64,000 nt of DNA, from positions 1 through 64,000 of the forward strand of contig JABWBB010000002.1 of assembly GCA_013360675.1 (NCBI GenBank). The letters run 5' to 3'. This document shows, piece after piece, positions 1-64,000 of this stretch; the stretch's first letter is position 1; every line of letters starts with the position of its first letter. The translations under genes were made by a program, and so were the position numbers. The notes below the pieces were generated by a model. It had not been told where the DNA came from, searched no databases, and saw only the letters and a list, made by a program, of their open reading frames with translations. Source of the stretch: Phycisphaerales bacterium (GTDB lineage: Bacteria; Planctomycetota; Phycisphaerae; Phycisphaerales; UBA1924).

Positions 1-407
1 AGGTGCGAGAGCATCAGCGACGAGACGTCCGCCATCGTCGTGCCCTTGAGGAACTCGATCTGCTTGTGGTGCATCGCCATGCACGGGCACCCGGGCGGGC
101 ACGCCCCGTCCGCGGCGCAGTGGCCGAACCCGAACATGCAGCGGCACTCAACCACCGGATCGTCCAGGAGCACGCACAGGTCGTACATCGTGATGCTCGA
201 CGCCGGCCTGGCGAGCTCGACTCCGCCGCCGACCCCGCGCCGGGTCTTGACGAGCTTCTTGCGGGCCAGCGCATAGATCACCTTGGCCAACGTCGGCTTC
301 GAGATCCCGGTGCGCTCGGCGATCTGCGGGATCTGAAGCCCGCCTTCTCCGGCCCGGGCGATGAGCCCCAGACAGGTCGCGGCAACTCCAACCTGTCGGG
401 TGAGCAT
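1..407 (-). CDS. Rrf2-family transcriptional regulator, Cys-rich (3' end outside window)
   Basis: Reading the minus strand from the ATG at 405-407 gives 135 codons, open to the window edge. Residues 1-75 look like an Rrf2 winged helix, with a helix-turn-helix at about 24-50 and the wing RRGVGGGVELARPASSIT. A Cys-rich stretch follows (C78, C88, C90, C97, C103, C107, C109). That is more than the three cysteines that bind the Fe-S cluster in IscR or NsrR, so a metal, Fe-S or redox signal is likely. AGGA 7-8 bases upstream supports the start. The gene diverges from the copper cluster and may act on the inverted repeat at 595-622. The signal and target are inference; the family call is firm. Confidence 0.85.
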   Translation of the reverse strand, partial: MLTRQVGVAATCLGLIARAGEGGLQIPQIAERTGISKPTLAKVIYALARKKLVKTRRGVGGGVELARPASSITMYDLCVLLDDPVVECRCMFGFGHCAADGACPPGCPCMAMHHKQIEFLKGTTMADVSSLMLSH

Positions 408-584
408 CGGGGTTTCCTGATGGGCCTTAGGGCTGCTGGGGGTTCGCGGCTGGTTCGAGTACGACGGGGTCATCGTATCGGCGTTCTGTTGGCGGTTTCT
501 GCGCGTCGCGGCGCTTCCGCGTCCCGCACGCATGGCAAGGACCGTCGCCATTCCCAGTTCCAGGGCGCGAACTTCCGGAGCGTC

Positions 585-614
585 TTGACGGTATACATCC
601 AAAGAGGATATGCT
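585..614 (+). promoter_or_regulatory. Probable sigma70 promoter of the copper cluster
   Basis: TTGACG (585-590) and TATGCT (609-614) are separated by 18 bases, a good match to vegetative -35/-10 boxes. They lie about 70 bases upstream of the first plus-strand gene, whose start at 684 has AAGGAG at 670-675. The -10 box sits inside a perfect inverted repeat. Confidence 0.6.
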
Positions 615-622
615 TTGGATGT
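595..622. promoter_or_regulatory. Inverted-repeat operator over the -10 box
   Basis: Perfect 10-base arms ACATCCAAAG (595-604) and CTTTGGATGT (613-622) flank an 8-base centre. The repeat covers the spacer and -10 of the promoter at 585-614, the right place for a repressor site. The divergent Rrf2 regulator (1-407) is the nearest candidate ligand; CsoR is less likely because its own site (11356-11374) has a different core. Confidence 0.6.
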
Positions 623-683
623 TTGACGCGACCGCCGCGCCGGCCTCTCCTCAACCTGTCGCCTCTCGAAAAGGAGATCACAC

Positions 684-1745
684 ATGAACCGTGCACGCAT
701 CATCGTCCTCGCCTTGACTGCCGGCACCGCGCTGACGGCAGCCGCCCTCGCCCAGTCGCAGCCCGCGTCTTCCGGCCAGCCGCCCGCCGGCGTCGACCCG
801 ACCACTCACGCCGCTCACGTCGCCCAAGGGGCGGGCGCGCACGTGCCGCCCGCGGCCCAGCCCGTCGACAACGCCGAGCTCGTCAAGCAACTGGCCGAGC
901 TCCGCGCGCAGATCGCTCAGCTCCAGTCCGCTCTGGCGAAGGGACAGGCGTCTGGAGGTGCGCCGCAGGCAGCAGGCGGCATGCAGCCGGCCATGCCTTC
1001 GGGCCGCATGCCGATGGGCCCAGGCATGGGGATGAAGCGGATGGGGAGCGGGTCGATGCCTCCCGCCGGCGGCGGGATGTCGGGCATGCCCGGGATGGCT
1101 GGCGGCGGCGGGGGCATGCCGAGCGGAGGGGGCGGGGGCGGCATGGGCATGATGGACAACATGATGGGCGGGATGGGAGGCGGATCCGGCGGCGCGCCCG
1201 GCATGCCTGGTGGGGGAGGTGGGGGCGGGGGCGGTATGACGGGGATGATGGATCAGATGATGAGCATGGGCATGTCGCGCATGGGCGGCGGCATGAGCAC
1301 CGGCGGGATGGCGTCCGCGCTCCCTGGATTCCCGGGCGCCTCGCACATTTACCACCTCGGTGCGACCGGCTTCTTCCTCGACCACGGCTCGCACATCACG
1401 CTGACCGTCGAGCAGCAGAAGCAGCTCGGTGAGATCAAGGAGCAGTCGCTGCTCAACCAGGCGACGCTCCAGCGGAAGATCGACCAGGCCGAGCAGGAGC
1501 TGTGGGATCTGACCGGGAGCGACGCGCCGGACTCGTCCAAGATCGAGGCCAAGGCGCGCGAGATCGAGCAGATCAAGAGCGAGCAGCGGATCGAGTTCAT
1601 CCGCGATGTGGGCAAGGCCGCCGCCGTGCTCACCGACGAGCAGCGCAAGCAGCTCACGGGCATGGCGCCGCCCGCTCCAGCGCCGGCGAACCAGCCGGCT
1701 GCCATGCCCGGCATGGGTGGCGGCGGTGGCATGAGCGACATGTGA
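684..1745 (+). CDS. Exported Met/Gly-rich Spy/CpxP-like (LTxxQ) protein
   Basis: A 353-residue exported protein. It has a signal peptide (about 1-23, ending at ALAQ), a short helical segment (about 55-77), a low-complexity Gly/Met/Pro stretch (about 90-215) and a C-terminal helical domain with two LTxxQ motifs (LTVEQ near 240, LTDEQ near 316). LTxxQ pairs mark the Spy/CpxP/ZraP family of periplasmic chaperones and metal-stress proteins. The many methionines suggest Cu(I) binding, as in other periplasmic copper proteins (inference). It is the first gene of the copper cluster, directly behind the promoter and operator at 585-622. The start at 684 has a strong AAGGAG. Confidence 0.75.
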   Translation: MNRARIIVLALTAGTALTAAALAQSQPASSGQPPAGVDPTTHAAHVAQGAGAHVPPAAQPVDNAELVKQLAELRAQIAQLQSALAKGQASGGAPQAAGGMQPAMPSGRMPMGPGMGMKRMGSGSMPPAGGGMSGMPGMAGGGGGMPSGGGGGGMGMMDNMMGGMGGGSGGAPGMPGGGGGGGGGMTGMMDQMMSMGMSRMGGGMSTGGMASALPGFPGASHIYHLGATGFFLDHGSHITLTVEQQKQLGEIKEQSLLNQATLQRKIDQAEQELWDLTGSDAPDSSKIEAKAREIEQIKSEQRIEFIRDVGKAAAVLTDEQRKQLTGMAPPAPAPANQPAAMPGMGGGGGMSDM

Positions 1746-1781
1746 ACCGGTGTTCCGGATCAACCAACAGGAGATCACACC

Positions 1782-2132
1782 ATGAGCAAGCGAGACCCCC
1801 ACTGCAGGCCGGGAGGCACGGTCGTGTCGATCAAGGCCCCCGACGCGAAGCAGGTCTTCGTCGCCGGAACGTTCAACAACTGGAGCACCACGGCCCATCC
1901 CGTGAAGCGGACGACCCGTGACGGCCACTGGGTGCTCGACCTCGATCTGGCGCCCGGAACCTACGAGTACAAGTTTGTCGTGGACGGCCAGTGGTGCTGC
2001 GAGCCCGGGTGCGACAAGGCCTTCGACGGCTGCCCGGGCTGCGTCCCCAACGAGCACGGCACCATGAACCGTGTGCTCGTCGTCGAGGAACTGCCCACGG
2101 GTGCGACGCCAGCTGTCGGCCAGAGGCTGTGA
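1782..2132 (+). CDS. CBM48/AMPK-GBD-like protein with Cys-rich loop
   Basis: A 116-residue protein that is almost entirely one early-set beta domain of the CBM48/isoamylase-N type: VFVAGTFNNWS, then APGTYEYKFVVDGQW. In the family the next loop usually reads like DPxN...FGxxNSVL. Here it reads WCCEPGCDKAFDGCPGC, with five cysteines, followed by NRVLVV. No signal peptide is visible. The glycan-binding loop may have become a metal site, which would suit the copper setting, but that is inference. The start has AGGAG upstream. Its stop overlaps the GTG of the next gene. A second CBM48 module lies at the C-terminus of the ParA protein at 33589-35034. Confidence 0.75.
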   Translation: MSKRDPHCRPGGTVVSIKAPDAKQVFVAGTFNNWSTTAHPVKRTTRDGHWVLDLDLAPGTYEYKFVVDGQWCCEPGCDKAFDGCPGCVPNEHGTMNRVLVVEELPTGATPAVGQRL

Positions 2133-3134
2133 GTGCGCCGCATGGAACCCGAGAAGGCCAGCCAACTTCGTAGCGCCTTCGTGTGGACCGTCGTCCTCAC
2201 CGTGGTGCACTTTGCGCTCGGCACGCGAACGCACGCCGTCCACGGCCTGCACATCGCGCTGGCAGGCCTGTTCATGGTGCCCGTCATCATCGCGGCGGTG
2301 GCGATGGAGCGGCGCGGCGCGCTCGCCGCCGCCGCGGCGATCAGCGGGATTTACCTGCTGCATCTCCTGCTCAACTGGCGGAACTCGCCTCTGTCCAATC
2401 CCGACCAGTTCGCGTGGCCCGTGGTGTACGTCGTGGTCGGGCTCACCGCGGGACAGCTTGTTCACACCGCCAACTACCGGAAGTGGCAGCGGGACGAGGT
2501 GATCAGCAAGTCTCAGCGCACCGAGATGGTGCAAGGCCTCACCGGCCTCCTGACGGCTCTGGGCGTGCGGGACGCCGCCACGCTCGCGCACTCTCGCCGG
2601 GTTGCGGCGATCGCCGTGCGACTTGGTGAGCACATGGGCCTGGACCGCGGGGCGGTTTCCAACCTGCGCCTCGCGGGGCTCGTGCACGACATCGGCAAGG
2701 CCGGCGTGCCCGACGACATTCTCTTTAAGGACGGGCGCCTCTCGGAGGAGCAGACGGTCGTGATGCGGAGTCACGTCGACCTCGCCGTCTCCATGCTCCG
2801 GGCCATCCCGGGGACCGACGCCATCGCGAGGATCGTGTCGCAGCATCACGAGTGTCCGGACGGCAGCGGCTATCCACGTGGGCTGCTGGCCGACGCGGTC
2901 GACCCTGCGGCCAGCATCCTGCGCGTCGCGGACGTCTACGCGGCACTCACCGAGCCGAGGCCCTACCACACGCCTGCGGACACCAACACAGCGATCGCGG
3001 CGATGTCCGCGCTGAGCGGCAGCAAGATCGACGCCACGGCATTCGCGGCGCTGCGCGCGGTCGTCGGGCATGCCGCCGCCAGCGACATCTTCGAGTCAGA
3101 AGGCACGCCCGCGTTCAAGGAGCTCAACGCATGA
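2133..3134 (+). CDS. Membrane-anchored HD-GYP domain protein
   Basis: 333 residues. The N-terminal part (about 1-120) has three or four hydrophobic helices. The C-terminal part is an HD-GYP domain: LVHDIGK with H185/D186, then HHECPDGSGYPRGL from H238, close to the consensus HHExxDGxGYPxGL. HD-GYP proteins are typically c-di-GMP phosphodiesterases, acting on the cytoplasmic face of the membrane. The start is GTG at 2133, directly after the preceding stop, with an ATG at 2142 as alternative. The stop overlaps the next start (ATGA), so it is translationally coupled to the electron-transfer gene. Its role in a copper cluster is unknown. Confidence 0.85.
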   Translation: MRRMEPEKASQLRSAFVWTVVLTVVHFALGTRTHAVHGLHIALAGLFMVPVIIAAVAMERRGALAAAAAISGIYLLHLLLNWRNSPLSNPDQFAWPVVYVVVGLTAGQLVHTANYRKWQRDEVISKSQRTEMVQGLTGLLTALGVRDAATLAHSRRVAAIAVRLGEHMGLDRGAVSNLRLAGLVHDIGKAGVPDDILFKDGRLSEEQTVVMRSHVDLAVSMLRAIPGTDAIARIVSQHHECPDGSGYPRGLLADAVDPAASILRVADVYAALTEPRPYHTPADTNTAIAAMSALSGSKIDATAFAALRAVVGHAAASDIFESEGTPAFKELNA

Positions 3135-4963
3135 GACGCGGGCGAGCTGCTTTGTTGCTCGGCCTCGGCATCGCGCTCTGCCTGCCGCTCTCTGTGGCCG
3201 CGCAGGTCAGTCCCGAGGAGCACGCCAAGCACCATCCCGCGGCCGCAGGATCGCCGCAGTCTACGCCAGCAACCTCCACCGGCACGGGCGCGATGTCGGG
3301 CATGGCGGACATGATGCAGGGCATGGGGACAACACCGCCGAAGGAGCTGTACCCGCGTCTCATCGAGCTCCCCGCACTGACTCCAGAACAACTCGCCGAG
3401 CTGCAGCGCGACGCACATGCGCGCATGGAGTCGGGGACGCGGGATGTGTCGGACGCGCTCCAGGCGCTCCAGGAAGCTGCTGCCCGAAACGACTACGCCG
3501 CGATGCAGGACGCGGTGGGACGAATGCGGGAGGGCGTCGCCCGGTTCGATAGCGGTCTCGCGGCCCACCGCGCCGCCGCCGCGGGCGCTTCGCCCCAGCA
3601 GATCGCGCTCGAGTGGTTCAAGAGAGAACTGAACCTGCCAATGCCCGCGTCCCCCATGACGCACGGGTGGCTGGGCTGGTCCCTGTGGCACTGGACGGTC
3701 ATGGTCCTGTTGATTGGGTTCGCGGTCGTGATGGTGCTGATGTACGTCGTCAAGATGAGGCGGGCCGCCGTTCTGCTGGCACGCTTGACGGAACCACCGC
3801 CGGGCGCCGTGGTCGCCGTACCGACCCCCACCCCGCCCGTCACAAGGTCGTCCGGCGTCGAACCGCAGCCCGCTCCACCCGCGGCCTCCGTGTCCGATCC
3901 CGTGCAGCAGTCGCCAAGCACCTGGAGCGGCTCGCTCCGCGTCGCCAGCGTCTTCGACGAGACGCCGGGGATCAAGACCTTCAGGCTCGTCAACCCGACG
4001 GGCGGGCCAGTGCCCTTCGAGTTCCTCCCAGGGCAGTTCTTGACGCTCGCTGTGGCCCAGGCGGGCAGCACCACCAAGCGTTCGTACACGATCGCGTCTT
4101 CCGCCGAGCAGCGAGGATACGTGGAGATCACGGTCAAACGCGAGGAGAAGGGTGTGGTGTCGCGGTACCTGCACGACCGCGTCGCGCCGGGCGACCTGCT
4201 GCAGGTCGCCGCGCCGCAGGGACGCTTCACGTTCACGGGAGCCGAGGCGGACGGGATCGTGCTGATCGGCGGCGGCGTGGGCATCACTCCCCTGATGAGC
4301 GTGGTGCGATCGCTCACGGACAGGGGTTGGGACAAGGACATCTTCCTGCTGTTCGCCTGCCGCACCTCGGCGGACTTCGTGTTCCGGGAAGAACTCGAAC
4401 ACCTGCAGAAGCGGCACCCGAATCTGCACGTCGTCGCGACCATGTCCCGCGCCGACGGCACCGCATGGATGGGCCCGAAGGGTCGCATGACCAAGGAGCT
4501 CATCACTCAGTGGGTGCCGGACATCGCGCGTCGAAGGGTCCACCTCTGTGGCCCGGCGACCATGATGGACGCCACGCGCGCGATGCTGCTGGAGCTCGGC
4601 GTCCCCGGCGAGCAGATCCGCACCGAGGCCTTCGGCCCGGCGGGCAGCAAGGGCGACCGGCAGGCGACGGTCCAGGCCGCGATGGTCGAACCTTCGCCAG
4701 CGACGCCCGTGGTGGCATTCACCATCTCCAGCCGATCGGCGCCGTTGCCGGCGGGCACGAGCGTGCTCGAGGCCGCCGAGCACGTGGGTGTGGCGATCGA
4801 CAACTCGTGCCGAGCGGGAACCTGCGGTCAATGCAAGGTCAGGCTCAGGAAGGGATCGGTGACAATGGCCGTCCAAGACGCGCTGTCGCCCGAGGAGAAG
4901 GCGAGCGGCATCGTCCTCGCGTGCCAGGCCCAGGCGACGACCAACCTCGAGGTGGAGGCCTGA
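3131..4963 (+). CDS. Membrane FNR-type oxidoreductase with C-terminal 2Fe-2S ferredoxin
   Basis: 610 residues with an unusual order: signal peptide (1-24); an exported helical segment with LTPEQLAEL (about 75-165); one membrane helix (about 180-210); a Pro-rich linker; an FAD/NAD(P) ferredoxin-reductase domain (about 264-506; RSYTIAS, IGGGVGITPLMS, HLCGPATMMD); and a plant-type 2Fe-2S ferredoxin (about 527-610; C560, C565, C568, C598). This layout places FNR and ferredoxin in the cytoplasm. Electrons from NAD(P)H would pass via FAD and 2Fe-2S to the membrane protein encoded next, and then to the heptaheme cytochrome. The start at 3131 overlaps the HD-GYP stop. The domain calls are firm; the electron route is inference. 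Confidence 0.85.
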   Translation: MRRGRAALLLGLGIALCLPLSVAAQVSPEEHAKHHPAAAGSPQSTPATSTGTGAMSGMADMMQGMGTTPPKELYPRLIELPALTPEQLAELQRDAHARMESGTRDVSDALQALQEAAARNDYAAMQDAVGRMREGVARFDSGLAAHRAAAAGASPQQIALEWFKRELNLPMPASPMTHGWLGWSLWHWTVMVLLIGFAVVMVLMYVVKMRRAAVLLARLTEPPPGAVVAVPTPTPPVTRSSGVEPQPAPPAASVSDPVQQSPSTWSGSLRVASVFDETPGIKTFRLVNPTGGPVPFEFLPGQFLTLAVAQAGSTTKRSYTIASSAEQRGYVEITVKREEKGVVSRYLHDRVAPGDLLQVAAPQGRFTFTGAEADGIVLIGGGVGITPLMSVVRSLTDRGWDKDIFLLFACRTSADFVFREELEHLQKRHPNLHVVATMSRADGTAWMGPKGRMTKELITQWVPDIARRRVHLCGPATMMDATRAMLLELGVPGEQIRTEAFGPAGSKGDRQATVQAAMVEPSPATPVVAFTISSRSAPLPAGTSVLEAAEHVGVAIDNSCRAGTCGQCKVRLRKGSVTMAVQDALSPEEKASGIVLACQAQATTNLEVEA

Positions 4964-4966
4964 GCG

Positions 4967-5731
4967 ATGCAGGAACGCGAACGGGCCATCGCGACTGGAT
5001 TGCTGCTGCTCCTTCTGGTGCTGGCGCTCGGGTTCTCCGTCCACCGCGACCCGCGTTTCCCGGGCAGCCTCGCGGGCGGCGTGCTGGGGATCTCCGCGGC
5101 CGCGCTGATGCTCGTGCCGCTGGCGTACCTCGTGGTCAAGCGCCTCCCGTTCCTCAAAGGACCGGTGACGCGTGTGGTGTCGATGCGCACCCTGCTGGCC
5201 GTCCACATCTACGCGGGCGTGCTCGGGCCGATCCTCGGCGTGTTGCACAGCGGGCACCGCTTCGAGAGCCCGCTGGGGATCGCGCTGACCGCGATGATGC
5301 TCATCGTCGCCGTGAGCGGCTTCGTCGGACGCTACCTCATGGGCCGTCTGAGCGCCGACACGCGCGAGCAGCAGCAGATGCTCGCCGGAATGCGCGTCGC
5401 GTACGAGCGGACGGCCGGCGAGCTGGCCAAGGAGCCCGAGGCCGCCGCGGCCCTGCGGCCGTTCGCGGGGTTCTTCTCGCGGCTGGCCGCCCCCTTCTTC
5501 GTGGCCGATCCGGCCGCGGGCGCCGGCCGCCCACCCGGCGTGCGCGAACGAGCGATTCGGCTGTCGGAGTCGATGGCCGATCTCGAGTACGCCATCAAGT
5601 CCCACGAGGTCGTGAAGGACGCGTTCGGCCGGTGGCTCGCGTGCCACATCGTCATCGCCATCGTGCTCTACGCGCTCCTGGTCATCCATGTCTGGTCGGC
5701 GTGGTACTTCGGGATCAGGTGGCTCCCATGA
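4967..5731 (+). CDS. Polytopic membrane protein, probable b-type heme electron carrier
   Basis: 254 residues. Hydrophobic helices lie at about 8-28, 35-60, 75-95, 103-125 and 222-250, with a soluble loop at about 130-215. Histidines sit within or at the ends of helices (VHIYAGV, LHSGH, CHIVIAIVLYALLVIHVW), as in cytochrome b561 or ferric-reductase-like proteins, and could ligate two hemes. It begins three bases after the FNR-ferredoxin gene and overlaps the cytochrome c gene by ATGA. It is therefore the likely transmembrane link between the two. No named family is certain, and heme binding is inferred from the histidine pattern. Confidence 0.65.
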   Translation: MQERERAIATGLLLLLLVLALGFSVHRDPRFPGSLAGGVLGISAAALMLVPLAYLVVKRLPFLKGPVTRVVSMRTLLAVHIYAGVLGPILGVLHSGHRFESPLGIALTAMMLIVAVSGFVGRYLMGRLSADTREQQQMLAGMRVAYERTAGELAKEPEAAAALRPFAGFFSRLAAPFFVADPAAGAGRPPGVRERAIRLSESMADLEYAIKSHEVVKDAFGRWLACHIVIAIVLYALLVIHVWSAWYFGIRWLP

Positions 5732-6537
5732 AGAGGATCGAGATCATCTACGCGGTCGTGACACTCGTCGCTCTGGCTGCGGCCGCGGCACTGCCGCTGA
5801 TGTCACACCGTGGGGGTACGTCCGCGGCGCCAGGGTGGGGCGAGTTCGTGAACCCGGGCCGGCTCTCCTTGAAGCACGAGTTCCTCGCCGACCGCTGCGA
5901 GGCGTGCCACACTCCGCACCAGGGGCCGACGGCCGACAAGTGCGTGGCGTGCCACGCATCGGGCCCGGCGACCGAGGGCCTTCTCGCCAAGCAGAGCACG
6001 CGGTTCCACGCGGACATCGGGACGTGCTCGGAGTGCCATGTCGAACACCTCGGGCGCGAGCGCCGCCCGATCGACATGGTGCACGCCGCCCTCGTCGACC
6101 ACGCCGAGAGCTCGGCGTCCAGCGGTTCGCTTACCGAGGCAGACACCCGCTCCATTCTGGCGGCCCTCGGCGTGGCCTCATCGCGGCAGGCGCCGCACGC
6201 CCGGATCACCTCGCGCGAGCTAGCGCTCGACTGCAACGCGTGCCACGCCAATCAGGATCCGCACCGGGGGCTGATGGGCAGCGGATGCGCCTCCTGCCAC
6301 GCCGCCAGCGCAGCCAATGGCGGATGGTCGATCCGCGAGTTCCGCCACCCGTCCGCGCTCTCGACCGACTGCGCGCAGTGCCATCAGGCGCCGCCCAGCC
6401 ACTCCATGGAGCACTTCTCGATGGTGTCGATGAAGGTCGCCCGGGTCGAGAGCGCGGACGTGAGCCAGTGCTACCTCTGCCACAAGACGAACTCGTGGAA
6501 CGACATCAAGGGGGTCGGTTGGTACAAGCACCACTGA
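5728..6537 (+). CDS. Heptaheme c-type cytochrome
   Basis: 269 residues. An N-terminal hydrophobic helix (about 5-25, signal anchor) is followed by an exported region with seven CxxCH heme sites: CEACH, CVACH, CSECH, CNACH, CASCH, CAQCH and CYLCH. Additional histidines (for example TPH, VEH, RHPSA) could be distal ligands. It is the expected periplasmic end of the chain encoded by the two preceding genes. The start at 5728 overlaps the upstream stop (ATGA). Its electron acceptor cannot be told from the sequence. The multicopper oxidase further down the cluster is not obviously part of this chain. Confidence 0.85.
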   Translation: MKRIEIIYAVVTLVALAAAAALPLMSHRGGTSAAPGWGEFVNPGRLSLKHEFLADRCEACHTPHQGPTADKCVACHASGPATEGLLAKQSTRFHADIGTCSECHVEHLGRERRPIDMVHAALVDHAESSASSGSLTEADTRSILAALGVASSRQAPHARITSRELALDCNACHANQDPHRGLMGSGCASCHAASAANGGWSIREFRHPSALSTDCAQCHQAPPSHSMEHFSMVSMKVARVESADVSQCYLCHKTNSWNDIKGVGWYKHH

Positions 6538-6564
6538 CTCTCGTCTTCCTTCCGATCGCCAATG

Positions 6565-6587
6565 CAGGACTGGTTGTTCCGGTCCTG
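6565..6587 (+). other. Intergenic hairpin between cytochrome and lipoprotein genes
   Basis: CAGGACTGG (6565-6573) pairs with CCGGTCCTG (6579-6587), including one G-U pair, around the loop TTGTT. No T-run follows, so it is not a clear intrinsic terminator. It may be an mRNA processing or attenuation element. Confidence 0.35.
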
Positions 6588-6607
6588 AGAACCCAAGGAG
6601 TCCGCTC

Positions 6608-6955
6608 ATGAACGCATGCCCAGCTCGGTCACTCGCTCTCTTCACGATGGCTGCCGTCTCGCTCGCTCTCGGCGCCTGCGCAGGGGACAAGCACACGATG
6701 GTGGCCCAGAAGCCCGGCACAACCGTGGTCTGCCAGGAGTGCTACGACCAGATCCAGAAGGTTCGGCACACCTCCGGCTCGCGCTGGAACAGCGGGTACG
6801 ACCAGCTCCACGCGGTTCACCAGTGCGCCTCGTGCCGCACCGAGATGTCGGTCTACACGGAAGGCGGGGTCACCAAGGTGAAGTGCGCCAAGTGTGCGCC
6901 CTCGGGCGTCGCCTGCGACCTCTGCGTGCCCCCGTCGGTTGTCCCGCCCCGCTGA
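6608..6955 (+). CDS. Small Cys-rich lipoprotein of unknown function
   Basis: 115 residues with a lipoprotein signal peptide (lipobox LGAC, C24). The mature part has four CxxC-like pairs (CQEC, CASC, CAKC, CDLC), the pattern of one or two zinc ribbons or another metal site. I do not recognise the family. Its place in the copper cluster, and the many thiols on a membrane-anchored protein, suggest metal binding or thiol redox work in the envelope (inference). AAGGAG precedes the start. Confidence 0.7.
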   Translation: MNACPARSLALFTMAAVSLALGACAGDKHTMVAQKPGTTVVCQECYDQIQKVRHTSGSRWNSGYDQLHAVHQCASCRTEMSVYTEGGVTKVKCAKCAPSGVACDLCVPPSVVPPR

Positions 6956-6991
6956 CCGACCGACTCGCAAGGTCGTCCCGGAGATCTTCGC

Positions 6992-7357
6992 GTGCTCGCA
7001 CCGCTCGTCAGCTCCACCGTCAGCGCTATCGAGGCCGTCGCCGTGCTCATGATCGCGGCGTCGGTCCTCGGTGGCGTGGCTGACATCGCCGCGGCGATCG
7101 TCCGGCGCGATCTCGTCTCAAGGGTGACACAGACGCGTCTGCGGCTCGCGGAACGGCTGGTGCTGTCCCTGGAGTTCCTCATCGCCGCCGACATCCTCAA
7201 GACCGTGACCACCCCGACGCTCGAGCGCATGGGCCTGCTCGCGGGAGTGATCGTGATCCGCACCGTCCTCAGTCCGTCCATCGCCTGCGAACTCCGCAAG
7301 GAAGCAACCGCCAGTCCACATGCCCCTGTCATCCCAGCCGCGGAGCCCTCTCCATGA
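6992..7357 (+). CDS. DUF1622-family membrane protein
   Basis: 121 residues, probably three membrane helices. Conserved DUF1622 pattern: TRLRLAERLVLSLEFLIAAD followed by a second helix pair ending VIVIRTVLS. The family has no known function. The start is GTG at 6992, with weak spacing from GGAG. Its stop overlaps the TolC gene by four bases, so the two are translationally coupled. Confidence 0.7.
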   Translation: MLAPLVSSTVSAIEAVAVLMIAASVLGGVADIAAAIVRRDLVSRVTQTRLRLAERLVLSLEFLIAADILKTVTTPTLERMGLLAGVIVIRTVLSPSIACELRKEATASPHAPVIPAAEPSP

Positions 7358-8814
7358 TCCTCAGTCGTTCATCCCGCGTGGCATTCTCGTCGGTGTGCAT
7401 CTTCACACTCGCCGGGTGCGTGGCCGTCCGGCCCGACGAGCGCTTCGGCGACGTCCGATCCGCCGCCGTCGAACGGCTCGGGCCGGCGGCGTCGCGCGTG
7501 CACTGGCGACTGGGTGGGCTCGAAGACGCGGACGCCGACGGGTTCGTGTCCGGTCTGCTCGCACAGCCTCTCACGGCCGACGCCGCGGTGCAGGTCGCCC
7601 TGCTCAGATCGCGCGAGCTCCAAGCCGTGTACGAGGATCTCGGCGTGGCCCAGGCCGACCTCGTCCACGCGGGGCTCCTCCGCAACCCCGACCTCGCCGG
7701 CTTCTTCCGCATCCCCGACCGCGGGCCAAGCGGCGTCAACTGGAACGTGGGCCTGGACCTCTGGCTGGACGTCTTCCTCGTGCCCCTCCGCAAGCGCATC
7801 GCGGGCAACGACCTCGACGCCGCTCTGCTGCGCGTCACGGACGCGGTGCTCGACAAGGCGACACGCGTCCGCGTCGCCTGGCACCGGCTCGCCGCGGATC
7901 AGCGCGTGGTCGAGCACCAGCGCGCCCTGGCAGACTTCGCCGCGGCCGCTCGGGACATCGCGGAGCAGCAGTTCCCGCTCGGACACATCCCGGAGATCGA
8001 ACTCGCCCGGGAACGTCTTGCCGCGGAGGAGGCGGCCATCGCCCTGGACCAGGCCGAGTCGGCCGCCCGGGTCAGCCGCGAGGAGCTCGGGAGGCTCCTG
8101 GACCTGACCGACGGCCTCACGCTTTGGTCTATTGCCGCGAACGACGATCCGGTGCCGTCCGGCGATCCTGATGTCGAAGAGATGGTGACCACGGCTGTGG
8201 ATCGCCGGCTGGACCTGGCGCTCCTCGCCCGCGAGGTGGAGCAGCAGCGGCTCGGGCTGGAGCTCGATCGCAAGTGGTTCCTCGCCAAGGGGAGCGTCGG
8301 GGTCGAGACAGAACGCAGCAGTGAGGGAGTCCAGGCCACCGGTCCGCACTTCAGCGTGGAACTCCCTATCTTCCATCAGCACCAGGCGGTATACGCCCGG
8401 CGGGAGGCACTCATCCGCCAGGCGGAGGAGCGCTTGGCGTCCCGCCGAGGCGCGGCCCGTGCCGAGGTGCGCACCGCGGCCGAACGGATGACGTTGGCCC
8501 GTCGTTCACTCGCCCGCTATGAGCGCGTGATCCTCCCCGAGCGGCGGAAGGTCGGCCAGCTCGCGCTCGCCGAGCACAACGCCATGATCACGGGCTACCC
8601 CGAACTGCTCGCCGCCAAGAGCGCCGAGGCCCGCTCGGCCATCGATGCGGCGCGAGCCCAGCAGGACTATTGGACCGCCCGCGCCGAGCTTGAGCGTGCG
8701 ATGGGCGTTCGCGTCCCCGAGCGTGCGGAGTCTGTCGCCGTTCCCCCCGCCGGTGTCCCTTCCCAGCCACCTCCAACGGCGATGCCCGACATGCCGGGCA
8801 TGAAACACCCTTGA
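7354..8814 (+). CDS. TolC-family outer-membrane efflux lipoprotein
   Basis: 486 residues with a lipoprotein signal (FTLAGC, C22). The rest is the long helical repeat layout of TolC/CusC-type channels, including two Ala/Gln/Glu-rich coiled regions (about 65-240 and 300-460). The C-terminus carries a short Met/His tail (MPDMPGMKHP) that could bind copper. No RND or membrane-fusion partner gene lies in this cluster, so the inner partner is either elsewhere or absent. It overlaps the DUF1622 gene by ATGA and is followed by the multicopper oxidase. Confidence 0.8.
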   Translation: MILSRSSRVAFSSVCIFTLAGCVAVRPDERFGDVRSAAVERLGPAASRVHWRLGGLEDADADGFVSGLLAQPLTADAAVQVALLRSRELQAVYEDLGVAQADLVHAGLLRNPDLAGFFRIPDRGPSGVNWNVGLDLWLDVFLVPLRKRIAGNDLDAALLRVTDAVLDKATRVRVAWHRLAADQRVVEHQRALADFAAAARDIAEQQFPLGHIPEIELARERLAAEEAAIALDQAESAARVSREELGRLLDLTDGLTLWSIAANDDPVPSGDPDVEEMVTTAVDRRLDLALLAREVEQQRLGLELDRKWFLAKGSVGVETERSSEGVQATGPHFSVELPIFHQHQAVYARREALIRQAEERLASRRGAARAEVRTAAERMTLARRSLARYERVILPERRKVGQLALAEHNAMITGYPELLAAKSAEARSAIDAARAQQDYWTARAELERAMGVRVPERAESVAVPPAGVPSQPPPTAMPDMPGMKHP

Positions 8815-8860
8815 CCCAAGCGCACACGCCCAGCAAGCCAATCGACCGGAGTCCTCATCC

Positions 8861-10150
8861 ATGAGCCAGCCCATGACACGCCGACAAGTGCTGACCGCGA
8901 CCGCGGGAGCCTTCGCCGCCGCCCCTCTGCTTGCAGCGATGCAGCCGCAGCACGAGGGCCACGTCCCATCCAAGCCCGCGCCCCCGCCCGCAACCCCTCC
9001 CGCCTCGCCCGTCAACGGCGCTCGCGCGTACCGCCCCGTGATCGCCCTCGACACGCCGACCCTTCCCTACGAGCTCGACAACGGCGTGAAGGTCTTCAGG
9101 CTCGTGGCCGAGCCGGTCCAGCGGGAGTTCGCGCCCGGCGTGGTGGTCAACTGCTGGGGATACAACGGGCAGTCGCCCGGCCCGATGATCGAGGCTGTCG
9201 AGGGCGACCGCGTCCGCATCCTCGTGACCAACGAGCTGCCCAAGGGCATCCACACCACCGTGCACTGGCACGGCATCCTCCTCCCCAACGGCATGGACGG
9301 GGTGGGCGGGCTCACGCAGCGGCACATCCGCGAGGGCCAGACGTTCCGGTACGAGTTCACGCTCCGTCAGCACGGCACGTACATGTACCACCCGCACTTC
9401 GACGAGATGTTCCAGATGGGCCTCGGGCTCATGGGCCTGTTCGTGGTGCACCCGCGCGACCGCTCGGTGCGGCCCGTCGACCGCGACTACGCGATCCTCC
9501 TCAACGAGTGGCTCGTGCGGCCCGGCTCGGCCACACCCGACCCGACGGAGATGACCAACTTCAACCTGTTCACGTTCAACGGGCGGATGTTCCCCGGCAC
9601 CTCGCCGATGCTCGCCCGTCTCGGCGAGCGGGTCCGGATCCGCATCGGCAACCTGAGCACGACCAACGCGCACCCGATCCACCTGCACGGGTTCTCGTTC
9701 AAGGTCACCGGCACCGACGGCGGCCCCATCCCCGAGGCGGGCCAGTGGCCCGAGGTCACGGTGAACGTGCCGACCGGCTCGGCGCGAGACATCGAGTTCG
9801 TCGCCGACGCGGAGGGCGACTGGGCCTTCCACTGCCACAAGGTCCACCATCTGATGAACGGCATGGGGCACAACCTGCCGCAACTGCTCGGAGTCGATCA
9901 GGCCGGGCCCGCGGCCCGCCTCGCTCGCCGGATCCCCGGCTACATGCCCATGCCCGCGAGCATGACCGGCATGATGGAGATGGTCCGCCCGCCGAACACG
10001 ATCGGCAGCACTGTCGAAGGCCCCTTCGACGAGATCGACGCCGGCGGCATGTTCACGCTTGTCAAGGTGCGAGCCGCGTTGGAAGACGGGAAGGACCCCG
10101 GCTGGTACGCGCACCCGCCGGGCACCGTCGCCGAGCCCGTGGAGGGTTGA
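8861..10150 (+). CDS. Tat-exported multicopper oxidase
   Basis: 429 residues. The N-terminus TRRQVLTATAGAFAAAPLLA is a Tat-like signal. Two cupredoxin domains carry all copper ligands: HWHG (H135, H137), YHPH (H177, H179), HPIHLHG (H271, H274, H276), HCHKVHH (H324, C325, H326, H330), with a downstream Met near MNGMGH. C325 is the type-1 copper ligand and the flanking histidines serve the trinuclear centre. Such periplasmic enzymes (CueO/CopA type) oxidise Cu(I) to less toxic Cu(II). A two-domain length is shorter than three-domain CueO. It lies between TolC and small membrane genes of the cluster. Confidence 0.9.
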   Translation: MSQPMTRRQVLTATAGAFAAAPLLAAMQPQHEGHVPSKPAPPPATPPASPVNGARAYRPVIALDTPTLPYELDNGVKVFRLVAEPVQREFAPGVVVNCWGYNGQSPGPMIEAVEGDRVRILVTNELPKGIHTTVHWHGILLPNGMDGVGGLTQRHIREGQTFRYEFTLRQHGTYMYHPHFDEMFQMGLGLMGLFVVHPRDRSVRPVDRDYAILLNEWLVRPGSATPDPTEMTNFNLFTFNGRMFPGTSPMLARLGERVRIRIGNLSTTNAHPIHLHGFSFKVTGTDGGPIPEAGQWPEVTVNVPTGSARDIEFVADAEGDWAFHCHKVHHLMNGMGHNLPQLLGVDQAGPAARLARRIPGYMPMPASMTGMMEMVRPPNTIGSTVEGPFDEIDAGGMFTLVKVRAALEDGKDPGWYAHPPGTVAEPVEG

Positions 10151-10194
10151 GTTGCTCCCTGATCACTGTTGCCGAACCCAGAAAGGAACACACC

Positions 10195-10449
10195 ATGTGC
10201 TGCGGACCCGGACACAAACACTCGTGGCTGATGCTGCTGGGCTGCCTCGGGCCCCTGCTCCTGATCTTCGTGCTCCCGCTCGTCGGGGTGCGCGGGGGCT
10301 GGGTCATCCCGATCGCCCTGGCCGCCATGCTGGCGTGTCATCTTCTCGCCGCCACGTTTTCATGGCGCCGCGGCGGATCCGACCACGACGCTGCACGATC
10401 AACCGATCGGGTCCGGCCCGAAGGAGGGAGCAGCCATGCACATCATTGA
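10195..10449 (+). CDS. Small DUF2933-like membrane protein
   Basis: 84 residues. It starts MCCGPGHKHSWLML, with two adjacent cysteines and histidines before two hydrophobic helices (about 10-30 and 35-53), and ends with a His-rich tail. This resembles DUF2933 proteins seen next to copper genes, but the assignment rests on pattern only. The start has GAAAGGA upstream. Its 3' end overlaps the next start by 14 bases. Confidence 0.55.
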   Translation: MCCGPGHKHSWLMLLGCLGPLLLIFVLPLVGVRGGWVIPIALAAMLACHLLAATFSWRRGGSDHDAARSTDRVRPEGGSSHAHH

Positions 10450-10768
10450 TCCCCGTCGCTTGGGCTTCGCGCTGGGCGCGACGCTCGCCGTGCTCCAACT
10501 CGCCTGCGCCGTCGTCATGGCTCTCGTGCCGAGAGACGCCGCGCTGCACTTCGCCAACGCGCTCGTCCACGGCATCGACTTCGGCCCCGTCCTCACATGG
10601 GACAAGACGTGGGCGCAGACCCTCACGGGAACGTTCTGCGTCTTTGTCTTCGGATGGTTGCTCGGGGCAACGATCGCCGCGTTCTACAACCTGACCGGGC
10701 CGCGCCGACCACCGGCCACGCCTCGCGGCACCGCGCACCCGCCGGGCACCGTATCCGACAAGCCCTAA
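10436..10768 (+). CDS. DUF5676-like two-helix membrane protein
   Basis: 110 residues with two membrane helices (about 9-31 and 63-85), separated by a region containing HGIDFGPVLTW, plus a Pro-rich tail. The layout matches the DUF5676 family of small membrane proteins that often sit beside heavy-metal genes. Function is unknown. GGAGGGAGC precedes the start. It overlaps the preceding gene, so coupled translation is likely. Confidence 0.6.
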   Translation: MHIIDPRRLGFALGATLAVLQLACAVVMALVPRDAALHFANALVHGIDFGPVLTWDKTWAQTLTGTFCVFVFGWLLGATIAAFYNLTGPRRPPATPRGTAHPPGTVSDKP

Positions 10769-10819
10769 GCCCTGCCGGTGCCGCAGCGCACTCGGCATTC
10801 ACACTCGAACGTTCCCCGA

Positions 10820-10844
10820 GGCCCGGCGGGGTGTTGCCCGGGCC
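10820..10844 (+). other. GC-rich hairpin before the copper-storage gene
   Basis: GGCCCGG (10820-10826) and CCGGGCC (10838-10844) form a 7-bp stem with an 11-base loop and no T-run. It lies between the DUF5676 gene and the Csp gene and may be a weak terminator or processing site. Confidence 0.3.
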
Positions 10845-10900
10845 ACCGTTCAAACCGTCCGCCGTCGACGACCGTCGCGGAGACACAGAAGGAGTCGATC

Positions 10901-11242
10901 ATGTCCGCTCATTCCGCTTGCGCCGAAACCTGCCACCAGTGCATGGACGCATGCTTGGCCCTCATCCCGCACTGCCTGGCCCACTGCGCCAAGACCGGCC
11001 AGCCCGCCGACCCCGAGCACATCGGCACGCTGATGGACTGCGCCGAGATCTGCGCGGCGTCGCACAGCTTCCTGCACCGCAGTTCGCCGCACCACGCCGC
11101 GATCTGCGCCGCGTGCGCCACGGTGTGCGACGCCTGCGCTGCGTGCTGCGCCGAACTGGGGCTCGAGGACGCGTCGACCAAGACCTGTGCCGCCGCGTGC
11201 AAGGCGTGCGCCGACTCGTGCCGGAAGATGGCCAAGCACTGA
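10901..11242 (+). CDS. Csp-like four-helix-bundle copper-storage protein (DUF326)
   Basis: 113 residues with about 19 cysteines, spaced mostly as CxxxC or CxxC along predicted helices (CAETCHQCMDAC, CAEIC, CAACATVCDACAACC, CAAACKACADSC). This is the pattern of DUF326/Csp proteins, in which thiols line the core of a four-helix bundle and hold many Cu(I) ions. No export signal is visible, so a cytosolic Csp3-type store is likely. GAAGGAG precedes the start. A stem-loop follows the gene, and the CsoR unit lies just downstream. Confidence 0.88.
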   Translation: MSAHSACAETCHQCMDACLALIPHCLAHCAKTGQPADPEHIGTLMDCAEICAASHSFLHRSSPHHAAICAACATVCDACAACCAELGLEDASTKTCAAACKACADSCRKMAKH

Positions 11243-11250
11243 ACCCCCGC

Positions 11251-11282
11251 GCGGTCCGCCGGGCGGCAGCTCGACGGACCGC
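11251..11282 (+). terminator. Stem-loop after the Csp gene, possible terminator
   Basis: GCGGTCCG (11251-11258) and CGGACCGC (11275-11282) form a perfect 8-bp stem nine bases after the Csp stop. Only TT follows, so termination would be weak or factor-assisted. It separates the Csp gene from the CsoR promoter. Confidence 0.4.
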
Positions 11283-11347
11283 TTGCCCCGATCCCGCGTC
11301 AACCGGATCTGCCGTGTTTCCTCGGACGGGAAGCCTGCCCCGAGGGC

Positions 11348-11376
11348 TTGACGGATATACTCCGGGGGAGTATACT
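11348..11376 (+). promoter_or_regulatory. csoR promoter
   Basis: TTGACG (11348-11353) and TATACT (11371-11376) lie 17 bases apart, close to the sigma70 consensus. The start codon of csoR is at 11396, with TGGAGG at 11381-11386. The spacer and most of the -10 are occupied by the CsoR-type palindrome. Confidence 0.75.
11356..11374. promoter_or_regulatory. CsoR-type operator
   Basis: TATACTCC (11356-11363) and GGAGTATA (11367-11374) flank GGG. A short AT-edged palindrome with a G/C-rich centre is the known CsoR/RcnR operator class. It overlaps the -10 box, so bound repressor would block RNA polymerase, and Cu(I) would relieve it. Autoregulation by the adjacent csoR gene is inferred. Confidence 0.75.
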
Positions 11377-11395
11377 TTGGTGGAGGTTTTCGACC

Positions 11396-11857
11396 ATGCC
11401 TGACAAGCGCAAGCACACCCAGAACGGCCACGCCAAGCCAGCGCGCCAAGCGGCAACCCGCGAGGCCGTCGTCCGCTCGCCGTCCACGGAGGCGGCTTCC
11501 GCGTGCTGCGGCTGCGGAGTTGCGCCCAAGGGCGACGTCGGGGCGGCACGCGATGGCGTCGGCCCTGGGGCGCACGCCGTCGGCGTCGATGCGTCTCTCA
11601 AGGAGGCCAACCTGAAGCACCTCAAGCGGATCGAGGGACAGGTGCGCGGCCTGGCGGCCATGATCGACGAGGACCGGTACTGCGCCGACATCATCCAGCA
11701 GTGCGCTGCTGTGCAGGAGTCACTCCGATCGGTCTCAAAGAACCTTCTGAAGAACCACCTCACGCACTGCGCGACGCACGCGATGCACGGCGCTCCGGCC
11801 CAGCGTGAGGCCATGGTCGAGGAGCTGATCACGCTGGTGGGCAGGATCGCCCGGTAG
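11396..11857 (+). CDS. csoR: CsoR-family copper-sensing repressor
   Basis: 153 residues. A Cys-containing N-terminal extension of about 60 residues (ACCGCG) is followed by the helical CsoR/FrmR domain (LKHLKRIEGQVRGLAAMID). The Cu(I) ligands are C96, H121 and C125. Their spacing (25 and 4) is the same as C36/H61/C65 of the characterised CsoR. In that family Cu(I) binding releases DNA. The start at 11396 is chosen because the promoter and operator lie directly upstream; a longer reading would start inside the promoter. It probably controls the HMA lipoprotein, barrel, small membrane protein and CopA genes downstream. Confidence 0.9.
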   Translation: MPDKRKHTQNGHAKPARQAATREAVVRSPSTEAASACCGCGVAPKGDVGAARDGVGPGAHAVGVDASLKEANLKHLKRIEGQVRGLAAMIDEDRYCADIIQQCAAVQESLRSVSKNLLKNHLTHCATHAMHGAPAQREAMVEELITLVGRIAR

Positions 11858-11948
11858 GACGTCGGACATCGGAACTGGTTGCGGCCCCGATCGCCCGCGT
11901 TGGGCGCGGTGGTGTGCTGCGCGTCGACAGTGGACAAGGAGACAACAC

Positions 11949-12305
11949 ATGGCGAATCAAAGAAAGACTTTCGGCACGGTGCTCGGCCTGGGTATCACCG
12001 CACTCACGCTGTCGGGATGCGCGAGCGGACCCCGCACGGACGGCCCGGCGGGGCTCACCGATCCGGCCGCTGTGGTCGAGAGTCCGACGGCGACGCTGGT
12101 CGTGCACGGCATGAGCTGCCCGCTGTGCGCCAACAACGTGGACAAGCAGCTGCTTGAGGTCCCCGGTGTCTCGAGCGTCCACGTGGACATGGGCACGGGC
12201 GAGGCCAAGGTGGAGTTCCTCCCCAAGGCCCGGGTCACCAAGCAGCAACTGGCCGACGCGGTCTACAAGAGCGGCTTCACGCTGGCGGAGGTTCGCGTCC
12301 CATGA
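11949..12305 (+). CDS. HMA-domain lipoprotein
   Basis: 118 residues. A lipoprotein signal peptide (LTLSGC, C24) and short linker precede one heavy-metal-associated domain with the Cu(I) motif HGMSCPLC (C57, C60). It looks like a CopZ/Atx1-type metallochaperone moved to the membrane surface. It could capture copper outside the cytoplasm or pass it to envelope partners (inference). AAGGAG precedes the start, and its stop overlaps the next gene by four bases. Confidence 0.85.
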   Translation: MANQRKTFGTVLGLGITALTLSGCASGPRTDGPAGLTDPAAVVESPTATLVVHGMSCPLCANNVDKQLLEVPGVSSVHVDMGTGEAKVEFLPKARVTKQQLADAVYKSGFTLAEVRVP

Positions 12306-13171
12306 GCCTGCTCCTCCGTCGACCACGATCCGTTCCATTTCTCCGATGCGGGCTCGCCGCGACACTCGCGGTCGTCCTCGCGCCCGTCGCGCTGGCGCAG
12401 GAGGCGACGAACACGCCGGCCGCGACCCAGCCCTCGGTGGGCAAGTGGTACCTCCGCGAGAAGGTGCAGTACTTCAAGCTCGGCAACGACCCGTCGCCGG
12501 AGAAACGCGACATCGACAAGATCGTGGCCACCACCACGCTCGCCTATGGCATCACCCGCGACCTCTCGGCTTCGCTCGAACTCCCGCTCGTGCTCAGCTT
12601 TGAGGATCCCGTGGGAACCGCCGGGAGCAACACCGACTTCGGAGCCAACGACCTCTCGCTTTCGCTCAAGTGGCGCCCGTTCCAGTGGGATCTCAACCCC
12701 GTCGACTCGGTGCGGCTCGCCTTCTTCGGCGGCGTCGAAGCGCCGACGGGCTCGGGCGACTTCGGGAGCCACTCCTGGGATCCGTACGTGGGGGCGGTCT
12801 TCACGGCGATCCTCGGGCGCCACGGTTTCAACCAGAGCCTCTCGTACAAGTTCAACACCGGGGGCGACCGCTTCAACACCCGCGCCGGCGACGGGCCCGA
12901 CGACGCGCTCCGCTACGACACGGCCTACTTGTTCCGCCTCGACCCGGCGGAGTACACCGCGCAAACCACCGCAGCGACGTATCTCACGTTCGAACTCAAC
13001 GGCCTGTACGAGACCGGCGGCGACAACGAGATCCTCTTCGGACCTGGGCTGCTGTACGAGGCCCGGACCTTCGCGCTCGAGGCCACCGTCGGCTTCCCCA
13101 TTGTGCAGGACGTGCGAGAGCGCCCCGAGACCGACCTCGTCGTCACCCTCGGGTTCAGGATCCTGTTCTGA
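12302..13171 (+). CDS. Outer-membrane beta-barrel protein (phenol-MetA-like)
   Basis: 289 residues. A signal peptide (about 1-32, ending ALAQ) is followed by alternating beta strands, ending in a terminal aromatic (FRILF) as expected for barrel insertion. The repeated pattern of polar/hydrophobic strands (ITRDLSASLELPLVLSF, LSLSLKWRPF, GDNEILFGPGLLYE) fits the 'putative MetA-pathway of phenol degradation' transporter-like barrels. Substrate is unknown. It overlaps the HMA lipoprotein gene (ATGA) and precedes a very small Cys-rich gene. Confidence 0.7.
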   Translation: MSLLLRRPRSVPFLRCGLAATLAVVLAPVALAQEATNTPAATQPSVGKWYLREKVQYFKLGNDPSPEKRDIDKIVATTTLAYGITRDLSASLELPLVLSFEDPVGTAGSNTDFGANDLSLSLKWRPFQWDLNPVDSVRLAFFGGVEAPTGSGDFGSHSWDPYVGAVFTAILGRHGFNQSLSYKFNTGGDRFNTRAGDGPDDALRYDTAYLFRLDPAEYTAQTTAATYLTFELNGLYETGGDNEILFGPGLLYEARTFALEATVGFPIVQDVRERPETDLVVTLGFRILF

Positions 13172-13189
13172 TGACACAGAGGAGACGCC

Positions 13190-13375
13190 ATTAGCTGCAA
13201 CTGCGGATGCCACGATGACAAGCCCCCGGCTACGGGATGGCGCAGGTATGTGCCGGTGATCGTGGGCGTGGGAGTGCTCGCCGCCATCATCGCGGGGGCC
13301 TTCCTGAGGAAGGACGGCACCCAGGACCGCGGTTCGACTCTGCAAGCTCCGAAGACGACGGCCCGAACGCCGTGA
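13190..13375 (+). CDS. Small Cys-rich single-pass membrane protein with ATT start
   Basis: An open frame of 61 codons from ATT at 13190 to TGA at 13373-13375. It reads (M)[16 protein letters not shown], then a membrane helix (about 20-38, [19 protein letters not shown]), then a polar tail. GAGGAG ends five bases before the ATT. An in-frame stop lies at 13172, and no ATG, GTG or TTG falls between it and the ATT; the first GTG downstream would remove the CxCxCH motif. The motif and the gene's place between the barrel and CopA argue that it is real and binds copper. ATT starts are rare, so the start is the uncertain part. Confidence 0.6.
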
Positions 13376-13400
13376 AAGAAGTCGACACACTAGGACCACG

Positions 13401-15878
13401 ATGACAAGCCACGACCACCACGGGAATCATCACGGTCCCGAGCCCTCGCCACGGGTTGGGACCGCGGTGACCGAGCGGACCGATCTGCCCATCAAAGGCA
13501 TGACCTGTGCCTCGTGTGCGGCACGGATCGAGAAGCGCCTGGCAAAGCAGGCCGGCGTCGCGTCCGCGAGCGTGAGCTTCGCGACCAAGGTGGCGACCGT
13601 GACGTTCGACCCCGCCGCCACGGGGCCGGAGATGCTCGCCAAGGCGGTGGACGACATCGGGTACAAGGCTGTGGTACCCGAGATCCGTTCCGCGCCGGCT
13701 GCGGCGAAGCACACGGCGATGAACCCCGCCCACGGTCAGCCCGGGCACGACCACGCGGCGATGCTCGCGGCGCAGGGGCACGGCCCGCACGCCGGACACA
13801 CGATGCACGGTGGTGTGGCGAGCGAGGACCACTCGGCCCACATGAACGTCGGCGAGGCGGAGGCCCGGCGGCTGCTGATCAAGACGACCGTCGGGGCCGT
13901 GCTGTCGCTGCCGGTGCTGGTTGTCGCGATGTCGCACGGCAAGATCGACGCCTTCAACGTCCCCTGGATCAACTGGCTCCAGCTCGCGCTCACGACGCCG
14001 GTGATGTTCTGGTGCGGATGGCAGTTCTTCCGTTCCGCCTGGAAGGGCTTGCGGCACTTCAGCGCCAACATGGACACGCTCGTGGCGATGGGCACCGGCG
14101 CGGCATACCTCTATTCGCTCGCGGCGACCATCTGGCCGGGGTTCTTTGCAGGTGTGAGCGGAGCCGCGGCCCATGCCGCACACGCCGACGGCACGATGGG
14201 CGGCATGGTCATGGTCCCCGTGTACTACGAGGCCGCGGCGGTCATCATCGTCCTGATCCTGCTGGGCAAGTACTTCGAGGCCCGGGCCACGGGACGGACC
14301 AGCGCCGCGATCAAGCGTCTGATCGGATTGCAGCCCAAGACCGCACGGGTCATTCGGAACGGCTCCGAGCAGGATGTGCCGATCGAATCCGTGATCGTGG
14401 GCGACCGCGTGCTGGTGCGCCCAGGCGAGAAGATCCCCGTGGACGGGAACGTCGAGAGCGGCCAGTCCGCGGTGGATGAGTCCATGCTCACCGGCGAGAG
14501 CGTGCCCGTCGAGAAGGCCGCCGGCGACAGAGTCTTTGGCGCGACGATGAACACGACCGGCGCCCTGCGGCTGGTGGCGACCAAGGTCGGGGCCGACTCG
14601 GCCCTCCAGCAGATCGTGCGGCTTGTGCAGGAGGCGCAGGGCAGCAAGGCCCCGATCGCCCGCCTGGCCGACACGATCAGCGGCGTGTTCGTTCCCATCG
14701 TGATCGCCATCGCTATCGTGACGTTCGTGGTCTGGTGGTTCGTCTCACCGGCAGACTCGCGGCTCAGCATGGCGCTGGTCACGGCCGTCTCGGTGCTCAT
14801 CATCGCGTGCCCGTGCGCCCTGGGGCTGGCAACCCCGACTGCGATCATGGTGGGAACGGGTCGCGGCGCGGAGACGGGCATCCTCATCAAGGGCGGCGAA
14901 TCGCTGGAGACGGCGCACAAGCTCACGGCGATCATCCTCGACAAGACCGGCACCATCACGCACGGCAAGCCATCCGTGACCGACGTCGTGCCCTCCCGAA
15001 GTTCGTCCTTCGACACCACCCAGCTGCTCCGGCTCGCCGCCTCGGCCGAACGGCGCAGCGAGCACCCGCTCGCGGCTGCGATCGTGCGTGAGGCTGGCGC
15101 TCGCGGGCTCACACTTGCGGAGCCCACGGCTTTCCAGGCCGTGGTCGGACACGGTGTGGAGGCGGTGGTCGACGGCCATCGCGTGCTGGTCGGCAAAGCT
15201 GGCCTGCTCGACCAGCGCGGCGTCGCGGTGTCGCTCTCGGACGATGCCGCGAAGCTCGCGGCCCTCGGGCGGACTCCCATGTTCGTCGCGGTGGACGGGC
15301 GCGAGGCTGGCATCGTCGCCGTCGCCGACACCGTCCGCCCCGAGTCCAAGGACGCCATCGCGACGATGCACGGGCTCGGTCTGCGTGTGGTGATGATGAC
15401 GGGTGACAATCGGCGCACCGCCGAGGCCGTGGCCTCGCAGGTGGGCGTGGACCTCGTCTTCGCCGAGGTGTTGCCCCAGGACAAGGCCGACAAGGTCAAG
15501 TCGCTCCAGGCGGAGGGCCACGTGGTCGGCATGGTGGGCGACGGCATCAACGACGCGCCGGCGCTGGCGCAGGCCGACGTCGGCCTCGCCGTCGGCACGG
15601 GGACGGACGTCGCGATGGAGGCCGCCGACATCACGCTCATGCGGGGCGACCTGCGCGCCGTGCCGCAAGCGATCGCGCTGTCGCGAGCCACGATGCGAAC
15701 GATCAAGCAGAACCTCTTCTGGGCCTTCGTCTACAACATCGTGGGCATCCCCGTCGCCGCCGGGGTGCTCTATCCGCTCACCGGCTGGCTGCTCTCACCC
15801 ATCATCGCCAGCGCCGCGATGGCGTTCAGCAGCGTCAGCGTGGTACTCAACAGTCTGCGTCTGCGCAGATCTGGCTAA
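13401..15878 (+). CDS. copA: Copper-exporting P1B-type ATPase CopA
   Basis: 825 residues. Order: one N-terminal HMA domain (GMTCASC, C36/C39), a His/Met-rich linker (about 107-150), then the P1B ATPase core with eight predicted membrane helices. Signature elements are the CPC transport motif (C470-P471-C472), the phosphorylation site DKTGT (D514), TGE in SMLTGES, the HP motif SEHPLA, MTGDN and GDGINDAP. It pumps Cu(I) (or Ag(I)) out of the cytoplasm. It closes the copper cluster and lies under probable CsoR control. The first residues ([10 protein letters not shown]) are also His-rich, adding possible metal sites. Confidence 0.95.
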
Positions 15879-16353
15879 CCGGCAAGGACTCCGTCCGAGA
15901 ATGCGGTCGCCGGCCGAATTGCCGTCGCGGCAGTAGTCTTCTGGCGCATCCCACATGGAAAGTGCGATGGCCTGCGCTCCCGCGCTTGAACTCCGCGTGA
16001 CGAGCTGCGTAACGTGACATGGATTCCTCTCCATCACGCACGGCGTGTCGGAGTCGAATCCAGACGTTGCGGCGAAGGGGCACGATGCTCCGCCAGCCGC
16101 CAGCCCGCAGTTCTCGCGGGCGTCCCGACCTCGGAGGCACGGCTTCCGGGCGAACCCCAGGCACGGCTTGGACTGGGATCCACACGAAGCAGCACAACTG
16201 AGTCATTCGTGCCGTCGCGACCTGCGTCGCTGGCTCATCGCATGCTCGCGGTGTGTTGGCGCTCCAGCGTCGCGTCGGCGATCCCCGTCCGTACAAGATG
16301 CCGCGCGGCCGCTTCGACGTGATCGATCCGGCGCCGGCGAAAGGAAACACCAT
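15879..16353. other. Intergenic left edge of the island
   Basis: 475 bases without a convincing gene. Open frames here have no ribosome site and no recognisable protein. A short GCCG/CGGC stem near 15920-15934 could weakly end copA transcription. I could not find a direct repeat shared with the right side of the recombinase (28799-29163), so the attachment site is not defined. Confidence 0.5.
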
Positions 16354-17763
16354 ATGGATCCGAACATCCTTCTCAACAACCCCGACCTGCCCCCGAAGCT
16401 GCCGCAAGGAACGGTGGTGCAGCTCATCCCGATCGAGCGCATCAACCCCGCGCCGTACAACCCGCGCGTTGACCTGAAGCCCGGCGATCCGGGGTACGAC
16501 AAGCTTGTCAAGAGCATCGCCGAGTTCGGGCTCGTCGAGCCGCTGGTCTGGAACCAGCGCAGCGGCCACCTCGTCGGCGGCCATCAGCGGCTGAAGATCC
16601 TCCGTGACCGCGGTGATGAGATGGTGCCGGTCGTGGTCGTGGATCTTTCGTCGCAGAAGGAACGTGCCCTCAACCTCGCCCTCAACAAGATCCAGGGCGA
16701 CTGGGACGACACCAGGCTCGCGGAGGTTCTCCAGCACTTGATGCTGACGCCGCACCTTGATTGGGACCTCACCGGCTTCGAGTTCGATGAGGCCAAGGAC
16801 ATCATCGCCGAGGTGCTCGCCGACGCCGAGGAAGAAGCCGAAGAGGAGTTCGACGCGGAGCAGGAGCTGGCGAAGGCCGCGGCGCAGCCGGCCGTGACGC
16901 AGCCGGGCGACCTCATCCTGCTCGGCACCGATCCCGCCCGCCAGCACCGGCTGCTCTGCGGCGACAGCACCAACCCCGAGCACGTGCGTCGTCTGATGGA
17001 CGGCGAGCGGGCGGCGCTGTTTGCGACAGATCCGCCGTACCTCGTCGATTACGACGGCACCAACCACCCCGGGGCCAAGGCGGGCGTGAAAAACAAGGAC
17101 TGGTCGGGCACCTACGGCGTGACCTGGGACGACGCCGACGCCAACAGCGATCTTTACGACCGGTTCATCGCAACCGCAGTGGCGGAGGCGATCGCGCCGA
17201 ACGCGGCGTGGTACTGCTGGCACGCCTCACGCCGCCAGGCGATGCTCGAAGCGGCGTGGAACCGCCACGGCGCGTTTGTTCACTGCCAGATCATCTGGGC
17301 CAAGAACCGCCCGGTGCTCACGCGGACGTGGTACGCCTGGCAGCACGAGCCGTGCCTGATGGGCTGGATCCGCGGCAACCTGCCCCATCGCGCCGACGAA
17401 TCGCGGCTCTCCACGGTCTGGTCGATCGACACCATCCCCAACGGCGACCAGCGCCCCGACCACCCCACGCCCAAGCCGCTGGAGGTCTTCGAGATCCCGA
17501 TGCGGCAGCACACCAGGCCCGGCGAGGTCTGCTACGAGCCCTTCGCCGGCAGCGGCACGCAGATCATCGCGGCACAGCGGCTGCGGCGGCGCTGCTTTGC
17601 GATCGAGATCTCACCGGTCTACTGCGACCTCATCGTGCGGCGGTTCATCAAGCTGGCCGGCGAGGACGCCGTGGCGCCAGAGATCGCCGAGCGATACCGC
17701 GTTCGCGAGGTGCCTGCGCAGACGGTTGAGACGGCTGCTCAACCCACGGAGGGCGGGCAGTGA
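16354..17763 (+). CDS. ParB-like nuclease domain fused to DNA methyltransferase
   Basis: 469 residues. The N-terminal part (about 20-125) is ParB/sulfiredoxin-like (NPRVDLKPGD, FGLVEPLVWN, VGGHQRLKIL). An acidic linker follows, then a DNA methyltransferase with DPPY (D226-Y229) before FAGSGT (F397-T402). This motif order marks the beta class of N4-cytosine/N6-adenine enzymes. This fusion is common in phages and prophages, where it may protect phage DNA. Its position directly before terminase genes supports a phage origin. The start ATG at 16354 has AAAGGA upstream; a longer frame upstream has no such site. Confidence 0.85.
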   Translation: MDPNILLNNPDLPPKLPQGTVVQLIPIERINPAPYNPRVDLKPGDPGYDKLVKSIAEFGLVEPLVWNQRSGHLVGGHQRLKILRDRGDEMVPVVVVDLSSQKERALNLALNKIQGDWDDTRLAEVLQHLMLTPHLDWDLTGFEFDEAKDIIAEVLADAEEEAEEEFDAEQELAKAAAQPAVTQPGDLILLGTDPARQHRLLCGDSTNPEHVRRLMDGERAALFATDPPYLVDYDGTNHPGAKAGVKNKDWSGTYGVTWDDADANSDLYDRFIATAVAEAIAPNAAWYCWHASRRQAMLEAAWNRHGAFVHCQIIWAKNRPVLTRTWYAWQHEPCLMGWIRGNLPHRADESRLSTVWSIDTIPNGDQRPDHPTPKPLEVFEIPMRQHTRPGEVCYEPFAGSGTQIIAAQRLRRRCFAIEISPVYCDLIVRRFIKLAGEDAVAPEIAERYRVREVPAQTVETAAQPTEGGQ

Positions 17764-18602
17764 GCGAAAGCCACGACCCTTCGATTCCAGAGGAGCAGGG
17801 CGGCGGCGCTGACCAAGCGCCGCCGCCTCGCGCGCGGAGGCCTGTTCCCGAGCCCGAAGAGCCAGTCGAGTCCGACCACGCGACGGTGCTCGACATCCTC
17901 CGCGCGATCAAGTCCGGCCAGGTGAACCCGCGCAACGTCCGACCCGACGACCGGCGATTGTGCGTCGCTCATCTGGTGGGCGAAGGGTTGTCGGTCTCCG
18001 AGGTGGCGCAGGTGCTGCGGATCAGCGTGCGGACGGTGGCCCGCGACCGCCGGGCGATCAACGAGGAGAACGCGATCCAGCCCGATGCACGGCTGGCCGG
18101 CCTGTACGCGGGCCGGCTCGCCGCGGAGGCCGAGGCGACGATCGGCCGCATCCGCCGCGTCACCCGCGACAAGGACACGCCGCACGCGGTCAGGATCGAC
18201 GGCGAGTTCAAGTGCTACGACGTTCTCGACCGCTTCGTGCAGCGCCTGCAGTCCATGGGCTACCTGCCGACGGCCGCGCACCGGATTCAAGCCGATCTAA
18301 CCCACAACACCGGCGACCTGAGCAGCCTCGCGGAGCTGAAGGCCGAGCTCACCCGGCTCGAGTCCATCGACGCCGAGTGCCGTGTCATCGAGTCAGATGG
18401 AATCGGCGACGCCATGGATGACGCGTCTGAAGGCGACCTTCCTGCTCACGCCGGAGAGCATTCGGCACTGAGGGGCCCGGCCGGTGCATCCGTGCCTCGA
18501 GCCCAGACACGCGTTGAACGCGAGCGCCTGGAAGAGCAGGACATCAAGCGACGCATCGAAGAGAAGTGGAGGACCAAGAAGCCCGATGTCCAAGACCTCT
18601 GA
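17760..18602 (+). CDS. HTH protein, probable small terminase subunit
   Basis: 280 residues. A Pro/Glu-rich N-terminus leads to a helix-turn-helix (about 70-100: LVGEGLSVSEVAQVLRISVR) and then a helical region. The C-terminal tail is charged (RLEEQDIKRRIEEKWRTKK). The position right before the large terminase gene, the DNA-binding N-terminus and the helical remainder fit a small terminase subunit, but sequence similarity is not decisive. GTG start, overlapping the methyltransferase stop. Confidence 0.55.
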   Translation: MSESHDPSIPEEQGGGADQAPPPRARRPVPEPEEPVESDHATVLDILRAIKSGQVNPRNVRPDDRRLCVAHLVGEGLSVSEVAQVLRISVRTVARDRRAINEENAIQPDARLAGLYAGRLAAEAEATIGRIRRVTRDKDTPHAVRIDGEFKCYDVLDRFVQRLQSMGYLPTAAHRIQADLTHNTGDLSSLAELKAELTRLESIDAECRVIESDGIGDAMDDASEGDLPAHAGEHSALRGPAGASVPRAQTRVERERLEEQDIKRRIEEKWRTKKPDVQDL

Positions 18603-20190
18603 CACCCTCGTCGGCGTGCGGGCGGCGCTCTCGCTTCACCGTCGATCACTCGCGTCGCAGTCGCCTCGGGCGTTCGCCAAGGTGTACCTCGCCCGCCACT
18701 TCCGCTTGAAGCCCTCGCGCATGCACGAGGGGGTCTTCGAGCTGCTGGGTCAGGCCACCCAAGAACGCTCGAAGCGTCTAGCCGTCGCCGCGCCGCGCGG
18801 CCACGCCAAGAGCACCGTGGTCAGCCTGGCCTACGTGCTGTGGTCGGCGCTGTACCGCCACGAGCCGCTGATCCTGCTGGTCTCCGCCACACGCGAGCAG
18901 GCGGTGCAACTGCTCAAGAACGTCAAGGACGAGATCCAGGGCAACGAGCTGCTGCTGGAGGACTTCCCGGAGGTCTGCTCTCGCCCGGGCGAGGGCCGCA
19001 CGCCCAAGCCGTGGCGCGACAACAACATCCTCCTCCGCAATGGCGTCATGATCCGCGCCCTCGGCAGCGGCCAGGGCCTCCGCGGCGTGCGCCACGGCGC
19101 CAGCCGCCCCAGCCTGATCATCGGCGACGACCTCGAGAACCAGGAGCAGTGCGAGTCGCCCGAGCAGCGTGCCAAGATGCGCGACTGGTTCGAGAAGACG
19201 CTACTCAAGGCCGGCGACGGCCGCACCAACGTCGTGATCGTCGGCACCGTCCTGCACTACGACTCGCTCCTGGCCACCCTCGTCAACCCCGTCCGCGGCA
19301 AGGGTTCGGGCTGGGACAGCCGCGTATACCGCGCCGTCGAGTCCTTCAGCGAGCGCGCCGACCTCTGGGACCGCTGGGAGTCGATCCGCGTCGGCGAGGC
19401 CGAGCACGACGGCCGGCGCGGCCCGGTGGCGGCGGCGGCGTTCTTCGAGGCGAACAGACAGGAGATGCTCCGCGGCACGCGCGTGCTCTGGCCCGAGATG
19501 GAGGACTACCACCGGCTGATGCAGACCCGCGTCGACGAGGGTCGGCTGAGCTTCCAATCCGAGAAGCAGAACGAACCACTCGACCCCGAGCAGTGTCTCT
19601 TCTCGTCGGCGTCGTTCCGCTACTGGGATGATCAGAGCTCCGATCCTTCAGATCCCGCAGAGCTTCTCCGCAAGCTCGGCCCGCACACCCGCATCTATGG
19701 TGCCTGCGACCCGAGTCTGGGACGCCACGTCGGTCGCGGCGACTACACCGCGATCATCACCGTGGCCAAGGACGTCCGGGACGACTCGATCTACGTCCTC
19801 GACGCCGACATCGCCCGCCGCAAGCCCGAGCAGACCATCGAGCGGATCCTCGCGCTGGCGGGCGTGTACCGCTACGACGACTTCATCGTCGAGTCCAACC
19901 AGTTCCAGGAGATCATGGTCCGCCAGCTCGAGCACCTCGCCCGCACCCGCGGCGTGCGCCTCTACCCCCGCGCGGTGAGCAACACCGCCAACAAGCAGGC
20001 GCGGGTGGAGGGCCTCGAGCCGCTGATCAGCTCCGGCCGCCTCAAGTTCAGCCGCCGCCAATCCACGCTGCTGGACCAGCTCCGCCACTTTCCACTCGGC
20101 GCACACGACGACGGCCCCGACGCCCTCGAACTCGTCGTCACCCGCGCCGTCGAACGCCGAACAGCGAAGTTCGGGCGGTACGTGATGTGA
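18586..20190 (+). CDS. Phage terminase large subunit
   Basis: 534 residues. The N-terminal ATPase has a Walker A-like APRGHAKST (K75) and Walker B LIIGDDLEN (D181, D182), followed by a coupling segment (VIVGTVLHYDS). The C-terminal RNase-H-like nuclease shows CDPSLG (about 375), FIVESN and HDDGPDAL acidic residues. Such proteins drive DNA into phage heads and cut it. The start at 18586 overlaps the preceding gene by 17 bases. No portal, protease or capsid gene follows, so packaging here is either incomplete or depends on another phage. Confidence 0.9.
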   Translation: MSKTSDTLVGVRAALSLHRRSLASQSPRAFAKVYLARHFRLKPSRMHEGVFELLGQATQERSKRLAVAAPRGHAKSTVVSLAYVLWSALYRHEPLILLVSATREQAVQLLKNVKDEIQGNELLLEDFPEVCSRPGEGRTPKPWRDNNILLRNGVMIRALGSGQGLRGVRHGASRPSLIIGDDLENQEQCESPEQRAKMRDWFEKTLLKAGDGRTNVVIVGTVLHYDSLLATLVNPVRGKGSGWDSRVYRAVESFSERADLWDRWESIRVGEAEHDGRRGPVAAAAFFEANRQEMLRGTRVLWPEMEDYHRLMQTRVDEGRLSFQSEKQNEPLDPEQCLFSSASFRYWDDQSSDPSDPAELLRKLGPHTRIYGACDPSLGRHVGRGDYTAIITVAKDVRDDSIYVLDADIARRKPEQTIERILALAGVYRYDDFIVESNQFQEIMVRQLEHLARTRGVRLYPRAVSNTANKQARVEGLEPLISSGRLKFSRRQSTLLDQLRHFPLGAHDDGPDALELVVTRAVERRTAKFGRYVM

Positions 20191-20287
20191 GAGATCATCG
20201 CCTGGTGGTCGCAGTTCGTCGATCGATCCCGGCTACGCACCCGGAACCGGGGTGGACACGACGACCGACCACGCGCTTTCCAGAGGC

Positions 20288-20316
20288 TTGACCGCGTGAG
20301 GAAGGATCGGTAAGAT
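20288..20316 (+). promoter_or_regulatory. Promoter of the thymidine-modification operon
   Basis: TTGACC (20288-20293) and TAAGAT (20311-20316) are 17 bases apart. The first gene starts at 20342 with AAAGGA at 20331-20336. The -10 box lies inside a palindrome, which points to repression by the operon's own XRE protein. Confidence 0.7.
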
Positions 20317-20325
20317 ATTCTTACC
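20309..20325. promoter_or_regulatory. Palindromic operator, probable XRE site
   Basis: GGTAAGA (20309-20315) and TCTTACC (20319-20325) flank TAT. The arms are perfect and cover the -10 box. XRE repressors bind such short palindromes, and an XRE gene is second in the operon. Binding is inference. Confidence 0.7.
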
Positions 20326-20341
20326 AGTAGAAAGGACGCCC

Positions 20342-20632
20342 ATGACCACACGCATCAAGTCCGATGAGGCCGTCGAGCGGATCGTACACGAACTCCTGGG
20401 CCGTGGAGGCCATCCGTCTTCCGTGCGAGACGGCGACAACCTCATGCAGGCGGGACTCACCAGCCAAGACGGCGTTGAGATGGCTTGCGACTTGGAGGCG
20501 CGATTGGGCATCATCGTCCCAGGCGACTTCAACCCACTCGTCCACGAGAGCGGAAGCCGCATGCGCACGCTCGGTGAACTCAAGGCGTGGGCCCGCGCCC
20601 AGCAGCCGACCACGGCGAAGAAGGGAGGCTGA
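20342..20632 (+). CDS. Acyl/peptidyl-carrier-protein-like protein
   Basis: 96 residues. The stretch DNLMQAGLTSQDGVEMACDL, followed by EARLGIIVPGD and a final helix (LGELKAWA), has the order of a carrier protein. S41 takes the place of the phosphopantetheinylated Ser in the usual GxDSLxxVEL. The Leu after Ser is Gln here, so the fit is imperfect. If modified, it would carry an acyl or aminoacyl group on a thioester. It is the first gene of the operon, directly behind the regulated promoter. The ACP-like call is moderate; the cargo is unknown. Confidence 0.55.
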   Translation: MTTRIKSDEAVERIVHELLGRGGHPSSVRDGDNLMQAGLTSQDGVEMACDLEARLGIIVPGDFNPLVHESGSRMRTLGELKAWARAQQPTTAKKGG

Positions 20633-20636
20633 AAGA

Positions 20637-20999
20637 ATGGACGAAGCAGTCGTACAACGTGAAGCTATCGCGCGGCGGCTCCGTGTCGCGCGTGAGCAGG
20701 CCGGCCTGAGTCAGGGACAGGTGGCCAAGCTCATGAGCTGGCACCGCCCTACCGTCAGCCAGATCGAGGCCGGTCAGCGACGGGTCAGCGCCGAAGAGCT
20801 CGCCTCGCTCGCCAAACACTACTGCGTCTCGGTGTCGTGGTTGGCGAAGACCGGAGAACCAGACCAGGACCAGGCCGACCCCCAGCTCGAGCTCGCGGCG
20901 AAGGAACTCGGGAGGCTCAAGCCCGACGACCTCCAACGCGTCATCAAGCTGCTCACCGCCCTTAAGAAGAGAGGGGGTGGCCATGGCGATCACCGTTGA
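20637..20999 (+). CDS. XRE-family repressor
   Basis: 120 residues. An N-terminal HTH_3 domain (about 8-65: RLRVAREQAGLSQGQVAKLM, then PTVSQIEAGQR) is followed by a helical tail (about 80-115). It starts five bases after the preceding stop and overlaps the ImmA gene. The XRE plus ImmA pair is a known switch: the protease cuts the repressor when a signal is present, as in ICEBs1. It probably binds the palindrome at 20309-20325 and represses the operon (inference). Confidence 0.9.
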   Translation: MDEAVVQREAIARRLRVAREQAGLSQGQVAKLMSWHRPTVSQIEAGQRRVSAEELASLAKHYCVSVSWLAKTGEPDQDQADPQLELAAKELGRLKPDDLQRVIKLLTALKKRGGGHGDHR

Positions 21000-21849
21000 T
21001 GTCGCCCGCCTGGCGCTCCGCAAGGCTATCGAGACCCGCAAGCGATTGGCGATCCCGATGGACCACGCCGTCTGCGCTGTGGACGTCGCGCAGCAACTCG
21101 ACCTCGAAGTGTGGTTCAAGCCGCTCGCGAGCCTGGCGGGGATGTACTCCGGGGCAGACGACCCGACGATCATCATCGGATCGGACCGCCCCGCCGGCTA
21201 CCAGGCATCCGTCTGCTCGCACGAGATCGGTCACCATGTGTTTGGGCATGGAACCAGAGTCGATGAGTATGTCGAGGGCGCCGGTCGCGCCAGATCTGAC
21301 GACCCAGACGAGTCCCTCGCGAACCTCTTCGGCAGTCACCTCCTCATGCCTCAGGCCGCGGTCGCTCGCGTGTTTGCGGCGCGTGGATGGTCGTTGAAAC
21401 ACCCGACGCCCGAGCAGGTCTACATCGCCGCCGGATACCTCGGCGTGGGTTACCAGGCACTCGTCCATCACCTTCGATGGACGATCCGCTCATTGGCCGG
21501 AAGTGTCTTCGACCATCTGCTCGGGTTCCAGGCCAAGGACATCCGTCAGTCGCTCCGCGGCCGTGCCACGCCGCAGAACCTCATCGTTGTGGACGTTCAC
21601 TGGCTGGACCGCCCCATTGATCTGGTGGCCGGAGACTTGGCGTTTCTGCCCACCGGTGCTCGGGTTGAAGGCATGGCCGTTCAGCTCATCGATGAAAGCG
21701 AGGACCGCGTTACGATCCGCGCCACACGGCGCGGCATCGCACGGGCCGAGGCCTCCCGGCCCGAGTGGAGTTCGTTCATTCGGGTCATGCCAAAGTGCTA
21801 TGACGGCGCCGCGGTCCATCGACACCTGGAGGATCCAGATGAGCCATGA
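20983..21849 (+). CDS. ImmA/IrrE-family metallopeptidase
   Basis: 288 residues. The metalloprotease core has HEIGHHVFGH (H80, E81, H84) and the downstream zinc-site helix with SLANLFGSHLLMP. A C-terminal extension of about 120 residues (from about 170) has no clear match. The family cleaves XRE-type repressors, and its XRE partner is the gene just upstream. The ATG at 20983 is chosen over the GTG at 20977 because GAGGGGG lies about six bases before it. It overlaps the next gene by 11 bases. Confidence 0.88.
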   Translation: MAITVDVARLALRKAIETRKRLAIPMDHAVCAVDVAQQLDLEVWFKPLASLAGMYSGADDPTIIIGSDRPAGYQASVCSHEIGHHVFGHGTRVDEYVEGAGRARSDDPDESLANLFGSHLLMPQAAVARVFAARGWSLKHPTPEQVYIAAGYLGVGYQALVHHLRWTIRSLAGSVFDHLLGFQAKDIRQSLRGRATPQNLIVVDVHWLDRPIDLVAGDLAFLPTGARVEGMAVQLIDESEDRVTIRATRRGIARAEASRPEWSSFIRVMPKCYDGAAVHRHLEDPDEP

Positions 21850-22684
21850 GAACTGTGTCGTACCCGGTGGCAACCTATCCGTGGTTTGGGCCCGTGCTTT
21901 CCTTCGCGTGTTCGATGCGACCGGGGGCGAGCTCGCGCACCCGCTGCTGCTGTCGGTCACAGAGTTCAACAACCTCGGGGAGCCGGTCGAGATCCCGGCT
22001 ATCAGAGACGCCCTCGACGAGACCATCGACGCCATCAACAAGGGTGGCAATAAACGCAAGCTCCAGGGCGTCTCCGCCACCGCCAGCACCATCTTCCCGC
22101 ACATGAGCTGGTCACCCAGGTCCACCCGCCCCGCCGCCGAGCTGTTCGACCACTACAGGGACAAGGTGTACCCGAGGCTGAAGAAGCTCTGTTCGCTCAA
22201 CACGCATGGGACGTACTTCCTCCGCATGATCGACTGCCCGAGTTGCCGCCCCGATGGCACCCGTGTCAACCAGCTCGGGTCGATCATCGAGTGGTGGAGG
22301 CGAGACCGGGCCCAGGGCAAACGCACGCGCCGGAGCGCCATGCAGGTGTCCATCTACGACCCACCCCGCGACCACACCGGTTCGGGCCAAGGCGGCTTCC
22401 CCTGCTTGCAGCAGGTCAGCTTCGGGTGGAGCGACCGTGGCCTCGTGCTCTCGGCGTACTACCCGACCGAGTGGATTCTCGACCGCGGGTACGGCAACTA
22501 CCTTGGCCTCTGCCAGCTCGGGGCGTTCATGGCGCATGAGATGGAGCTGCCTCTTGACCGGGTGAACATCTTCGTCGCGCTCCCCGAGCGTGGGAGCGTC
22601 TCCAAGTCGGCCACCCAGTCGCTCGCGGACCTGCTCCGTTGCTACGAGTGCAATCCCTTGCCCGCAGCGGAGGCAACTCCATGA
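21839..22684 (+). CDS. Divergent thymidylate-synthase-fold protein
   Basis: 281 residues. The C-terminal half aligns by spacing with ThyA: FPC (C189) matches the nucleophile C146 of E. coli, and N220 in GNYLGL lies exactly 31 residues on, matching N177. The phosphate-binding RSxD is replaced by PTEW, and the H207/Y209 pair is absent. It may therefore act on a different or non-phosphorylated pyrimidine, or be a regulatory paralogue. Starts at 21839 inside the ImmA gene and overlaps the kinase gene by ATGA. The fold call rests on these motifs and the neighbouring genes, so it is moderate. Confidence 0.55.
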   Translation: MSHENCVVPGGNLSVVWARAFLRVFDATGGELAHPLLLSVTEFNNLGEPVEIPAIRDALDETIDAINKGGNKRKLQGVSATASTIFPHMSWSPRSTRPAAELFDHYRDKVYPRLKKLCSLNTHGTYFLRMIDCPSCRPDGTRVNQLGSIIEWWRRDRAQGKRTRRSAMQVSIYDPPRDHTGSGQGGFPCLQQVSFGWSDRGLVLSAYYPTEWILDRGYGNYLGLCQLGAFMAHEMELPLDRVNIFVALPERGSVSKSATQSLADLLRCYECNPLPAAEATP

Positions 22685-23301
22685 CCGCCGGTCGACTCAT
22701 CGTTCTGGAAGGTCCGGACGGTGCCGGCAAGAGCACGACATCGGCGCGCTTGGCCGAGCGGCTGCGCTCGGCCGGGGAGTGCGTGTCCTGCTTTGCGCTC
22801 CCAGGCAACGAACCCGGCTCGCTCGGCAAACACGTGCACGGCCTCCACCACGAACCGACGCGTCACGGGGTCCGTGGCATCCACGCTACGGCTCTGCAAG
22901 TGCTGCACGCTGCCGCTCACATTGACTCGATCTACACCACTATCCGGCCAGCGCTGGAGCGGGGAGACATCGTGATCATGGACCGGTTCTGGTGGTCCAC
23001 CCTCGTCTACGGCCGCGTCACAGGAGTCGACGCCGTGACGCTCGGGTTGCTACAGCAACTCGCCGAGCACCACTGGAGATTCGCCGTGCCGTCGGCTGCC
23101 TACGTGCTCATGGGACAGTCGGATGGTCCGCCAAGCGCGCAGAGCCAGACGGATCAGCTCCGCCACGCCTACTCGGAGTTCGTTGCGGCGCTCACGGTCT
23201 CTTTCCCAGTCCGGGTACTGCACGCTAGCGGAGTGAACGACCACTATGCAGAGCAGATCCTGCAGGAGTTCGGGGCCCGTGGCCGACGTAGTCCCGCATG
23301 A
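22681..23301 (+). CDS. Thymidylate-kinase-like P-loop kinase
   Basis: 206 residues. P-loop LEGPDGAGKST (K17), DR motif IVIMDRFWWS (D101, R102) and overall length match dTMP kinases. The LID region (MGQSDGPPSAQSQTDQ) lacks the usual cluster of arginines, so catalysis or substrate may differ. In this operon it could phosphorylate a modified dTMP analogue made by the flanking ThyA-like proteins (inference). It is coupled to both neighbours by four-base overlaps. It is not the obvious housekeeping tmk. Confidence 0.75.
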   Translation: MTAGRLIVLEGPDGAGKSTTSARLAERLRSAGECVSCFALPGNEPGSLGKHVHGLHHEPTRHGVRGIHATALQVLHAAAHIDSIYTTIRPALERGDIVIMDRFWWSTLVYGRVTGVDAVTLGLLQQLAEHHWRFAVPSAAYVLMGQSDGPPSAQSQTDQLRHAYSEFVAALTVSFPVRVLHASGVNDHYAEQILQEFGARGRRSPA

Positions 23302-24374
23302 GTCCAGCGATGCCCCGAGCCACCTCACAACGCCGACCTCGCCGCAAAGGGCCTGCCGAACGTCCGTCGGCGCCCTATGTGTTCAGTCGACTGGCCCCGG
23401 TTCAAACTACTCCGGTCTACGACACGTACTGGCGGTTCGCGGTCGAGCGACAGGCCATTCTCCTCCGTCGCGCCCGCGGCGCTCCGGCCCCTTGGACGAA
23501 AGATCCAGTCCTCTTACGGCACAAGTTTACCAATGCGTACCGGGCGGCCGACCGCGTCAGTCAGTTCCTGATTGCGCATGTCATTTACCAGGGTTCCGCG
23601 CAAGCGGACGAGGTCGTGTTCCGAGTCCTGCTTTTCAAGCTGTTCAACAAGATTGAGACGTGGGAACTCTTGCAGCAACGACTTGGCGAACTGTCGTGGA
23701 GGCGATTCGAAGCCTCTCAGTATGCCGCCATTCTCTCTGGCGCCAGAGCGGCGGGCACGCGCATCTATTCACCGGCATACATCATGCCTTCCGCACGTTC
23801 GGCATTCGGATCTGCGGAGAAACACCGCAATCATCTCGCACTGATCGAGCACATGATGCGGGACCGCGTGACAACCAAGATCACGAAGGCGGCGAGCTTG
23901 GGCGGCGTGTACGCAACGCTTCGCTCGTATCCATCGCTTGGTCCATTCCTCGCATTCCAAATGGCGATCGACCTGAACTACTCGCCGATCATCGACTTTG
24001 ACGAGATGTCGTTCGTTGTGCCCGGCCCGGGGGCTCTGGACGGAATCGCCAAGTGCTTCAGCACGCGAGCCGGGCTCAACGAGGTCGACATCATCAAGCT
24101 CGTTGCCGACCGACAGGACGCCGAGTTCCAGAGTCGGGGTTTGACGTTCGAGCCTCTTGGCCATCGTCGGCTCCAACTGGTCGACTGCCAGAATCTCTTC
24201 TGCGAAGTAGATAAGTACGCGCGCGTGGCTCATCCAGAGGTCCAGGGCCTCAGCGGACGGACGCGCATCAAGCAGGTCTTTACGCCGAAGCGCGAGCTTC
24301 TAAAGCTCTGGTTCCCGCCGAAGTGGGGCGTCAACGAGGTCCTTTCCAAGCAGTTGCAGCAGGTGCCAAGATGA
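23298..24374 (+). CDS. HMUDK-helical/thymine-pyrophosphorylase-like protein
   Basis: 358 residues. The N-terminal half (about 40-140) shows VYDTYWRFAVERQAI, then PWTKDPVL, HKFTNAYRAADRVSQFLI and FRVLLFKLFNKIETWELL. I recognise this as the helical domain of the 5-hmdU DNA kinase / alpha-glutamyl- or putrescinyl-thymine pyrophosphorylase group. In phages making hypermodified thymine, such proteins act on 5-hydroxymethyluracil in DNA. The C-terminal half (about 190-355) has no separate domain that I can name. It lies between a TMK-like and a ThyA-like gene with ATGA overlaps on both sides. The family call is from memory of motifs; a profile search would settle it. Confidence 0.7.
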   Translation: MSPAMPRATSQRRPRRKGPAERPSAPYVFSRLAPVQTTPVYDTYWRFAVERQAILLRRARGAPAPWTKDPVLLRHKFTNAYRAADRVSQFLIAHVIYQGSAQADEVVFRVLLFKLFNKIETWELLQQRLGELSWRRFEASQYAAILSGARAAGTRIYSPAYIMPSARSAFGSAEKHRNHLALIEHMMRDRVTTKITKAASLGGVYATLRSYPSLGPFLAFQMAIDLNYSPIIDFDEMSFVVPGPGALDGIAKCFSTRAGLNEVDIIKLVADRQDAEFQSRGLTFEPLGHRRLQLVDCQNLFCEVDKYARVAHPEVQGLSGRTRIKQVFTPKRELLKLWFPPKWGVNEVLSKQLQQVPR

Positions 24375-25384
24375 ATGTCTTCAACGCCAACTCCGCTGAC
24401 TTGGCATGGCGACAGGCCGCCGATGCCATCGTCCGCCGCCACGGCGCTGACGAGGTGGAGTCTCGCAACGGTCGAGCTGTCGAACTCGTCCACGCATGCG
24501 TGACCGTCACCAACCCGCGCGCACGCTGGATCGCTTCCCGTTTGCCAGCGATGAACATCGCCTTGGCAATCGCGGAGGTGGCACAGATCGTGGCCGCTGG
24601 GGACGACGTGCCGTTCCTCGAGCATTGGTTCCCAAAGTACGGTGAGTACGTGGGGAGTCGTGACAAGGCCGCCGGCGCCTATGGCACACGGCTTCGGGTC
24701 AGGTGGGGTTTCGATCAGATCGCGCGAGCGGCCGAATCGCTGGCTGCTCGTGGCGAGAGCCGACAGGTCGTCCTCTCAATCTGGGACCCCCGGACGGACT
24801 TGCCAGAAGCCAATGGGTGCCCCAGGTCGGGTGACGTCCCCTGCAACGTCCTGAGCTGCCTCCGGCTGGTTGGCGGCCGGCTCCATTGGCTCCAGACCGT
24901 GCGGAGCAACGACCTATTCCGTGGCCTGCCGAACAACATCGTTCAATTCACCTGCCTTCAGGAGATCATCGCTGGCTGGATCGGAGCCGACGTCGGCCAG
25001 TACTCGCACACCATCAGCAGTTTGCATGCATATGTGAAGTCTCTCAGCGAGTTTCACATCGACCCAGAGGTGCCCGCAGTCGGCGAATCGTTCGACATCA
25101 GGCTTCCGCGCTCTGATGCAGAGGTCGCATGGACTAACTTGTACCGACTGGCGCAAGAGCTCGTCGCCCAAACGAACGACCGCCCGTCTCTGCCATCGTT
25201 TGCCACCGCGACCGACCTCGGACCCCTTCAGCCTATGTACTGGATACTCGTCGCCGAGAACGCCAGAAGACGCGGATGGCAAGCCCAGTCACAAGAGGCC
25301 GTGCAGATGTGCCATGACCGCACGCTAGTAACGATGTGGCACCGGTGGATCCGACGATTCGATGCACGGCATGCCCATTCGTGA
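24371..25384 (+). CDS. ThyA-family deoxypyrimidine (hydroxy)methylase
   Basis: 337 residues. All key thymidylate-synthase positions are present at exact E. coli spacing from the nucleophile: C158 (C146), R178-S-N-D181 (R166, D169), GLP, N189 (N177), H219 (H207) and Y221 (Y209). AGAYGTRLR and the Glu of IAEVA match the upstream TS elements. Asn at the N177 position predicts uracil rather than cytosine. It is either a thymidylate synthase or a dUMP hydroxymethylase, the first enzyme of phage thymine hypermodification. The operon favours the latter (inference). Last gene of the operon, ATGA-coupled. Confidence 0.8.
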   Translation: MNVFNANSADLAWRQAADAIVRRHGADEVESRNGRAVELVHACVTVTNPRARWIASRLPAMNIALAIAEVAQIVAAGDDVPFLEHWFPKYGEYVGSRDKAAGAYGTRLRVRWGFDQIARAAESLAARGESRQVVLSIWDPRTDLPEANGCPRSGDVPCNVLSCLRLVGGRLHWLQTVRSNDLFRGLPNNIVQFTCLQEIIAGWIGADVGQYSHTISSLHAYVKSLSEFHIDPEVPAVGESFDIRLPRSDAEVAWTNLYRLAQELVAQTNDRPSLPSFATATDLGPLQPMYWILVAENARRRGWQAQSQEAVQMCHDRTLVTMWHRWIRRFDARHAHS

Positions 25385-25578
25385 TGATTGGTGTTTCTCA
25401 ACCCGTGCGTCTCGCGCGAGTCTGGGCCGGGGTGGTCCGACTGGGTCTCGCTCCCTGAACCTGTTCGGCCCAGCGAAAAGATCGCCCGAGATATCAAAGC
25501 CAGTCGCGATCGTGGGCACATGGACCTTGGACCTCGGATCTGACGTTCCTGCTCCTTGGTCATGCGCACGAGACTATC

Positions 25579-26013
25579 TCATGGCTCTGACGTCTCAAAC
25601 AACCCTCGGGCGTATTTCCTGAACCGAGCCTTGGACCCTTTGGCCGCGATCTCGCGGATGATGGCGGCGTACAGCGTTGCCTCGGGGGTCTTGCCGCTCG
25701 GGCTCTTCCACAGGCCTCTGGCGGCCATCTGCTCGATCAACTCCTTCGCCGTCATCGGTTTGTTGGCATCGGCGATGATCTGTGCCGCGGCGTCCAGAGC
25801 ACCCGGGCGTTTGGGCTTGATTGCCTTGCTGGCCTTTGGTGGCTTCCCCGTGTTCTTGTTCGCACTCCTCGCGGCGCTCGGCTTGCCCTGCAATCGCTGC
25901 TGGATCTCGGCGATCGCGGCCTTCCGGGCCCTCTCGGTGCCCGCCACCGGTGCGGCTTTGGAGTTGGCGTCAACCTTCTTGCTCTTTCCACTTCCTGACT
26001 TCTTCCCAGTCAT
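25579..26013 (-). CDS. HARE-HTH domain protein
   Basis: 144 residues. A Lys/Ala/Ser-rich N-terminal tail (about 1-65) is followed by a HARE-type winged helix (about 70-140: ALDAAAQIIADANKPMTAKE, KTPEATLYAAIIREIAAKG, RFRKYARGLFE). HARE-HTH domains occur in RNA polymerase delta and in DNA-modification or restriction-linked proteins, and are thought to read DNA modification state. The ATG at 26013 is preferred; the upstream frame is not protein-like. It converges on the thymidine-modification operon. Confidence 0.8.
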   Translation of the reverse strand: MTGKKSGSGKSKKVDANSKAAPVAGTERARKAAIAEIQQRLQGKPSAARSANKNTGKPPKASKAIKPKRPGALDAAAQIIADANKPMTAKELIEQMAARGLWKSPSGKTPEATLYAAIIREIAAKGSKARFRKYARGLFETSEP

Positions 26014-26360
26014 AGGACTTCCTTTCCGTTGATGGCGATCGTGGCAGAGTGCCGCGGCAACGCGTGGCCGGCGACGGTGCCGACACGCAACGGATAGGAC
26101 CATCAACAGGCGAGGAAGGCAAGGTCCATCTGCAGCTACTCCGGCCCATTCACGCGATCGGGCTGGCGTCACCGACTCGCGATGCGTGATCCACTCGCGT
26201 CGTCCACCGCTCTCCGGATCTGCGGAACTCGGTTACCGAAGATTCGCGCGGATGTGCGCCGAAACCCCTTGCCATCTCCGAGATTACATGGCTCAGTGTG
26301 TGCGCCGAGCCGGGATTGGCGCAACTGACGCGAGGTCCCAGATGACGGCGGGAGTTGACT
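26014..26360. other. Divergent intergenic region
   Basis: 347 bases between the HARE-HTH gene (minus) and the DUF2924 gene (plus). It should hold both promoters, but I see no convincing -35/-10 pair, repeat or RNA gene. Confidence 0.4.
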
Positions 26361-27002
26361 GTGAAGCACGAACCGAAAGCCCAACATCCCGGACCTGCGC
26401 GGCTTGATAACGAACAACGCGAGGCGCGGGCCGGCGCCATTGATGTCGCGCGCCTTGCGGACCTTTCCATTGCGGATCTACGAGATCTGTGGCTGAAGCA
26501 CATGGGCCGGGCATCGCCGCCGTCGCAGAAGCGACTGTTGATCCGCGAGTTGGCGTGGCGGGTGCAGGAACGCGTCCACGGCGGCCTCGACGTCGAGACG
26601 CGGAGGCTCCTCTCCCGCGCCATGCGAGCCGCGACAGCGGACGACAAGCCTGTCGATGCGGCCGCAGACGCGAACGGCGTGCAGGTGCCAACCGCGAAGC
26701 GCCGGCCGCGGGGCGCTGCTTCGACAGCGCGGGCCTCGGGAAACGACCTCCCACCGGCCACGAAGCTCTCCCGTGTCTGGAAAGGAGTCCGGTATGAGGT
26801 CTACGTCCTTGACGGCGGCCGCTTCCGCTTGGGGGGACGCGACGAGACCTACGCCAGCCTCAGCGAGATCGCCCGCGAGATCACCGGCACGCGCTGGTCC
26901 GGCCCGCGGTTCTTTGGGCTGACGACGCGTGAGGGTTCCGGCGACGAAGACCCGCGCTCGAGCAACAGGCAACGCCCACGCCGCAACGGAGGTGACTCAT
27001 GA
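26361..27002 (+). CDS. DUF2924 protein, recombinase partner
   Basis: 213 residues. N-terminal helical part (ADLRDLWLKHMGR, LLIRELAWRVQE), Ala-rich linker, then the DUF2924 core: RVWKGVRYEVYVLDGG, then YASLSEIAREITGTRWSGPR. DUF2924 genes are found directly before large serine recombinases, as here. Their function is unknown; a recombination accessory is plausible. A GTG start at 26361 is chosen because GGGAG lies seven bases upstream; TTG at 26355 is too close to it. Overlaps the recombinase by ATGA. Confidence 0.8.
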   Translation: MKHEPKAQHPGPARLDNEQREARAGAIDVARLADLSIADLRDLWLKHMGRASPPSQKRLLIRELAWRVQERVHGGLDVETRRLLSRAMRAATADDKPVDAAADANGVQVPTAKRRPRGAASTARASGNDLPPATKLSRVWKGVRYEVYVLDGGRFRLGGRDETYASLSEIAREITGTRWSGPRFFGLTTREGSGDEDPRSSNRQRPRRNGGDS

Positions 27003-28798
27003 CCACGCCGATCGTTCGCTGCGCCGTCTACACGCGCAAGTCGAGCGAGGAGGGCCTCGACATGGCCTTCAACTCGCTCGACGCTCAACGCGAGGCCGGT
27101 CTTGACTACATCAAGAGCCAGAAGCACCAGGGATGGACCGCCATCACTACCGCCTACGACGACGGCGGCTACTCCGGCGGCTCGACCGACCGGCCCGGCC
27201 TCCAGCGACTCCTCGACGACATCCGCAAGGGCCGCGTCGACGTCGTCGTGGTCTACAAGGTCGACCGCCTCTCGCGATCACTGGCCGACTTCGCCCGGCT
27301 CATGCAGACCTTCGACGAGCACAACGTCTCGTTTGTCTCCGTGACCCAGCAGTTCAACACCACGACGTCGATGGGCCGGCTGACGCTGAACATGCTCCTC
27401 TCTTTCGCCCAGTTCGAGCGCGAGGTTGCGGGCGAGCGCATCCGCGACAAGATCGCCGCGACCAAGCGCAAGGGCGTCTGGGTCTGTGGCCAGCCTCCAG
27501 TGGGCTACCGGCTGCCGTGCGAAGGTGATGCCGACTTCGTGCCGGGCGACCGCACGCTCCGGGTGATCGAACCGGAGGCCGAGTTGGTTCGCGCAATCTT
27601 CAATGGCTACCTCGAACTCGGCTCGCTGGTCGACCTCGCCGCCAGGCTCAACGCCGAGGGCCATACCACCAAGAGCTGGACTAGCAGTCGCGGCAAGATC
27701 CACGGCGGACGCCCCCTCACCGCCGCGTTCCTCTACCGAGTCCTGACCAACCCGGTCTACATCGGCAAGATCGCTCACACCCGCGGCCGCAACAACAAGA
27801 GCGTCTCCAAGCAGACTGAGGTCCACCAGGGGCACCACCAACCGATCATCGACCAAGCGACTTGGGACAGCGTCCATGCCCGGATGGGCACGATCGAACG
27901 CGAGTCGCGCCACAAGTGGACGCACACCCACCTGCTCAAGGGCAAGATCCGCACCTCCGAGGGGCACGCCATGAGCCCGGGGTCGGTGCAGCGCCCGGTG
28001 TCGAAGCGCGACGATTGCCGCCGCGTTCGCGGCGACACGGCTCGACGCATCGTCCGCTACTACGTCAGCCAGAAGGCCGTGAAGCAGGGCTTCATGACCT
28101 GTCCGATCAAGACGATCAACGCGGCGCACATCGACGACCTGATCCGCGGCTTGGTGCTCGATCACCTCAAGAACCACCATCACGCCAACCTGCGCGATCA
28201 GCAACCCGAGACACGAGACCGCTGGATCCGCGAGGTTGTTCACCGAGTGGTGGTTGCTACGGACCGCATCACCGTCGAACTGATCCACGAGCGGATCGCC
28301 GCATGCGTCGATGCGGCACGCGACCAGGGAACCAGCCGCGCGGCGAGCGCCTGCGACAGCACCAAAGCGGTACCGGCATGCCCCTTCACGCCCGAGATCG
28401 AAGATCGCGGCCAGCACATGACGCTCACGCTACGCATCCAGATCAAGCGCCACGACGGCCGCCGCGTGCTCCTCAGCCCCGACGGCCACGACCTGCTGAC
28501 CACCATCACGCCCGACGGATGCCCGGTCACCCGCGACCACCTCGTCCGCGCGGTCGGCCTCGCCTTCGCGTGGCACCGCGAGTTGACACGGGCGGACCGC
28601 ACAATCGAGTCGGTCGCGGTGCGCGCCGGCGTGACCGCCGGACGGGTTCACTCGATCCTCACACTGACGCAGCTCAGCCCGACGATCCTTCGATCGGTCC
28701 TCACCGGCTCTCTCGGATCGAGCGTCACCCTGCTCGATCTGCTCCGAGCAGCCCAGCGCTTGGACTGGTCGCGGCAGGCCCAGGCGCTCGGCGCGTGA
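26999..28798 (+). CDS. Large serine recombinase
   Basis: 599 residues. The resolvase catalytic domain (about 5-150) has YTRKSS (nucleophile probably S15), VDVVVVYKVDRLSRS and EREVAGERIRDKI. A recombinase domain (about 180-290: LVDLAARLNAEG, FLYRVLTNPVYIG) and a long C-terminal region follow. The usual zinc-ribbon cysteines (CxxC pair) are not obvious. Such enzymes integrate and excise mobile elements without needing long homology. It is the likely integrase of this island and is translationally coupled to the DUF2924 gene. Confidence 0.92.
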   Translation: MTTPIVRCAVYTRKSSEEGLDMAFNSLDAQREAGLDYIKSQKHQGWTAITTAYDDGGYSGGSTDRPGLQRLLDDIRKGRVDVVVVYKVDRLSRSLADFARLMQTFDEHNVSFVSVTQQFNTTTSMGRLTLNMLLSFAQFEREVAGERIRDKIAATKRKGVWVCGQPPVGYRLPCEGDADFVPGDRTLRVIEPEAELVRAIFNGYLELGSLVDLAARLNAEGHTTKSWTSSRGKIHGGRPLTAAFLYRVLTNPVYIGKIAHTRGRNNKSVSKQTEVHQGHHQPIIDQATWDSVHARMGTIERESRHKWTHTHLLKGKIRTSEGHAMSPGSVQRPVSKRDDCRRVRGDTARRIVRYYVSQKAVKQGFMTCPIKTINAAHIDDLIRGLVLDHLKNHHHANLRDQQPETRDRWIREVVHRVVVATDRITVELIHERIAACVDAARDQGTSRAASACDSTKAVPACPFTPEIEDRGQHMTLTLRIQIKRHDGRRVLLSPDGHDLLTTITPDGCPVTRDHLVRAVGLAFAWHRELTRADRTIESVAVRAGVTAGRVHSILTLTQLSPTILRSVLTGSLGSSVTLLDLLRAAQRLDWSRQAQALGA

Positions 28799-29163
28799 CC
28801 GTCGCTGACTGAACCCGTCGATCACCCGAGCCACGCCTGAGATCACACCGCGCCGCTCGCTCGACCGGCGGACATCGCGCGAACATCGCCCTGAATTACA
28901 GCGGCTGTCGAGTGCCCCTTGGCCGCGCGCTCTGCCAAGCCTCAGCGAGCGCCGGGCGCGCACCGCGAGGTCCGAGTTGATCGACCCTCGAATTCCACAC
29001 TGCCGAAACTGGCCCCGAGAGACTTTCGGGCGAATACGGCCCGAAGCCGACCGCATCGGCGATCTCCCGCGTCTTTCCGCGCCCGAGACTCGCGGAATCT
29101 CGCGGGAAATCGCGAAGAAACGACAAAGCGGGAGACCCTCGCAAGGAGAGTCTCCCGCTCAAG
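28799..29163. other. Right edge of the island, no gene seen
   Basis: 365 bases between the recombinase stop and tRNA-Ser. The distal part holds the tRNA terminator (29115-29159). No open frame with a ribosome site and no direct repeat with 15879-16353 was found. The attachment site is expected here but cannot be placed. Confidence 0.4.
29115..29159 (-). terminator. Intrinsic terminator after tRNA-Ser
   Basis: On the minus strand, AGCGGGAGAC and GTCTCCCGCT (arms at 29150-29159 and 29127-29136) form a 10-bp stem with a 13-base loop. A T-rich tail (TTTGTCGTTTCTT) follows. It lies five bases past the tRNA-Ser 3' end. Confidence 0.75.
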
Positions 29164-29254
29164 CGGAGAGGGGGGGATTCGAACCCCCGATACAGGCCTA
29201 AACCCGTATAACGGTTTAGCAAACCGCCGCCTTCAGCCTCTCGGCCACCTCTCC
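29164..29254 (-). tRNA. tRNA-Ser(GCT)
   Basis: A 91-base cloverleaf with a 7-bp acceptor (GGAGAGG/CCTCTCC), discriminator G, anticodon loop TTGCTAA (GCT, codons AGC/AGU), a long class II variable arm as expected for serine, and the T-arm GGTTCGAATCC. Confidence 0.95.
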
Positions 29255-29367
29255 AGAATGCCGCCGCAGCCCCTTGGGGCTTACGCCGACGCGCGGGCAG
29301 GATCGGCTGAAAGCCCGCCCGGTGTGTACCGACTTTTCACTCGCCCAAACCGCCTTCGATCCGACAA

Positions 29368-29442
29368 TGCCGAGGGCCGGACTTGAACCGGCGACCTGCG
29401 GGTTATGAATCCGCCGCTCTAAACCAGCTGAGCTACCTCGGC
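29368..29442 (-). tRNA. tRNA-Met(CAT)
   Basis: A 75-base cloverleaf: acceptor GCCGAGG/CCTCGGC, discriminator A, anticodon loop TTCATAA (CAT), T-arm GGTTCAAGTCC. The acceptor is fully paired, so it is not an initiator. Elongator Met is likely; a tRNA-Ile with lysidine-modified CAT is the alternative. Confidence 0.88.
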
Positions 29443-29585
29443 CGCTGGGCCCAATAGTAGCCACTTCCAGGCCGGTCCTCACACCTTGAGCACGCCATCC
29501 TGCGTCCGCATCTCCGGCCGCCCCTTTCCTTGGGTCCAGCGTCGCACCGCAGCCACTCTGGGAAGCACCCCCGGTACCATGCCCC

Positions 29586-29969
29586 ATGCTCAACGGGCTT
29601 CTCGTCTTTGTCGGTGCCGGGCTGGGCGGCCTGGCTCGTTATGCCCTCTCCGCCGCCGTCGCTGGCTCGGTCGCCTCGCGTGCCGCCTGGGGCACACTCG
29701 CGGCGAACATCCTGGGCTGCCTGCTCGCGGGCATCGTGGGGGCCTGGCTCGCGGGGTCATTCCCCATGCGCGACGCACTCCGGTCGGCGATCCTTGTCGG
29801 GCTCCTGGGCGGGTTTACAACCTTCTCCGCATTCGCCCGCGAGGCTACAACCCTCTCCGATTCTGGCCGCGGCTGGCTCGCCCTCGCCTACATCGTCGGC
29901 ACCAACATCACCTGCCTCGCCGCGGCGTGGGGTGGGGCGATCCTCTACCGTCGCCTCATCGGCGGCTGA
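29586..29969 (+). CDS. crcB: Fluoride channel CrcB/Fluc
   Basis: 127 residues with four membrane helices. Family motifs: GAGLGGLARY at the N-terminus, GTLAANILGC, and GGFTTFSAFARE, which lines the fluoride pore. CrcB dimers export toxic fluoride. I looked for a fluoride riboswitch in the 140 bases upstream and found none. The gene stands alone between the tRNAs and the convergent top6B. Confidence 0.93.
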   Translation: MLNGLLVFVGAGLGGLARYALSAAVAGSVASRAAWGTLAANILGCLLAGIVGAWLAGSFPMRDALRSAILVGLLGGFTTFSAFAREATTLSDSGRGWLALAYIVGTNITCLAAAWGGAILYRRLIGG

Positions 29970-30008
29970 TCATCGCTCTCCGCACCCCCGTCTCGTCAGC
30001 ACGTCGAT

Positions 30009-32141
30009 TCACTCGTCGAACAACCCGCCCGGTGCGGGCTTGGCCTTCACACCGATGCGGGGCTTATTCGCGCCCTTGTTGGCGATGCCCCTGGTGGTGG
30101 GGGTCTCGCCGGGCTTCTTGACCGCCGCTGACTTTCGAGTGGTTTCTTCATCGCGAGCGGGCGGCTTCGCCCCTGTCACCGGTGGTGGAGGAGTGGGTGC
30201 GTCCCGCGCGATGATGATCACGCCGTCATCGTCGGCCTCGGCGTTCTTCACCGAACGCCCCTCGTCATCCAGCACCAGGTCCGCCACCGCGGTCTTTTTC
30301 TTCGATTGCGCCAGCAGCGCCTCGTACAACCGTTTGGGATCGGTCCCATTGACCTCGTGCACGGCCTTGGCGATCTCGCCGATGTACCGCTCAAAGACGT
30401 CGCGTCGCTCCGACTCACGCCGCATCTTCGCGCGCTTGTTCAGATACGACCCGAGTTTCCGCCCGCACTCCATCAGCGCCAGGCGCATCTCCTTGCGGAT
30501 CTCGTCATAGTCGGCGATCGCCTCCTTGCTCTCGCTGGTGAAGGGCACCCACACGCTGGCCATGTGGATCATGATCACCAGCGGGCCGATGGGCGCGCCC
30601 CCGCGCGGGTGCTGCAACTCATAGTTCCGCCAGTTCGTGTCCACCACCGCCTTGAACGACGAGCACGCCGCCTGCTGATACAGCAGCGGCACGCGGTTGG
30701 CAAAGCGGATCACCCGCGCCGTCTCATCGCCGGGCAGATCCCCGCCAAAGGCGATCGCCGCCTCGATCTGGAATGGCCTGCCCCGATACACCGCAGCCTC
30801 GCGCGACGACGCTGCGTAAAACTCAGCCCGCACCCCCTTGAGCATCCCCGCCAGCAACTGCCGCACGCCAATGGGCGCGAGGCAATCCACCGGCGGCGGG
30901 GGCAGTTTCGCTTCCTGCAACTCGCGGAACAACTTTTCCGCGATCGCGTGATCGACCTCGCCCACCTTCGTGCGGCTCGTCAGTTTCACCTTCGAGCAGA
31001 GCGACGAAGCCGCCGCCGCCGATACGCGGCAGAACTTCTCCTGCAGAAACTGATATAGCGTCGTGCTCGCCCGCTCGACCTCGGCCTCCTTGAGCATCTG
31101 CAGCAGCATGCCTAACTCAACCCCGCGAGGGTGCGGCTGGATCTCCTGCGTCTCGGGCGGGAGTTCCGTCACCCCGCGCGGATAATCCACCACCCCGCCC
31201 GTCTCCTGCGTCCGCACCGGCTCGTCGGGCGACGCGGCCTTGCCAACCCGCGACGCAAACTCGAGCACGTCTTCATCATCCCCCGCGTCGCGCGTGGGGG
31301 GAACAAAGACAATGCGTGCGTGCGGATTGGCGATCGCAGTCAGTTCGAGAAACTCGTCCACCGAGCCTCGCCCGCGCTGGTATCGACCCTCCAACTCGAG
31401 GCTCACGCTCGTGCCGGTGGGATAGTGCTCGGGGTCAAGGAACTCACCTTTGGCCGCGAGCGCCCGCGTCCCCGCGCTGAGCGTGCCCAGCCGCCGCGGC
31501 GGAAAGTCGTCGGTCTCCGTGTCCACCGTGACCTCGGCGCGGTTGGTCTTGGTGTTCATCGCCAATTCAAGATGGTGCGCCTCGGCCTTCTTCGAGGGCT
31601 TGGTGTGGATCACCATGGGACGCCCGGTGGTGAGCAGGCCGTACATCCCCGCGGCCGAGATACCGATGCCCTGCTGCCCGCGCGACATCTTGAGCCGGTG
31701 GAACTTGCTTCCGTACAGCAGCCGTCCGAAGACATTCTCGACCTGCTTGCGCACGATGCCCGGGCCGTTGTCGACCACCGTCACGCGATAACGCGACGAC
31801 GCGGGTGGGCGCTTCTTCGCGCCGCCCTCGCCACCCTTGTCCGCCTTGTCGGGCTTGGCCGATGCGTCTTCGAGGTCCTCAATCACCACCGTGATGTCGG
31901 GCAGGATCCCCGCTTCCTCGCACGCGTCGAGCGAGTTGTCCACGGCCTCCTTCACCGTCGTCAGCAGCGCCTTGCGCGGGTTGTCAAACCCCAGCAGATG
32001 CCGGTTCTTCGCGAAGAACTCGCTGACCGAGATATCCCGCTGCTTGCCCGCCATCGTCTCGGCGGTCGCCCGCGAGCGGGTCGCCCGCTTGCCCCCGGTC
32101 TCCTGCGGGGCGGTCTCTTCCTCAACCAACGCTTGGGTCAT
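30009..32141 (-). CDS. top6B: DNA topoisomerase VI subunit B
   Basis: 710 residues. GHKL ATPase domain: NPRKALLTTVKEAVDNSLDA (N-box), VTVVDNGPGI, GQQGIGISAAGMYG. The H2TH and transducer regions follow (KVGEVDHAIAEKLF; LLYQQAACSSFKAV; WVPFTSESKEAIADY). Top6B drives the ATP-dependent gate of a type IIB topoisomerase together with the Spo11-like Top6A. No top6A is present in this window. The C-terminal 90 residues are a low-complexity Lys/Pro tail. The ATG at 32141 has GGGAGGG upstream and is preferred to the frame opening at 32177. Confidence 0.92.
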   Translation of the reverse strand: MTQALVEEETAPQETGGKRATRSRATAETMAGKQRDISVSEFFAKNRHLLGFDNPRKALLTTVKEAVDNSLDACEEAGILPDITVVIEDLEDASAKPDKADKGGEGGAKKRPPASSRYRVTVVDNGPGIVRKQVENVFGRLLYGSKFHRLKMSRGQQGIGISAAGMYGLLTTGRPMVIHTKPSKKAEAHHLELAMNTKTNRAEVTVDTETDDFPPRRLGTLSAGTRALAAKGEFLDPEHYPTGTSVSLELEGRYQRGRGSVDEFLELTAIANPHARIVFVPPTRDAGDDEDVLEFASRVGKAASPDEPVRTQETGGVVDYPRGVTELPPETQEIQPHPRGVELGMLLQMLKEAEVERASTTLYQFLQEKFCRVSAAAASSLCSKVKLTSRTKVGEVDHAIAEKLFRELQEAKLPPPPVDCLAPIGVRQLLAGMLKGVRAEFYAASSREAAVYRGRPFQIEAAIAFGGDLPGDETARVIRFANRVPLLYQQAACSSFKAVVDTNWRNYELQHPRGGAPIGPLVIMIHMASVWVPFTSESKEAIADYDEIRKEMRLALMECGRKLGSYLNKRAKMRRESERRDVFERYIGEIAKAVHEVNGTDPKRLYEALLAQSKKKTAVADLVLDDEGRSVKNAEADDDGVIIIARDAPTPPPPVTGAKPPARDEETTRKSAAVKKPGETPTTRGIANKGANKPRIGVKAKPAPGGLFDE

Positions 32142-32233
32142 GCGTCGCCCTCCCTGGCGATTGTGGCGTGCCATCACCCGACAGGGTACGCGCCCCGCCC
32201 TCGTCCTTGCAACGCGGGATAGCCCGACATGCG

Positions 32234-33532
32234 CTAGTTGAGCTCGATCATCGCGGGCCCGTGCAAACCCGCGGCGAGCAGGTGCACCCGCAGCACGCTA
32301 TCCAGCAGCGGACGCACCCTCGGCGCGCTGTCCGTCACCAGGTGCAGCGTGGGCTCGCCCCCCTGCACCGCGGGCGAGAGCCGCCGCAGCAGGACATCGT
32401 GGGCATGAGCCCACCCCGCCGCCGCCAGCAGCCCCTCGACGGCGCTCCCGTTGTCCACGTTGGCGCTGAAAGCCCCCGCGACGAGATGCACCCGTCCGTA
32501 CGCATCCGTGGCGACCTCGACCTCGGGCGCGTGCGGGCACAAGCATCCCAACGGCGTCAGCCCCGCGATCTGAGACGCCAGAGAGGAGGTTGATTCAATC
32601 GGCGCGACCGATGCGTGATCGGTCTCGATAGGCGAGGGCTTGCTCACCTCACCCTTGGGCTCGCGCACAACATTCCGCTCAACAATCTTGGCCGATGAGG
32701 GTACTCGCACGACGACCTCGGGCGTGGACCGCTCGGATTCGGGTGACGACTGGATCGCCGCGATCGAATCAACCATCAACGAAAGGATGGATGGCACGTC
32801 CCCGTCGCACTCGCCCAGATAGACCCCTGTCATCGGGCATGCGCCAACACGCTCGAGGCGAGACGCGTCCTCGATTTCTCGCTGGAGGAAAGTCGACGCG
32901 GACTCACGCAGACGGTGCATGACGTCCGCGGCCCGGGCTGCATCCGCCCCCATGACCGCCACACCAAGGCGCACATCGCGACGAGAACCCAGGGCCTCGG
33001 ACAACCGCTTGAGCATGCCATACGCCGACACGATCGCCGGTTCATCCGCACCCGTCAGCAGCGTGACACGCTCGACTAAGCGAGAACGGAGCAACTCGGC
33101 TTCGTTCGACGCATCCGCCCGGATGATCCAGCCGCCCACCACTCGGGCCGCCGCGCCGATGGCTCGCTCAAGTCGAGGAGAGCCGGCAATCTCGGGGCGT
33201 GTCGTGCCGCCTGCGGACACGATATCGATCGACACTTCGCTTCCATGCACGCGAACAAGCCCGATGGGCCTGCCGCCTTGCTCGGCACGCAGCGACGCAA
33301 AGGGTCCAACCCAGGCCGCACCCAGCACCGGCAGGTGCCCCAGCACCAGCACCTCGACCGTCGCGGCTTTGCTCGCCTCGACGCGATCATCCACGAGCCG
33401 GATCTTGGGCGCATGGCCCGAATCGGCTCGTGCGGGCAGGTCTTCCAGAAACAGGTCAGCCAGGGCGTCGTGCTCGCAGCGAGCGCCCTTCGCGCCTTGG
33501 TCATCGGGCAAGTTGATCGATCCGCGCGTCAT
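32234..33532 (-). CDS. MinD/FlhG-like protein lacking a P-loop
   Basis: 432 residues, not a standard family member. The middle (about 130-240: VTLLTGADEPAIVSAYGMLK, then LGVAVMGADAARAADVMHRL) resembles the second half of MinD/FlhG ATPases. The N-terminus has no Walker A. The C-terminal part (about 270-430) is unassigned. It lies just downstream of the ParA-CBM48 gene on the same strand and probably in the same operon. It may be a degenerate partner of that ATPase. Function unknown. Confidence 0.55.
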   Translation of the reverse strand: MTRGSINLPDDQGAKGARCEHDALADLFLEDLPARADSGHAPKIRLVDDRVEASKAATVEVLVLGHLPVLGAAWVGPFASLRAEQGGRPIGLVRVHGSEVSIDIVSAGGTTRPEIAGSPRLERAIGAAARVVGGWIIRADASNEAELLRSRLVERVTLLTGADEPAIVSAYGMLKRLSEALGSRRDVRLGVAVMGADAARAADVMHRLRESASTFLQREIEDASRLERVGACPMTGVYLGECDGDVPSILSLMVDSIAAIQSSPESERSTPEVVVRVPSSAKIVERNVVREPKGEVSKPSPIETDHASVAPIESTSSLASQIAGLTPLGCLCPHAPEVEVATDAYGRVHLVAGAFSANVDNGSAVEGLLAAAGWAHAHDVLLRRLSPAVQGGEPTLHLVTDSAPRVRPLLDSVLRVHLLAAGLHGPAMIELN

Positions 33533-33588
33533 CCGGCGCTCCTTCCATGAAGCGACGTCTCTACTCTCTCTCGAACTCGGGGACGAGC

Positions 33589-35034
33589 CTAGGCGGGTAC
33601 TTCTGCTCTGTCGCCAGAACCGACGAGAATAACGCTGTTGGTGTCACCAAAAGGATTTGGCTCGCACGTGTCGTTGTACGGATCCGCCGTCCACTGGCCG
33701 TCCACGACCAGCCGGTACAAGTGCCTCCCCGGGGGCAATGGCAGACACAACTCGAAAACCCCCAGTTCTGGGTTGCGACGCATCACGTGAGACGTCGACG
33801 ACCAGCCATTGAAAGCCCCCGCGACCGACACGCTCATCCCGCTCGTGATCGGCTGCACAAACAGCACGCCCTGGTTGGTCTGTCTCGCCCCAAACAACCG
33901 CTGCACAGAAGGGCTCGGGCTGACCGCGACCACGCGCGGCTCGGTGACCAGACGCACCGCCGTCGCGGGCTCAGGCTCGGGCAATGCCGCGCTCGACGCG
34001 AGCGCCTCCATCGCCACGGCTTTCCCAACCGCCACACGGCGAAGGAACTCCTGCGCTCGACGGGCCACGTCCTCGGCCCTCGAGACCGGTTTCAGCTCAC
34101 CCGCCGCCGACACGCCCGGTCGATCCACAGGCACAGCATCTTCTGATGTCAGTACCACAGGCACAGGATGCGAGGTCGAGTCAATGGCGCGGGTCTCGGC
34201 CGCGGGCTCGTTCTCTCCGGCTTCGATCGACTCGACGAGTGAATCGGCCTCGAAGGGCTCATTCATCGTCTGCAGCAGCCATGTCGCCAGAGCGGCATAA
34301 TCCATCGTGCCCGAACACTGCGGGGCGTAATCCGCGATCGCCTGTCCGAATGACGCCGCCTCGCGCAGCGCTACGTCGCGTCGGATCACCACCGGCGATA
34401 CCCGGTCCTTGAACCTGCGCCCCAACTCCGCCAGCAGGTCATCCGACACTTCGTTGGTGTCGTCGTGAATCGTCGGCACCAGCCAGATCTGCAGCGAGCG
34501 CCCCAGTCGCCGCGCGATCGTCTTCACCGTGTTGACCTGGCGCGTCGCCCCCTGCAGCGAGAAGAACGCCGTCTCCACCGGGATCAGCACCACGTCCGCC
34601 GCCGCCAGCGAGTTGTACGTCAGCAGCCCGATCGATGGCGGACAGTCAATGCAGCACAGGTCGTAGTCCTTGGCCAACAAGCCCAGCGCCGCACGCAGCC
34701 GCAGTTCCTTGTCCGCCAGTTCGTTCAGCCCGCCCCGAGCCGCCTCCAAGCCCGCCAGGCGCATGCGGCTTGGGGCCAGGTCCAGGTTCCGCCCCGCCCG
34801 CCACAACAGCCGCGCCGGGTCGATCGTCCGAACCCCCGCCGCCAGCATCGCGTCGCCGATGTCCTGGTCGATCCGCTGCTCGGGAATACCCAGCCCCGCG
34901 GCACAGTGCGACTGCGGGTCCATGTCCACCAGCAGCACCCGTCTCCCCCGACGCGCAAGCATCGAAGAGAGGTTGATCGCTGTGGTGGTCTTCCCGCACC
35001 CACCCTTCTGATTAATGATCGCGATCGTGCGCAT
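33589..35034 (-). CDS. ParA-family ATPase with C-terminal CBM48 domain
   Basis: 481 residues. The N-terminal ParA/Soj domain (about 1-245) has NQKGGCGKTTTAIN (deviant Walker A), LLVDMDPQSH and CIDCPPSIGLLT. A Pro/Ala/Val linker (about 260-385) leads to a C-terminal CBM48/AMPK-GBD module (VSVAGAFNGWS, PPGRHLYRLVVDGQW, PFGDTNSVILV). ParA proteins position DNA or cell structures using ATP. A glycan-binding module on a ParA is unusual and could tie positioning to glycogen or another polysaccharide (inference). The ATG at 35034 with GGAG upstream is chosen. Confidence 0.88.
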   Translation of the reverse strand: MRTIAIINQKGGCGKTTTAINLSSMLARRGRRVLLVDMDPQSHCAAGLGIPEQRIDQDIGDAMLAAGVRTIDPARLLWRAGRNLDLAPSRMRLAGLEAARGGLNELADKELRLRAALGLLAKDYDLCCIDCPPSIGLLTYNSLAAADVVLIPVETAFFSLQGATRQVNTVKTIARRLGRSLQIWLVPTIHDDTNEVSDDLLAELGRRFKDRVSPVVIRRDVALREAASFGQAIADYAPQCSGTMDYAALATWLLQTMNEPFEADSLVESIEAGENEPAAETRAIDSTSHPVPVVLTSEDAVPVDRPGVSAAGELKPVSRAEDVARRAQEFLRRVAVGKAVAMEALASSAALPEPEPATAVRLVTEPRVVAVSPSPSVQRLFGARQTNQGVLFVQPITSGMSVSVAGAFNGWSSTSHVMRRNPELGVFELCLPLPPGRHLYRLVVDGQWTADPYNDTCEPNPFGDTNSVILVGSGDRAEVPA

Positions 35035-35148
35035 GAAGGGCTCCAGCCCGCGGCGTCCTGCCGATCGCGAACCTATCGGACGCACCCGTTCTCGGACTTC
35101 AAACTTGTTCGGGTCCCCACCAATACGGGTGGATCTACGCTGCCCGCC

Positions 35149-36324
35149 TCACGCCCGGATCGCCGCCCACCCCGCGGCCAGCGCCTCGTGCGTCGGACCG
35201 GCCACCACCCCGGCCCTACCCTCGTCCCCAGGCAGCACCACACGAAGCACCCCCCCGCGCACCTTTTTGTCGTGCCCCATTCGGTCGATCAGGTCCTGAT
35301 CACTCCCCAGCCCCGTGGCCCGATCGGCCAGCCCGGCCGCCCGCACTCGCTCCCGCACCGCGTCGATCATGGCGGGGGGGACACGCCCCATCGAGGCCGC
35401 CGTCGCGGTCGCTGCGATCAGCCCAAGGGCTACCGCCTCGCCGTGCAAGATCCCCGGCCCGCACCCGATCACCCCAACGCCCCCCAGCGTTTCAATGGCA
35501 TGCCCGAAGGTGTGCCCTAGGTTGAGCAGCGCCCGCCCGCCAGCGGCGCTGGTCTCGTATGGATCCGCCTCGACGATTCGCGCCTTGAGCGCGACATTCC
35601 GCGCCACCAGTTCCACCAGCGTTGATTCGTCTCGCTGCGCGATCTGCTCCATGGCGTTGTTCATCCACGCCCCGAGCCCCGCATCGCCCGCGTCGGCCCC
35701 GATCATCGCGTGCTTGAGGCACTCGCCCAGCCCCGCGCGAAACTCGCGGTCATCGAGCGACGCGAGTGCACGCACATCGGCGACCACCGCCGCGGGCTGA
35801 TGGAAGGTCCCGATCATGTTCTTGAGAATGGTCCCCTGACCCAGGTCGAGATTGACGCCCGTCTTCCCGCCCACGCTCGCGTCGACCATCGCCAGCAGGG
35901 TGGTCGGGCACTGGATCACCCGCACACCGCGCCGATACACGCTCGCCGCGAACCCGGCCAGATCACCGACCACGCCCCCGCCGAGTGCCACCACCACGTC
36001 ATCGCGGTCCTGGCGTGCCTGCGCAAACCCGCGCAGCAGCCCCTCGGCGTTCGCCAGCGTCTTGGCCTCTTCCCCCGCGCGGACCACGCACTCGACGACA
36101 CGCATCCCCTCGCGCTCGAGCGAACGCCCGATCTCGCTCGCCCGCTCTTCGGGCACGCCCAAATCACGCACCATCACGCATGCACGCGGCGAGCCGCCGC
36201 ACGCCCGCGTCACGATCGAGCCCAGGTGCTGAAAACACCCCGCGCCGATGTGAACGACATACGCGCGTTGCTCCACCGTCACCGTCACCCGACGAATCGC
36301 GTCCTGCGGCTCGGGCGTGGGCAT
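35149..36324 (-). CDS. aroB: 3-dehydroquinate synthase
   Basis: 391 residues. NAD-binding GGGVVGDLAGFAASVYRRG, active-site PTTLLAMVDASVGGKTGVN, metal ligands in AGLGECLKHAMI and NLGHTFGHAIE plus LHGEAVALG. It converts DAHP to 3-dehydroquinate, the second step of the shikimate pathway. Full family length. The ATG at 36324 has AGGAG five bases upstream. It lies 20 bases after rsfS and is probably co-transcribed with it. Confidence 0.97.
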   Translation of the reverse strand: MPTPEPQDAIRRVTVTVEQRAYVVHIGAGCFQHLGSIVTRACGGSPRACVMVRDLGVPEERASEIGRSLEREGMRVVECVVRAGEEAKTLANAEGLLRGFAQARQDRDDVVVALGGGVVGDLAGFAASVYRRGVRVIQCPTTLLAMVDASVGGKTGVNLDLGQGTILKNMIGTFHQPAAVVADVRALASLDDREFRAGLGECLKHAMIGADAGDAGLGAWMNNAMEQIAQRDESTLVELVARNVALKARIVEADPYETSAAGGRALLNLGHTFGHAIETLGGVGVIGCGPGILHGEAVALGLIAATATAASMGRVPPAMIDAVRERVRAAGLADRATGLGSDQDLIDRMGHDKKVRGGVLRVVLPGDEGRAGVVAGPTHEALAAGWAAIRA

Positions 36325-36344
36325 GGAGACTCCTGTCCTGGGGT

Positions 36345-37049
36345 TTAAGCCTTGAGGCCAGCCCGATCGCGGTTCATCTGGTCGGGGCGCTCCCACTCGA
36401 CGCGCGGCGCATCGCCCCACAGCATCTCAAGGTCATAGTGCGACCGCGTCGCGGGCTCGAACAGGTGCACCACCACGTGCACGAAGTCAGCCAGCAGCCA
36501 CAACGCCCGCTCGTCCTTGTTCGTGCGGAAGACATTGAACCCGCGCGTGGCGCCCAGGTCCTGGATGTGATCCAGCACCGAACGCATCTGCCGCTCGCTC
36601 GAGCCCGAGCCCACGATGATGTAATCGGTCACCTGGCTCAGCCCGCGCACGTCCATGAGCACCACATCCGTGCACTTGTCGTCGTGCGCCAGGCGCGCCG
36701 CATCGATCGCAAAAGCTAGGTTCACATCCTGTGTCACGGGCTTGGCCGCCACAGCCGGCGCCGTCTCCACGATCGCCGCCTCGACGGGCACGGCGGCGGG
36801 CTTGGCCACCGCGGTCTTCACGCCCTTGGGCTTGCTGACTTTCGAGGGGCCCGCCTTGACCTTCGCAGCCTTGAGCTTGGCCACCTTGGGTTTGGTCGCC
36901 TTGGGCGTGGGGGCTTTCTTCGCTTGGACCTTGGGAGTGACCTTCTTCGGTGTGACCGCCTTGGCCTTGGAGGCCTTGGCTGGCGCCCCCCTGGAGGGTT
37001 TGGCAGCCGATGCGGTCTTCTTCGCGACTTTCTTTACCTGTTTCGCCAT
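36345..37049 (-). CDS. rsfS: Ribosome silencing factor RsfS with Lys/Ala/Pro tail
   Basis: 234 residues, about twice the usual size. The C-terminal half (about 115-225) is RsfS/DUF143: DVVLMDVRGLSQVTDYIIVG, RALWLLADFVHVVVHLFEP, YDLEMLW. RsfS binds L14 and blocks subunit joining in starved cells. The N-terminal 110 residues are a Lys/Ala/Pro-rich, histone-H1-like repeat (KAKAVTPKKVTPKVQAKKAP), highly basic and likely disordered; it may add RNA or ribosome affinity. ATG at 37049 preferred over TTG at 37058. Confidence 0.88.
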   Translation of the reverse strand: MAKQVKKVAKKTASAAKPSRGAPAKASKAKAVTPKKVTPKVQAKKAPTPKATKPKVAKLKAAKVKAGPSKVSKPKGVKTAVAKPAAVPVEAAIVETAPAVAAKPVTQDVNLAFAIDAARLAHDDKCTDVVLMDVRGLSQVTDYIIVGSGSSERQMRSVLDHIQDLGATRGFNVFRTNKDERALWLLADFVHVVVHLFEPATRSHYDLEMLWGDAPRVEWERPDQMNRDRAGLKA

Positions 37050-37078
37050 GGACGCCAACGGTAGGGGGCTTCATGCCC

Positions 37079-37966
37079 TCAGCGGCGCGAGCTCTCACCG
37101 CCCGCCGCGGGCAGGCCTTCAAACAGGCTTTTCGCCACCCTCACCACCGGCGGCGTCACCCGCGCCCCGGGCCAGGCCACCGGCACCCACCCCGTCGGTA
37201 TCGCATGATCCGCGATCGTCAGGCGATACCCCGCCCTCTCGTGAACAGCGGCGGCCAGCGACGGGTGGTTGCACTGTCGCGACAGGTGCAGCAGCACCAC
37301 GTGCTCGCGTGGCTTTATCTGCCGCACCATCGCCGCGCTCTGCTCATTCGACAAATGCCCGTTCCCGCCCATGATCCGTTCTTTGAGAAACACCGGGCGA
37401 CCCGAGGCCAACTGCATCTTTGGGCAGTAGTTCGATTCGATCGCCAGCACGTCCACGCCCTGCAGGTGTTCGGCCAGGCGTGGGTCGGGCGTGCCCAGGT
37501 CCGTCGCGAACCCCAGCGAACGACCCTCGCACGAGATGCGAAACGCCGCCGAGCCAAGATCGTCGTGGCTCATCAGCAGGGGTGACACCCGCAGGCTGCC
37601 CGCCTCGAACTCTCCCTCGAAGATGTCCGTGCGCTGCGACAGCAAGCCGGCCCGCTCGGCCCGTCCCCGGTGTCGCTTGTGCAGCATCACCCGCCACGCC
37701 TCGGGCATGCCGCCGATCCACCCCGGGTGCAGATGATCGTGATCGAGGTGCGTGAAGAGCACCCCTTCGATGCACGCGGGATCGATCCCCAACTGCTCGA
37801 TCAGCCCGCGCGTCCGGCGAGGGCTCAGCCCTGCGTCGATGAAAAAGACGCGCCGCTGCCCGTCACGCCTCACCGAGACCACCGAGCAGTTGCCGCTCGA
37901 ACTGCTTGCCAGCACGCAAAGCGACACGTCATGCTCGGGCGCGTCCATGGCCGCGTGCTCTTCCAT
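37079..37966 (-). CDS. YycJ-type MBL-fold hydrolase
   Basis: 295 residues. MBL-fold metal site: FTHLDHDHLHPGW, a variant of HxHxDH, and LLHLSRQCN. Opening VLASSSSGNCSVV is typical of the YycJ/WalJ group of metallo-beta-lactamase-fold exonuclease-like proteins. The ATG at 37966 has GGAAGGG upstream. Lies between lpxA and rsfS in a same-strand run. The substrate is not determined by the sequence. Confidence 0.85.
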   Translation of the reverse strand: MEEHAAMDAPEHDVSLCVLASSSSGNCSVVSVRRDGQRRVFFIDAGLSPRRTRGLIEQLGIDPACIEGVLFTHLDHDHLHPGWIGGMPEAWRVMLHKRHRGRAERAGLLSQRTDIFEGEFEAGSLRVSPLLMSHDDLGSAAFRISCEGRSLGFATDLGTPDPRLAEHLQGVDVLAIESNYCPKMQLASGRPVFLKERIMGGNGHLSNEQSAAMVRQIKPREHVVLLHLSRQCNHPSLAAAVHERAGYRLTIADHAIPTGWVPVAWPGARVTPPVVRVAKSLFEGLPAAGGESSRR

Positions 37967-38005
37967 CAGGCCCTTCCGTGAGAGCGATACAGGCAAACGT
38001 GTCGA

Positions 38006-38821
38006 TCAACCCGAGACGGTCTCTTCCTCGATGCTCCCCGCCGCCGCGATGCAGACCGCGCGCTTGGCCGTGCGAACAAAGTCCGCCATCTCCTTGGCCA
38101 GCGAGCATCCACGCCCGTGTTCCTCGAGGCAGGCGACGATCTCCTGGCGCGGCATCGCCCGTCGGAATGCCTCGCGGAACGCAGTTCTGAGTTTCGAGAT
38201 TTCGTCTCGGGGAATCCCCGCGCGGCGCATCCCCACGACATTCAGCCCGTTGATCCGGTTGCGCGTCCCCCCGAGGCAGAAGGGCGGCACATCCCGCGTC
38301 ATCCCGATCACCCCAGTCACCATCGCCAATCGCCCGACGCGGCAGAACTGGTGGATCGCCGCCCCGCCGCTGACGATCGCCCTCTCTCCCACATCAACGT
38401 GCCCGGCGAGCAGCACCGAGTTGACCAGGATCGCGTCGTTCCCCACCTTCGAATCATGCCCCACGTGGCTGTTGACCATCATGAAAACTCGGTCGCCCAC
38501 GATGGTGGGGGTGTCGGGCTTGGACGCCGCATGCACCGTCGCAAACTCGCGAATCAGCGTGTTGCAGCCGATCCGGACGCCCGGGGTGGGGTCGCCAGGC
38601 TTGAACTTCACGTCCTGCGGGGGCATGCCGATGCACGCGCCCGGGTAGAGCATCGTCCCCGCGCCGATCTCGACAGGCCCCTCGATCGAGACGCGGGCCA
38701 TCAACCGCACGCCTTCGCCCAGCCGCACCTTCCCGCGGATCTCGCACCAGGGGCCGATCTCGACGCCGGGCGCGAACTCGGCCTCCTTGGAGACGATCGC
38801 GGTGGGATGTATCTGGGCCAT
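38006..38821 (-). CDS. lpxA: UDP-N-acetylglucosamine acyltransferase
   Basis: 271 residues. Starts AQIHPTAIVSKEAEFAPGVE, with hexapeptide repeats of a left-handed beta helix. The catalytic His is in NSHVGHDSKVG, with HVDVGERAIVSGGAAIHQFC and the C-terminal helices of LpxA. It performs the first step of lipid A synthesis. Its presence shows the host can build an LPS-type outer membrane. It diverges from lipB with a 55-base gap. Confidence 0.95.
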   Translation of the reverse strand: MAQIHPTAIVSKEAEFAPGVEIGPWCEIRGKVRLGEGVRLMARVSIEGPVEIGAGTMLYPGACIGMPPQDVKFKPGDPTPGVRIGCNTLIREFATVHAASKPDTPTIVGDRVFMMVNSHVGHDSKVGNDAILVNSVLLAGHVDVGERAIVSGGAAIHQFCRVGRLAMVTGVIGMTRDVPPFCLGGTRNRINGLNVVGMRRAGIPRDEISKLRTAFREAFRRAMPRQEIVACLEEHGRGCSLAKEMADFVRTAKRAVCIAAAGSIEEETVSG

Positions 38822-38876
38822 GGCCGATCGTAGATCACACGATCCGCCCCGTCGCGCCCCGCGACTAGCATCCTTC

Positions 38877-39602
38877 GTGCCCAGCGCCGTGCCGACGATC
38901 CTGGACCTTGGCCGCCTCCCCTATGAGGCTGGGTATGACGAGCAGATCCGACGTGTCGACGAAGTTCTCGCCGCTCGAGAGTCGGGTTCTCCCATCCCGG
39001 GTTACCTCCTCCTGGTCGAGCACGATCCGATCATCACCGTCAGCCGTCGGGCGGGCGCCGAAGCGCACCTCCTGGCGAGCCCAGATCTTCTGGCCCACGA
39101 GGGCGTCCGTGTCGCCCAGACCGATCGCGGGGGCGACATCACCTACCACGGCCCGGGGCAAATCGTCGCCTACCCCATCCTTGATCTCACCTACTTTGGC
39201 CTTGGCCTGCATGCCTATATGCGGCTTCTCGAGGAGGCGGTCATCCGAACCTGCGCCGCGTTCGGCTTGGCCTGCGGGCGCGACCCCAAGGCCACGGGCG
39301 TCTGGGTCGACGTGCCCGAGGACGAACCCCCGCGGAAGATCTGCGCCATGGGTGTGCGCCTTCGCAAATGGGTGTCGATGCACGGCCTGGCGCTCAACGT
39401 CGCCACGAACCTCGACCATTTCGGCCTGATCGTCCCGTGCGGGCTGGTGGGGCGTGGCGTCACCAGCTTGGTCCGCGAACTGGGCGACGCAGCGCCGAGC
39501 TTCCTACATGTGCGCACGAAGCTCGCAGCGGCACTGAATGAACTCTTATCCGAGCGACTGGCAGCCCGCGGAGAGTCACCCGCCTCCGACACCGCGCGTT
39601 AG
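38877..39602 (+). CDS. lipB: Octanoyltransferase LipB
   Basis: 241 residues from GTG at 38877. Family motifs: LLLVEHDPIITVSRRAG, RGGDITYHGPGQIVAYPI, KICAMGVRLRKWVSMHGLAL (catalytic Lys in KICAMG) and IVPCGL with the acyl-accepting Cys. It moves octanoyl groups from ACP to lipoyl domains. A frame-internal ATG at 38820 would start inside lpxA; the GTG matches family length better. The 3' end overlaps fliM by four bases. Confidence 0.92.
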   Translation: MPSAVPTILDLGRLPYEAGYDEQIRRVDEVLAARESGSPIPGYLLLVEHDPIITVSRRAGAEAHLLASPDLLAHEGVRVAQTDRGGDITYHGPGQIVAYPILDLTYFGLGLHAYMRLLEEAVIRTCAAFGLACGRDPKATGVWVDVPEDEPPRKICAMGVRLRKWVSMHGLALNVATNLDHFGLIVPCGLVGRGVTSLVRELGDAAPSFLHVRTKLAAALNELLSERLAARGESPASDTAR

Positions 39603-40615
39603 CAGTGGTCGTCGGGTGTGATAGAGCGAAGGACGCGCAAGGCGCGCTGCCCCTTGTACTGCCCCAGTTGCGAGAGAAACTTCTTCTCCCCCCCGACCGT
39701 GAGCACGACCGGCTTGACCGATTCCTTCTCGGTCACGATCACGTCGCCTACCGAAAGGTTCATCAGATCGCGCAGCGTCAGCGTGGTCTCGGCGAGCAGC
39801 CCCGCCACCTCGAGCGTCGTACGAGAAAGCCCGCGGCCGACCAGGTTCTCGACGTCGCGCGATCGCTGGTTCTTGGCCGCCGCGAACCAGCTCTGGCTCG
39901 ACAACTGCTCCATCACCGGCTCGATGACGTTGTAGGGGATGCACAGGTTCATCGTGCCCGCGCGGTTGGTCATCTTGAGCTCGAAGCCCAGCACGACCAC
40001 GACCTCGTTGGGCGGAACGATCTGCACCAGCTGTGGGTTCGATTCGGTCGCGCTGACGCGGAACTCGAGTTGCCGGATGCCCGCCCACGCCTCGCTCAGC
40101 GCCTGCAGCCCGCGCTTGCTCACGTTGCCGATCAGGCGCGTCTCGATCAGTGTCATGGGACGCTGTGGGATGAATAGATCCTGGCTCGTTCCCCCCAGCA
40201 GCCGGTCGATGATCGGATAGATGATCAGCGGGCTGATTTCGAGGCACATCTGCCCCTCAAGCCCGTCGGCCTCGAGCAGGTTGAACGACGTGGGGTTGGG
40301 AAGGCCGGCCGTAAACTCTGAATAGGTCATCTGCTCGCACGTGGCGACCTTGACCTCCACGATCGTGCGCAAGAACCCGCTCAGCGAAGCTCCGAAGTTT
40401 CGCGCAAAGGCCTCGTGCAGCGTGTGCAACGCCCGCATCTGGTCCTTGCTCACGCGTTCGGGCCGCTTGAAGTCGTACGCCTTGATCTCCGTCGTATCCG
40501 GATCCCGGACCCGGCGCGAAAAGATCAGTGAGTCGCGCGATTCCTCGGCGACTTCGCCCACATCCACCGCGGCGAGCAGTGCATCAACTTCAGATTGATC
40601 AAGGACGTCGGACAT
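39599..40615 (-). CDS. fliM: Flagellar motor switch protein FliM
   Basis: 338 residues. The N-terminus MSDVLDQSEVDALLAAV is the CheY-P binding segment. The middle domain (about 60-250) has ERVSKDQMRALHTLHEAFAR, SPLIIYPIIDRLLGG and CIPYNVIEP. The C-terminal SpoA-like domain follows (LRDLMNLSVGDVIVTEK). FliM joins FliG and FliN in the C-ring that sets rotation direction. ATG at 40615 has AGGA upstream. No other flagellar gene lies in this window. Convergent with lipB. Confidence 0.93.
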   Translation of the reverse strand: MSDVLDQSEVDALLAAVDVGEVAEESRDSLIFSRRVRDPDTTEIKAYDFKRPERVSKDQMRALHTLHEAFARNFGASLSGFLRTIVEVKVATCEQMTYSEFTAGLPNPTSFNLLEADGLEGQMCLEISPLIIYPIIDRLLGGTSQDLFIPQRPMTLIETRLIGNVSKRGLQALSEAWAGIRQLEFRVSATESNPQLVQIVPPNEVVVVLGFELKMTNRAGTMNLCIPYNVIEPVMEQLSSQSWFAAAKNQRSRDVENLVGRGLSRTTLEVAGLLAETTLTLRDLMNLSVGDVIVTEKESVKPVVLTVGGEKKFLSQLGQYKGQRALRVLRSITPDDHC

Positions 40616-40815
40616 GGCTTCCTGCACTCATCGGCTAATCCGTCACCCCGCCTCCGGCGGTTCTCCCGATCTATCGGACCTTCCCGCGCCACGCCTTGAA
40701 CACCCAGACCATTCCCCCGCACAAACCCCATGCCCGTGACGTACCCTTCGCGTGGGTTCTCATCGCCCGCCAGCCACGGGCTGGTTCCTAGCACAACCCT
40801 TACAGGGAGCGACCC

Positions 40816-42825
40816 TTGTCGATCTTCTCGTTGGTTCGGCTCACGCTCATTGCCGCGGTCGTGATTCTTCTTCCCGCAAGGACCACACTGGCACAGACAC
40901 CCGTGGTCTCGCTCACCGCCAGTCCGATGCACGCCTCGACCCCCGCTGGATCGACCACCGCCATCGCGCTCATCATGCAGCACGAGCCGGGGTGGCACAC
41001 CTACCCCAACAAGCCCGTCGCCCCCGAGGGCTTCGCCGGCTTCGACCCCATCGCAACCGAGATCGAGCAGATTCAACTGGCCGACGGCTCGCCTCTGCCC
41101 GCGTGGATCAAGCCCGACATCGCCGCGGCTCGCTGGCCCGAACCCCACCTGATCGAGACCGGAGCCCTGGGCGATCGCCCTATCAAACTGCTCAGTTACG
41201 AGGGCAAGGTCGTCATCCTTGTGCCGGTACGAATTGCCGCCGATGCCCCCGCGGGCGAGGTCAGGCTCAGCGCCACCATCGGCTACCAGGCCTGCGACGA
41301 CAAGGTCTGCCTGATGCCCGACGCGGCCAGTACAAACCTGACCCTCACCATCACCCCGTCGGGCACGCCGCCCCAGCCAGGCGATGCCTCGCTCTTTGTC
41401 GGCTTTGATCCGGAGGCTCTGTCGCCGACCCCGGACTCGGCTGCGAAGAGCTCGGGACAGCCCAAGGACGGCGTGACCCCTGCCGCTGGTGAAGATCCCA
41501 ATCTCGCTTTCGAGGTGCTCGGTCTCTCCTTCTCGATCGATACCGCGGGGTGGCTGGGCAAGGGCCTGCTCGTGCTCATCGCGCTCGTGGGCGGGCTGAT
41601 CCTCAACCTCACGCCCTGCGTGCTCCCGGTCATCCCCATCAAGATGATCTCGCTGACGCAGTCCGCGGGGAACCCGGCCCGCAGCCTGCTCATGGGCGTC
41701 GTGATGTCGCTGGGCATCCTCGCCTTCTGGCTCGCGATCGGCGGCGTGATCTCGGCGAGCACCAGTTTCAAAGCCGCCAGCCAACTCATCGGCATCTGGT
41801 GGTTCGGGCTTGGCGTGGGCGTGTTCATCCTCGTCATGTCGCTGGGCATGTTCGGGGCATTCACCGTGCAACTGCCCGAATGGGTGCACATGGTCAACCC
41901 CAAGCACGACACGCTCAAGGGGTCGTTCGTCTTTGGCATCCTGACCGCGGTCCTCTCCACGCCCTGCGTGGCGCCCTTCATGGGAACCGCCGTCGCCTGG
42001 GCCGCCTTCCAGCCCATGGGCATGACCCTGCTCACCTTCGGCTCGGTGGGCGTGGGGATGGCGGTGCCCTATCTGCTCTTGTCGGCGAACCCCAACTGGA
42101 TTTCGCGCGTGCCCCGCACCGGCCCGGCGGGCGAACTCGTCAAGCAGGTCATGGGCCTGCTCACGGTCGCCGTCGCGATCTTCTTCATCGGTACGGGCCT
42201 GCTGGGCCTCGTCGCCGAGCAGCCCTGGCTCGGGGGCGTGCTGCATTGGTGGTTCATCGCGGCGGTCGCGCTCGTCACGGGCGCGTGGCTTGTTCTTCGC
42301 ACCTTCCAGATCACGCGGTCGGGGATCAAGCGGATCATTTTTACGATCGTCGCGATTTTCATCGTCCTGCCCGGACTGGCTTGGGCTCACTTCCAGACCA
42401 ACGTCGCCTTCCAGAACTACACCCCCCCCGGCGCAGGCGAGCAGGCCCACGGCGTGTGGCACCTCTACGACGAGGCCAAGGTCGCCAAAGCCCAGGACGA
42501 GGGCAAGGTGGTCGTGCTCGAGTTCACGGCGGAGTGGTGCCTGAACTGCAAGACCCTCGAAGCCGCGGTTCTCGGCCGCCCCGAAGTGCAGGAGGCTCTC
42601 AAGGCCGATGGGGTCTACGCGGTCAAGGTCGACCTGACGACCCGGTCCGCCCCGGGCTGGGAACGCCTGCGTGCCCTCGGCGAGGCGGGCATCCCCCTGC
42701 TGGCCATTCAAGGGCCCGGCTCGACCGGGTGGGCCAAGAGCAACGCCTATACGCCCTCCTGGGTCGTTGACCAGATTCAGGCCGCCCGGGAAACCGGGCC
42801 CGGAAAGGCCGACGATGCGGAGTAG
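40816..42825 (+). CDS. dsbD: Thiol:disulfide interchange protein DsbD
   Basis: 669 residues. Signal peptide (about 1-26), N-terminal periplasmic domain with C160/C165, membrane domain with eight or more helices (LTPCVLPVIPIKM, LSTPCVAPFMGTA) and a C-terminal thioredoxin-like domain with EWCLNC (C575, C578). It moves electrons from cytoplasmic thioredoxin to periplasmic proteins. Start is TTG at 40816, with GGGAG six bases upstream and no better alternative. Stands alone between fliM and tRNA-Gly. Confidence 0.9.
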   Translation: MSIFSLVRLTLIAAVVILLPARTTLAQTPVVSLTASPMHASTPAGSTTAIALIMQHEPGWHTYPNKPVAPEGFAGFDPIATEIEQIQLADGSPLPAWIKPDIAAARWPEPHLIETGALGDRPIKLLSYEGKVVILVPVRIAADAPAGEVRLSATIGYQACDDKVCLMPDAASTNLTLTITPSGTPPQPGDASLFVGFDPEALSPTPDSAAKSSGQPKDGVTPAAGEDPNLAFEVLGLSFSIDTAGWLGKGLLVLIALVGGLILNLTPCVLPVIPIKMISLTQSAGNPARSLLMGVVMSLGILAFWLAIGGVISASTSFKAASQLIGIWWFGLGVGVFILVMSLGMFGAFTVQLPEWVHMVNPKHDTLKGSFVFGILTAVLSTPCVAPFMGTAVAWAAFQPMGMTLLTFGSVGVGMAVPYLLLSANPNWISRVPRTGPAGELVKQVMGLLTVAVAIFFIGTGLLGLVAEQPWLGGVLHWWFIAAVALVTGAWLVLRTFQITRSGIKRIIFTIVAIFIVLPGLAWAHFQTNVAFQNYTPPGAGEQAHGVWHLYDEAKVAKAQDEGKVVVLEFTAEWCLNCKTLEAAVLGRPEVQEALKADGVYAVKVDLTTRSAPGWERLRALGEAGIPLLAIQGPGSTGWAKSNAYTPSWVVDQIQAARETGPGKADDAE

Positions 42826-42904
42826 AGGCCGCCCATCTTGACGTCGGGGGCGTGCCGCGCTAACTTAACGCCTCTCCCCGGCCGAAAGGTGCGGGGCAGG
42901 AGCC

Positions 42905-42976
42905 GCGGGTGTAGCTCAGTGGTAGAGCGTCTCGTTGCCAACGAGAAGGCCGAGGGTTCAAGTCCCTTCACCCGCT
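42905..42976 (+). tRNA. tRNA-Gly(GCC)
   Basis: A 72-base cloverleaf: acceptor GCGGGTG/CACCCGC, discriminator T, anticodon loop TTGCCAA (GCC), T-arm GGTTCAAGTCC. A TTTT run begins at its 3' end. Confidence 0.95.
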
Positions 42977-43097
42977 TTTCGATGTTCCCGGCACCGGTCT
43001 CGGGCCGGGGGCATCCCAGGACATGCAGTTTGATCGCCGCCTCGACCCGCCCTTGACGCGGGTCGTTGTGTTTTTGGCTGGTCCTTCGGCGGGCGGC

Positions 43098-44318
43098 TCA
43101 GGCCGGCAGCAGCCGCCCGACCGTGACGGGACGGATCGGGAAGGCCTTGTGCGTCTCGCGCAGATCGTCGAGGGTCACGTTGCTGATCCGATCAACCTCG
43201 TCCTCGAGGGGGATGTAGCGCTCCAGGTAGGTCCAGAGCCGCCCCAGCCGGTGCATCCGGTCGTGGGGGCGCTCGCCCCCGACGGTGGCCCCCGTCGCGA
43301 CCTTGTTGGTCAGGCGCACCAGGTCGTCGGGCGTGATCGACTCGATCAGCGAATCGAGTTCCCGCTGCATCACCGACCAGACCTCGTCCAGGCGCGACGG
43401 GTCGGCGACGGCGAAGAGCATGAACTCGCCCACGCCATCGTGCGGCTCGTACCCCGCCTGCGCCTCCTCGGCCAGCCCCGTCTCGACCAGCGCCCAGTGC
43501 AGGCGGCTGTTGTCCGACGCCCCCAGCACCTGCGCCAGCAGCATCGCCGCGTAGCGACGCTCATCATCCATCGCCGGCGCATCGGCCAGCGCGAGCAGGT
43601 AGCCCCGGTTCACCTTCGCGTCGTGGAGTTGCAGCGCCCCGCCGGCGAGCGCGGGACGCGTGCTGTCGCGGGTCACGCCCGTGGCGGCCCATGAGCCGCA
43701 GAGTTCCTCGATCCGGTCGCAGGCCTGCGCAAAGTCGAGGCGCCCCGCGAGCGAGACCACGGTGTTGTCGGCGGCGTAGCGCGCGTTGAAGTAATGGAGC
43801 ATCTGGGTGCGCGTCAGGTCGGTGATCGTCTTGGCCGTGCCCAGCACGCGGTGCGCGAGCGTGTGGGTGCCAAAGTGCTTCTCGGTAGAGGATTCATACA
43901 GGACCCAGAAGGGGTTGTCCTGGTACATGGCGATCTCTTCGAGGATGACGCCCTTCTCGGTGTCGAAATCCTCCTGGCGCAGGGCCGGTCGCATCATGCG
44001 GGCGAGCAGCTCCACGCCCGCGTCGAGGCGCTCGGGCAGCAGATGGGCGTAGAAGCAGGTCATCTCGTTTGAGGTGAACGCGTTGTTGCGCGCGCCCATG
44101 TCGTCGAAGGCCCGGTTCAGGGCCTCGGCGGTGATCTCCTGCGTCCCCTTGAACATCATGTGCTCGAGGAAATGGCTTACCCCCATCACCGCGGGGTCTT
44201 CATCCCGGGCGCCCGTTCGTACGTAGAAACCGCAGGCGGCCGAGTGCGCGTCCGGGTCAACCTCGCCGACGATGGTCAGTCCGTTGGGCAGCCGGTGCTC
44301 GTGAAAGGTCAGGGGCAT
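43098..44318 (-). CDS. M16-family zinc peptidase
   Basis: 406 residues. The zinc-binding motif HFLEH lies in GVSHFLEHMMFKG, with the second Glu region LEEIAMYQDNP. Two-lobe M16 length in a single chain, like bacterial processing peptidase (PqqL/YmxG type). It probably degrades or processes peptides. The ATG at 44318 is chosen because a longer frame upstream has no family similarity. Transcribed toward tRNA-Gly. Confidence 0.9.
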   Translation of the reverse strand: MPLTFHEHRLPNGLTIVGEVDPDAHSAACGFYVRTGARDEDPAVMGVSHFLEHMMFKGTQEITAEALNRAFDDMGARNNAFTSNEMTCFYAHLLPERLDAGVELLARMMRPALRQEDFDTEKGVILEEIAMYQDNPFWVLYESSTEKHFGTHTLAHRVLGTAKTITDLTRTQMLHYFNARYAADNTVVSLAGRLDFAQACDRIEELCGSWAATGVTRDSTRPALAGGALQLHDAKVNRGYLLALADAPAMDDERRYAAMLLAQVLGASDNSRLHWALVETGLAEEAQAGYEPHDGVGEFMLFAVADPSRLDEVWSVMQRELDSLIESITPDDLVRLTNKVATGATVGGERPHDRMHRLGRLWTYLERYIPLEDEVDRISNVTLDDLRETHKAFPIRPVTVGRLLPA

Positions 44319-44486
44319 GGCGCGAGTGTACCCAAGCCCCTCGCCCTGGCGTGTGCCCATGGTTTTCCGTTGTGGCAGATTTCAAGAAGACGGGAACCGT
44401 GGTCTGCACTTGGTCTCATATCCTAGAGATGAACCCCGCGAAAGCGGGGGTCGATCCCCTGTCCCCAGAGAGAAGGAGGAACAGCG

Positions 44487-45965
44487 ATGTTCAGCAACGC
44501 ACGGCACGCGGCGGAGGTCTTCGAGAACCTCGAGCCACGCCTGGTGCTCTCGAATCACCTGACCTTCGAGGCCTATTACCCCGAGGGCTACGCCTCGGAC
44601 GCAATCAACGAGTTCGTGCCCATCACGAACCACAACAACACCTCGGTCGAGTTCGAGTTGCACGCCCGCTACGAGTTTGGCGAGCGCGACACGCTGATCG
44701 CCAGCGGGGTCATCCCGCCGCAGACCCGCGGCGGGGTCACCATCTCCGAGGTCAACTTCCCGCTCGACACCATCGTCCGCAAGAACGTGCCGTACGCGCT
44801 TGTGCTCAAGGCCTCGGCCCCGCTCTCGGCGACGATCAGCCATTACGACTTTGGCACGGCGATCGGCGAGTCCTTCACCACGACCAAGAGTACCGAGTGG
44901 ACCTTCGCCGAGGGCCGCAAGAAGAGCGATGAGGCCCGCGACTTCATCCTCGTCTTCAATCCCAGTTCGTCCGAGATCGAGGTCCAGATCGAGATCTACC
45001 GCGAGGGCGGCGCGAACATCATCAAGACCATCACCCTCGGCGCCGAACGCCGCGGCGGCTGGGCCATGAACGACATCGCCGAACTGGGCGATGACCGATA
45101 CTCGGCCCGCATCACCGCGCCCACGCCCATCGTCGCGGCCCAGTCCCGCTATGAGTTCTCTCAGGAACGCGGCTTTGGCGCCATCGGCACTCCCGACGGC
45201 GGCTCGACCGACGGCATCGTCCCCGCCATCGAGTTCGACGACGACTTCTACGACCTCAACGGCGATGACAGCCACCGCGGCGTTCCCCGCTATCAGGCCA
45301 ACGCTTTCATCTCCATCCTGAATACCAACACCAGCCCGGCCTTCGCCGTCGTCACGCTCAGCTTCGTCTTCGAGAGCGGCGGCCCCGCGACCCAGACGCG
45401 CACCGTCGTGGTCAACGCAGGCACGCGACAGACCGTCAACCTGCGTGATTACAACCTGCCCCTTGACGAAGAGTTCGGCGTGATCTATCGCTCGACCATT
45501 CCCGTCACCGTCAGCGGCACTCGCTTCCAGGGGATGGACGCGGTCGGCGTGGAAGCCTCGACCATCGCCGCCACCGTCTGGGACTTTGGCGAGGGGTACA
45601 TGAGCCTGACCCGCGGGGGCACGGGGATCCTCGAAGAGATCTACGTCTACAACCCACAGCAGGGCTACGCCGGTATCACCCTGACCTTCATGTTCACCGA
45701 CAGCACCACGCTCACCGTCACCGAATCGCTCGACCCGGGCGAACTCGACGGGATCAAGCTCCATCGCATCGACGCGCTGCGGCTGCGCGCCAACGACCAG
45801 TGGTATGGCGTCCGCGTCTCGTCCACCGGTCCCGTCGTCGCGATGCTGGAGCACTGGGACAACGGCAACGGCGGCGGCTTTGGCACCTTTGGCATGCCCT
45901 CGGGCACCATCGTGCCCTTTGGCACCGCCCTGACTCTGCCGGGTCTGCCCAACGACCCGAGCTGA
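44487..45965 (+). CDS. Exported LEPR-motif protein of unknown function
   Basis: 492 residues. The N-terminus VFENLEPRLVLSNHLTFE is the planctomycete LEPR-type motif found on exported proteins. The remainder is beta-rich, with two similar halves (about 25-250 and 255-480), each carrying repeats such as RDFILVFNPSSSEIEV and ISILNTNTSPAFAVVTL. These resemble DUF5719-like extracellular beta domains. No catalytic motif is visible. AGAAGGAGG precedes the start. A strong terminator follows. Confidence 0.75.
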   Translation: MFSNARHAAEVFENLEPRLVLSNHLTFEAYYPEGYASDAINEFVPITNHNNTSVEFELHARYEFGERDTLIASGVIPPQTRGGVTISEVNFPLDTIVRKNVPYALVLKASAPLSATISHYDFGTAIGESFTTTKSTEWTFAEGRKKSDEARDFILVFNPSSSEIEVQIEIYREGGANIIKTITLGAERRGGWAMNDIAELGDDRYSARITAPTPIVAAQSRYEFSQERGFGAIGTPDGGSTDGIVPAIEFDDDFYDLNGDDSHRGVPRYQANAFISILNTNTSPAFAVVTLSFVFESGGPATQTRTVVVNAGTRQTVNLRDYNLPLDEEFGVIYRSTIPVTVSGTRFQGMDAVGVEASTIAATVWDFGEGYMSLTRGGTGILEEIYVYNPQQGYAGITLTFMFTDSTTLTVTESLDPGELDGIKLHRIDALRLRANDQWYGVRVSSTGPVVAMLEHWDNGNGGGFGTFGMPSGTIVPFGTALTLPGLPNDPS

Positions 45966-45987
45966 GGCTATGGAATAGGTCCCTGTC

Positions 45988-46028
45988 AACCACCCGTCGG
46001 GCTCATGCTTGACGGGTGGTTTCTTTTT
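45988..46028 (+). terminator. Strong intrinsic terminator
   Basis: AACCACCCGTC (45988-45998) and GACGGGTGGTT (46011-46021) form an 11-bp stem, followed by TCTTTTTT. It ends the LEPR-protein gene. The stem also encodes the last residues and stop of the opposing thiE gene. Confidence 0.9.
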
Positions 46029-47055
46029 TGACCAGCCGTGCGCAGGCCTCACGCGGGTCCTTGGCCCCGCACACAAACGAACTGACCGCGATGCCCCGAC
46101 ACCCCGCCTGGGCGAGTTGCTCGGCCCGTGCATCGTCGATCCCGCCGATCGCCAGGTGCGGCGGGAATGCCTCATGCGCGAGATACTCGCGCAGATACTC
46201 CACACCCGCGATGCGGGGCTTGTCCTTGGTCGTTGTCGGGTACATCGGTCCCACGCCGCAGTAATCCGCCCCGGCGTCGGTAGCGCGTTGTGCCTGTTCG
46301 ATCGATTCGGTCGAGACGCCCACCAGCAGGCGTTCGCCCGCGAGGGTTCGCACCTGGGCGACGCTCAGATCTTGCTGGCCCACGTGCACGCCGTCGGCGC
46401 CCGCGCGCAGGGCGACGTCCACCCGATCATTCACGATCACGTGCACGCCGCGCGGGCGGGCCATCGCAATCAGACGCTGGGCACGATCGACGAGTGCGCC
46501 ACCGGATAACTCTTTCTCGCGCAGTTGCAGGCAGTCGGCCCCGCCATCGATCGCCATCGCGGCGACCGTGTCCCACGGGTGATGGCGACACAGCGATTCG
46601 GTGATCAGCACGCACAGCCGCCATTGCGGGGCTCGACCCCCCGCCAGCGCCAGGCCAATGTCACGCTCCACGTCATACGCCTGATATCGCAGCGCTTCGA
46701 TTGTTCCAGCCGCGTCGGGCGCGCCCAGCCCCTTGGCGGCTTCTTCAAGGCTGCGCAGCGATTCGGTCAGGCGAGCCCCGGCAGCAGCGGCGATATCACC
46801 CATGCCCTTGCGGGTGTACTCGCCCGCACCCGCGATCGTCCGTCCGACATCGCCCTCCACATCGCGCGAGGCCAGCAGCATCGCCCGATCCAGCGGGAGT
46901 TGGTCGAGCGCCGCCCGCAACCCGTGGCGCATCGCCTTGAGCCGTTCGCACAACGGCGTGCAGTCGAGCCCGAAGCGCGCGCAATCTTCGAGTACCCGCA
47001 GGGCCTCGCGGGCACGGTTCGAGGCGGCGTCGATCAGGCGGGCCGGAGGTTTCAC
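46003..47055 (-). CDS. thiE: Thiamine phosphate synthase with N-terminal ThiD2-like domain
   Basis: 350 residues. The N-terminal helical domain (about 1-145: LIDAASNRAREALRVLEDCA; ESLRSLEEAAK) matches the domain attached to some ThiE proteins. The C-terminal ThiE barrel has LQLREKELSG, VIVNDRVDVALRAGADGVHV, VGVSTES and GVGPMYPTTTKDKP. It joins HMP-pyrophosphate and thiazole phosphate to make thiamine phosphate. GTG at 47055 gives a natural start; a longer frame would run across the divergent gene. No TPP riboswitch seen. Confidence 0.92.
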   Translation of the reverse strand: MKPPARLIDAASNRAREALRVLEDCARFGLDCTPLCERLKAMRHGLRAALDQLPLDRAMLLASRDVEGDVGRTIAGAGEYTRKGMGDIAAAAGARLTESLRSLEEAAKGLGAPDAAGTIEALRYQAYDVERDIGLALAGGRAPQWRLCVLITESLCRHHPWDTVAAMAIDGGADCLQLREKELSGGALVDRAQRLIAMARPRGVHVIVNDRVDVALRAGADGVHVGQQDLSVAQVRTLAGERLLVGVSTESIEQAQRATDAGADYCGVGPMYPTTTKDKPRIAGVEYLREYLAHEAFPPHLAIGGIDDARAEQLAQAGCRGIAVSSFVCGAKDPREACARLVKKETTRQA

Positions 47056-47103
47056 GCACCAAGCGTAGTGGCCCGCTGGCCCCGGGCGCACCCCGAGCGG
47101 ATA

Positions 47104-47868
47104 ATGCACCGGATGTACGACGTCGTCTCCAGCGAGGAATCGTCCGTCCCCGGCCTGCCGGGGAAGGTCGTGCTCCGCCCCGACCACGACGACGTGGTCG
47201 ACACGCTGGCGGCGGATCTGTTCATGCAGGCCCAGGCCTGTGTTCGGACATTCGGTGATTTTCACCTCGCGGTCTCGGCCACACCCGCCTGCGAGCCGCT
47301 GCTGCTTCGCCTGATGGTCGATCCGCAGGTGCGAAGCCTCCCCTGGGGTCGGACCCATGTCTGGCTCTGCGACGAGCAGGACGGCTCGCGTGGCAGGCTG
47401 CTCCACGAATACTGGGGCGACCACGCGGGGGTTCCCGAATCACAGTTCCACCTGATCTCAGGCGCTGACCAGGGCGGGGCCGAGGCGTACGACGCGCTTT
47501 TGCGCCAGACCTTGGCCTGGCGTGAACCCGGTCACGACCGGCTTGATGCGGTGCTCCTGTCGATCGACGCGCTGGGCTGCGTGGCATCGCTCGCGCCGGG
47601 AGAGCCCAACGACGACGAGCGACTGATCCGCGCCGGCCCCGACGCCGCCGGCGTGATGACCGCCTCGATGACCCGTCGGCTGATCAACGCTTCGCGCCTG
47701 GTGGCGGTGCTGGCCAGCGGCGAGGATGGCCGGCGCGGGCTCGAACGCGTGCGCGATGAACTGGCCGGGGGCGAACAACGATCCCCCGGGACGTGGCTCT
47801 CTCCCGTGGGGGGCGAGCTGCGCTGGTACATGGAGCGTGCGTCGATGCCACGCCAGGTGCACGGATGA
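47104..47868 (+). CDS. 6-phosphogluconolactonase-like protein with altered active site
   Basis: 254 residues of the SugarP-isomerase/6PGL type (FHLAVSATPACEPLLLRLM, WGRTHVWLCDEQ, TASMTRRLINASRLVAVLASG). The catalytic loop normally reads GMGxDGHxASLFPG; here it is SIDALGCVASLAPG, so the Asp-Gly-His triad is missing. It may be inactive as a lactonase or act on something else. Start ATG at 47104 or 47113; neither has a clear ribosome site. Diverges from thiE by 48 bases and overlaps rluA by ATGA. Confidence 0.7.
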   Translation: MHRMYDVVSSEESSVPGLPGKVVLRPDHDDVVDTLAADLFMQAQACVRTFGDFHLAVSATPACEPLLLRLMVDPQVRSLPWGRTHVWLCDEQDGSRGRLLHEYWGDHAGVPESQFHLISGADQGGAEAYDALLRQTLAWREPGHDRLDAVLLSIDALGCVASLAPGEPNDDERLIRAGPDAAGVMTASMTRRLINASRLVAVLASGEDGRRGLERVRDELAGGEQRSPGTWLSPVGGELRWYMERASMPRQVHG

Positions 47869-48680
47869 CCACTTTCAGCGTGCAGCCCAACGAGAACGTG
47901 ACCTTCCGCGTGATCCACGAGGATGAAGACCTGCTCGTGGTGAACAAGCCGGCGCACCTGGTCACCCAGCCGGGCCTGGGGCACGAGAGCGACTCGCTGC
48001 TCAATGGGCTCTTCGCCAGGTGGGGCACGCGCCTGCAGAACCTGGGCGCGAAGCGAGATTTCGGATTACTCCACCGCCTGGACCGAGAGGCCAGCGGCCT
48101 GGTGGTCGTGGGGCTGCGGGCCAATGCCTACGACGCCATGCGCGAGGCGTTTTCCCAGCGTCGCGTCAAGAAACTTTACTGGGCCGTCACGCGGGGGGCT
48201 CCCAATCGTCCCTCCGGCGTGATCCGCAAGCCCATCGAGGAATACAAGGGGCGTCGCGGCACACGCACCATGAAACTCGCCAAGATCTCGACGCACGGGA
48301 AGCCAGGGATCACGGCGTACCGCACGCTGGCCCACTCGCTCGCGGCCGCGTTGATCGACTGCCGCCCGGTGACGGGGCGGCTTCACCAGATCCGCCTGCA
48401 CCTCGACGCGATCGGTTGCACGATCCTGGGCGACGATCTCTACGGGCCCGAGAGCGCGCGCGACGCGGCTCCGCGCCTGGCTTTGCACGCGTATCGATTG
48501 GCCTTCACGCACCCGGTCACCGGCGATGTGCTGGACGTGCGTTCGCCCTGGCCCAACGACCTCAAGGGGCTGCTGCGCAAACTCCAACTGCCCCGCCCCG
48601 AGACGCTACAGGTCGAGAGCCCCGGCCAACTCGAGGATGACGCTGTCGCCGACGAGGAACCCGGCGTCGGTGAGGCATAA
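47865..48680 (+). CDS. RluA-family pseudouridine synthase
   Basis: 271 residues. The catalytic motif HRLDREASGLVVVG contains the conserved Asp. VVNKPAHLVTQPG, GRLHQIRLHLDAIGCTILGD and LHAYRLAFTHPVTG are family elements. No S4 domain. It converts uridine to pseudouridine in rRNA or tRNA, but the exact position cannot be told. ATG at 47865 overlaps the previous stop. Its last 75 bases overlap hemW on the other strand. Confidence 0.9.
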   Translation: MTTFSVQPNENVTFRVIHEDEDLLVVNKPAHLVTQPGLGHESDSLLNGLFARWGTRLQNLGAKRDFGLLHRLDREASGLVVVGLRANAYDAMREAFSQRRVKKLYWAVTRGAPNRPSGVIRKPIEEYKGRRGTRTMKLAKISTHGKPGITAYRTLAHSLAAALIDCRPVTGRLHQIRLHLDAIGCTILGDDLYGPESARDAAPRLALHAYRLAFTHPVTGDVLDVRSPWPNDLKGLLRKLQLPRPETLQVESPGQLEDDAVADEEPGVGEA

Positions 48681-49841
48681 GCGAGCCGGGTCCGTTTCGA
48701 GAAAACCCAACGCGGTCTGACGCTCGATCGCCCGGGCGAGCCCCGACGCCGCACCCGCGTGCAGTGCCGTGGCTTGAGCTACCACCCAGGCACGTTCCAA
48801 CCCTTCGCTCAGGCGCAGCCCCGTCATCAGGCGTTCGGTGAGCGCACGACCGGGGTCGGGCGTCTCGTGCTCGCTCACGGGCGCAAAGCCGTCGCGGTCG
48901 ATCGAGAGATAGTCATCGAGTCGGGGCGTGTTCTTCCAGCGGTGACCGTTGATGTGCCCCGATGCGCTGGGGCCGGCGGCGAGCCAGTTTCCGCCGCGCC
49001 AGTAGACCAGGTTGTGCCGGCACTGCGCCCCGGGCTTGGCGAAGTTGGAGACCTCGTAGCGTTCGAGACCCGCGCCACGGGCCGCGGAAAGCGTGATGCG
49101 GAACATCTCAACCTCAACGTCTTCGTCGGCGGGGGTGAACTCGCCGCGCTTGAGACGCGCGGTCATCGCCGTGCCCGGCTCATAGGTCAGGTTGTAGCAG
49201 GAGAGGTGCTCGGTGCCAAGGGCCAGCGCGTCGTCAAGGTCGTGCTTCCAATCGTCGAGCGTCTGCCCGGGGATGCCAAAGATCAGGTCGATCGATTGGC
49301 GGGGGATTCCCGCGTCTCGGGCCATGGCCAGGGCGCGCCCAGCGTTGCCCGGGCTGTGACGGCGTTCGAGCGTCTTGAGGTGCGAGGGGTTGAACGACTG
49401 GGCCCCCATGCTCACTCGGGTCACGCCCCCGCGCACCAGCGTGGAAAACAACTCGGGGCTGACGCTCTCGGGGTTACACTCGACGCTGAACTCCTCGAGG
49501 GAAGTCAGGTCGAACGCCTCGTGCAGTACACCGAGCAGGCGATCCCACAGAAAAGGAGGCAGCAGGCTGGGTGTGCCCCCACCCACGAAGATCGTCGCCA
49601 GAGATGCTCCGCGCCCCCAGGGGGCGAGCGCGTGGAGTTCACGACCGAGACGATCGACGAAGGAACCCTGACGGTCGCGCGGGTCCACCAGGCTGTAAAA
49701 GTCGCAGTAGTGGCACTTGTGCGCGCAGAACGGGATGTGCATGTACAGCGACCGGACCGGCCCAGATACCGAGCCGAGAACCAGCCCGGCGTGGGTGGTG
49801 GGGGTTTGATTGGCCTGCGGCAGGCTCGTACGCTCTGGCAC
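48606..49841 (-). CDS. hemW: HemW-like radical SAM protein
   Basis: 411 residues from GTG at 49841. The radical SAM motif CAHKCHYC follows SLYMHIPF. Further HemN/HemW elements: IFVGGGTPS, FSVECNPESV, IDLIFGIPGQT and HNLVYWRGGNWLAAGPSASG. HemW proteins are heme chaperones; HemN-type oxidase function is a less likely alternative. An ATG at 49745 would remove 32 residues that are not conserved, so the start is uncertain. Convergent overlap with rluA. Confidence 0.85.
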   Translation of the reverse strand: MPERTSLPQANQTPTTHAGLVLGSVSGPVRSLYMHIPFCAHKCHYCDFYSLVDPRDRQGSFVDRLGRELHALAPWGRGASLATIFVGGGTPSLLPPFLWDRLLGVLHEAFDLTSLEEFSVECNPESVSPELFSTLVRGGVTRVSMGAQSFNPSHLKTLERRHSPGNAGRALAMARDAGIPRQSIDLIFGIPGQTLDDWKHDLDDALALGTEHLSCYNLTYEPGTAMTARLKRGEFTPADEDVEVEMFRITLSAARGAGLERYEVSNFAKPGAQCRHNLVYWRGGNWLAAGPSASGHINGHRWKNTPRLDDYLSIDRDGFAPVSEHETPDPGRALTERLMTGLRLSEGLERAWVVAQATALHAGAASGLARAIERQTALGFLETDPARLCLTDAGFLVGDSVILELAGALDL

Positions 49842-49913
49842 ACGCGATCGTAGTGGGCGGCGGGCCTGGTCGCGGGCCCGCGGTTTTCCGGTCGTCGCGG
49901 GGAGGTCCGGCGC

Positions 49914-50405
49914 ATGAACGTTTCTCTCGTCCTCGTCAGGCCCGACGGTACCCAGAAAGAGGCCAAGATCACGCGCGCCACGACCGTGATCGGCCGTCAG
50001 ACCGATTGCGCACTCCAGATCCCAACCGCCGCCGTCTCGCGCCATCATTGCGAGATCAGCGTCGCGGGCGAGGCCGTCTCGGTGCGTGATCTGGGCTCGA
50101 GCAATGGAACCTATGTCAACCAGCGACGGGTAAACCAGACCGAGCTCTCGCCCGGTGACCTGCTGGCCATCGGGAACCTGGTCTTTGTTGTCCGCATCGA
50201 CGGGCGACCGGCCGAGATCGAAGCCGAAGACTGCTACGAGGACGGCGTCGTGCTGCCCGCCAGTGGCAAGGGCCCCGCAACGCCGACTACCAGAACGGTC
50301 CAGGGGGCGACGATCCCCAAGGCCAAGGCGGACCCGGAGGGGAGCAGCTTCGGCGACCTGGATTTTCTCGATGAAACCGACATGAAAAAGCAGCCTCGCC
50401 TCTGA
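49914..50405 (+). CDS. FHA-domain protein
   Basis: 163 residues. A single FHA domain (about 4-95) with TTVIGRQTDCALQIPTAAVS, SRHHCEIS and DLGSSNGTYVN, which binds phosphothreonine peptides. The tail (about 100-163) is polar and ends SSFGDLDFLDETDMKK. It implies signalling with Ser/Thr kinases, common in planctomycetes; the partner is unknown. GGGGAGG precedes the start. Confidence 0.9.
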   Translation: MNVSLVLVRPDGTQKEAKITRATTVIGRQTDCALQIPTAAVSRHHCEISVAGEAVSVRDLGSSNGTYVNQRRVNQTELSPGDLLAIGNLVFVVRIDGRPAEIEAEDCYEDGVVLPASGKGPATPTTRTVQGATIPKAKADPEGSSFGDLDFLDETDMKKQPRL

Positions 50406-50420
50406 GCGCGGTTCACCCGT

Positions 50421-50597
50421 TCAGGCGGACTTGCGTTCGGCGGCCTTGGCCGGGGCACCGGCATCAGTCGCCGGGATGCGGATGTTCGTACCGCAGCAGC
50501 GGCAACGCACGGTCTTGCCGCGTGCGGCCGCCGGCACCGCCAGCACCTTGCGGCACGTCAGGTTCGGGCACATTATCCTGACAGATTCATTGGGCAT
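50421..50597 (-). CDS. Small zinc-ribbon protein
   Basis: 58 residues from ATG at 50597. CPNLTC and CRCC flank VLAVPAAARGKTVR, the short planctomycete zinc-ribbon pattern. A GTG at 50630 would add 11 residues. It converges on the FHA gene with 15 bases between. Function is unknown; such ribbons often bind nucleic acid or protein. Confidence 0.7.
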   Translation of the reverse strand: MPNESVRIMCPNLTCRKVLAVPAAARGKTVRCRCCGTNIRIPATDAGAPAKAAERKSA

Positions 50598-50759
50598 AAT
50601 GGACCCCGGTTGCGTCGTCTGATCGGCCACCGGAGACTCGAACTTCGGTCAACCTCATCAACTCACACCGGCCTTGGCGCGTGACGGGCCGGAATCGGTG
50701 GCTACGCTCTCACATCAAGGCCCGATAGCCCGCCACCGCGAACTTCGGATTACACCTGA

Positions 50760-52127
<1,368 letters not shown>

Positions 52128-52141
52128 CGGGAGGAGCCAGC

Positions 52142-52999
52142 GTGCCCCAGCCGGTGGAGACAGGCGCACGAATCGCGTTGGACGACGCGGCGATGGCCGC
52201 CCTTGCCTCGATCCACTCTCGCAACCCGCAGGCCGATCCGTTGGGACGGCTGCCCGATGTAAGTCCCGCCCGCCTGCCGCGCCACATCGCGATCATCATG
52301 GACGGGAACGGTCGCTGGGCGACGGCCAAGGGATTGCCGCGCCAGGCCGGGCATCAGGCCGGGGCTCGCTCGGTGCGGAAGGTGGTCGAGGAATGCGGGC
52401 GCCTGGGCGTCGAGGTGCTGACGCTTTACTCGTTCTCGATGGAGAACTGGCGTCGCCCGCGCGACGAGGTGCAGGCCTTGATGGAACTCTGCCTGGCCTA
52501 CCTCGCCTCGGAGGAGCCCGAACTGGTCAAACACCAGATCCGATTCAGGGTTGTGGGCCGGCGAGAGGGCCTGCCGCCCGAGGTCGTCAGGGCGATCGCG
52601 CGTGTCGAAGATGCGACCAGGCACGGCACGCGGGCGACGCTCTGTCTGGCGATCAACTACGGCTCGCGTGCCGAGATTGCCGACGCGGCCCGTGCGATCG
52701 CCGCCGACATTGCCGCGGGCACACTGCGACCCCAGGATGTGAATGAGGCGGCCCTGGAGCAGCGGCTTTCCACGTCGGGCCTGCCCGACCCGGACTTGCT
52801 GATCCGTACGGCGGGCGAGATGCGCGTCAGCAACTTCCTGCTGTGGCAGATCAGTTACTCCGAGCTGTACGTCACGCCGGCCCTATGGCCCGACTTTGGC
52901 GTGGACCAATTGCACGCGGCGATCCGCGATTATGCGCGCCGCAACCGGCGCTACGGCGGGATCGAGAACCCAAGGCCCTCCGGAGCCGAGCATGCGTGA
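52142..52999 (+). CDS. uppS: Undecaprenyl pyrophosphate synthase
   Basis: 285 residues from GTG at 52142 (GGGAGGAG about six bases upstream). IAIIMDGNGRWA with the catalytic Asp, TLYSFSMENWRRP, AINYGSRAEIADAAR and DLLIRTAGEMRVSNFLLWQ. It extends farnesyl diphosphate to the C55 carrier for cell-wall and polysaccharide synthesis. The N-terminal 45 residues are longer than usual. It overlaps cdsA by eight bases. Confidence 0.95.
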   Translation: MPQPVETGARIALDDAAMAALASIHSRNPQADPLGRLPDVSPARLPRHIAIIMDGNGRWATAKGLPRQAGHQAGARSVRKVVEECGRLGVEVLTLYSFSMENWRRPRDEVQALMELCLAYLASEEPELVKHQIRFRVVGRREGLPPEVVRAIARVEDATRHGTRATLCLAINYGSRAEIADAARAIAADIAAGTLRPQDVNEAALEQRLSTSGLPDPDLLIRTAGEMRVSNFLLWQISYSELYVTPALWPDFGVDQLHAAIRDYARRNRRYGGIENPRPSGAEHA

Positions 53000-53882
53000 A
53001 CGACTCTTGCTCGGGCCGGTTCTGATTGCGGCGCTGGTGGGAGGGCTCTGGCTCGATCAGCGCCTCCAAGGAGTGGCCGGGCCGTGGGGACACACGCTGC
53101 CCCCGGGGGTCGTCATCGCTCCGTTGATGGTACTGATCGCCTGCCTGGGGGCCATTGAACTGGGCGTCATCCTCCGGGCCAGGGGTGTCATGGCAGCCCG
53201 GGGCGTGCTGACGATGGGCGCTTGCCTGGGCCTTGGAGTCTTCATGCTCCCCGTCGGGCTTGGGGGCACTGATCAAGTTGCGGCGGTCGGGGCTGCGGCG
53301 ACAGTCGCACTGGCCTGCTCGATGGCCTTCTATTCGCGCGGGCAGAACGTGCAAGGGGTGGTCGGTGCTACCGGCGGCACGCTGCTGGCCTTTGTCTATC
53401 TGGGGCTGATGTTCGGGCTGGTGCTGGCGCTGCGGCGAGAGTTCACCGCATGGCACGTGGCGTGGATGCTGCTCACCGTCAAATCATGCGACATCGGCGC
53501 CTACTTCACGGGAAAATCGATCGGGCGGCGAAAGCTCATTCCATGGCTGAGCCCGGGCAAGACCTGGGAGGGGTTGATCGGCGGGGTTGTCTTTTCAACC
53601 GGGGTGGGGTGCCTGGGGCTCTGGATCCTGAGCCGTTACGGGTTGCAGGCGTGGGCCGGGATGGGGTGGTCGCTGGTGCCCGGGTTTTTGTTCGGGATCG
53701 CCGGGCAGGCGGGTGACCTGCTGGCCAGCCTGATGAAGCGCGACGCGGGGATCAAGGATTCGGGTCGGATCCTGCCCGGATTCGGCGGCGTGCTCGATGT
53801 GGTGGACTCGCCCATCCTCGTGGCGCCGCTGGCGTTCTGGTGGTTGAAGATGATGTCCGAAAGGGTCGTCGAGGCGATTTAG
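52992..53882 (+). CDS. cdsA: Phosphatidate cytidylyltransferase
   Basis: 296 residues with seven or eight membrane helices. The CdsA signature lies at about 260-280: KRDAGIKDSGRILPGFGGVL followed by DVVDS. The consensus PGHGGxLDRxDS thus has H to F and R to V changes. SPGKTWEGLIGG is also present. It makes CDP-diacylglycerol for phospholipid synthesis. It follows uppS with an overlap. Confidence 0.88.
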   Translation: MRERLLLGPVLIAALVGGLWLDQRLQGVAGPWGHTLPPGVVIAPLMVLIACLGAIELGVILRARGVMAARGVLTMGACLGLGVFMLPVGLGGTDQVAAVGAAATVALACSMAFYSRGQNVQGVVGATGGTLLAFVYLGLMFGLVLALRREFTAWHVAWMLLTVKSCDIGAYFTGKSIGRRKLIPWLSPGKTWEGLIGGVVFSTGVGCLGLWILSRYGLQAWAGMGWSLVPGFLFGIAGQAGDLLASLMKRDAGIKDSGRILPGFGGVLDVVDSPILVAPLAFWWLKMMSERVVEAI

Positions 53883-53946
53883 CAGGGTGCATCCGCACGC
53901 GGACGCGAGATGCACTACACTGTTCAGGGACTGCCTGGAGTAACGG

Positions 53947-54711
53947 ATGGACGTCACGTCGATGCTGGTGAAGGTGTTCCTGGTGGATAAACAGCTGCGG
54001 GGCCTTCGTTCCCGCCTGGATGCCGCCGACCGTTTCCTGGGTGATCAGAACAAGGACCTCGAGCGGCTCGACACCAAGCGCCGCCTGATCGAGGCCCAGT
54101 TGAAGCAAGCGCAGGTCGACGCCAAAACCGACGAGGGCGAGATCGCCCGCATCGACGCGCGGATGAACCAGATCCGCGAGCAGATGAACTCGGCGCAGAC
54201 CAACCGCGAGTACAAGGCCTTCCTCACCGAACTCAATACCTTCAAGGCCGAGCGAGATCGCCTGGAGACGTCGGCGCTCGAGAAGATGACCGCCTGCGAC
54301 ACGCTGCGGGCGCAGATCGAAGAACTCGACGCGCAGCGCGCCCAGCGTCAGCAGGTGCAGGGCGTCGCCGCCGGCGAACGCACCCAGCGCGAGACCGAGA
54401 TCCGCGAGCGGCTCGAGGCCCTCAAGGTCGAGCGCAAGGAGGCGTCCAAGGACGTTCCCCCCGAGGCGATGACGATCTTTGAACGACTGGTCATCTCGCA
54501 CGGCGATGATGCGATGGCCGCGGTCGAGGTCGAGGACCGTCGGCGCCATGAGTTCTTCTGCGGCGGTTGCCGCATGACCGTGCCGGTCGAATCAGTGAGC
54601 ACGCTCATGATCAGCGGCAAACTGACGCGGTGCGTCTCGTGCCAGTGCCTGCTTTATCTCGATGAAGCCGCGCGCGAGGCGATGAAGCCCGCGGGTTCCA
54701 AGCGGGGTTGA
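53947..54711 (+). CDS. Coiled-coil protein with C-terminal C4 zinc ribbon
   Basis: 254 residues. A long antiparallel coiled coil (about 10-170) is followed by a C4 zinc ribbon: FFCGGCRMTVPVE and CVSCQCLLYLDE. This is the PF02591/CT398-like family, described in several bacteria but without a firm function. It stands between cdsA and the convergent ruvB. Confidence 0.85.
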   Translation: MDVTSMLVKVFLVDKQLRGLRSRLDAADRFLGDQNKDLERLDTKRRLIEAQLKQAQVDAKTDEGEIARIDARMNQIREQMNSAQTNREYKAFLTELNTFKAERDRLETSALEKMTACDTLRAQIEELDAQRAQRQQVQGVAAGERTQRETEIRERLEALKVERKEASKDVPPEAMTIFERLVISHGDDAMAAVEVEDRRRHEFFCGGCRMTVPVESVSTLMISGKLTRCVSCQCLLYLDEAAREAMKPAGSKRG

Positions 54712-54733
54712 ACCTCTGAATTAACGAGGAGTC

Positions 54734-55777
54734 TCACGCGTTGGCGGCGAAGAGCCCGCCGGGCGTCTCTTCGGGCGGGCGGTAGGCCACGCCCAGGTGT
54801 TCGCACGCGCTGCGGGTGAGGGCACGCCCACGCCGCGTACGCGCCAGAAAACCGATTTGTAGCAGGTACGGCTCGACGACGTCCTCGAGTGTGCCCGAAT
54901 CCTCGTTCATCGTGGCGGCGACGGCTTCGAGCCCCACGGGCCCCCCCGCGTAGGTCCTCGCGATCGCCCCCAGGTAACTGCGGTCGAGTTCATCCAGCCC
55001 CAGCGCGTCGACGCCCTCGAGGGCGAGGGCCGCGTCGACCACCTTTGACGTGATGTTCCCGTTGGCGCGGACGGTGGCGAAATCTCGCACGCGACGGAGC
55101 AGGCGGTTGGCGATGCGGGGCGTGCCGCGAGAACGCGAGGCGATGGCTTCGAGCCCCTCATCGTCGGTCACGGGCACGTTGAGCAGGTGGGCCGAGCGGC
55201 GCAGGATCGTCAGCAGATCGTCCTGCCCGTAGTACCGCAGGTGGTGCGTGATGCCAAAGCGCGAACGCAGCGGCGACGAGAGCAGCCCCGCGCGGGTCGT
55301 CGCCCCCACCAGCGTGAATGGCTTGCAGCGGATCTGCACCGTGCGTGCCGACAGCCCGCTGTCGAGCGTCACGTCGATGCGGAAGTCTTCCATCGCGGGA
55401 TAGATGAACTCTTCGACCGCGACGGGCAGGCGGTGGATCTCGTCGATGAAGAGAATGTCGCCCGCGCTCAAGCGCGTCAGGGCCGAGACCAGGTCGGTGC
55501 CCCGGGCCAGGGCGGGGCCTGAAGTAACGTGCAGTTTCGTGCCCATCTCGTGGGCCAGGACATGCGCGAGGGTGGTCTTGCCAAGCCCCGGCGGGCCGTG
55601 CAACAGCACATGCTCAAGGGGTTCGGCGCGACGTTGTCCGGCCTCGATGGCGATAGAAAGGCGATCGATGAGATCGCGCTGGCCCACGTATTCATGGATC
55701 CGCGTGGGGCGCAGGGCCCAGTTGGTCTGGTCCTCCTGCGGGCGGGGCTGGGCGCTGATGATGCGATCCGTCGTCAT
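54734..55777 (-). CDS. ruvB: Holliday junction branch-migration helicase RuvB
   Basis: 347 residues. Walker A HGPPGLGKTTLAHVLA, Walker B ILFIDEIHRLP, sensor 1 LVGATTRAGLLSSPLRSRFG, arginine finger TPRIANRLLRRVRDFA, and the C-terminal winged helix (EPYLLQIGFLARTRRGRAL). It drives branch migration with RuvA. No ruvA or ruvC is beside it here. Full length. Confidence 0.97.
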   Translation of the reverse strand: MTTDRIISAQPRPQEDQTNWALRPTRIHEYVGQRDLIDRLSIAIEAGQRRAEPLEHVLLHGPPGLGKTTLAHVLAHEMGTKLHVTSGPALARGTDLVSALTRLSAGDILFIDEIHRLPVAVEEFIYPAMEDFRIDVTLDSGLSARTVQIRCKPFTLVGATTRAGLLSSPLRSRFGITHHLRYYGQDDLLTILRRSAHLLNVPVTDDEGLEAIASRSRGTPRIANRLLRRVRDFATVRANGNITSKVVDAALALEGVDALGLDELDRSYLGAIARTYAGGPVGLEAVAATMNEDSGTLEDVVEPYLLQIGFLARTRRGRALTRSACEHLGVAYRPPEETPGGLFAANA

Positions 55778-55816
55778 GCGGCGTTCCCTCTCGCGGATGG
55801 TACCCGAACCCTCGCC

Positions 55817-57343
55817 TTAGTCGACGGGCAAACCCTTGGACTTCCAGATCTGGAGGAGACGCTGCCCGCTGACGGGCTCGCGGATCGTGCCGTCGCCCAG
55901 TTCAATGCGAAGGAGTTGGCCCTCCTTCGAGTACCAGGCCATCTGCGGCTTTTTATCTTCGGCCAGGCGGGTGCGGACCAGCCATTGCCCCGCGCGGTTG
56001 TCGGGGCGCTCGAGCGAATCGCGGCGCAGACGGATCGACGAGGCCTGCGAGTCGTAGCCGTAGAAGGCGAAATCGGCCTGGATGCCCTTGCGCACGAGTA
56101 GCGCGGGGAGGAGGAAAGCCTCGACACGGCTGATGTACCCGTCGCCCTGCATGATGGGCTTGATGGTCTCCTTGCTGCGGCCCGGGGCATCGAGTTCGAT
56201 GACCATGTTCGTGTCGTTGCGTGCGCCCAGTTCGCTGAAGGTGCCCGTGACGGGGCGGTTGGGGTCGATCTGCCGGTAGGCGCGAAGGGCCGTGCGGACT
56301 GTCCAGACCTCGCTCGTACGGTCCTTGGCCATGAAGAACGCGCTGCGCGTGTCGATGATCTGGCCCGTGTCGAGCAGGCGGGCGTCGATCTGCACGACGT
56401 ACCCATTCTGGCGGTTGCCCATCGTGCGCACCGTGCCGGTGGTGCCCAGGTCGTCGGGTGTGCCCACCAGCAGGCGCGTACGGACGTAACCCAGTTCGGT
56501 CGCATCGGCGTCAGCCCCGGTGGCGCTGGGCTTGTAGATCCGCTCCCAGGTTTCGGGGGTGGCGCGGAGCAGCGCCTGGATGTCGTCCTCGGTGACCGCC
56601 TCAAACATGCGCACGCCGGCGGTGATCGCCGCGGCCCGCTCGGCGCGGAGTTCGTCGGCGTTCTCGAACGACGCGGTGGCCACGACGGTCTCGTAGAGAC
56701 CGCGGGCCTCCTTGAAGGCGGACTCAGTGGTGACGAGCTCGAAACTGACGAACTGGGTGGGTGTGGTTTTGAAGGCGGTATAGCCGCGGACGACGCGCGG
56801 GGTGTTGGGGCGGGCCGAGGGGAGCGAGATGTAGATCCGCTCGCCGCTCTGGCTGCCGATCTGTACGGTGGCCTTGGGCTCGACGACGCTGATGTTGACG
56901 CCCAGCAACTGGTCCTCGAGGCGCTTGTCGCCGTCGCGACGATAGACCATGCCCGCGGCTTCGCCCAGGCGGCGCATCAGTTCCTCAAGAAGGTCAGAAC
57001 TCGAACGCCCCGGCTCGGGGTCAACGGGGGTCTGGATGTTCATGAACCACGAGGGCGACGCCCCCCCGGGCGTGATCTGCACCGTCGAACGCGAGCCGAC
57101 GGTCGTCGACTCGGCCCGCGCCCCCAGCGGCAGCATCATCGTCAGCCCCACGCTGTCGAGGCGGAAGACCTCATCACCCATGGGCACCATCGACGGCGAC
57201 CCGGGCTGGGTTGGCTTGGGCTTGGGTTTGGCGCTGGGCTCGGCGAAGGCGGGGCCCTTGGGACGGTTGGTCTGGGCATCGGCCACGGCTGGGAGCAGGA
57301 TCAGCCCCGCGGTCAGCAGCGCAACGTTCAGCAATCTCGGCAT
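55817..57343 (-). CDS. Exported protein of unknown function
   Basis: 508 residues from ATG at 57343. The signal peptide (about 1-24, ending ADAQ) and a Lys/Pro stretch (about 28-50) precede a beta-rich region (about 60-225) and a longer C-terminal part that ends TIREPVSGQRLLQIWKSKGL. No known domain is recognised. It is predicted to be periplasmic. It shares a divergent upstream region with the TPR-like exported protein. Confidence 0.65.
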   Translation of the reverse strand: MPRLLNVALLTAGLILLPAVADAQTNRPKGPAFAEPSAKPKPKPTQPGSPSMVPMGDEVFRLDSVGLTMMLPLGARAESTTVGSRSTVQITPGGASPSWFMNIQTPVDPEPGRSSSDLLEELMRRLGEAAGMVYRRDGDKRLEDQLLGVNISVVEPKATVQIGSQSGERIYISLPSARPNTPRVVRGYTAFKTTPTQFVSFELVTTESAFKEARGLYETVVATASFENADELRAERAAAITAGVRMFEAVTEDDIQALLRATPETWERIYKPSATGADADATELGYVRTRLLVGTPDDLGTTGTVRTMGNRQNGYVVQIDARLLDTGQIIDTRSAFFMAKDRTSEVWTVRTALRAYRQIDPNRPVTGTFSELGARNDTNMVIELDAPGRSKETIKPIMQGDGYISRVEAFLLPALLVRKGIQADFAFYGYDSQASSIRLRRDSLERPDNRAGQWLVRTRLAEDKKPQMAWYSKEGQLLRIELGDGTIREPVSGQRLLQIWKSKGLPVD

Positions 57344-57667
57344 GGTGTCACCCTTGGGCATCTGGCACAGTACGGGGGGCGGGTCCGGGAAGATACTGCG
57401 CCCGGTTCACAAACATCGACCGGATCCCGAACCGGGCTTGATGCTTGGCCCGCGGTGTAGGGGGTGAACCACTCGATTCGGGGGAACCTTGCGGGTCGTT
57501 GGGAGGTATGCTCCAATGAGAACACAGGTCCCCGGGTTTCCTGACGGGTGGCATCGCCGCCCGATGATTGGGAACTTGAGTGGTCCTTGGCCCGTCCAAC
57601 GCGATGGGCCCGCGTGTCACGAGGCGCTACGGCCCTCGTGACCTTTCCCCCGATGGGAGGCTGCACC
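57344..57667. other. Divergent intergenic region
   Basis: 324 bases between two exported-protein genes on opposite strands. A TATGCT box at 57507-57512 could be a plus-strand -10, but no -35 sits at a good distance. No repeat, RNA gene or convincing small open frame was seen. Confidence 0.4.
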
Positions 57668-58777
57668 ATGACGAATGCGTACTACGTGGTTGGGTTTGCC
57701 GGCGGCTTGATGATGGCCGGCGCCATGGCGCTGGGCCAGGCGGCCCCCGAGGCAACCACCCCGGCCCCGGTCGTGATCCAGCCGGGCTGGCAGCCCGGGC
57801 CCAACGCCGGTCGCGGCGGGATGTCGGGCATCGGCGGCACGCGGGCGAACACCGATTTGATCTCGAGCCCGGTGCGGAACCGCCCGATCGTCGTGCCCGC
57901 GCCGAAGGTGACGATTTTCCCCAGGCCGCCGGTGGTCTATCCGCCGGGGTACTGCCCACCCGCACCGTGCCCGCCGCGGCCCTGTCCGCCGCAGCCGTGC
58001 CCGCCGCATGCTTACCCGACGCCGATCGTGATCACCACGGGGTCGGGGTTGTCGGTGGGGGGGACCTATTCGAGCGGCAACTGGCGCGTGGGGTTCCAAC
58101 TCGGCCAGCCGATCCAGGCGGTGACACCGGTGGTCTGTGCGCCGACGCCGACGTGCACCGACGCGCTCTACGGCTGGCGGCACTACGGGTGGGGTGGGCC
58201 GTATGTGTGGAACTCACGCTACTCTGGCGTGAACGTGGGGACGAGCCCGTTTGTCGGATCGACGGGGACGTATATCGACCCGAGCCTTCAATCGATGCCC
58301 GTGACCGTCGCGGCGGCCGAGCCGAGCATGGCGCGGGAACTGACGCTGACCGAGCGGGCGGCGTACGCGACGTATGAGGGGAAGGCCCACGAGGCCGTGC
58401 GACTGCTGCGCGAGCACCTTCGCGATGAACCCTCGGACACGCGGGCGCTGCGGCTGCTGTCGCTGGCGCTGCTCGATGCGCGGGATTACGAGGACGCCGC
58501 GGCGGTGATGGGCCTGGCCTATCGCACCGACCCGGGGCTGGCCAACGAGGCGATCGCCTTTGGCTCGGCGGGGCTGAGCGAGGGTCGGATGCGCGAGTTG
58601 CTGACGCGGGCGGTGGGTTTCGCGCACAAGGTGAACAGCGCGTCGGCGTGGCTGACGGTCGGCGCGATCATGCAGGCCGAGGGGCGCGAAAACCTCGCGC
58701 GGACCATGATCGAGCGGGCCCGCAAGGCGGGGCTCGAGCCGGCGGTCTACGACGCGCTGGCGGCGGAGTTGCGGTGA
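57668..58777 (+). CDS. Exported Pro/Cys-rich protein with C-terminal TPR-like helices
   Basis: 369 residues. A signal peptide (about 1-25) precedes a region with a Pro-Cys repeat (CPPAPCPPRPCPPQPCPP, about 97-115) and a Gly/Tyr-rich segment. The C-terminal 130 residues are TPR-like (YATYEGKAHEAVRLLREHL, ALRLLSLALLDARDYEDAA). The Pro-Cys repeat suggests cross-linking or metal binding at the cell surface (inference). GGGAGG precedes the ATG at 57668. Confidence 0.65.
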   Translation: MTNAYYVVGFAGGLMMAGAMALGQAAPEATTPAPVVIQPGWQPGPNAGRGGMSGIGGTRANTDLISSPVRNRPIVVPAPKVTIFPRPPVVYPPGYCPPAPCPPRPCPPQPCPPHAYPTPIVITTGSGLSVGGTYSSGNWRVGFQLGQPIQAVTPVVCAPTPTCTDALYGWRHYGWGGPYVWNSRYSGVNVGTSPFVGSTGTYIDPSLQSMPVTVAAAEPSMARELTLTERAAYATYEGKAHEAVRLLREHLRDEPSDTRALRLLSLALLDARDYEDAAAVMGLAYRTDPGLANEAIAFGSAGLSEGRMRELLTRAVGFAHKVNSASAWLTVGAIMQAEGRENLARTMIERARKAGLEPAVYDALAAELR

Positions 58778-58789
58778 GCCAAAGTCGGC

Positions 58790-60526
58790 TTACAAGCCGT
58801 ACTCACGCCACCGCCGCTCGATCCGCGTCAGGATTTCCGGCGGCATGGCCAGGATCGGCGGGTAGTCGCGCACGGCGTGCCCGTTGACCTCTTCGCCCTT
58901 GATCTTGCGGGTCGCGTCGATCCCCAGTTTGTGCCCCGCCCCCAGGCGCGGGGCGGCGTGGTCGAGGATGTCCACCGGCCCCGCGACGATCTCGAGGTCG
59001 CGCCCCGGATCAACATTGGCGCACAGGTGAAACAAGACGTCGTCCTGGTCGTGCACGTCCACTTCCTCGTCGACCACGACGATGATCTTGGTCCATGACA
59101 TCTGGCCCGCGCCCCAGATCGCGTGCATGATGCGCCGCGCGTGCAGCGGGTAATCCTTGCGGATCTTGATGAACGCGCAGTTGTGGAACGCGCCGAACAT
59201 CGGCAGGTCGTAGTCGATGATGTCGGGCACGATCGTGCGCAGCAGCGGCAAAAAGATCCGCTCGGTCGCCTTGCCGAGGTAGTAGTCCTCCTGCGGCGGC
59301 AAACCGACGATCGTCGTCGGATAGATCGGGTTGCGCCGGTGCGTGATCGCCGTCACATCGAGGATGGGGTAGCGATCGGGGAGCGAATAGAAGCCGGTGT
59401 GGTCGCCGAAGGGGCCTTCGAAGACCGCCCCTTCGCCTAGGCGTGGGTGTGAGCCGTCGGCGTTGGGGATGCGCGGGTCAAAGCCGATGTGGGGGGCGTC
59501 GTGGCTGACGTAGCCCTCGATGACGATCTCGCTGTTGGCGGGGACGTCGAGGGGGACGGTTGTGCAGGGGACGAGCGGGATCGAGCCGCGGTTGAGGAAC
59601 CCGGCGAGCATGAGTTCGCTGATGCCCGGGGGCATGGGGGCGGTGGCGCAATATGGCAGGACGCTCTCGCCGCCGAGGGCGATGGCGACGGGCATGCGTT
59701 CGCCCCGGGCCTTCCACGAGCGCCAGTGGCGGGCGCCGTCGTGGGTGATGTGCCAGTGCATCGCCATGCGGCGCGGGCCCAGGAGTTGGACGCGGTACAT
59801 GCCGACGTTGCGGCTGGGGGGCGCGGGGTTGCCGATGTCGTCGGCGTGAATCGTGTGGATGCCGCCGAGGGTGATGTAACGCCCGCGGTGCGAGCGGTCC
59901 CACGCGGGGCCGGTCGAGAGGCCCTCGATGCCGGCGTTGACGTCGGGCGGATAGCCGACCGCGCCCGGATCGCCGTCGTGCGGCCAGCAGCGGATGAGGG
60001 GCAGTCGGGTGAGATCGACGTCCTTGCCGGTGACGACGACCTCCTGGCAGAGGCCGCTCTTGACGCGCTTGGGGGGGAGTTTGGCCAGGTCGAGGAGTTC
60101 GGGGATCTTCTGGAGTTTGGCGAGAAGCGTGGGGGGCGGCTCGGGCTTGACGAGTTTGGCGACGCGGGCGGCGAGGGCGTCGAAGCCCGCGCCGTCGGTG
60201 GTGGTCGAGGGGCCAGCCTCGACGCCGGGTCCGGGCTCGTTGCAGCCCAGGGCCATCTCGAGGCGACGGTACGAGCCGTAGGCGTTGATGAGGACGGGGA
60301 TGTCCGAGCCCTCGACGCTCTGGAAGAGGAGCGCGTGCCCGCCCTTGCCAAAGCAGCGCGGGTCAGTGGCGCGGGCGCGGGCGCTGGGGGCGTAGGGCGC
60401 GGGCGACTTGCTCACGCGGTCGGTGATGGCGGCGATCTCGAGGACGGGATCGACCTTGGCGCTGATACGCTTGAGTTCACCGGCCTTGTCGAGGGCCGCG
60501 ACGAAGTCCTGCAGGTTCTCGTACAT
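58790..60526 (-). CDS. UbiD-family decarboxylase
   Basis: 578 residues. GGIHTIHADDIGNPAPPSRN, GMYRVQLLGPRRMAMHWHIT, EGPFGDHTGFYSLPDRYPIL and IIVVVDEEVDVHDQDDV are UbiD hallmarks, including the Glu/Arg/Asp set that works with prenylated FMN. It decarboxylates aromatic acids in quinone synthesis or related pathways. A UbiX partner is not in the window. The ATG at 60526 is preferred to the longer frame. Confidence 0.9.
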   Translation of the reverse strand: MYENLQDFVAALDKAGELKRISAKVDPVLEIAAITDRVSKSPAPYAPSARARATDPRCFGKGGHALLFQSVEGSDIPVLINAYGSYRRLEMALGCNEPGPGVEAGPSTTTDGAGFDALAARVAKLVKPEPPPTLLAKLQKIPELLDLAKLPPKRVKSGLCQEVVVTGKDVDLTRLPLIRCWPHDGDPGAVGYPPDVNAGIEGLSTGPAWDRSHRGRYITLGGIHTIHADDIGNPAPPSRNVGMYRVQLLGPRRMAMHWHITHDGARHWRSWKARGERMPVAIALGGESVLPYCATAPMPPGISELMLAGFLNRGSIPLVPCTTVPLDVPANSEIVIEGYVSHDAPHIGFDPRIPNADGSHPRLGEGAVFEGPFGDHTGFYSLPDRYPILDVTAITHRRNPIYPTTIVGLPPQEDYYLGKATERIFLPLLRTIVPDIIDYDLPMFGAFHNCAFIKIRKDYPLHARRIMHAIWGAGQMSWTKIIVVVDEEVDVHDQDDVLFHLCANVDPGRDLEIVAGPVDILDHAAPRLGAGHKLGIDATRKIKGEEVNGHAVRDYPPILAMPPEILTRIERRWREYGL

Positions 60527-60538
60527 TGTGCCAAGCGT

Positions 60539-61225
60539 ATGGGCCAAGCGAAGCGGGCAACACTGACGCCGGATTATCAGCGGGATTGGCCGCGGTACTT
60601 TGACGCCGTGCGGGGGATGCCGCCTCGCGACACGCTATTGCGGGCGTTGGAGTTGTTCGAAAAAGAGGATGCCCGCCCGAGGAAGACGCCGAGATTGCGC
60701 ACGGCGGTGGACATCGGGTGCGGGGAGGGGCGCGACCTGCGGGCGATGCTCGGGCGGGCCGGGCCCACGCGATGGATCGTCGTCGGGTACGACGACTCGG
60801 AGGAGGCGGTGCGCCGGACGCGGGCGGCGGCGGGCAAAGGCGAGAGCGAACGCTGGTGGGTGCACCAAGCCTCAATGGAGGACCTGGCGCGGGTCTTTAA
60901 GGACGACCACGAGGCGGACGCGAGCGTGGACCTGGTGAACGCGAGTTTCGCGCTGCCTTTTTGCGAGCCGCGGGCGTTTCCCGCGCTGTGGCGGTGGATC
61001 GGGCGGTTGCTCAAGCCGGGGGGGCGGTTCGCGGGGCAGTTCTTCGGGGACCGGGACGAATGGGCGAGCGTGCGCCCCAGGAGCCATCGCACCCGCGCGG
61101 GAGTGAAACGGTTGCTGCGGGATTTTGATGTGGAATGGCTCGACGAGGTCGAGAAGGACGGCGACGACGCGATGGGGGGGCTCAAGCACCACCATGTTTT
61201 TCACGTGGTGGCGAAGAAGCGATAG
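60539..61225 (+). CDS. Class I SAM-dependent methyltransferase
   Basis: 228 residues. Motif I TAVDIGCGEGRDLRAML, a second strand WIVVGYDDSEEAVRRT, a putative motif IV SVDLVNASFALPFCE and LLKPGGRFAGQFFGDRDE. Resembles TehB-like methyltransferases. Substrate unknown. It diverges from the UbiD gene by only 12 bases and precedes the ABC genes on the same strand. Confidence 0.8.
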   Translation: MGQAKRATLTPDYQRDWPRYFDAVRGMPPRDTLLRALELFEKEDARPRKTPRLRTAVDIGCGEGRDLRAMLGRAGPTRWIVVGYDDSEEAVRRTRAAAGKGESERWWVHQASMEDLARVFKDDHEADASVDLVNASFALPFCEPRAFPALWRWIGRLLKPGGRFAGQFFGDRDEWASVRPRSHRTRAGVKRLLRDFDVEWLDEVEKDGDDAMGGLKHHHVFHVVAKKR

Positions 61226-61279
61226 GCGAGATTGCTTCGGTGCAAGGCGGAGCACGGGATACCCAAGGATGCCACAAGC

Positions 61280-62275
61280 ATGGTGACGCACGCGGCGGAG
61301 ACAGGATGGGCCATCGACCTCACGAACGTCTCGAAGACGTACCGGGGGAAGGTGCGGGCGCTGCGGGGCATCGACACGCGCGTGCGCGCGGGCGAGATCT
61401 TCGGCCTGCTCGGGCCCAACGGGGCGGGCAAGTCCACGCTGGTGAAGATTCTGATGACCGTGATCCGCCCGACGACCGCCAGCGGCACGATGCTAGGGCA
61501 ACGCGTGGGGCACAAGCCCACGCTGGCGCGGGTGGGGTACCTGCCCGAGCATCATCGGTTTCCCGAGTATCTGACCGGGGCGCAGGTGATTGATTACTAC
61601 GGAGCGCTGGCGGGCATGCCGCGGGCTCAGCGACGTAAACGGCGCGACGAACTGCTCGAGATCGTCGGGATGAAGGACTGGGCCGACACCAAGGTGCGCG
61701 GCTATTCCAAGGGCATGCGCCAGCGCGTGGGCATCGCCCAGGCCATCGTCAATAACCCCGATTTAGTGGTGCTTGATGAGCCCACCGACGGCGTCGATCC
61801 GGTGGGGCGGCGAGACATCCGCGCGATCCTCGTCCGGCTCAAGGAGCAGGGCAAGACCGTTTTTCTCAACAGCCACCTGCTGAGCGAACTCGAGATGGTG
61901 TGCGATCGCGTGGCGATCCTGGTGCAGGGGACAGTCGCCAGTCAGGGAACGATCGACGAACTCACCTGCGGCAAGATCCGATATGACATCGAGATCGTCG
62001 GTGGTGATGAGGCCGCGGCACAACGATCGCTCGCGGCGGCGGCGGGGAGCACGCCCCACACCATTGCGAGGAACACGCTCTCGCTCGCCACGACTGATGC
62101 CGCCGTAGTGCAGCCGGTGATCGATGCGTTGCGTGCCGGTGGCGTGATCATCCGGTCGATCAGGCCGGTGCGCCCGTCGTTGGAAGACCTGTTCATGGAG
62201 GCGGTGACGGATCCGACCACGGGCGTCGCACTCCCGCCGGGGGCGCGCAAGGGCGCGGGGAGGGAGGGCTCATGA
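61280..62275 (+). CDS. ABC transporter ATP-binding protein
   Basis: 331 residues. Walker A GLLGPNGAGKSTLVKIL, signature YSKGMRQRVGIAQAI, Walker B NPDLVVLDEPTDGVDP and the H-loop NSHLLSE. The C-terminal 90 residues are the extension typical of exporters in the DrrA/NatA group. It pairs with the permease gene, which it overlaps by ATGA. The ATG at 61280 is chosen over a weaker TTG upstream. Substrate unknown. Confidence 0.92.
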   Translation: MVTHAAETGWAIDLTNVSKTYRGKVRALRGIDTRVRAGEIFGLLGPNGAGKSTLVKILMTVIRPTTASGTMLGQRVGHKPTLARVGYLPEHHRFPEYLTGAQVIDYYGALAGMPRAQRRKRRDELLEIVGMKDWADTKVRGYSKGMRQRVGIAQAIVNNPDLVVLDEPTDGVDPVGRRDIRAILVRLKEQGKTVFLNSHLLSELEMVCDRVAILVQGTVASQGTIDELTCGKIRYDIEIVGGDEAAAQRSLAAAAGSTPHTIARNTLSLATTDAAVVQPVIDALRAGGVIIRSIRPVRPSLEDLFMEAVTDPTTGVALPPGARKGAGREGS

Positions 62276-63432
62276 CGCAGATCCTCGCGCTGCTGACGGA
62301 TTCGTACCGCGAACTCAACTCGCGCAAACTCTTCTGGATCACCATGCTTTTATCGGGGCTGGTGGTGGGGGTCTTCGCGGCGTTCGGGCTCAATGACAAG
62401 GGGATCAGCTTCCTGTGGTGGCAGTTCGACACGCCACTGCTCTCGGCCAAGACGATCGAGCCGCGGAAGTTCTACATCTTCGCCTTCGCCAACCTGGGGA
62501 TCCCCATCTGGCTCACGTGGGCGGCGATGATCCTGGCGTTGATCTCGACCTCGAGCATCTTTCCCGATTTCATCGCGGGTGGGGCCATCGAGCTGACCCT
62601 GTCGAAGCCGATATCGCGCATGCGTCTGTTCCTTGTGAAGTACGTGCTGGGGCTGCTCTTTGTGGTGCTGCAAGTGGGTGTTTTCTCGCTGGCCTGTTTT
62701 CTGGTGATCGGCGTGCGGGGGGAATCGTGGGAGCCGAGCCTGTTCCTGGCGGTGCCCATCGTGACGCTGGTGTTCAGTTATTTGTTTGGCGTGTGCGTGC
62801 TGGTGGGGATGATGACGCGCTCGACGATCGCCGCACTGCTGGCGACGCTGCTCTTCTGGCTCTTTCTGTGGGGGTTGAACACGACCGACGGGATCTTCGT
62901 GCTGCAGCGGGAAACGTCGATCGTGAATCACGAACGGGCGCAGAAGCGCGTCGAACGCCAGGAGCTGGCCTCGCGCCGTCGCATCGAGCAACTCGCGGCG
63001 GCGGGAGAGCCCGTGCCCACCGCCGATACGTTGCCGGCCAATGTTCGTGATGAGCTCGAAGCGGTCAACGCGTTCCTCGCCCCGGCACGCAAGGAAGCCG
63101 CAGACGCCGAGGAAAGCGCGGCCTTCTGGAAGCGCTGGACGCGTCTCATCGTGGGGGCCAAGACGGTGCTGCCCAAGACGGTGGACACGACCGCGCTGCT
63201 CGACCGCTGGCTGCTCACCCCGGAAGACAAGGCGCTGTTCAGCCCCGAGCGGGGCGAATCGGGCGACCCCGACGGCAAGGTTCGCTTTGGCCAGCCGGAT
63301 CGGGAAGTTCAGAAACGAGCCGAGGAGGCGGTGCGAGGACGGACGGTCTACTGGGTGATCGGCACCTCGCTGGGGTTTGAGGCGCTGGTGGTGCTGGTGG
63401 CGGGGTGGTTGTTCTGCCGTCGTGATTTCTAG
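62272..63432 (+). CDS. ABC-2-type permease
   Basis: 386 residues with six hydrophobic helices (about 18-38, 75-95, 110-130, 140-160, 168-190 and 360-380) and a long soluble loop of about 130 residues (about 205-335). Such layouts occur in ABC-2 exporters with an ATP-binding partner, here the preceding gene. The loop is larger than usual for the NatB/DrrB group. Confidence 0.85.
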   Translation: MTQILALLTDSYRELNSRKLFWITMLLSGLVVGVFAAFGLNDKGISFLWWQFDTPLLSAKTIEPRKFYIFAFANLGIPIWLTWAAMILALISTSSIFPDFIAGGAIELTLSKPISRMRLFLVKYVLGLLFVVLQVGVFSLACFLVIGVRGESWEPSLFLAVPIVTLVFSYLFGVCVLVGMMTRSTIAALLATLLFWLFLWGLNTTDGIFVLQRETSIVNHERAQKRVERQELASRRRIEQLAAAGEPVPTADTLPANVRDELEAVNAFLAPARKEAADAEESAAFWKRWTRLIVGAKTVLPKTVDTTALLDRWLLTPEDKALFSPERGESGDPDGKVRFGQPDREVQKRAEEAVRGRTVYWVIGTSLGFEALVVLVAGWLFCRRDF

Positions 63433-63545
63433 AAGTGAGCCCGCGCGTGCTCCCGGGCTTTGTAGAATGACGCCTCAAGGCGGTTTGGGGCGGGCGCTCG
63501 TGTGGGCGTGCGGCCGGATCGCGTGCCGAGGCGAAACACCCCGCG

Positions 63546-64000
63546 ATGAAGTACGTCCCGGCCCAGGTGGTTCATTTTCTGAGGCAGCGTGGCGCGAAGC
63601 GCAATCTCGGGGCGCTGGCCCGCTTCATGTTCGCGCTGCTGGGGCTGATCACGCTCTACAGCATCGTGTTCCACTACGTGATGCAGTATGAGGGGCGCGA
63701 GTTTTCGTGGCTGACGGGCTTCTACTGGACGCTGACGGTGATGTCGACGCTGGGCTTTGGCGACATCACGTTCCACTCGGATCTTGGCCGACTCTTCTCC
63801 ATGCTCGTGCTGCTGACGGGGATTGTCTGCCTGATGATCCTGCTGCCGTTCACGATCATCCAGTTCTTCTACGCGCCGTGGGTTGAGGCGCAGTCGGCGG
63901 CGCGAACCCCCCGCGTGCTGCCCGAGCAGACCCAGGGGCACGTGATCCTCACCAGCCATGAGCCCGTGTCATCGGCGTTGATCCGCAAGCTCGAGCAGTA
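63546..64000 (+). CDS. Potassium channel protein with TrkA-N/RCK start (3' end outside window)
   Basis: 151 codons from ATG at 63546, open to the window edge. Two membrane helices (about 28-48 and 90-112) flank a pore loop with TLGFGDI, a close variant of the K+ selectivity filter TVGYGD. After the second helix the sequence HVILTSHEPVSSALIRKL begins a TrkA-N nucleotide-binding fold. It should be a two-helix K+ channel with an RCK regulatory domain. The rest lies outside the window. Confidence 0.88.
   Translation, partial: MKYVPAQVVHFLRQRGAKRNLGALARFMFALLGLITLYSIVFHYVMQYEGREFSWLTGFYWTLTVMSTLGFGDITFHSDLGRLFSMLVLLTGIVCLMILLPFTIIQFFYAPWVEAQSAARTPRVLPEQTQGHVILTSHEPVSSALIRKLEQ

Follow-up and report, generated by a model that had tools for sequence, protein, structure and literature searches.

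A repressor-linked operon from a Phycisphaerales bacterium combines a carrier protein with relatives of phage thymidine-hypermodification enzymes

The first 64,000 nucleotides of a Phycisphaerales contig (assembly GCA_013360675.1, contig JABWBB010000002.1, positions 1 to 64,000; hereafter the window) carry seven co-directional, closely spaced open genes at 20342-25384, designated ACP, XRE, ImmA, TS1, TMK, HMU and TS2 and defined by ORF calls rather than by a gene finder. Five of them, ACP-XRE-ImmA-TS1-HMU, recur as a complete core in 60 of 96 surveyed HMU loci drawn from many phyla, a co-occurrence that is far beyond chance. With moderate confidence, the operon reads as a mobile, self-repressed and inducible conflict cassette, most likely antiphage, whose product would be a nucleotide or DNA base derived from 5-hydroxymethyl-dU (5-hmdU). 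Counting against this reading, no nuclease or TIR effector lies within the window cassette.

From XRE onwards the genes overlap at their junctions, three of which are ATGA (Table 1). The seven gene identities given in the initial annotation were upheld by Pfam profiles and, for TS1, by the fold of a structural model. These include the proteins encoded at 23298-24374 and 21839-22684, for which membership of unrelated families had been named as an adverse outcome, and which fall in PF18723 and in the thymidylate-synthase fold; the neighbourhood, whose absence from other genomes was the other adverse outcome named, is conserved. The host genome (2.92 Mb, 84 contigs, 97% complete) has one HMU gene, and its own ThyX, TMK and one AcpS are encoded away from the operon. 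Apart from the operon genes, no second ThyA was found in the host genome. A housekeeping origin of TS1, TS2 or TMK is ruled out by the host ThyX, the separate TMK and the lack of another ThyA; since ThyX and a TMK are encoded elsewhere, the operon enzymes are additions.

Table 1. Features of the operon and its flanks (window coordinates)
Feature	Position	Strand	Evidence or remark
Terminase-like protein, left flank of cargo slot	18484..20190	+	assigned by eye
-35 element TTGACC	20288..20293	+	read from sequence; TTGAC block ~22 bp before operator in aligned promoters
Operator palindrome GGTAAGATATTCTTACC, predicted	20309..20325	+	encloses -10 TAAGAT (20311-20316), 17 bp from -35
ACP, acyl-carrier-protein-like; phosphopantetheine Ser in GLTSQDGVEM	20342..20632	+	PF00550 20.7 bits
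XRE-family repressor	20637..20999	+	HTH_31 E=3e-16; CapH 8e-12 (PADLOC)
ImmA/IrrE metallopeptidase, HEIGH motif intact	20983..21849 (alternative start GTG 20977)	+	PF06114 Peptidase_M78 E=1.5e-10
TS1, divergent thymidylate-synthase-fold enzyme; catalytic Cys in FPCLQQ; YQRSxD replaced	21839..22684	+	AlphaFold2 model
TMK, thymidylate-kinase-like P-loop kinase	22681..23301	+	PF02223 E=4e-16
HMU, 5-hmdU DNA kinase helical-domain / aGPT-Pplase1 protein	23298..24374	+	PF18723 HMUDK_hel E=2e-109
TS2, full-motif thymidylate-synthase relative, probable dUMP hydroxymethylase	24371..25384	+	PF00303 5e-16; phrog_5131 2e-43
Large serine-recombinase-like protein, right flank of cargo slot	26999..28798	+	assigned by eye

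The single promoter/operator called in the initial annotation, TTGACC-N17-TAAGAT with its palindrome, is conserved in relatives. Within the 2.9 Mb host genome the palindrome site is present in a single copy at up to one mismatch. The motif GTAAG-N5-CTTAC was found at the ACP promoters of 47 of the 60 ACP loci (45 within the preset range and 2 where ORF starts had been drawn too far upstream), and all 47 copies in the 1.46 Mb of surveyed loci lie at ACP promoters, with a shuffle rate of 0.00017. When aligned, these promoters consist of TTGAC, a spacer, the -10 TAAGAT within the palindrome and then a third half-site. Plasmid loci of the UDG type do not contain GTAAG-N5-CTTAC and have other palindromic sequences. 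The operator pattern is that of a predicted autorepression travelling with a mobile cassette, with XRE as the putative operator-binding protein, and the motif provides a handle for finding further such cassettes.

Because XRE and ImmA are encoded in an operon whose -10 element sits inside a conserved palindrome, the operon is very probably repressed by XRE and very probably induced when ImmA cuts XRE, by analogy with ImmA/ImmR and CapP/CapH. The HExxH motif of ImmA is kept in all 65 homologues, and the protein carries an extra C-terminal region to which no function is assigned. The CBASS regulators CapH and CapP are alike in joining an HTH repressor to an ImmA-like protease switch; unlike CBASS, however, the operon lacks a cyclic-nucleotide synthase (no CD-NTase cyclase model was among the PADLOC matches of the seven proteins), and the switch governs a different enzyme set.

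HMU genes are rare among planctomycete relatives, being found in 7 of 392 genomes with the window's own counted. Sampling one genome per species returned at least 532 HMU relatives; the nearest 80 of these, together with plasmid and planctomycete loci, make up the 96 surveyed loci. Profiles made from the window genes were used for the survey, and its proportions are biased to the window's type because the 80 loci are those nearest to the window. All 60 ACP-bearing loci carry the five core genes, with a nearly constant order ACP-XRE-ImmA-TS1. The initial annotation had described a seven-gene set; all seven genes are indeed present and coupled in the window, but the core comprises five, and TMK and TS2 are exchangeable accessories. 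Accessories in the 60 ACP loci are TMK (33), MazG or MazG_C (28), TS2 (26), DCD (17) and radical SAM proteins (8). TMK is found with TS2 in 23 ACP loci (Fisher, 5e-6) and TS2 and MazG tend to occur apart (Fisher, 2e-4), both values ignoring relatedness, and 21 loci encode a fusion protein with TMK N-terminal to HMU, both Pfam domains being confirmed on one such protein. About half of the ACP loci are without TMK and more than half without TS2, so 5-hmdU synthesis would not be universal among them unless it is performed by TS1.

The ACP scores marginally under the PF00550 cut-off of 20.8 bits, and its phosphopantetheine Ser, assessed by a DS-type motif test, is kept in 60 of 60 homologues. The presence of a holo-ACP synthase (AcpS) in 25 of the 60 ACP loci argues that phosphopantetheine is in use on the ACP.

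Two architectures share the HMU core: type A adds the ACP module to it, type B a TIR-Nmad2 module. The 36 loci scored as lacking ACP include a ThsB-like TIR in 25 cases and Nmad2 in 23, and often a TIR-SLOG protein (in L048, L093 and probably L071, which are of type A, the locus is truncated at a contig end or its ACP escaped detection). Nmad2 is always found alongside a TIR (28/28). The two types are strongly anti-associated (1e-8, uncorrected), and on a FastTree phylogeny of HMU, in which many forks are weak, type switches at least 11 times and phyla are interleaved, as expected for a mobile cassette. Four plasmid loci without HMU carry a small unannotated gene at the carrier position, an HTH gene, a gene at the ImmA position, a C1 peptidase and TS1; MazG follows in three of these loci and uracil-DNA glycosylase (UDG) in three. 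Neighbours or alternatives in the surveyed loci include ThsB-like TIR, TIR-SLOG, Nmad2, UDG and Shedu proteins. The ThsB-like TIRs of type B loci recall Thoeris, but the window cassette itself has no TIR: the ThsB-like TIR profile was without a match at window positions 10001-40000, and the ThsA/ThsB pair by which Thoeris is recognised is not found in the cassette. The alternation of the ACP module with the TIR-Nmad2 module went unmentioned in the initial annotation.

Kinship to the enzymes of phage thymidine hypermodification, also proposed at the outset, is borne out by sequence, fold and gene order. The phage order kinase-helical protein-thymidylate synthase, seen in PaMx11 (gp49-50-51), M6 (gp54-55-58) and LysYB2, is the same as that of TMK-HMU-TS2 in the window. 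TS2 matches PaMx11 gp51 at 1e-26 and, as a family profile, M6 gp58 at 4e-61; its catalytic Cys and RSxD are kept in 31 of 32 homologues, and it is a probable dUMP hydroxymethylase. The AlphaFold2 model of HMU (pLDDT 93.6) is nearest to the 5-hmdU DNA kinase helical proteins of phages SP10 (Foldseek E=4.6e-15), W-14 (E=4e-8) and phiRSL1, and by sequence the nearest of the phage proteins directly compared is PaMx11 gp50 (hhalign 7e-21, prob 99). Weaker fold matches to the PaMx11 glycinyltransferase gp46 (E=0.05, TM 0.39) and to DNA glycosylases fit a base-handling fold. The PUGT glycinyltransferase is the top PDB fold match of HMU, but this identity was rejected, since hhalign against PaMx11 gp46 gave prob 0.2 and gp50 is the sequence homologue; furthermore, no Pfam match to an amino-acid:DNA transferase (PUGT-like) was found anywhere in the operon. 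TMK may be an ordinary dNMP kinase, because the P-loop kinase gp54 of phage M6 was not matched in a TMK profile search and similarity to PaMx11 gp49 is weak (pairwise 3e-5, around the Walker A end).

Phages of the M6 type synthesise 5-hmdU and incorporate it into DNA, where a 5-hmdU DNA kinase phosphorylates it before further modification (PMC6449724). With the phage sets (PaMx11, M6, W-14, SP10 and ViI type) the cassette shares a thymidylate-synthase relative, a P-loop kinase and an HMU helical protein, arranged alike. In contrast to them, it is bacterial, mobile and repressor-controlled, has ACP and TS1 and in some loci AcpS in addition, has a TMK-like kinase, and is without a sequence homologue of the glycinyltransferase PUGT (gp46). 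From sequence, we infer that the operon may modify thymidine in DNA.

TS1 has no Pfam match and a weak match (27 bits) to TIGR03283. Its AlphaFold2 model (pLDDT 92.5) is matched by thymidylate synthases and by MilA with E about 1e-8 and prob 1.0, the catalytic Cys is kept in all 62 family members, and the segment YQRSxD is replaced by YxTQxIFDRAYGN. Because its family profile matches M6 gp58 at 3e-6, against 4e-61 for that of TS2, TS1 is, judging from these profiles, an enzyme distinct from TS2. No match to TS1 was found in phages, and searches by sequence gave no credible solved structure for TS1 or HMU. The 5-methylene intermediate of thymidylate synthase can be trapped by thiols. It is tentatively suggested that modification of a nucleotide or DNA base in a carrier-protein-dependent manner serves as inducible immunity, with TS1 either linking the 5-methylene of dUMP to the thiol of holo-ACP or transferring an ACP-borne group to the 5-position; an ACP-tethered nucleotide is put forward as a proposal only. 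Such a nucleotide chemistry would be without earlier description, and would stand under the repressor-protease switch with its cross-phylum operator. We know of no carrier protein in a nucleotide or DNA modification system, and the putative ACP-TS1 chemistry is the new part of the cassette.

Should the operon be an inducible antiphage cassette, XRE would, by analogy, hold it off until cleavage by ImmA switched it on. TS2 would then hydroxymethylate dUMP and TMK would phosphorylate the product, as their phage homologues suggest, and TMK and HMU would together work on the 5-hydroxymethyl group as a phage 5-hmdU DNA kinase does, so that this group is activated either on the nucleotide or within DNA. 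In the least certain step, TS1 and phosphopantetheinylated ACP would bear an additional group or add it to the 5-position of the pyrimidine, and the product would poison or mark replicating viral DNA. MazG/MazG_C or dCTP-deaminase-like enzymes may supply the nucleotide in loci without TMK and TS2. Phosphorylation of 5-hmU in a DNA template reduces in vitro transcription to 37% of that from unmodified template (PMC6457204), and such phosphorylation is a possible way of harming phage.

Alternatively, the core could make a diffusible modified-nucleotide signal, leaving DNA unmodified, that would be read by TIR or SLOG proteins in other loci and by ACP-TS1 or an unlinked protein here. The partners of the core are nucleotide-pool enzymes (TMK, MazG and DCD), and TIR-SLOG proteins and ThsB-like TIRs stand beside HMU in many non-ACP loci, consistent with signalling; however, the nearest relatives of HMU are phage DNA-base enzymes, the DNA glycosylase UDG adjoins TS1 in HMU-free loci and the window operon has no reader protein, and we regard a signal as rather unlikely. 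Less likely again is a cassette directed at phages that bear 5-hmdU or hypermodified thymine, in which the bases or nucleotides of the phage would be both trigger and substrate, resembling type IV systems but acting by base chemistry. The substrate class is common to the homologous phage helical proteins, a DndF kinase domain has been proposed to sense modified phage nucleotides (PMC10853773) and 5-HMUDK has been put forward as protecting against phages of this kind (PMC6457204), yet the window cassette has its own TS2, which would supply the modified nucleotide.

A biosynthetic cluster for a small, antibiotic-like nucleoside, in which ACP and AcpS would act as in natural-product pathways, seems improbable. 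ACP, AcpS and radical SAM proteins (in 10 loci) would suit such a pathway, as would the resemblance of the TS1 model to MilA of mildiomycin biosynthesis; against this, adenylation, ketosynthase, transport and resistance genes are not recurrent in the surveyed neighbourhoods, and a biosynthetic role sits poorly with the mobile context, with an operator shared across phyla and with the alternatives of defence type.

A 2026 screen in E. coli reported protective antiphage transcription units with thymidylate synthase, dNMP kinase, 5-hmdU DNA kinase and NMAD domains, the text leaving unspecified whether these belong to one unit or several (PMC13092281). These DefensePredictor units, as far as the text describes them, and the type B TIR-Nmad2 relatives resemble the operon in having the same enzyme domains around HMU. 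The text of that study, however, names no carrier protein, XRE or ImmA, and the ACP-TS1 module largely excludes TIR-Nmad2 in the survey. A distant blastn search with two HMU genes returned nothing in E. coli genomes, a nucleotide-level result of little weight at the protein level. In the literature searched, the full ACP cassette set is undescribed, parts of the neighbourhood may have been described earlier, and no paper linking ACP, thymidylate synthase, MazG and IrrE to defence was found. If the antiphage reading is correct, bacteria would be turning the chemistry by which phages hide their DNA into an inducible defence in which an acyl carrier protein is a partner, and the cross-phylum operator and swappable modules make function directly testable.

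In the window, the operon occupies a slot between the terminase-like and recombinase-like genes. Because related planctomycete elements carry other genes in that slot, the operon is the apparent cargo of a mobile terminase/recombinase element; in L131 and L132 it is taken by another gene common to both, and in L133 it holds little.

The operon's thymidylate-kinase-like enzyme (TMK) matches the PADLOC candidate PDC-M51B (E=2e-13); PDC-M51A, the partner of PDC-M51B, was not seen among the operon's seven proteins. TS1, the divergent thymidylate-synthase-fold enzyme, is also found at plasmid loci without HMU, the 5-hmdU DNA kinase helical-domain protein (L105, L106, L107 and L108), where the order is HTH-ImmA-C1 peptidase-TS1, a uracil-DNA glycosylase and/or MazG accompanies TS1, and the operator-like palindromes are of other sequence, for instance TGTCGGATATTCCGACA in L106.

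Among HMU loci with a TIR-Nmad2 module, the array TIR-SLOG, TIR, Nmad2, MazG, (TIR), HMU recurs as a nearly fixed cassette across different phyla (L041, L045, L047, L049, L052, L053, L054 and L072). On a Sinorhizobium chiapasense plasmid (L019), the TIR, SLOG-TIR and Nmad2 genes adjoin those for HMU, an O-methyltransferase and a thymidylate synthase that is long; the HMU of this locus lies on a long branch. Loci L015 and L016 have neither the ACP carrier protein nor TIR; there, a DnaQ-like exonuclease and a methyltransferase adjoin HMU, with a plasmid-borne dnaE downstream. In an Acinetobacter plasmid (L017), two adjacent ORFs represent a split HMU homologue. A radical SAM/SPASM protein, possibly a tailoring enzyme, is encoded shortly downstream of HMU in L081 and nine other loci.

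The planctomycete element that carries the operon, with related elements in L131, L132 and L133, comprises ParB/methyltransferase-like, HTH, terminase-like and recombinase genes. Its terminase and recombinase genes flank a cargo slot of varying content, which in both L131 and L132 holds a nuclease-like gene that differs from the window's cargo. Next to the element, the window encodes a protein resembling multicopper oxidases together with a heavy-metal P-type ATPase; judged by eye, the two genes are probably a copper-handling cluster.

Coordinates of features in the window and in one related locus
Feature	Sequence	Coordinates
TMK	window	22681-23301
Planctomycete element, terminase-like to recombinase gene	window	18484-28798
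Multicopper-oxidase-like and P-type ATPase genes	window	~8855-15878
Radical SAM/SPASM protein	L081	8984-10036

Follow-up and report, generated by a model that had tools for sequence, protein, structure and literature searches.

A candidate inducible, mobile nucleotide-modification operon of anti-phage type around an HMUDK_hel gene of a Phycisphaerales bacterium

What is a protein of the HMUDK-helical (HMUDK_hel) family, known from phage thymidine hypermodification, doing in a bacterial genome? The question is raised by the window, a 64,000-nucleotide stretch of contig JABWBB010000002.1 from a Phycisphaerales bacterium, in which the original prediction placed such a protein outside any recognisable phage and regarded it as the piece that turns a nucleotide-metabolism operon into a base-modification candidate. 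The analysis presented here bears out the family assignment and makes it rather probable that the gene is part of an inducible, mobile nucleotide-modification operon of anti-phage type.

The HMUDK_hel protein and its fold

The open reading frame at 23298-24374 encodes 358 amino acids and contains the segments PWTKDPVL, HKFTNAYRAADRVSQFLI and LFKLFNKIETWELL, from which family membership had been proposed. Its residues 38-316 match positions 1-280 of the 281 in the Pfam profile PF18723 (HMUDK_hel), a significant match over the full profile (E=2e-109, 365.7 bits against a cut-off of 25), and the protein also matches phrog_2396 (E=3.8e-55). The three segments lie at about residues 65-125, and their columns are invariant or near-invariant in an alignment of 68 sequences. 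The gene is single-copy in its own 2.92 Mb genome, a search of 14 control genomes returned no match, and the nearest relatives among the best 80 of 536 come from Phycisphaeraceae and Phycisphaerales (loci L004-L006).

An AlphaFold2 model built from 68 homologues (pLDDT 92.5) has the all-helical fold common to viral PF18723 members, with Foldseek matches to those of SP10, phiRSL1, a Nodularia phage and phiW-14 at E-values of 1e-8 to 5e-15. The best match in a viral structure library was the SP10 5-hmdU DNA kinase F8WQ30 (TM 0.76 on the query, rmsd 2.6), and amino-acid:DNA transferases followed the phage HMUDK_hel proteins as weaker matches. When the model was compared with solved structures by VIA-align, the phage 5-phosphomethyl-dU glycinyltransferase PUGT ranked first (Z 11.3, rmsd 3.9 over 227 residues), the queuosine-monophosphate glycosylase QNG1/DUF2419 second (Z 10.6, rmsd 6.0) and HhH DNA glycosylases third (Z 7-9), scores to be read in the knowledge that mostly helical models can reach middling Z values by chance. 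Foldseek E-values for the same three groups were weak (0.07 at best), and a search of the PDB with the sequence profile gave chance-level matches only. The likeness to PUGT is nevertheless credible, since PUGT tops the list and the family match is also seen at the level of sequence. The substrate of PUGT is DNA and that of QNG1 a free nucleotide, which makes the fold compatible with either kind, and a fold match is in any case no proof of an activity like that of PUGT or the glycosylases.

A seven-gene operon and its operator

The HMUDK_hel gene is the sixth of seven genes on the forward strand, which are listed here with their control elements and two neighbouring mobility genes:

20288..20316 (+): sigma-70-type promoter TTGACC-N17-TAAGAT, with the -10 element inside the operator palindrome
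20309..20325 (no strand): operator palindrome GGTAAGATATTCTTACC, the predicted site of the HTH repressor, upstream of the carrier-protein gene
20342..20632 (+): small acyl/peptidyl carrier protein-like (ACP) gene, PF00550, with the phosphopantetheine attachment Ser in GLTSQDG
20637..20999 (+): HTH_31/HTH_3 repressor, PF13560 E=1.1e-15, PADLOC capH E=3e-11, start at about 20637
20977..21849 (+): ImmA/IrrE-type M78 metallopeptidase, PF06114 E=1.5e-10, PADLOC capP E=8.5e-10, start at 20977 (GTG) or 20983 (ATG)
21839..22684 (+): TS1, divergent thymidylate-synthase-fold enzyme, 281 aa, start at 21839
22681..23301 (+): thymidylate-kinase-family P-loop protein, PF02223 E=4.7e-16, PADLOC PDC-M51B E=2.4e-13, P-loop GPDGAGKST
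23298..24374 (+): HMUDK_hel (PF18723) protein, ATG start
24371..25384 (+): TS2, thymidylate synthase/pyrimidine hydroxymethylase-like, PF00303 E=5.6e-16, phrog_5131 E=2.2e-43, substrate residues present
26355..27002 (+): DUF2924 protein, PF11149 E=1.7e-35, which goes with the recombinase as a mobility gene and lies outside the cassette core
26999..28798 (+): large serine recombinase, PF00239 E=3.3e-40, PF07508, phrog_95 E=1.9e-91, probable mobility gene of the island

Four bases separate the ACP stop from the HTH start and the subsequent genes overlap by 4 to about 23 bases, so the operon looks translationally coupled. The true starts of the HTH and TS1 genes were set by homology and ribosome-binding-site position, and the longer frames that a mechanical call yields, of 211 aa from 20364 and 393 aa from 21503, were rejected. 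No effector gene is recognisable in the operon as it stands in the window, so that any killing or signalling would have to come from its product or from an unlinked gene. A hydrophobic forward-strand frame at 25556-26032 was considered as an effector and set aside as antisense to a frame at 25579-26019 on the minus strand; the latter, convergent with the operon, encodes a small basic protein whose C-terminal region is winged-helix/HARE-HTH-like (assigned by eye).

The operon was compared across 86 loci, which comprise the best 80 of 536 relatives from one genome scan, three plasmid copies, the loci of two relatives and the window. A GTAAGA-N3-TCTTAC-type palindrome, counted with the same half-sites in either order, is found near the ACP and HTH genes in 47 of the 57 loci that have the HTH gene, against 6 background matches in 970 kb from other parts of these loci, and the exact GGTAAGATATTCTTACC site is unique in its own genome. 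The TAAGAT within the palindrome is the -10 box of the operon's sole promoter-like site (0.8 per region are expected by chance), and the same layout is found in other loci: a TTGACA-like -35 element (at least 5 of 6 bases) lies 16-18 nt upstream of TAAGAT in 20 of 36, compared with 1.1% at random positions. Near the head of the operon the HTH gene adjoins that of the IrrE-like protease, whose HEIGH zinc motif is intact and whose HExxH is kept in 97% of the family. CapH/CapP-type regulators control immune operons in response to ssDNA, and both CapP and PprI cleave their repressors when ssDNA-bound (PMC13373217, PMC10904395). By analogy with these systems, damage-induced derepression is the likely mode of control.

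The carrier protein is easily missed because it is short, and it scores 0.1 bit below the PF00550 cut-off of 20.8 (20.7 bits, E=5e-4). Its homologues lie just 5' of the HTH gene in 59 of the 86 loci, and the putative phosphopantetheine-attachment serine is invariant in all 59, the sole invariant column. A gene for AcpS is near the cassette in 22 loci, and the host of the window encodes its own AcpS elsewhere. The reading of the operon as a base-modification candidate was reasonable, given the hydroxymethylase-like TS and the thymidylate-kinase-like P-loop gene next to HMUDK_hel and the fusion of the two latter proteins in other loci, and it had overlooked three components: the operator, the carrier protein and the pair of repressor and protease. 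These three favour an inducible cassette for defence over an isolated modification gene from a phage.

Both TS-family proteins resemble the CMP 5-hydroxymethylase MilA. TS2, which has the catalytic Cys, RSND, Asn and H-x-Y motifs and is 28% identical to gp058 of phage M6, has MilA as its closest solved relative (E=3.4e-16). The TS1 model (pLDDT 92.9) has the fold shared by TS, MilA and the flavin-dependent dCMP hydroxylase (Z 15-17; 16.4 for MilA). Cys189 and Asn220 are invariant in TS1, whereas a profile alignment to MilA indicates that the equivalents of R166 (phosphate) and of H207 and Y209 (ribose) are replaced; TS1 therefore departs from a canonical thymidylate synthase in keeping the Cys and Asn and losing the dUMP phosphate and ribose ligands. 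At the pyrimidine-recognition site the alignments place an Asn in both proteins opposite the Asp of MilA, so that uracil rather than cytosine is predicted, which suggests a uracil substrate for TS2. TS1 was absent from the 50,697 phage records searched and so marks the bacterial form of the cassette.

Kinase and HMUDK_hel form a single fused protein in 27 of the 86 loci, and in 19 the kinase has a gene of its own nearby; the fusions make it very likely that the adjacent kinase and HMUDK_hel proteins of the window form one split enzyme. The cassette kinase profile does not recognise gp054, the separate P-loop kinase of M6, so the kinase step may differ from that of the phage.

Homology to TS and thymidylate kinase, along with the lack of any other PF00303 gene in the genome, might point to ordinary pyrimidine housekeeping, in which the operon would provide a second route for synthesis and phosphorylation of dTMP. 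We consider this very improbable: the genome encodes ThyX and a full-score Tmk elsewhere, the cassette proteins score under the NCBIfam equivalog cut-offs, TS1 has lost its dUMP ligands and is rare (1 of 195 genomes of the phylum), and the operon appears to be repressed. With ThyX, Tmk and AcpS all supplied by the host, a role in dTMP supply was rejected.

Distribution, mobility and neighbouring genes

By record titles, the loci span about a dozen phyla, among them Planctomycetota, Verrucomicrobiota, Pseudomonadota, deltaproteobacterial lineages, Myxococcota, Acidobacteriota, Chloroflexota, Cyanobacteriota and Bacteroidota. The recurring order is ACP-HTH-IrrE-TS1-(kinase)HMUDK_hel, then TS2, MazG or radical SAM, and within 5 kb of HMUDK_hel the genes most often present are TS1 (66 of 86 loci), HTH (65), IrrE (64) and ACP (59), followed by MazG (36), TS2 (36), a DCD-like gene (28) and radical SAM (12). 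The family is patchy, PF18723 being found in 3 of 61 relatives and TS1 as sparsely as noted above, as expected for cargo that moves horizontally. Some copies are on conjugative plasmids, and 6 of 8 plasmid records with a TS1-like gene also contain HMUDK_hel. A large serine recombinase with DUF2924 is near the cassette in the window and in L004, L005 and L028, and in L004 and L005 the DUF2924 gene also adjoins the cassette.

The company of these genes is of a kind seen in conflict systems. A ThsB-type TIR gene and an Nmad2 gene are each found beside HMUDK_hel relatives in 19 of the 86 loci, and genes for SIR2, ABC-three-component (ABC-3C) proteins and CBASS-annotated phospholipases adjoin plasmid copies. 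In a sample of flanks, 110 genes matched 182 PADLOC models, with Type I specificity subunits in the lead, while 93 control genes matched 1; these figures count models, of which one protein may match many, and all control flanks were taken from a single housekeeping locus, so this enrichment is no more than supportive of a role in defence.

Several other arrangements were observed. In a second architecture that is without HTH, IrrE, ACP and TS1 genes, the TIR and Nmad2 genes stand beside HMUDK_hel, often together with a DCD-like gene (L015, L027, L051, L060, L067, L077, L083 and L086), and on a Parabacteroides distasonis plasmid (L110) TIR, hypothetical, HMUDK_hel and radical SAM genes are clustered. 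The DCD-like genes encode a DCD/dUTPase-like domain and, after it, a hydrophobic stretch that is likely transmembrane (for example L059:10571-11443 and L039:3492-4340), and the product could possibly be a nucleotide-sensing membrane effector.

The carrier protein, AcpS, radical SAM and MazG pyrophosphatase are also typical biosynthetic parts, and the nearest solved structure to TS2, MilA, belongs to the mildiomycin pathway. The operon might therefore be a small natural-product cluster, in which an hmU-type nucleoside, comparable to mildiomycin or polyoxin, would be built on or loaded by the carrier and be exported or act as an antibiotic. This seems quite improbable, for no transporter, NRPS or PKS was seen recurring beside the cassette, and a conflict system better accounts for the control by IrrE/HTH, the recombinases, the conjugative plasmids and the TIR/SIR2 neighbours.

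The surroundings of the operon in the window are mixed. Just upstream are a ParB-N/DNA-methylase fusion gene (16045-17763), a helix-turn-helix gene and a terminase-large-like gene (18484-20190, phrog_38 E=6.5e-106), a region (16045-20190) that could be a phage satellite or remnant; a terminase-like gene is also beside the cassette and recombinase of L004 (L004:10655-11779). The claim that the gene lies outside a recognisable phage thus holds in that no head or tail genes were seen among the frames scanned, and is qualified by the terminase-like and methylase neighbours upstream and the recombinase downstream. No phage DNA polymerase or transferase gene was recognised among the genes scanned; the contig belongs to a bacterial genome that is 97% complete, and chromosomal genes, such as that for TopoVI-B, adjoin the cassette. 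Further upstream, at 2852-15878, are metal-resistance-type genes (multicopper oxidase, outer membrane efflux protein, HMA-domain P-type ATPase), which suggest a composite genomic island. On the other side, a gene for the B subunit of topoisomerase VI, an enzyme that is usually archaeal, lies at 30009-32177 on the minus strand and is conserved in the bacterial family and order (32 of 37 genomes). An empty-site comparison found this flank in those 32 genomes, but with no synteny and no adjacent tRNA-Ser/Met, and it defined no island borders.

These phage-like features bear on a further reading, that the host's own DNA, or that of the mobile element, has its thymine hypermodified by the operon as protection against nucleases, in the manner of phages M6, ViI and SP10. 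PF18723, TS and kinase genes are those of phage hypermodification (PMC9476957, PMC6449724), the HMUDK_hel fold matches viral 5-hmdU DNA kinase domains, and the operon is preceded by a DNA methylase gene and a terminase-like gene. A repressed, damage-type promoter is ill-suited to constant self-protection, however; genes like those of M6 for aGPT-Pplase2, the PLP enzyme and DNA polymerase did not turn up, TS1 is without a match in the phage records searched, and close HMUDK_hel relatives were found in only 19 of 2.9 million viral contigs. On balance we regard self-modification as unlikely, and better founded than a natural-product role.

Proposed function and known systems

Taken together, the genomic company of the cassette, its regulators and a validated system of similar domains lead us to prefer anti-phage defence, with somewhat better than even confidence. 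In this mechanism, the HTH protein would bind the palindrome over the -10 box and keep the operon repressed until infection, through DNA damage or ssDNA, activated the IrrE-type protease to cleave it, as in CapH/CapP and PprI/DdrO. TS2 would then produce 5-hydroxymethyl-dUMP (or hmUMP), and the thymidylate-kinase-like protein and HMUDK_hel, acting as one split enzyme, would phosphorylate the 5-hydroxymethyl group (or the hydroxymethyl nucleotide), with the HhH-glycosylase/PUGT-like fold of HMUDK_hel handling the modified pyrimidine. TS1 and the holo-carrier protein may add a further group that varies with the accessory genes (MazG or MazG_C, radical SAM, a second TS, DCD-like). The resulting hypermodified thymine nucleotide might poison phage DNA synthesis or act as a signal, or the outcome might be modification of a DNA base.

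We know of no carrier-protein step in the hypermodification of DNA bases or nucleotides. TS1 has kept its base ligands and lost those for phosphate and ribose, and the attachment serine is the sole invariant residue of the carrier; from these two observations one can tentatively sketch a carrier-dependent modification of pyrimidines, a proposal we hold as doubtful. TS1 would make an activated 5-methylene uracil (or use a 5-phosphomethyl uracil), which would be captured by, or receive a group from, the phosphopantetheine arm of the carrier, and HMUDK_hel and the kinase would prepare or transfer the product.

The hypermodified thymine of phages seems to have an inducible, mobile bacterial counterpart, whose regulatory site is conserved across the dozen or so phyla in which it occurs. 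If this counterpart is defensive, it places modified-nucleotide synthesis under a damage-sensing immune switch, and its invariant carrier protein would point to an undescribed pyrimidine chemistry. The operator and seven-gene unit can be tested as a single cloned construct.

The combination of PF18723, TS and kinase is itself already known in phages and was recently also reported in defence (PMC13092281). In the sources read we found no description of a carrier protein leading the operon, of its invariant phosphopantetheine serine, of the cross-phylum operator and promoter, or of the altered active site of TS1, and priority is uncertain. The report in question, on DefensePredictor, describes a system combining domains of TS, dNMP kinase and 5hmdU kinase, which was validated against phage in E. 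coli MG1655, and its text states no mechanism (PMC13092281). The same three domain names describe the cassette, and the figure-legend abbreviations in that text include neither a carrier protein nor an IrrE protease (PMC13092281). A blastn comparison of two cassette homologues with E. coli DNA gave no match, so the link between the two systems is one of domain names only. A further parallel is offered by the nucleotide-centric conflict systems that Burroughs et al. described in 2015 (cited in PMC13092281), in that relatives of the cassette bear MazG_C, Nmad2, TIR and DCD-like genes with HMUDK_hel.

Phage M6 DNA contains hmdU-derived bases (PMC6449724, PMC9476957), and the thymidine hypermodification cassettes of M6, ViI, SP10 and phiW-14 likewise cluster a PF18723 protein with a TS-family hydroxymethylase homologue and a P-loop kinase (PMC9476957). 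Compared with these, the bacterial cassette adds ACP, HTH, IrrE and TS1, the operon of the window is without the Nmad5, rSAM, PLP enzyme and aGPT-Pplase2 genes of M6, its HMUDK_hel protein is only about 27% identical to M6 gp055, and its kinase is of the thymidylate-kinase type, unlike gp054. With CapH/CapP and PprI/DdrO it shares an adjacent HTH repressor and IrrE-type protease and the corresponding PADLOC matches, a likeness at the level of sequence; here, however, the putative regulators would serve a nucleotide-modification cassette that has a conserved operator of its own.

Follow-up and report, generated by a model that had tools for sequence, protein, structure and literature searches.

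A predicted dUMP 5-hydroxymethylase of the thymidylate synthase superfamily in a mobile seven-gene cassette, a candidate nucleotide-modifying defence system

Introduction

The first 64,000 nucleotides of contig JABWBB010000002.1 from a Phycisphaerales bacterium (hereafter the window, meaning the whole stretch analysed) encode a relative of thymidylate synthase (TS), here called ThyA1, at the end of a run of overlapping genes. Does this protein make dTMP like a housekeeping ThyA, or does it make a modified nucleotide, and what would the genes around it do with the product? Our best explanation, to which we assign an overall probability of about 0.6, is that ThyA1 is a dUMP 5-hydroxymethylase within an inducible, mobile, nucleotide-modifying cassette that probably serves defence.

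ThyA1 is a divergent member of the TS superfamily

The ThyA1 reading frame is open throughout, and its start shares four bases, ATGA, with the end of the preceding gene (Table 1). Its product matches Pfam PF00303 (E=5e-16, above the family cut-off) and PHROG 5131 thymidylate synthase (E=1.9e-43), and its best sequence match in the PDB is the CMP hydroxymethylase MilA (E=3.5e-16)—scores that place it in the TS superfamily well above chance. To examine individual positions, we aligned ThyA1 and 35 relatives from bacterial loci (36 in all) with E. coli ThyA, T4 gp42, SPO1 gp29 and five more phage enzymes. C158, R178, D181, N189, H219 and Y221 of ThyA1 align with C146, R166, D169, N177, H207 and Y209 of E. 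coli ThyA, bearing out the spacings from C158 reported for these six residues in the first-pass annotation, and the TS core (C146, R166, D169, H207 and Y209 in E. coli numbering) is kept in all 36 bacterial proteins. That annotation had also held that every catalytic position is retained, a wording that is too strong: the six named residues stand, but the TS-specific W80, W83, R127, L143, H147 and C-terminal tail are changed.

ThyA1 is otherwise divergent, as described at first pass. By maximum likelihood, the housekeeping enzymes (E. coli ThyA with 11 ThyAs of the host's class) form one clade (support 100/100) that does not include ThyA1, and 33 of the 36 cassette ThyA1 proteins form a second (100/100); the window protein groups with those of four other loci, L027, L017, L028 and L029. 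Very long branches lead to some of the phage enzymes, and this tree gives no resolved order among the hydroxymethylase branches, including SPO1 gp29. The host genome (97% complete) carries a single PF00303 gene, ThyA1 itself, and a check for a separate thyA or thyX, as suggested at first pass, yielded ThyX on another contig (G000:C26; 179.8 bits). ThyA1 is thus neither the sole TS gene of its genome nor part of the housekeeping clade. No ThyA was found in eight sampled genomes of the host's own family. Identity as a housekeeping ThyA is excluded by the presence of ThyX, the tree position and the loss of TS-specific residues.

Residue signatures point to hydroxymethylation of dUMP

As a control, we took 30 ThyAs, chosen without any filter, from genomes of the host's class. 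W80, W83, R127, L143 and H147 are present in all 30 of them, and none is present in ThyA1; among the 36 bacterial relatives, W80, L143 and H147 are missing throughout, and R127 and W83 each occur in two (the alignment near W80 shifts between runs, and the claim there is limited to the lack of a Trp). The housekeeping C-terminal PVAI/V tail is likewise absent from ThyA1 when aligned with these ThyAs. All 36 relatives and all seven phage enzymes carry Asp at position 143, where each of the 30 ThyAs has Leu; in ThyA1 this Asp is D155, three residues before the nucleophile C158. In the ternary structure of T4 dCMP hydroxymethylase, Leu143 and Trp83 of E. coli TS correspond to Asp145 and Val85; Asp145 is the proposed activator of the water that becomes the hydroxyl, the D145N variant is inactive, and an Asp three residues before the Cys forms part of the published hydroxymethylation signature (PMC6400193).

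Position 147 is Asn or Thr in the ThyA1 relatives. At position 177 all 36 carry Asn (N189 in the window), and T4 gp42 and MilA carry Asp. A study associating TS enzymes with modified DNA ranked 147 and 177 as the top two discriminating positions, and took Asn177 to indicate dUMP and Asp177 to indicate cytosine (PMC8670742). The uracil substrate proposed at first pass from this Asn is supported by its full conservation among the relatives and by the Asp of the cytosine enzymes. The other element of the T4 signature, a Ser or Thr two residues before the Tyr94 equivalent, is not seen in ThyA1, which has Gly102 before Tyr104. This Ser is missing from SPO1 gp29 and the M6 enzyme as well and is therefore no marker for telling dUMP hydroxymethylases apart. 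A T4-type dCMP hydroxymethylase identity for ThyA1 fails on both Asn189 and Gly102.

On these sequence features, 5-hydroxymethylation of dUMP is the best prediction for ThyA1, and one that we hold with good confidence; as in the first-pass annotation, it is preferred over ordinary dTMP synthesis, given Asp at 143, Asn at 177, the separate clade and the ThyX of the genome. The changes at TS-specific positions lend it further support. If ThyA1 were a dTMP synthase, ordinary or backup, borne on a mobile element, the retention of all six core TS residues and of Asn177 would be accounted for, yet this is very improbable for a protein that has lost W80, W83, L143, H147, R127 and the tail found in 30/30 ThyAs, that bears the hydroxymethylase Asp, and that branches apart in a host already equipped with ThyX.

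Organization of the seven-gene cassette

The predicted hydroxymethylase is the last of seven genes in the order ACP, HTH, M78, ThyA2, TMK-like kinase, HEL and ThyA1, each of which, as annotated, overlaps the next (Table 1). The identical order recurs in L017, L027, L028 and L029, with protein identities of 47-82%. Across the cassette, dN lies well below dS where dS is unsaturated, and pN lies well below pS for all seven genes. The cassette is real and under selection, as seen from the ATGA overlaps, the order shared by four loci, and the dN/dS and pN/pS values. Within the carrier protein, Ser41 is invariant in 62/62 relatives. Of the "modification operon" proposed at first pass, the coupled operon stands, but a simple DNA-modification operon does not fit a second TS-fold gene, an ACP, a protease-repressor pair and a kinase outside PF18748, and the related loci have the appearance of defence cassettes.

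Table 1. Features of the cassette and of the adjoining recombinase module, with window coordinates.
Feature	Coordinates	Strand	Remarks
ACP-like carrier protein	20342..20632	+	PF00550, 20.7 bits, just below the cut-off of 20.8
HTH_31/HTH_3 repressor-like protein	20601..20999	+	PF13560; PADLOC capH match
M78 (ImmA/IrrE-like) metallopeptidase	20977..21849	+	PF06114; PADLOC capP match
ThyA2, second TS-fold protein	21839..22684	+	Cys189 and Asn220 kept; no equivalents of R166, D169 or H207
Thymidylate-kinase-like P-loop kinase (TMK-like)	22681..23301	+	PF02223; ATGA overlaps with both neighbours
HEL, HMUDK_hel protein	23298..24374	+	PF18723, 366 bits
ThyA1, TS-superfamily protein, predicted dUMP 5-hydroxymethylase	24371..25384	+	337 aa; C158, D155, N189
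HARE-HTH protein	25579..26172	-	also accompanies the cassette in L027, L028 and L029
DUF2924 protein of the recombinase module	26355..27002	+	
Large serine recombinase, probable mobility gene	26999..28798	+	PF00239 and PF07508
tRNA-Ser	29163..29254	-	next to the recombinase

Structure–function features of ThyA2, HEL and the kinase

By sequence, ThyA2 matched nothing in Pfam, in PHROG, in the PDB or among phage proteins; against NCBIfam it gave a weak TIGR03283 match (26.9 bits, far under the cut-off). Its TS-like nature emerges from profile comparison with ThyA1 (96% probability, E=1.8e-9) and from its predicted fold. In the profile alignment, C189 and N220 of ThyA2 correspond to C158 and N189 of ThyA1, and the positions of R178, D181 and H219 are occupied by P209, W212 and E250. 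The predicted structure (pLDDT 92) matches MilA and a phage dCMP hydroxylase (both Z 16.7), a related FAD-bound enzyme (Z 16.6) and TS (Z about 15). On this model, ThyA2 is a predicted TS-fold protein with the nucleophile and the base-binding Asn and without the usual phosphate and folate contacts, and it may act as either an enzyme or a sensor.

HEL belongs to the same family, HMUDK_hel, as M6 gp55 (190 bits), and neither has a PDB match by sequence. The nearest structure to the HEL model (pLDDT 92) is the PaMx11 5-phosphomethyl-dU glycinyltransferase (PUGT; Z 11.4), followed by the queuine salvage enzyme DUF2419 (Qng1; Z 10.5) and HhH DNA glycosylases (Z at most 9.4); Foldseek on its own gave E=0.059. 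As such Z values can arise without kinship in mostly helical models, the link is suggestive, and the model fits a base- or nucleotide-acting enzyme. Phage LuckyBarnes (L004, 4840-8855) encodes a HEL relative next to a TS-like gene and two TET-associated glycosyltransferases, an arrangement that links HEL, in a phage, with hydroxymethyl bases that are glycosylated.

The kinase encoded from 22681 is a Thymidylate_kin protein, and the M6 and Det7 kinases belong to PF18748; BLASTP between it and M6 gp54 aligned the P-loop only. Its identity as a phage-type 5-hmdU DNA kinase (PF18748) is ruled out by the Thymidylate_kin match. Membership in PF02223 rather than PF18748 points to a nucleotide substrate, and we infer from the family assignment that the kinase phosphorylates a nucleotide such as 5-hmdUMP rather than DNA. 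A second TMK match in the host genome lies on contig C39. A PADLOC match of the kinase to PDC-M51B was set aside as uninformative: the same model is matched by 59 of 61 relatives and by 13 of 14 control genomes.

Phyletic distribution and mixing of cassette components

Scanning genome contigs with HEL recovered 536 relatives, and HEL occurs in more than 500 bacterial loci. We clustered the ORFs around HEL for the best 80 of the 536, together with a few loci from genome searches. Parts of the cassette recur in about 90 loci over many phyla, including plasmids. Around HEL, we found the HTH protein and ThyA2 in 67 loci each, M78 in 64, ACP in 62 and ThyA1 in 37, two of them phage; the kinase is fused to HEL in many loci and separate in 19. 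Other recurrent neighbours are MazG-MazG_C (38 loci), a DCD dCTP-deaminase-like protein (30), AcpS (22), a ThsB-type TIR (21), Nmad2 (19), radical SAM (13) and TIR-SLOG (8).

Co-occurrence was scored in the 68 loci with enough flanking sequence, a sample conditioned on HEL whose p-values assume independent loci, which these are not fully. The kinase accompanies ThyA1 in 27 of 30 loci, against 10 of 38 loci without ThyA1 (Fisher p=1e-7, loci treated as independent). Under the same assumption, ThyA1 and MazG tend to exclude each other (three loci with both; p=4e-7), as do ThyA2 and Nmad2 (p=3e-7). ACP is found in 52 of the 54 ThyA2 loci, many of them without ThyA1, and AcpS, present in 20 loci, always occurs with ACP. 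Loci without ThyA1 retain the remaining cassette genes.

These associations bear on a further alternative for ThyA1, namely another C5 reaction in which the methylene is trapped by an amine or by the phosphopantetheine thiol of ACP, or in which the substrate is another uracil nucleotide. An ACP with an invariant Ser41, its constant presence wherever AcpS is encoded, and the variability of residues around the methylene site in the 36-relative alignment could all suit such chemistry; but ACP tracks ThyA2 rather than ThyA1, and the feature conserved in ThyA1 is the Asp water activator, which makes this alternative very improbable beside dUMP 5-hydroxymethylation.

On a B. elkanii plasmid (L144, 4582-7747), an inhibitor-I42 domain protein and a C1-family peptidase occupy the M78 position, and the protease type of the cassette seems exchangeable from this case; a uracil-DNA glycosylase and MazG adjoin ThyA2 in the same region. 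At L059 (10565-12748), a metallophosphoesterase with a weakly TS-like C-terminal half (PF00303, 21 bits, under the cut-off) adjoins cassette genes, and related ORFs are present in L045, L071, L076 and L081. On an M. intracellulare plasmid (L149, 6371-8942), HEL lies near a dihydrofolate reductase, and the other cassette genes are not annotated there.

Genomic surroundings and mobility

Downstream of ThyA1, the HARE, DUF2924 and serine-recombinase genes are shared with L027 and L028, and the L028 recombinase ends at a tRNA-Ser as it does in the window. GC content is 62-65% at 20-26 kb and 66-70% across most of the window, and copies of the cassette reside on conjugative plasmids. The cassette is mobile, as evidenced by the recombinase and tRNA-Ser common to L028, the lower GC and the conjugative plasmid copies. 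A search for direct repeats of at least 13 bases between the tRNA-Ser side and 10.0-20.4 kb found none.

Directly upstream of the cassette, 16045-20190 encodes a ParB-N/DNA methylase, an HTH protein and a large terminase (PHROG 38, E=6.5e-106), with no capsid or tail genes recognised near them; this segment is possibly phage-satellite-like or a prophage remnant. Further upstream lies a copper-handling cluster (7354-15878) comprising an outer membrane efflux protein, a multicopper oxidase, a metal-sensitive (CsoR-type) repressor, an HMA protein and an HMA-containing E1-E2 ATPase. On the far side of the recombinase module, a topoisomerase VI B-subunit, unusual in bacteria, is encoded on the minus strand at 30009-32177 (PF09239, 187 bits).

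Defence-system neighbours were scanned for ten neighbour proteins from four plasmid loci only. Lamassu LmuA/B/C lie beside L143 and Shedu beside L144; L146 has a weaker, partial LmuB-like match, and the one neighbour scanned for L145 gave none. Of the annotated plasmid copies, the one in S. fredii thus adjoins Lamassu, the one in B. elkanii (L144) Shedu, and a further one in R. rosettiformans a SIR2/AAA pair. The window cassette's own neighbours are the terminase, the ParB-methylase and the copper-resistance genes.

Functional interpretation

The likeliest role of the cassette, as predicted from its gene content, is an inducible nucleotide-modifying defence, a reading that follows from the protease-repressor pair, the spread on plasmids, the defence neighbours in some loci and the versions that carry TIR or Nmad2. 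Under stress from phage or DNA damage, the M78 protease would probably cleave the HTH repressor. ThyA1 would then use TS chemistry, with attack of the Cys on C6 and transfer of a one-carbon unit from methylene-THF to C5, and a water held by D155, in place of hydride, would quench the exocyclic methylene to give 5-hmdUMP. The TMK-like kinase would next phosphorylate 5-hmdUMP, and HEL with the ACP/ThyA2 module may add further changes to the base or nucleotide, yielding a product that would probably be anti-phage, as a poisoned or marked nucleotide or as marked DNA. A bolder version, which we regard as doubtful, is that phosphopantetheinylated ACP, ThyA2 and a PUGT-fold HEL load a group onto the 5-hmdU made by ThyA1, giving a new anti-phage thymidine nucleotide that acts as poison, mark or signal.

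The main rival to defence is self-protection, a minority possibility in which the cassette would make hypermodified thymine in DNA, shielding the mobile element or a former phage carrier from restriction in the style of M6, ViI or SPO1; ThyA1 would make 5-hmdUMP, which would enter DNA and be decorated there by HEL. M6 does encode a TS of the same signature together with a kinase and an HMUDK_hel protein, the Det7 TS of this type adjoins a 5-hmdU DNA kinase, and 5-hmdU-derived bases are recorded for M6 and ViI (PMC6449724). The LuckyBarnes neighbourhood, and the terminase and ParB-methylase just upstream in the window, agree with this as well. Against it, the kinase is a Thymidylate_kin rather than a PF18748 protein; most relatives sit on chromosomes or plasmids of many phyla, with no capsid genes noted; TIR, Nmad2, MazG and the protease-repressor pair are left unexplained; and loci without ThyA1 keep the remaining genes. 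Defence by nucleotide modification is the reading that we favour.

Among phages that rebuild their own DNA, synthesis of 5-hydroxymethyl-dUMP is established, and the same enzyme type is found here in a widespread bacterial cassette. Across many phyla and on conjugative plasmids, this cassette joins a carrier protein and a protease/repressor switch of the stress type to predicted nucleotide modification. Should it prove to serve defence, bacteria would have turned the base-modification chemistry of phages against phages. Its ACP and ThyA2 suggest a novel nucleotide product, and the seven small genes form a directly testable set.

Comparison with known systems

ThyA1 is a new member of a known enzyme branch. 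It shares with SPO1 gp29, annotated as a dUMP hydroxymethylase, the TS fold core, the Cys nucleophile, Asn at N177 and the replacements L143 to Asp, H147 to Asn and R127 to Gln; it differs in having only 22% identity to gp29 and in coming from a bacterial cassette rather than from a lytic phage that replaces all its thymine. With T4 gp42 dCMP hydroxymethylase and MilA CMP hydroxymethylase it has in common the Asp at the third residue ahead of the Cys, and gp42, like ThyA1, also lacks Trp83 and the C-terminal tail of TS, but both of these enzymes act on cytosine and carry Asp where ThyA1 has Asn. The phage thymidine hypermodification loci (M6, Det7/ViI) resemble the cassette in their hydroxymethylase-type TS, and M6 also in an HMUDK_hel protein beside a kinase; unlike them, the cassette is without PF18748 and includes the additional ACP, HTH, M78 and ThyA2 genes. 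Its adjacent XRE-like HTH repressor and M78 protease recall the CapH/CapP and ImmR/ImmA pairs, but the cassette pair is embedded in the operon between ACP and ThyA2, and no CBASS genes were seen beside it.

A parallel by domain type comes from a 2026 machine-learning study (DefensePredictor), in which candidate units were cloned in E. coli MG1655. The validated anti-phage units include a TS with a 5-hydroxymethyluracil kinase, and a dNMP kinase and NMAD appear in the same figure; systems with MazG, MazG-C, dUTPase and aGPT-Pplase are given there as predicted and untested (PMC13092281). Compared by domain type only, these units match the TMK-HEL-ThyA1 core and the TIR-Nmad2 versions, but an acyl carrier protein is not mentioned in the text of the paper (PMC13092281). 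Within the literature searched, the module of ACP and ThyA2 appears undescribed, and the combination of parts in the seven-gene set seems not to have been described previously. With its ACP and ThyA2, the seven-gene set is a variant of a system type that is only now emerging.
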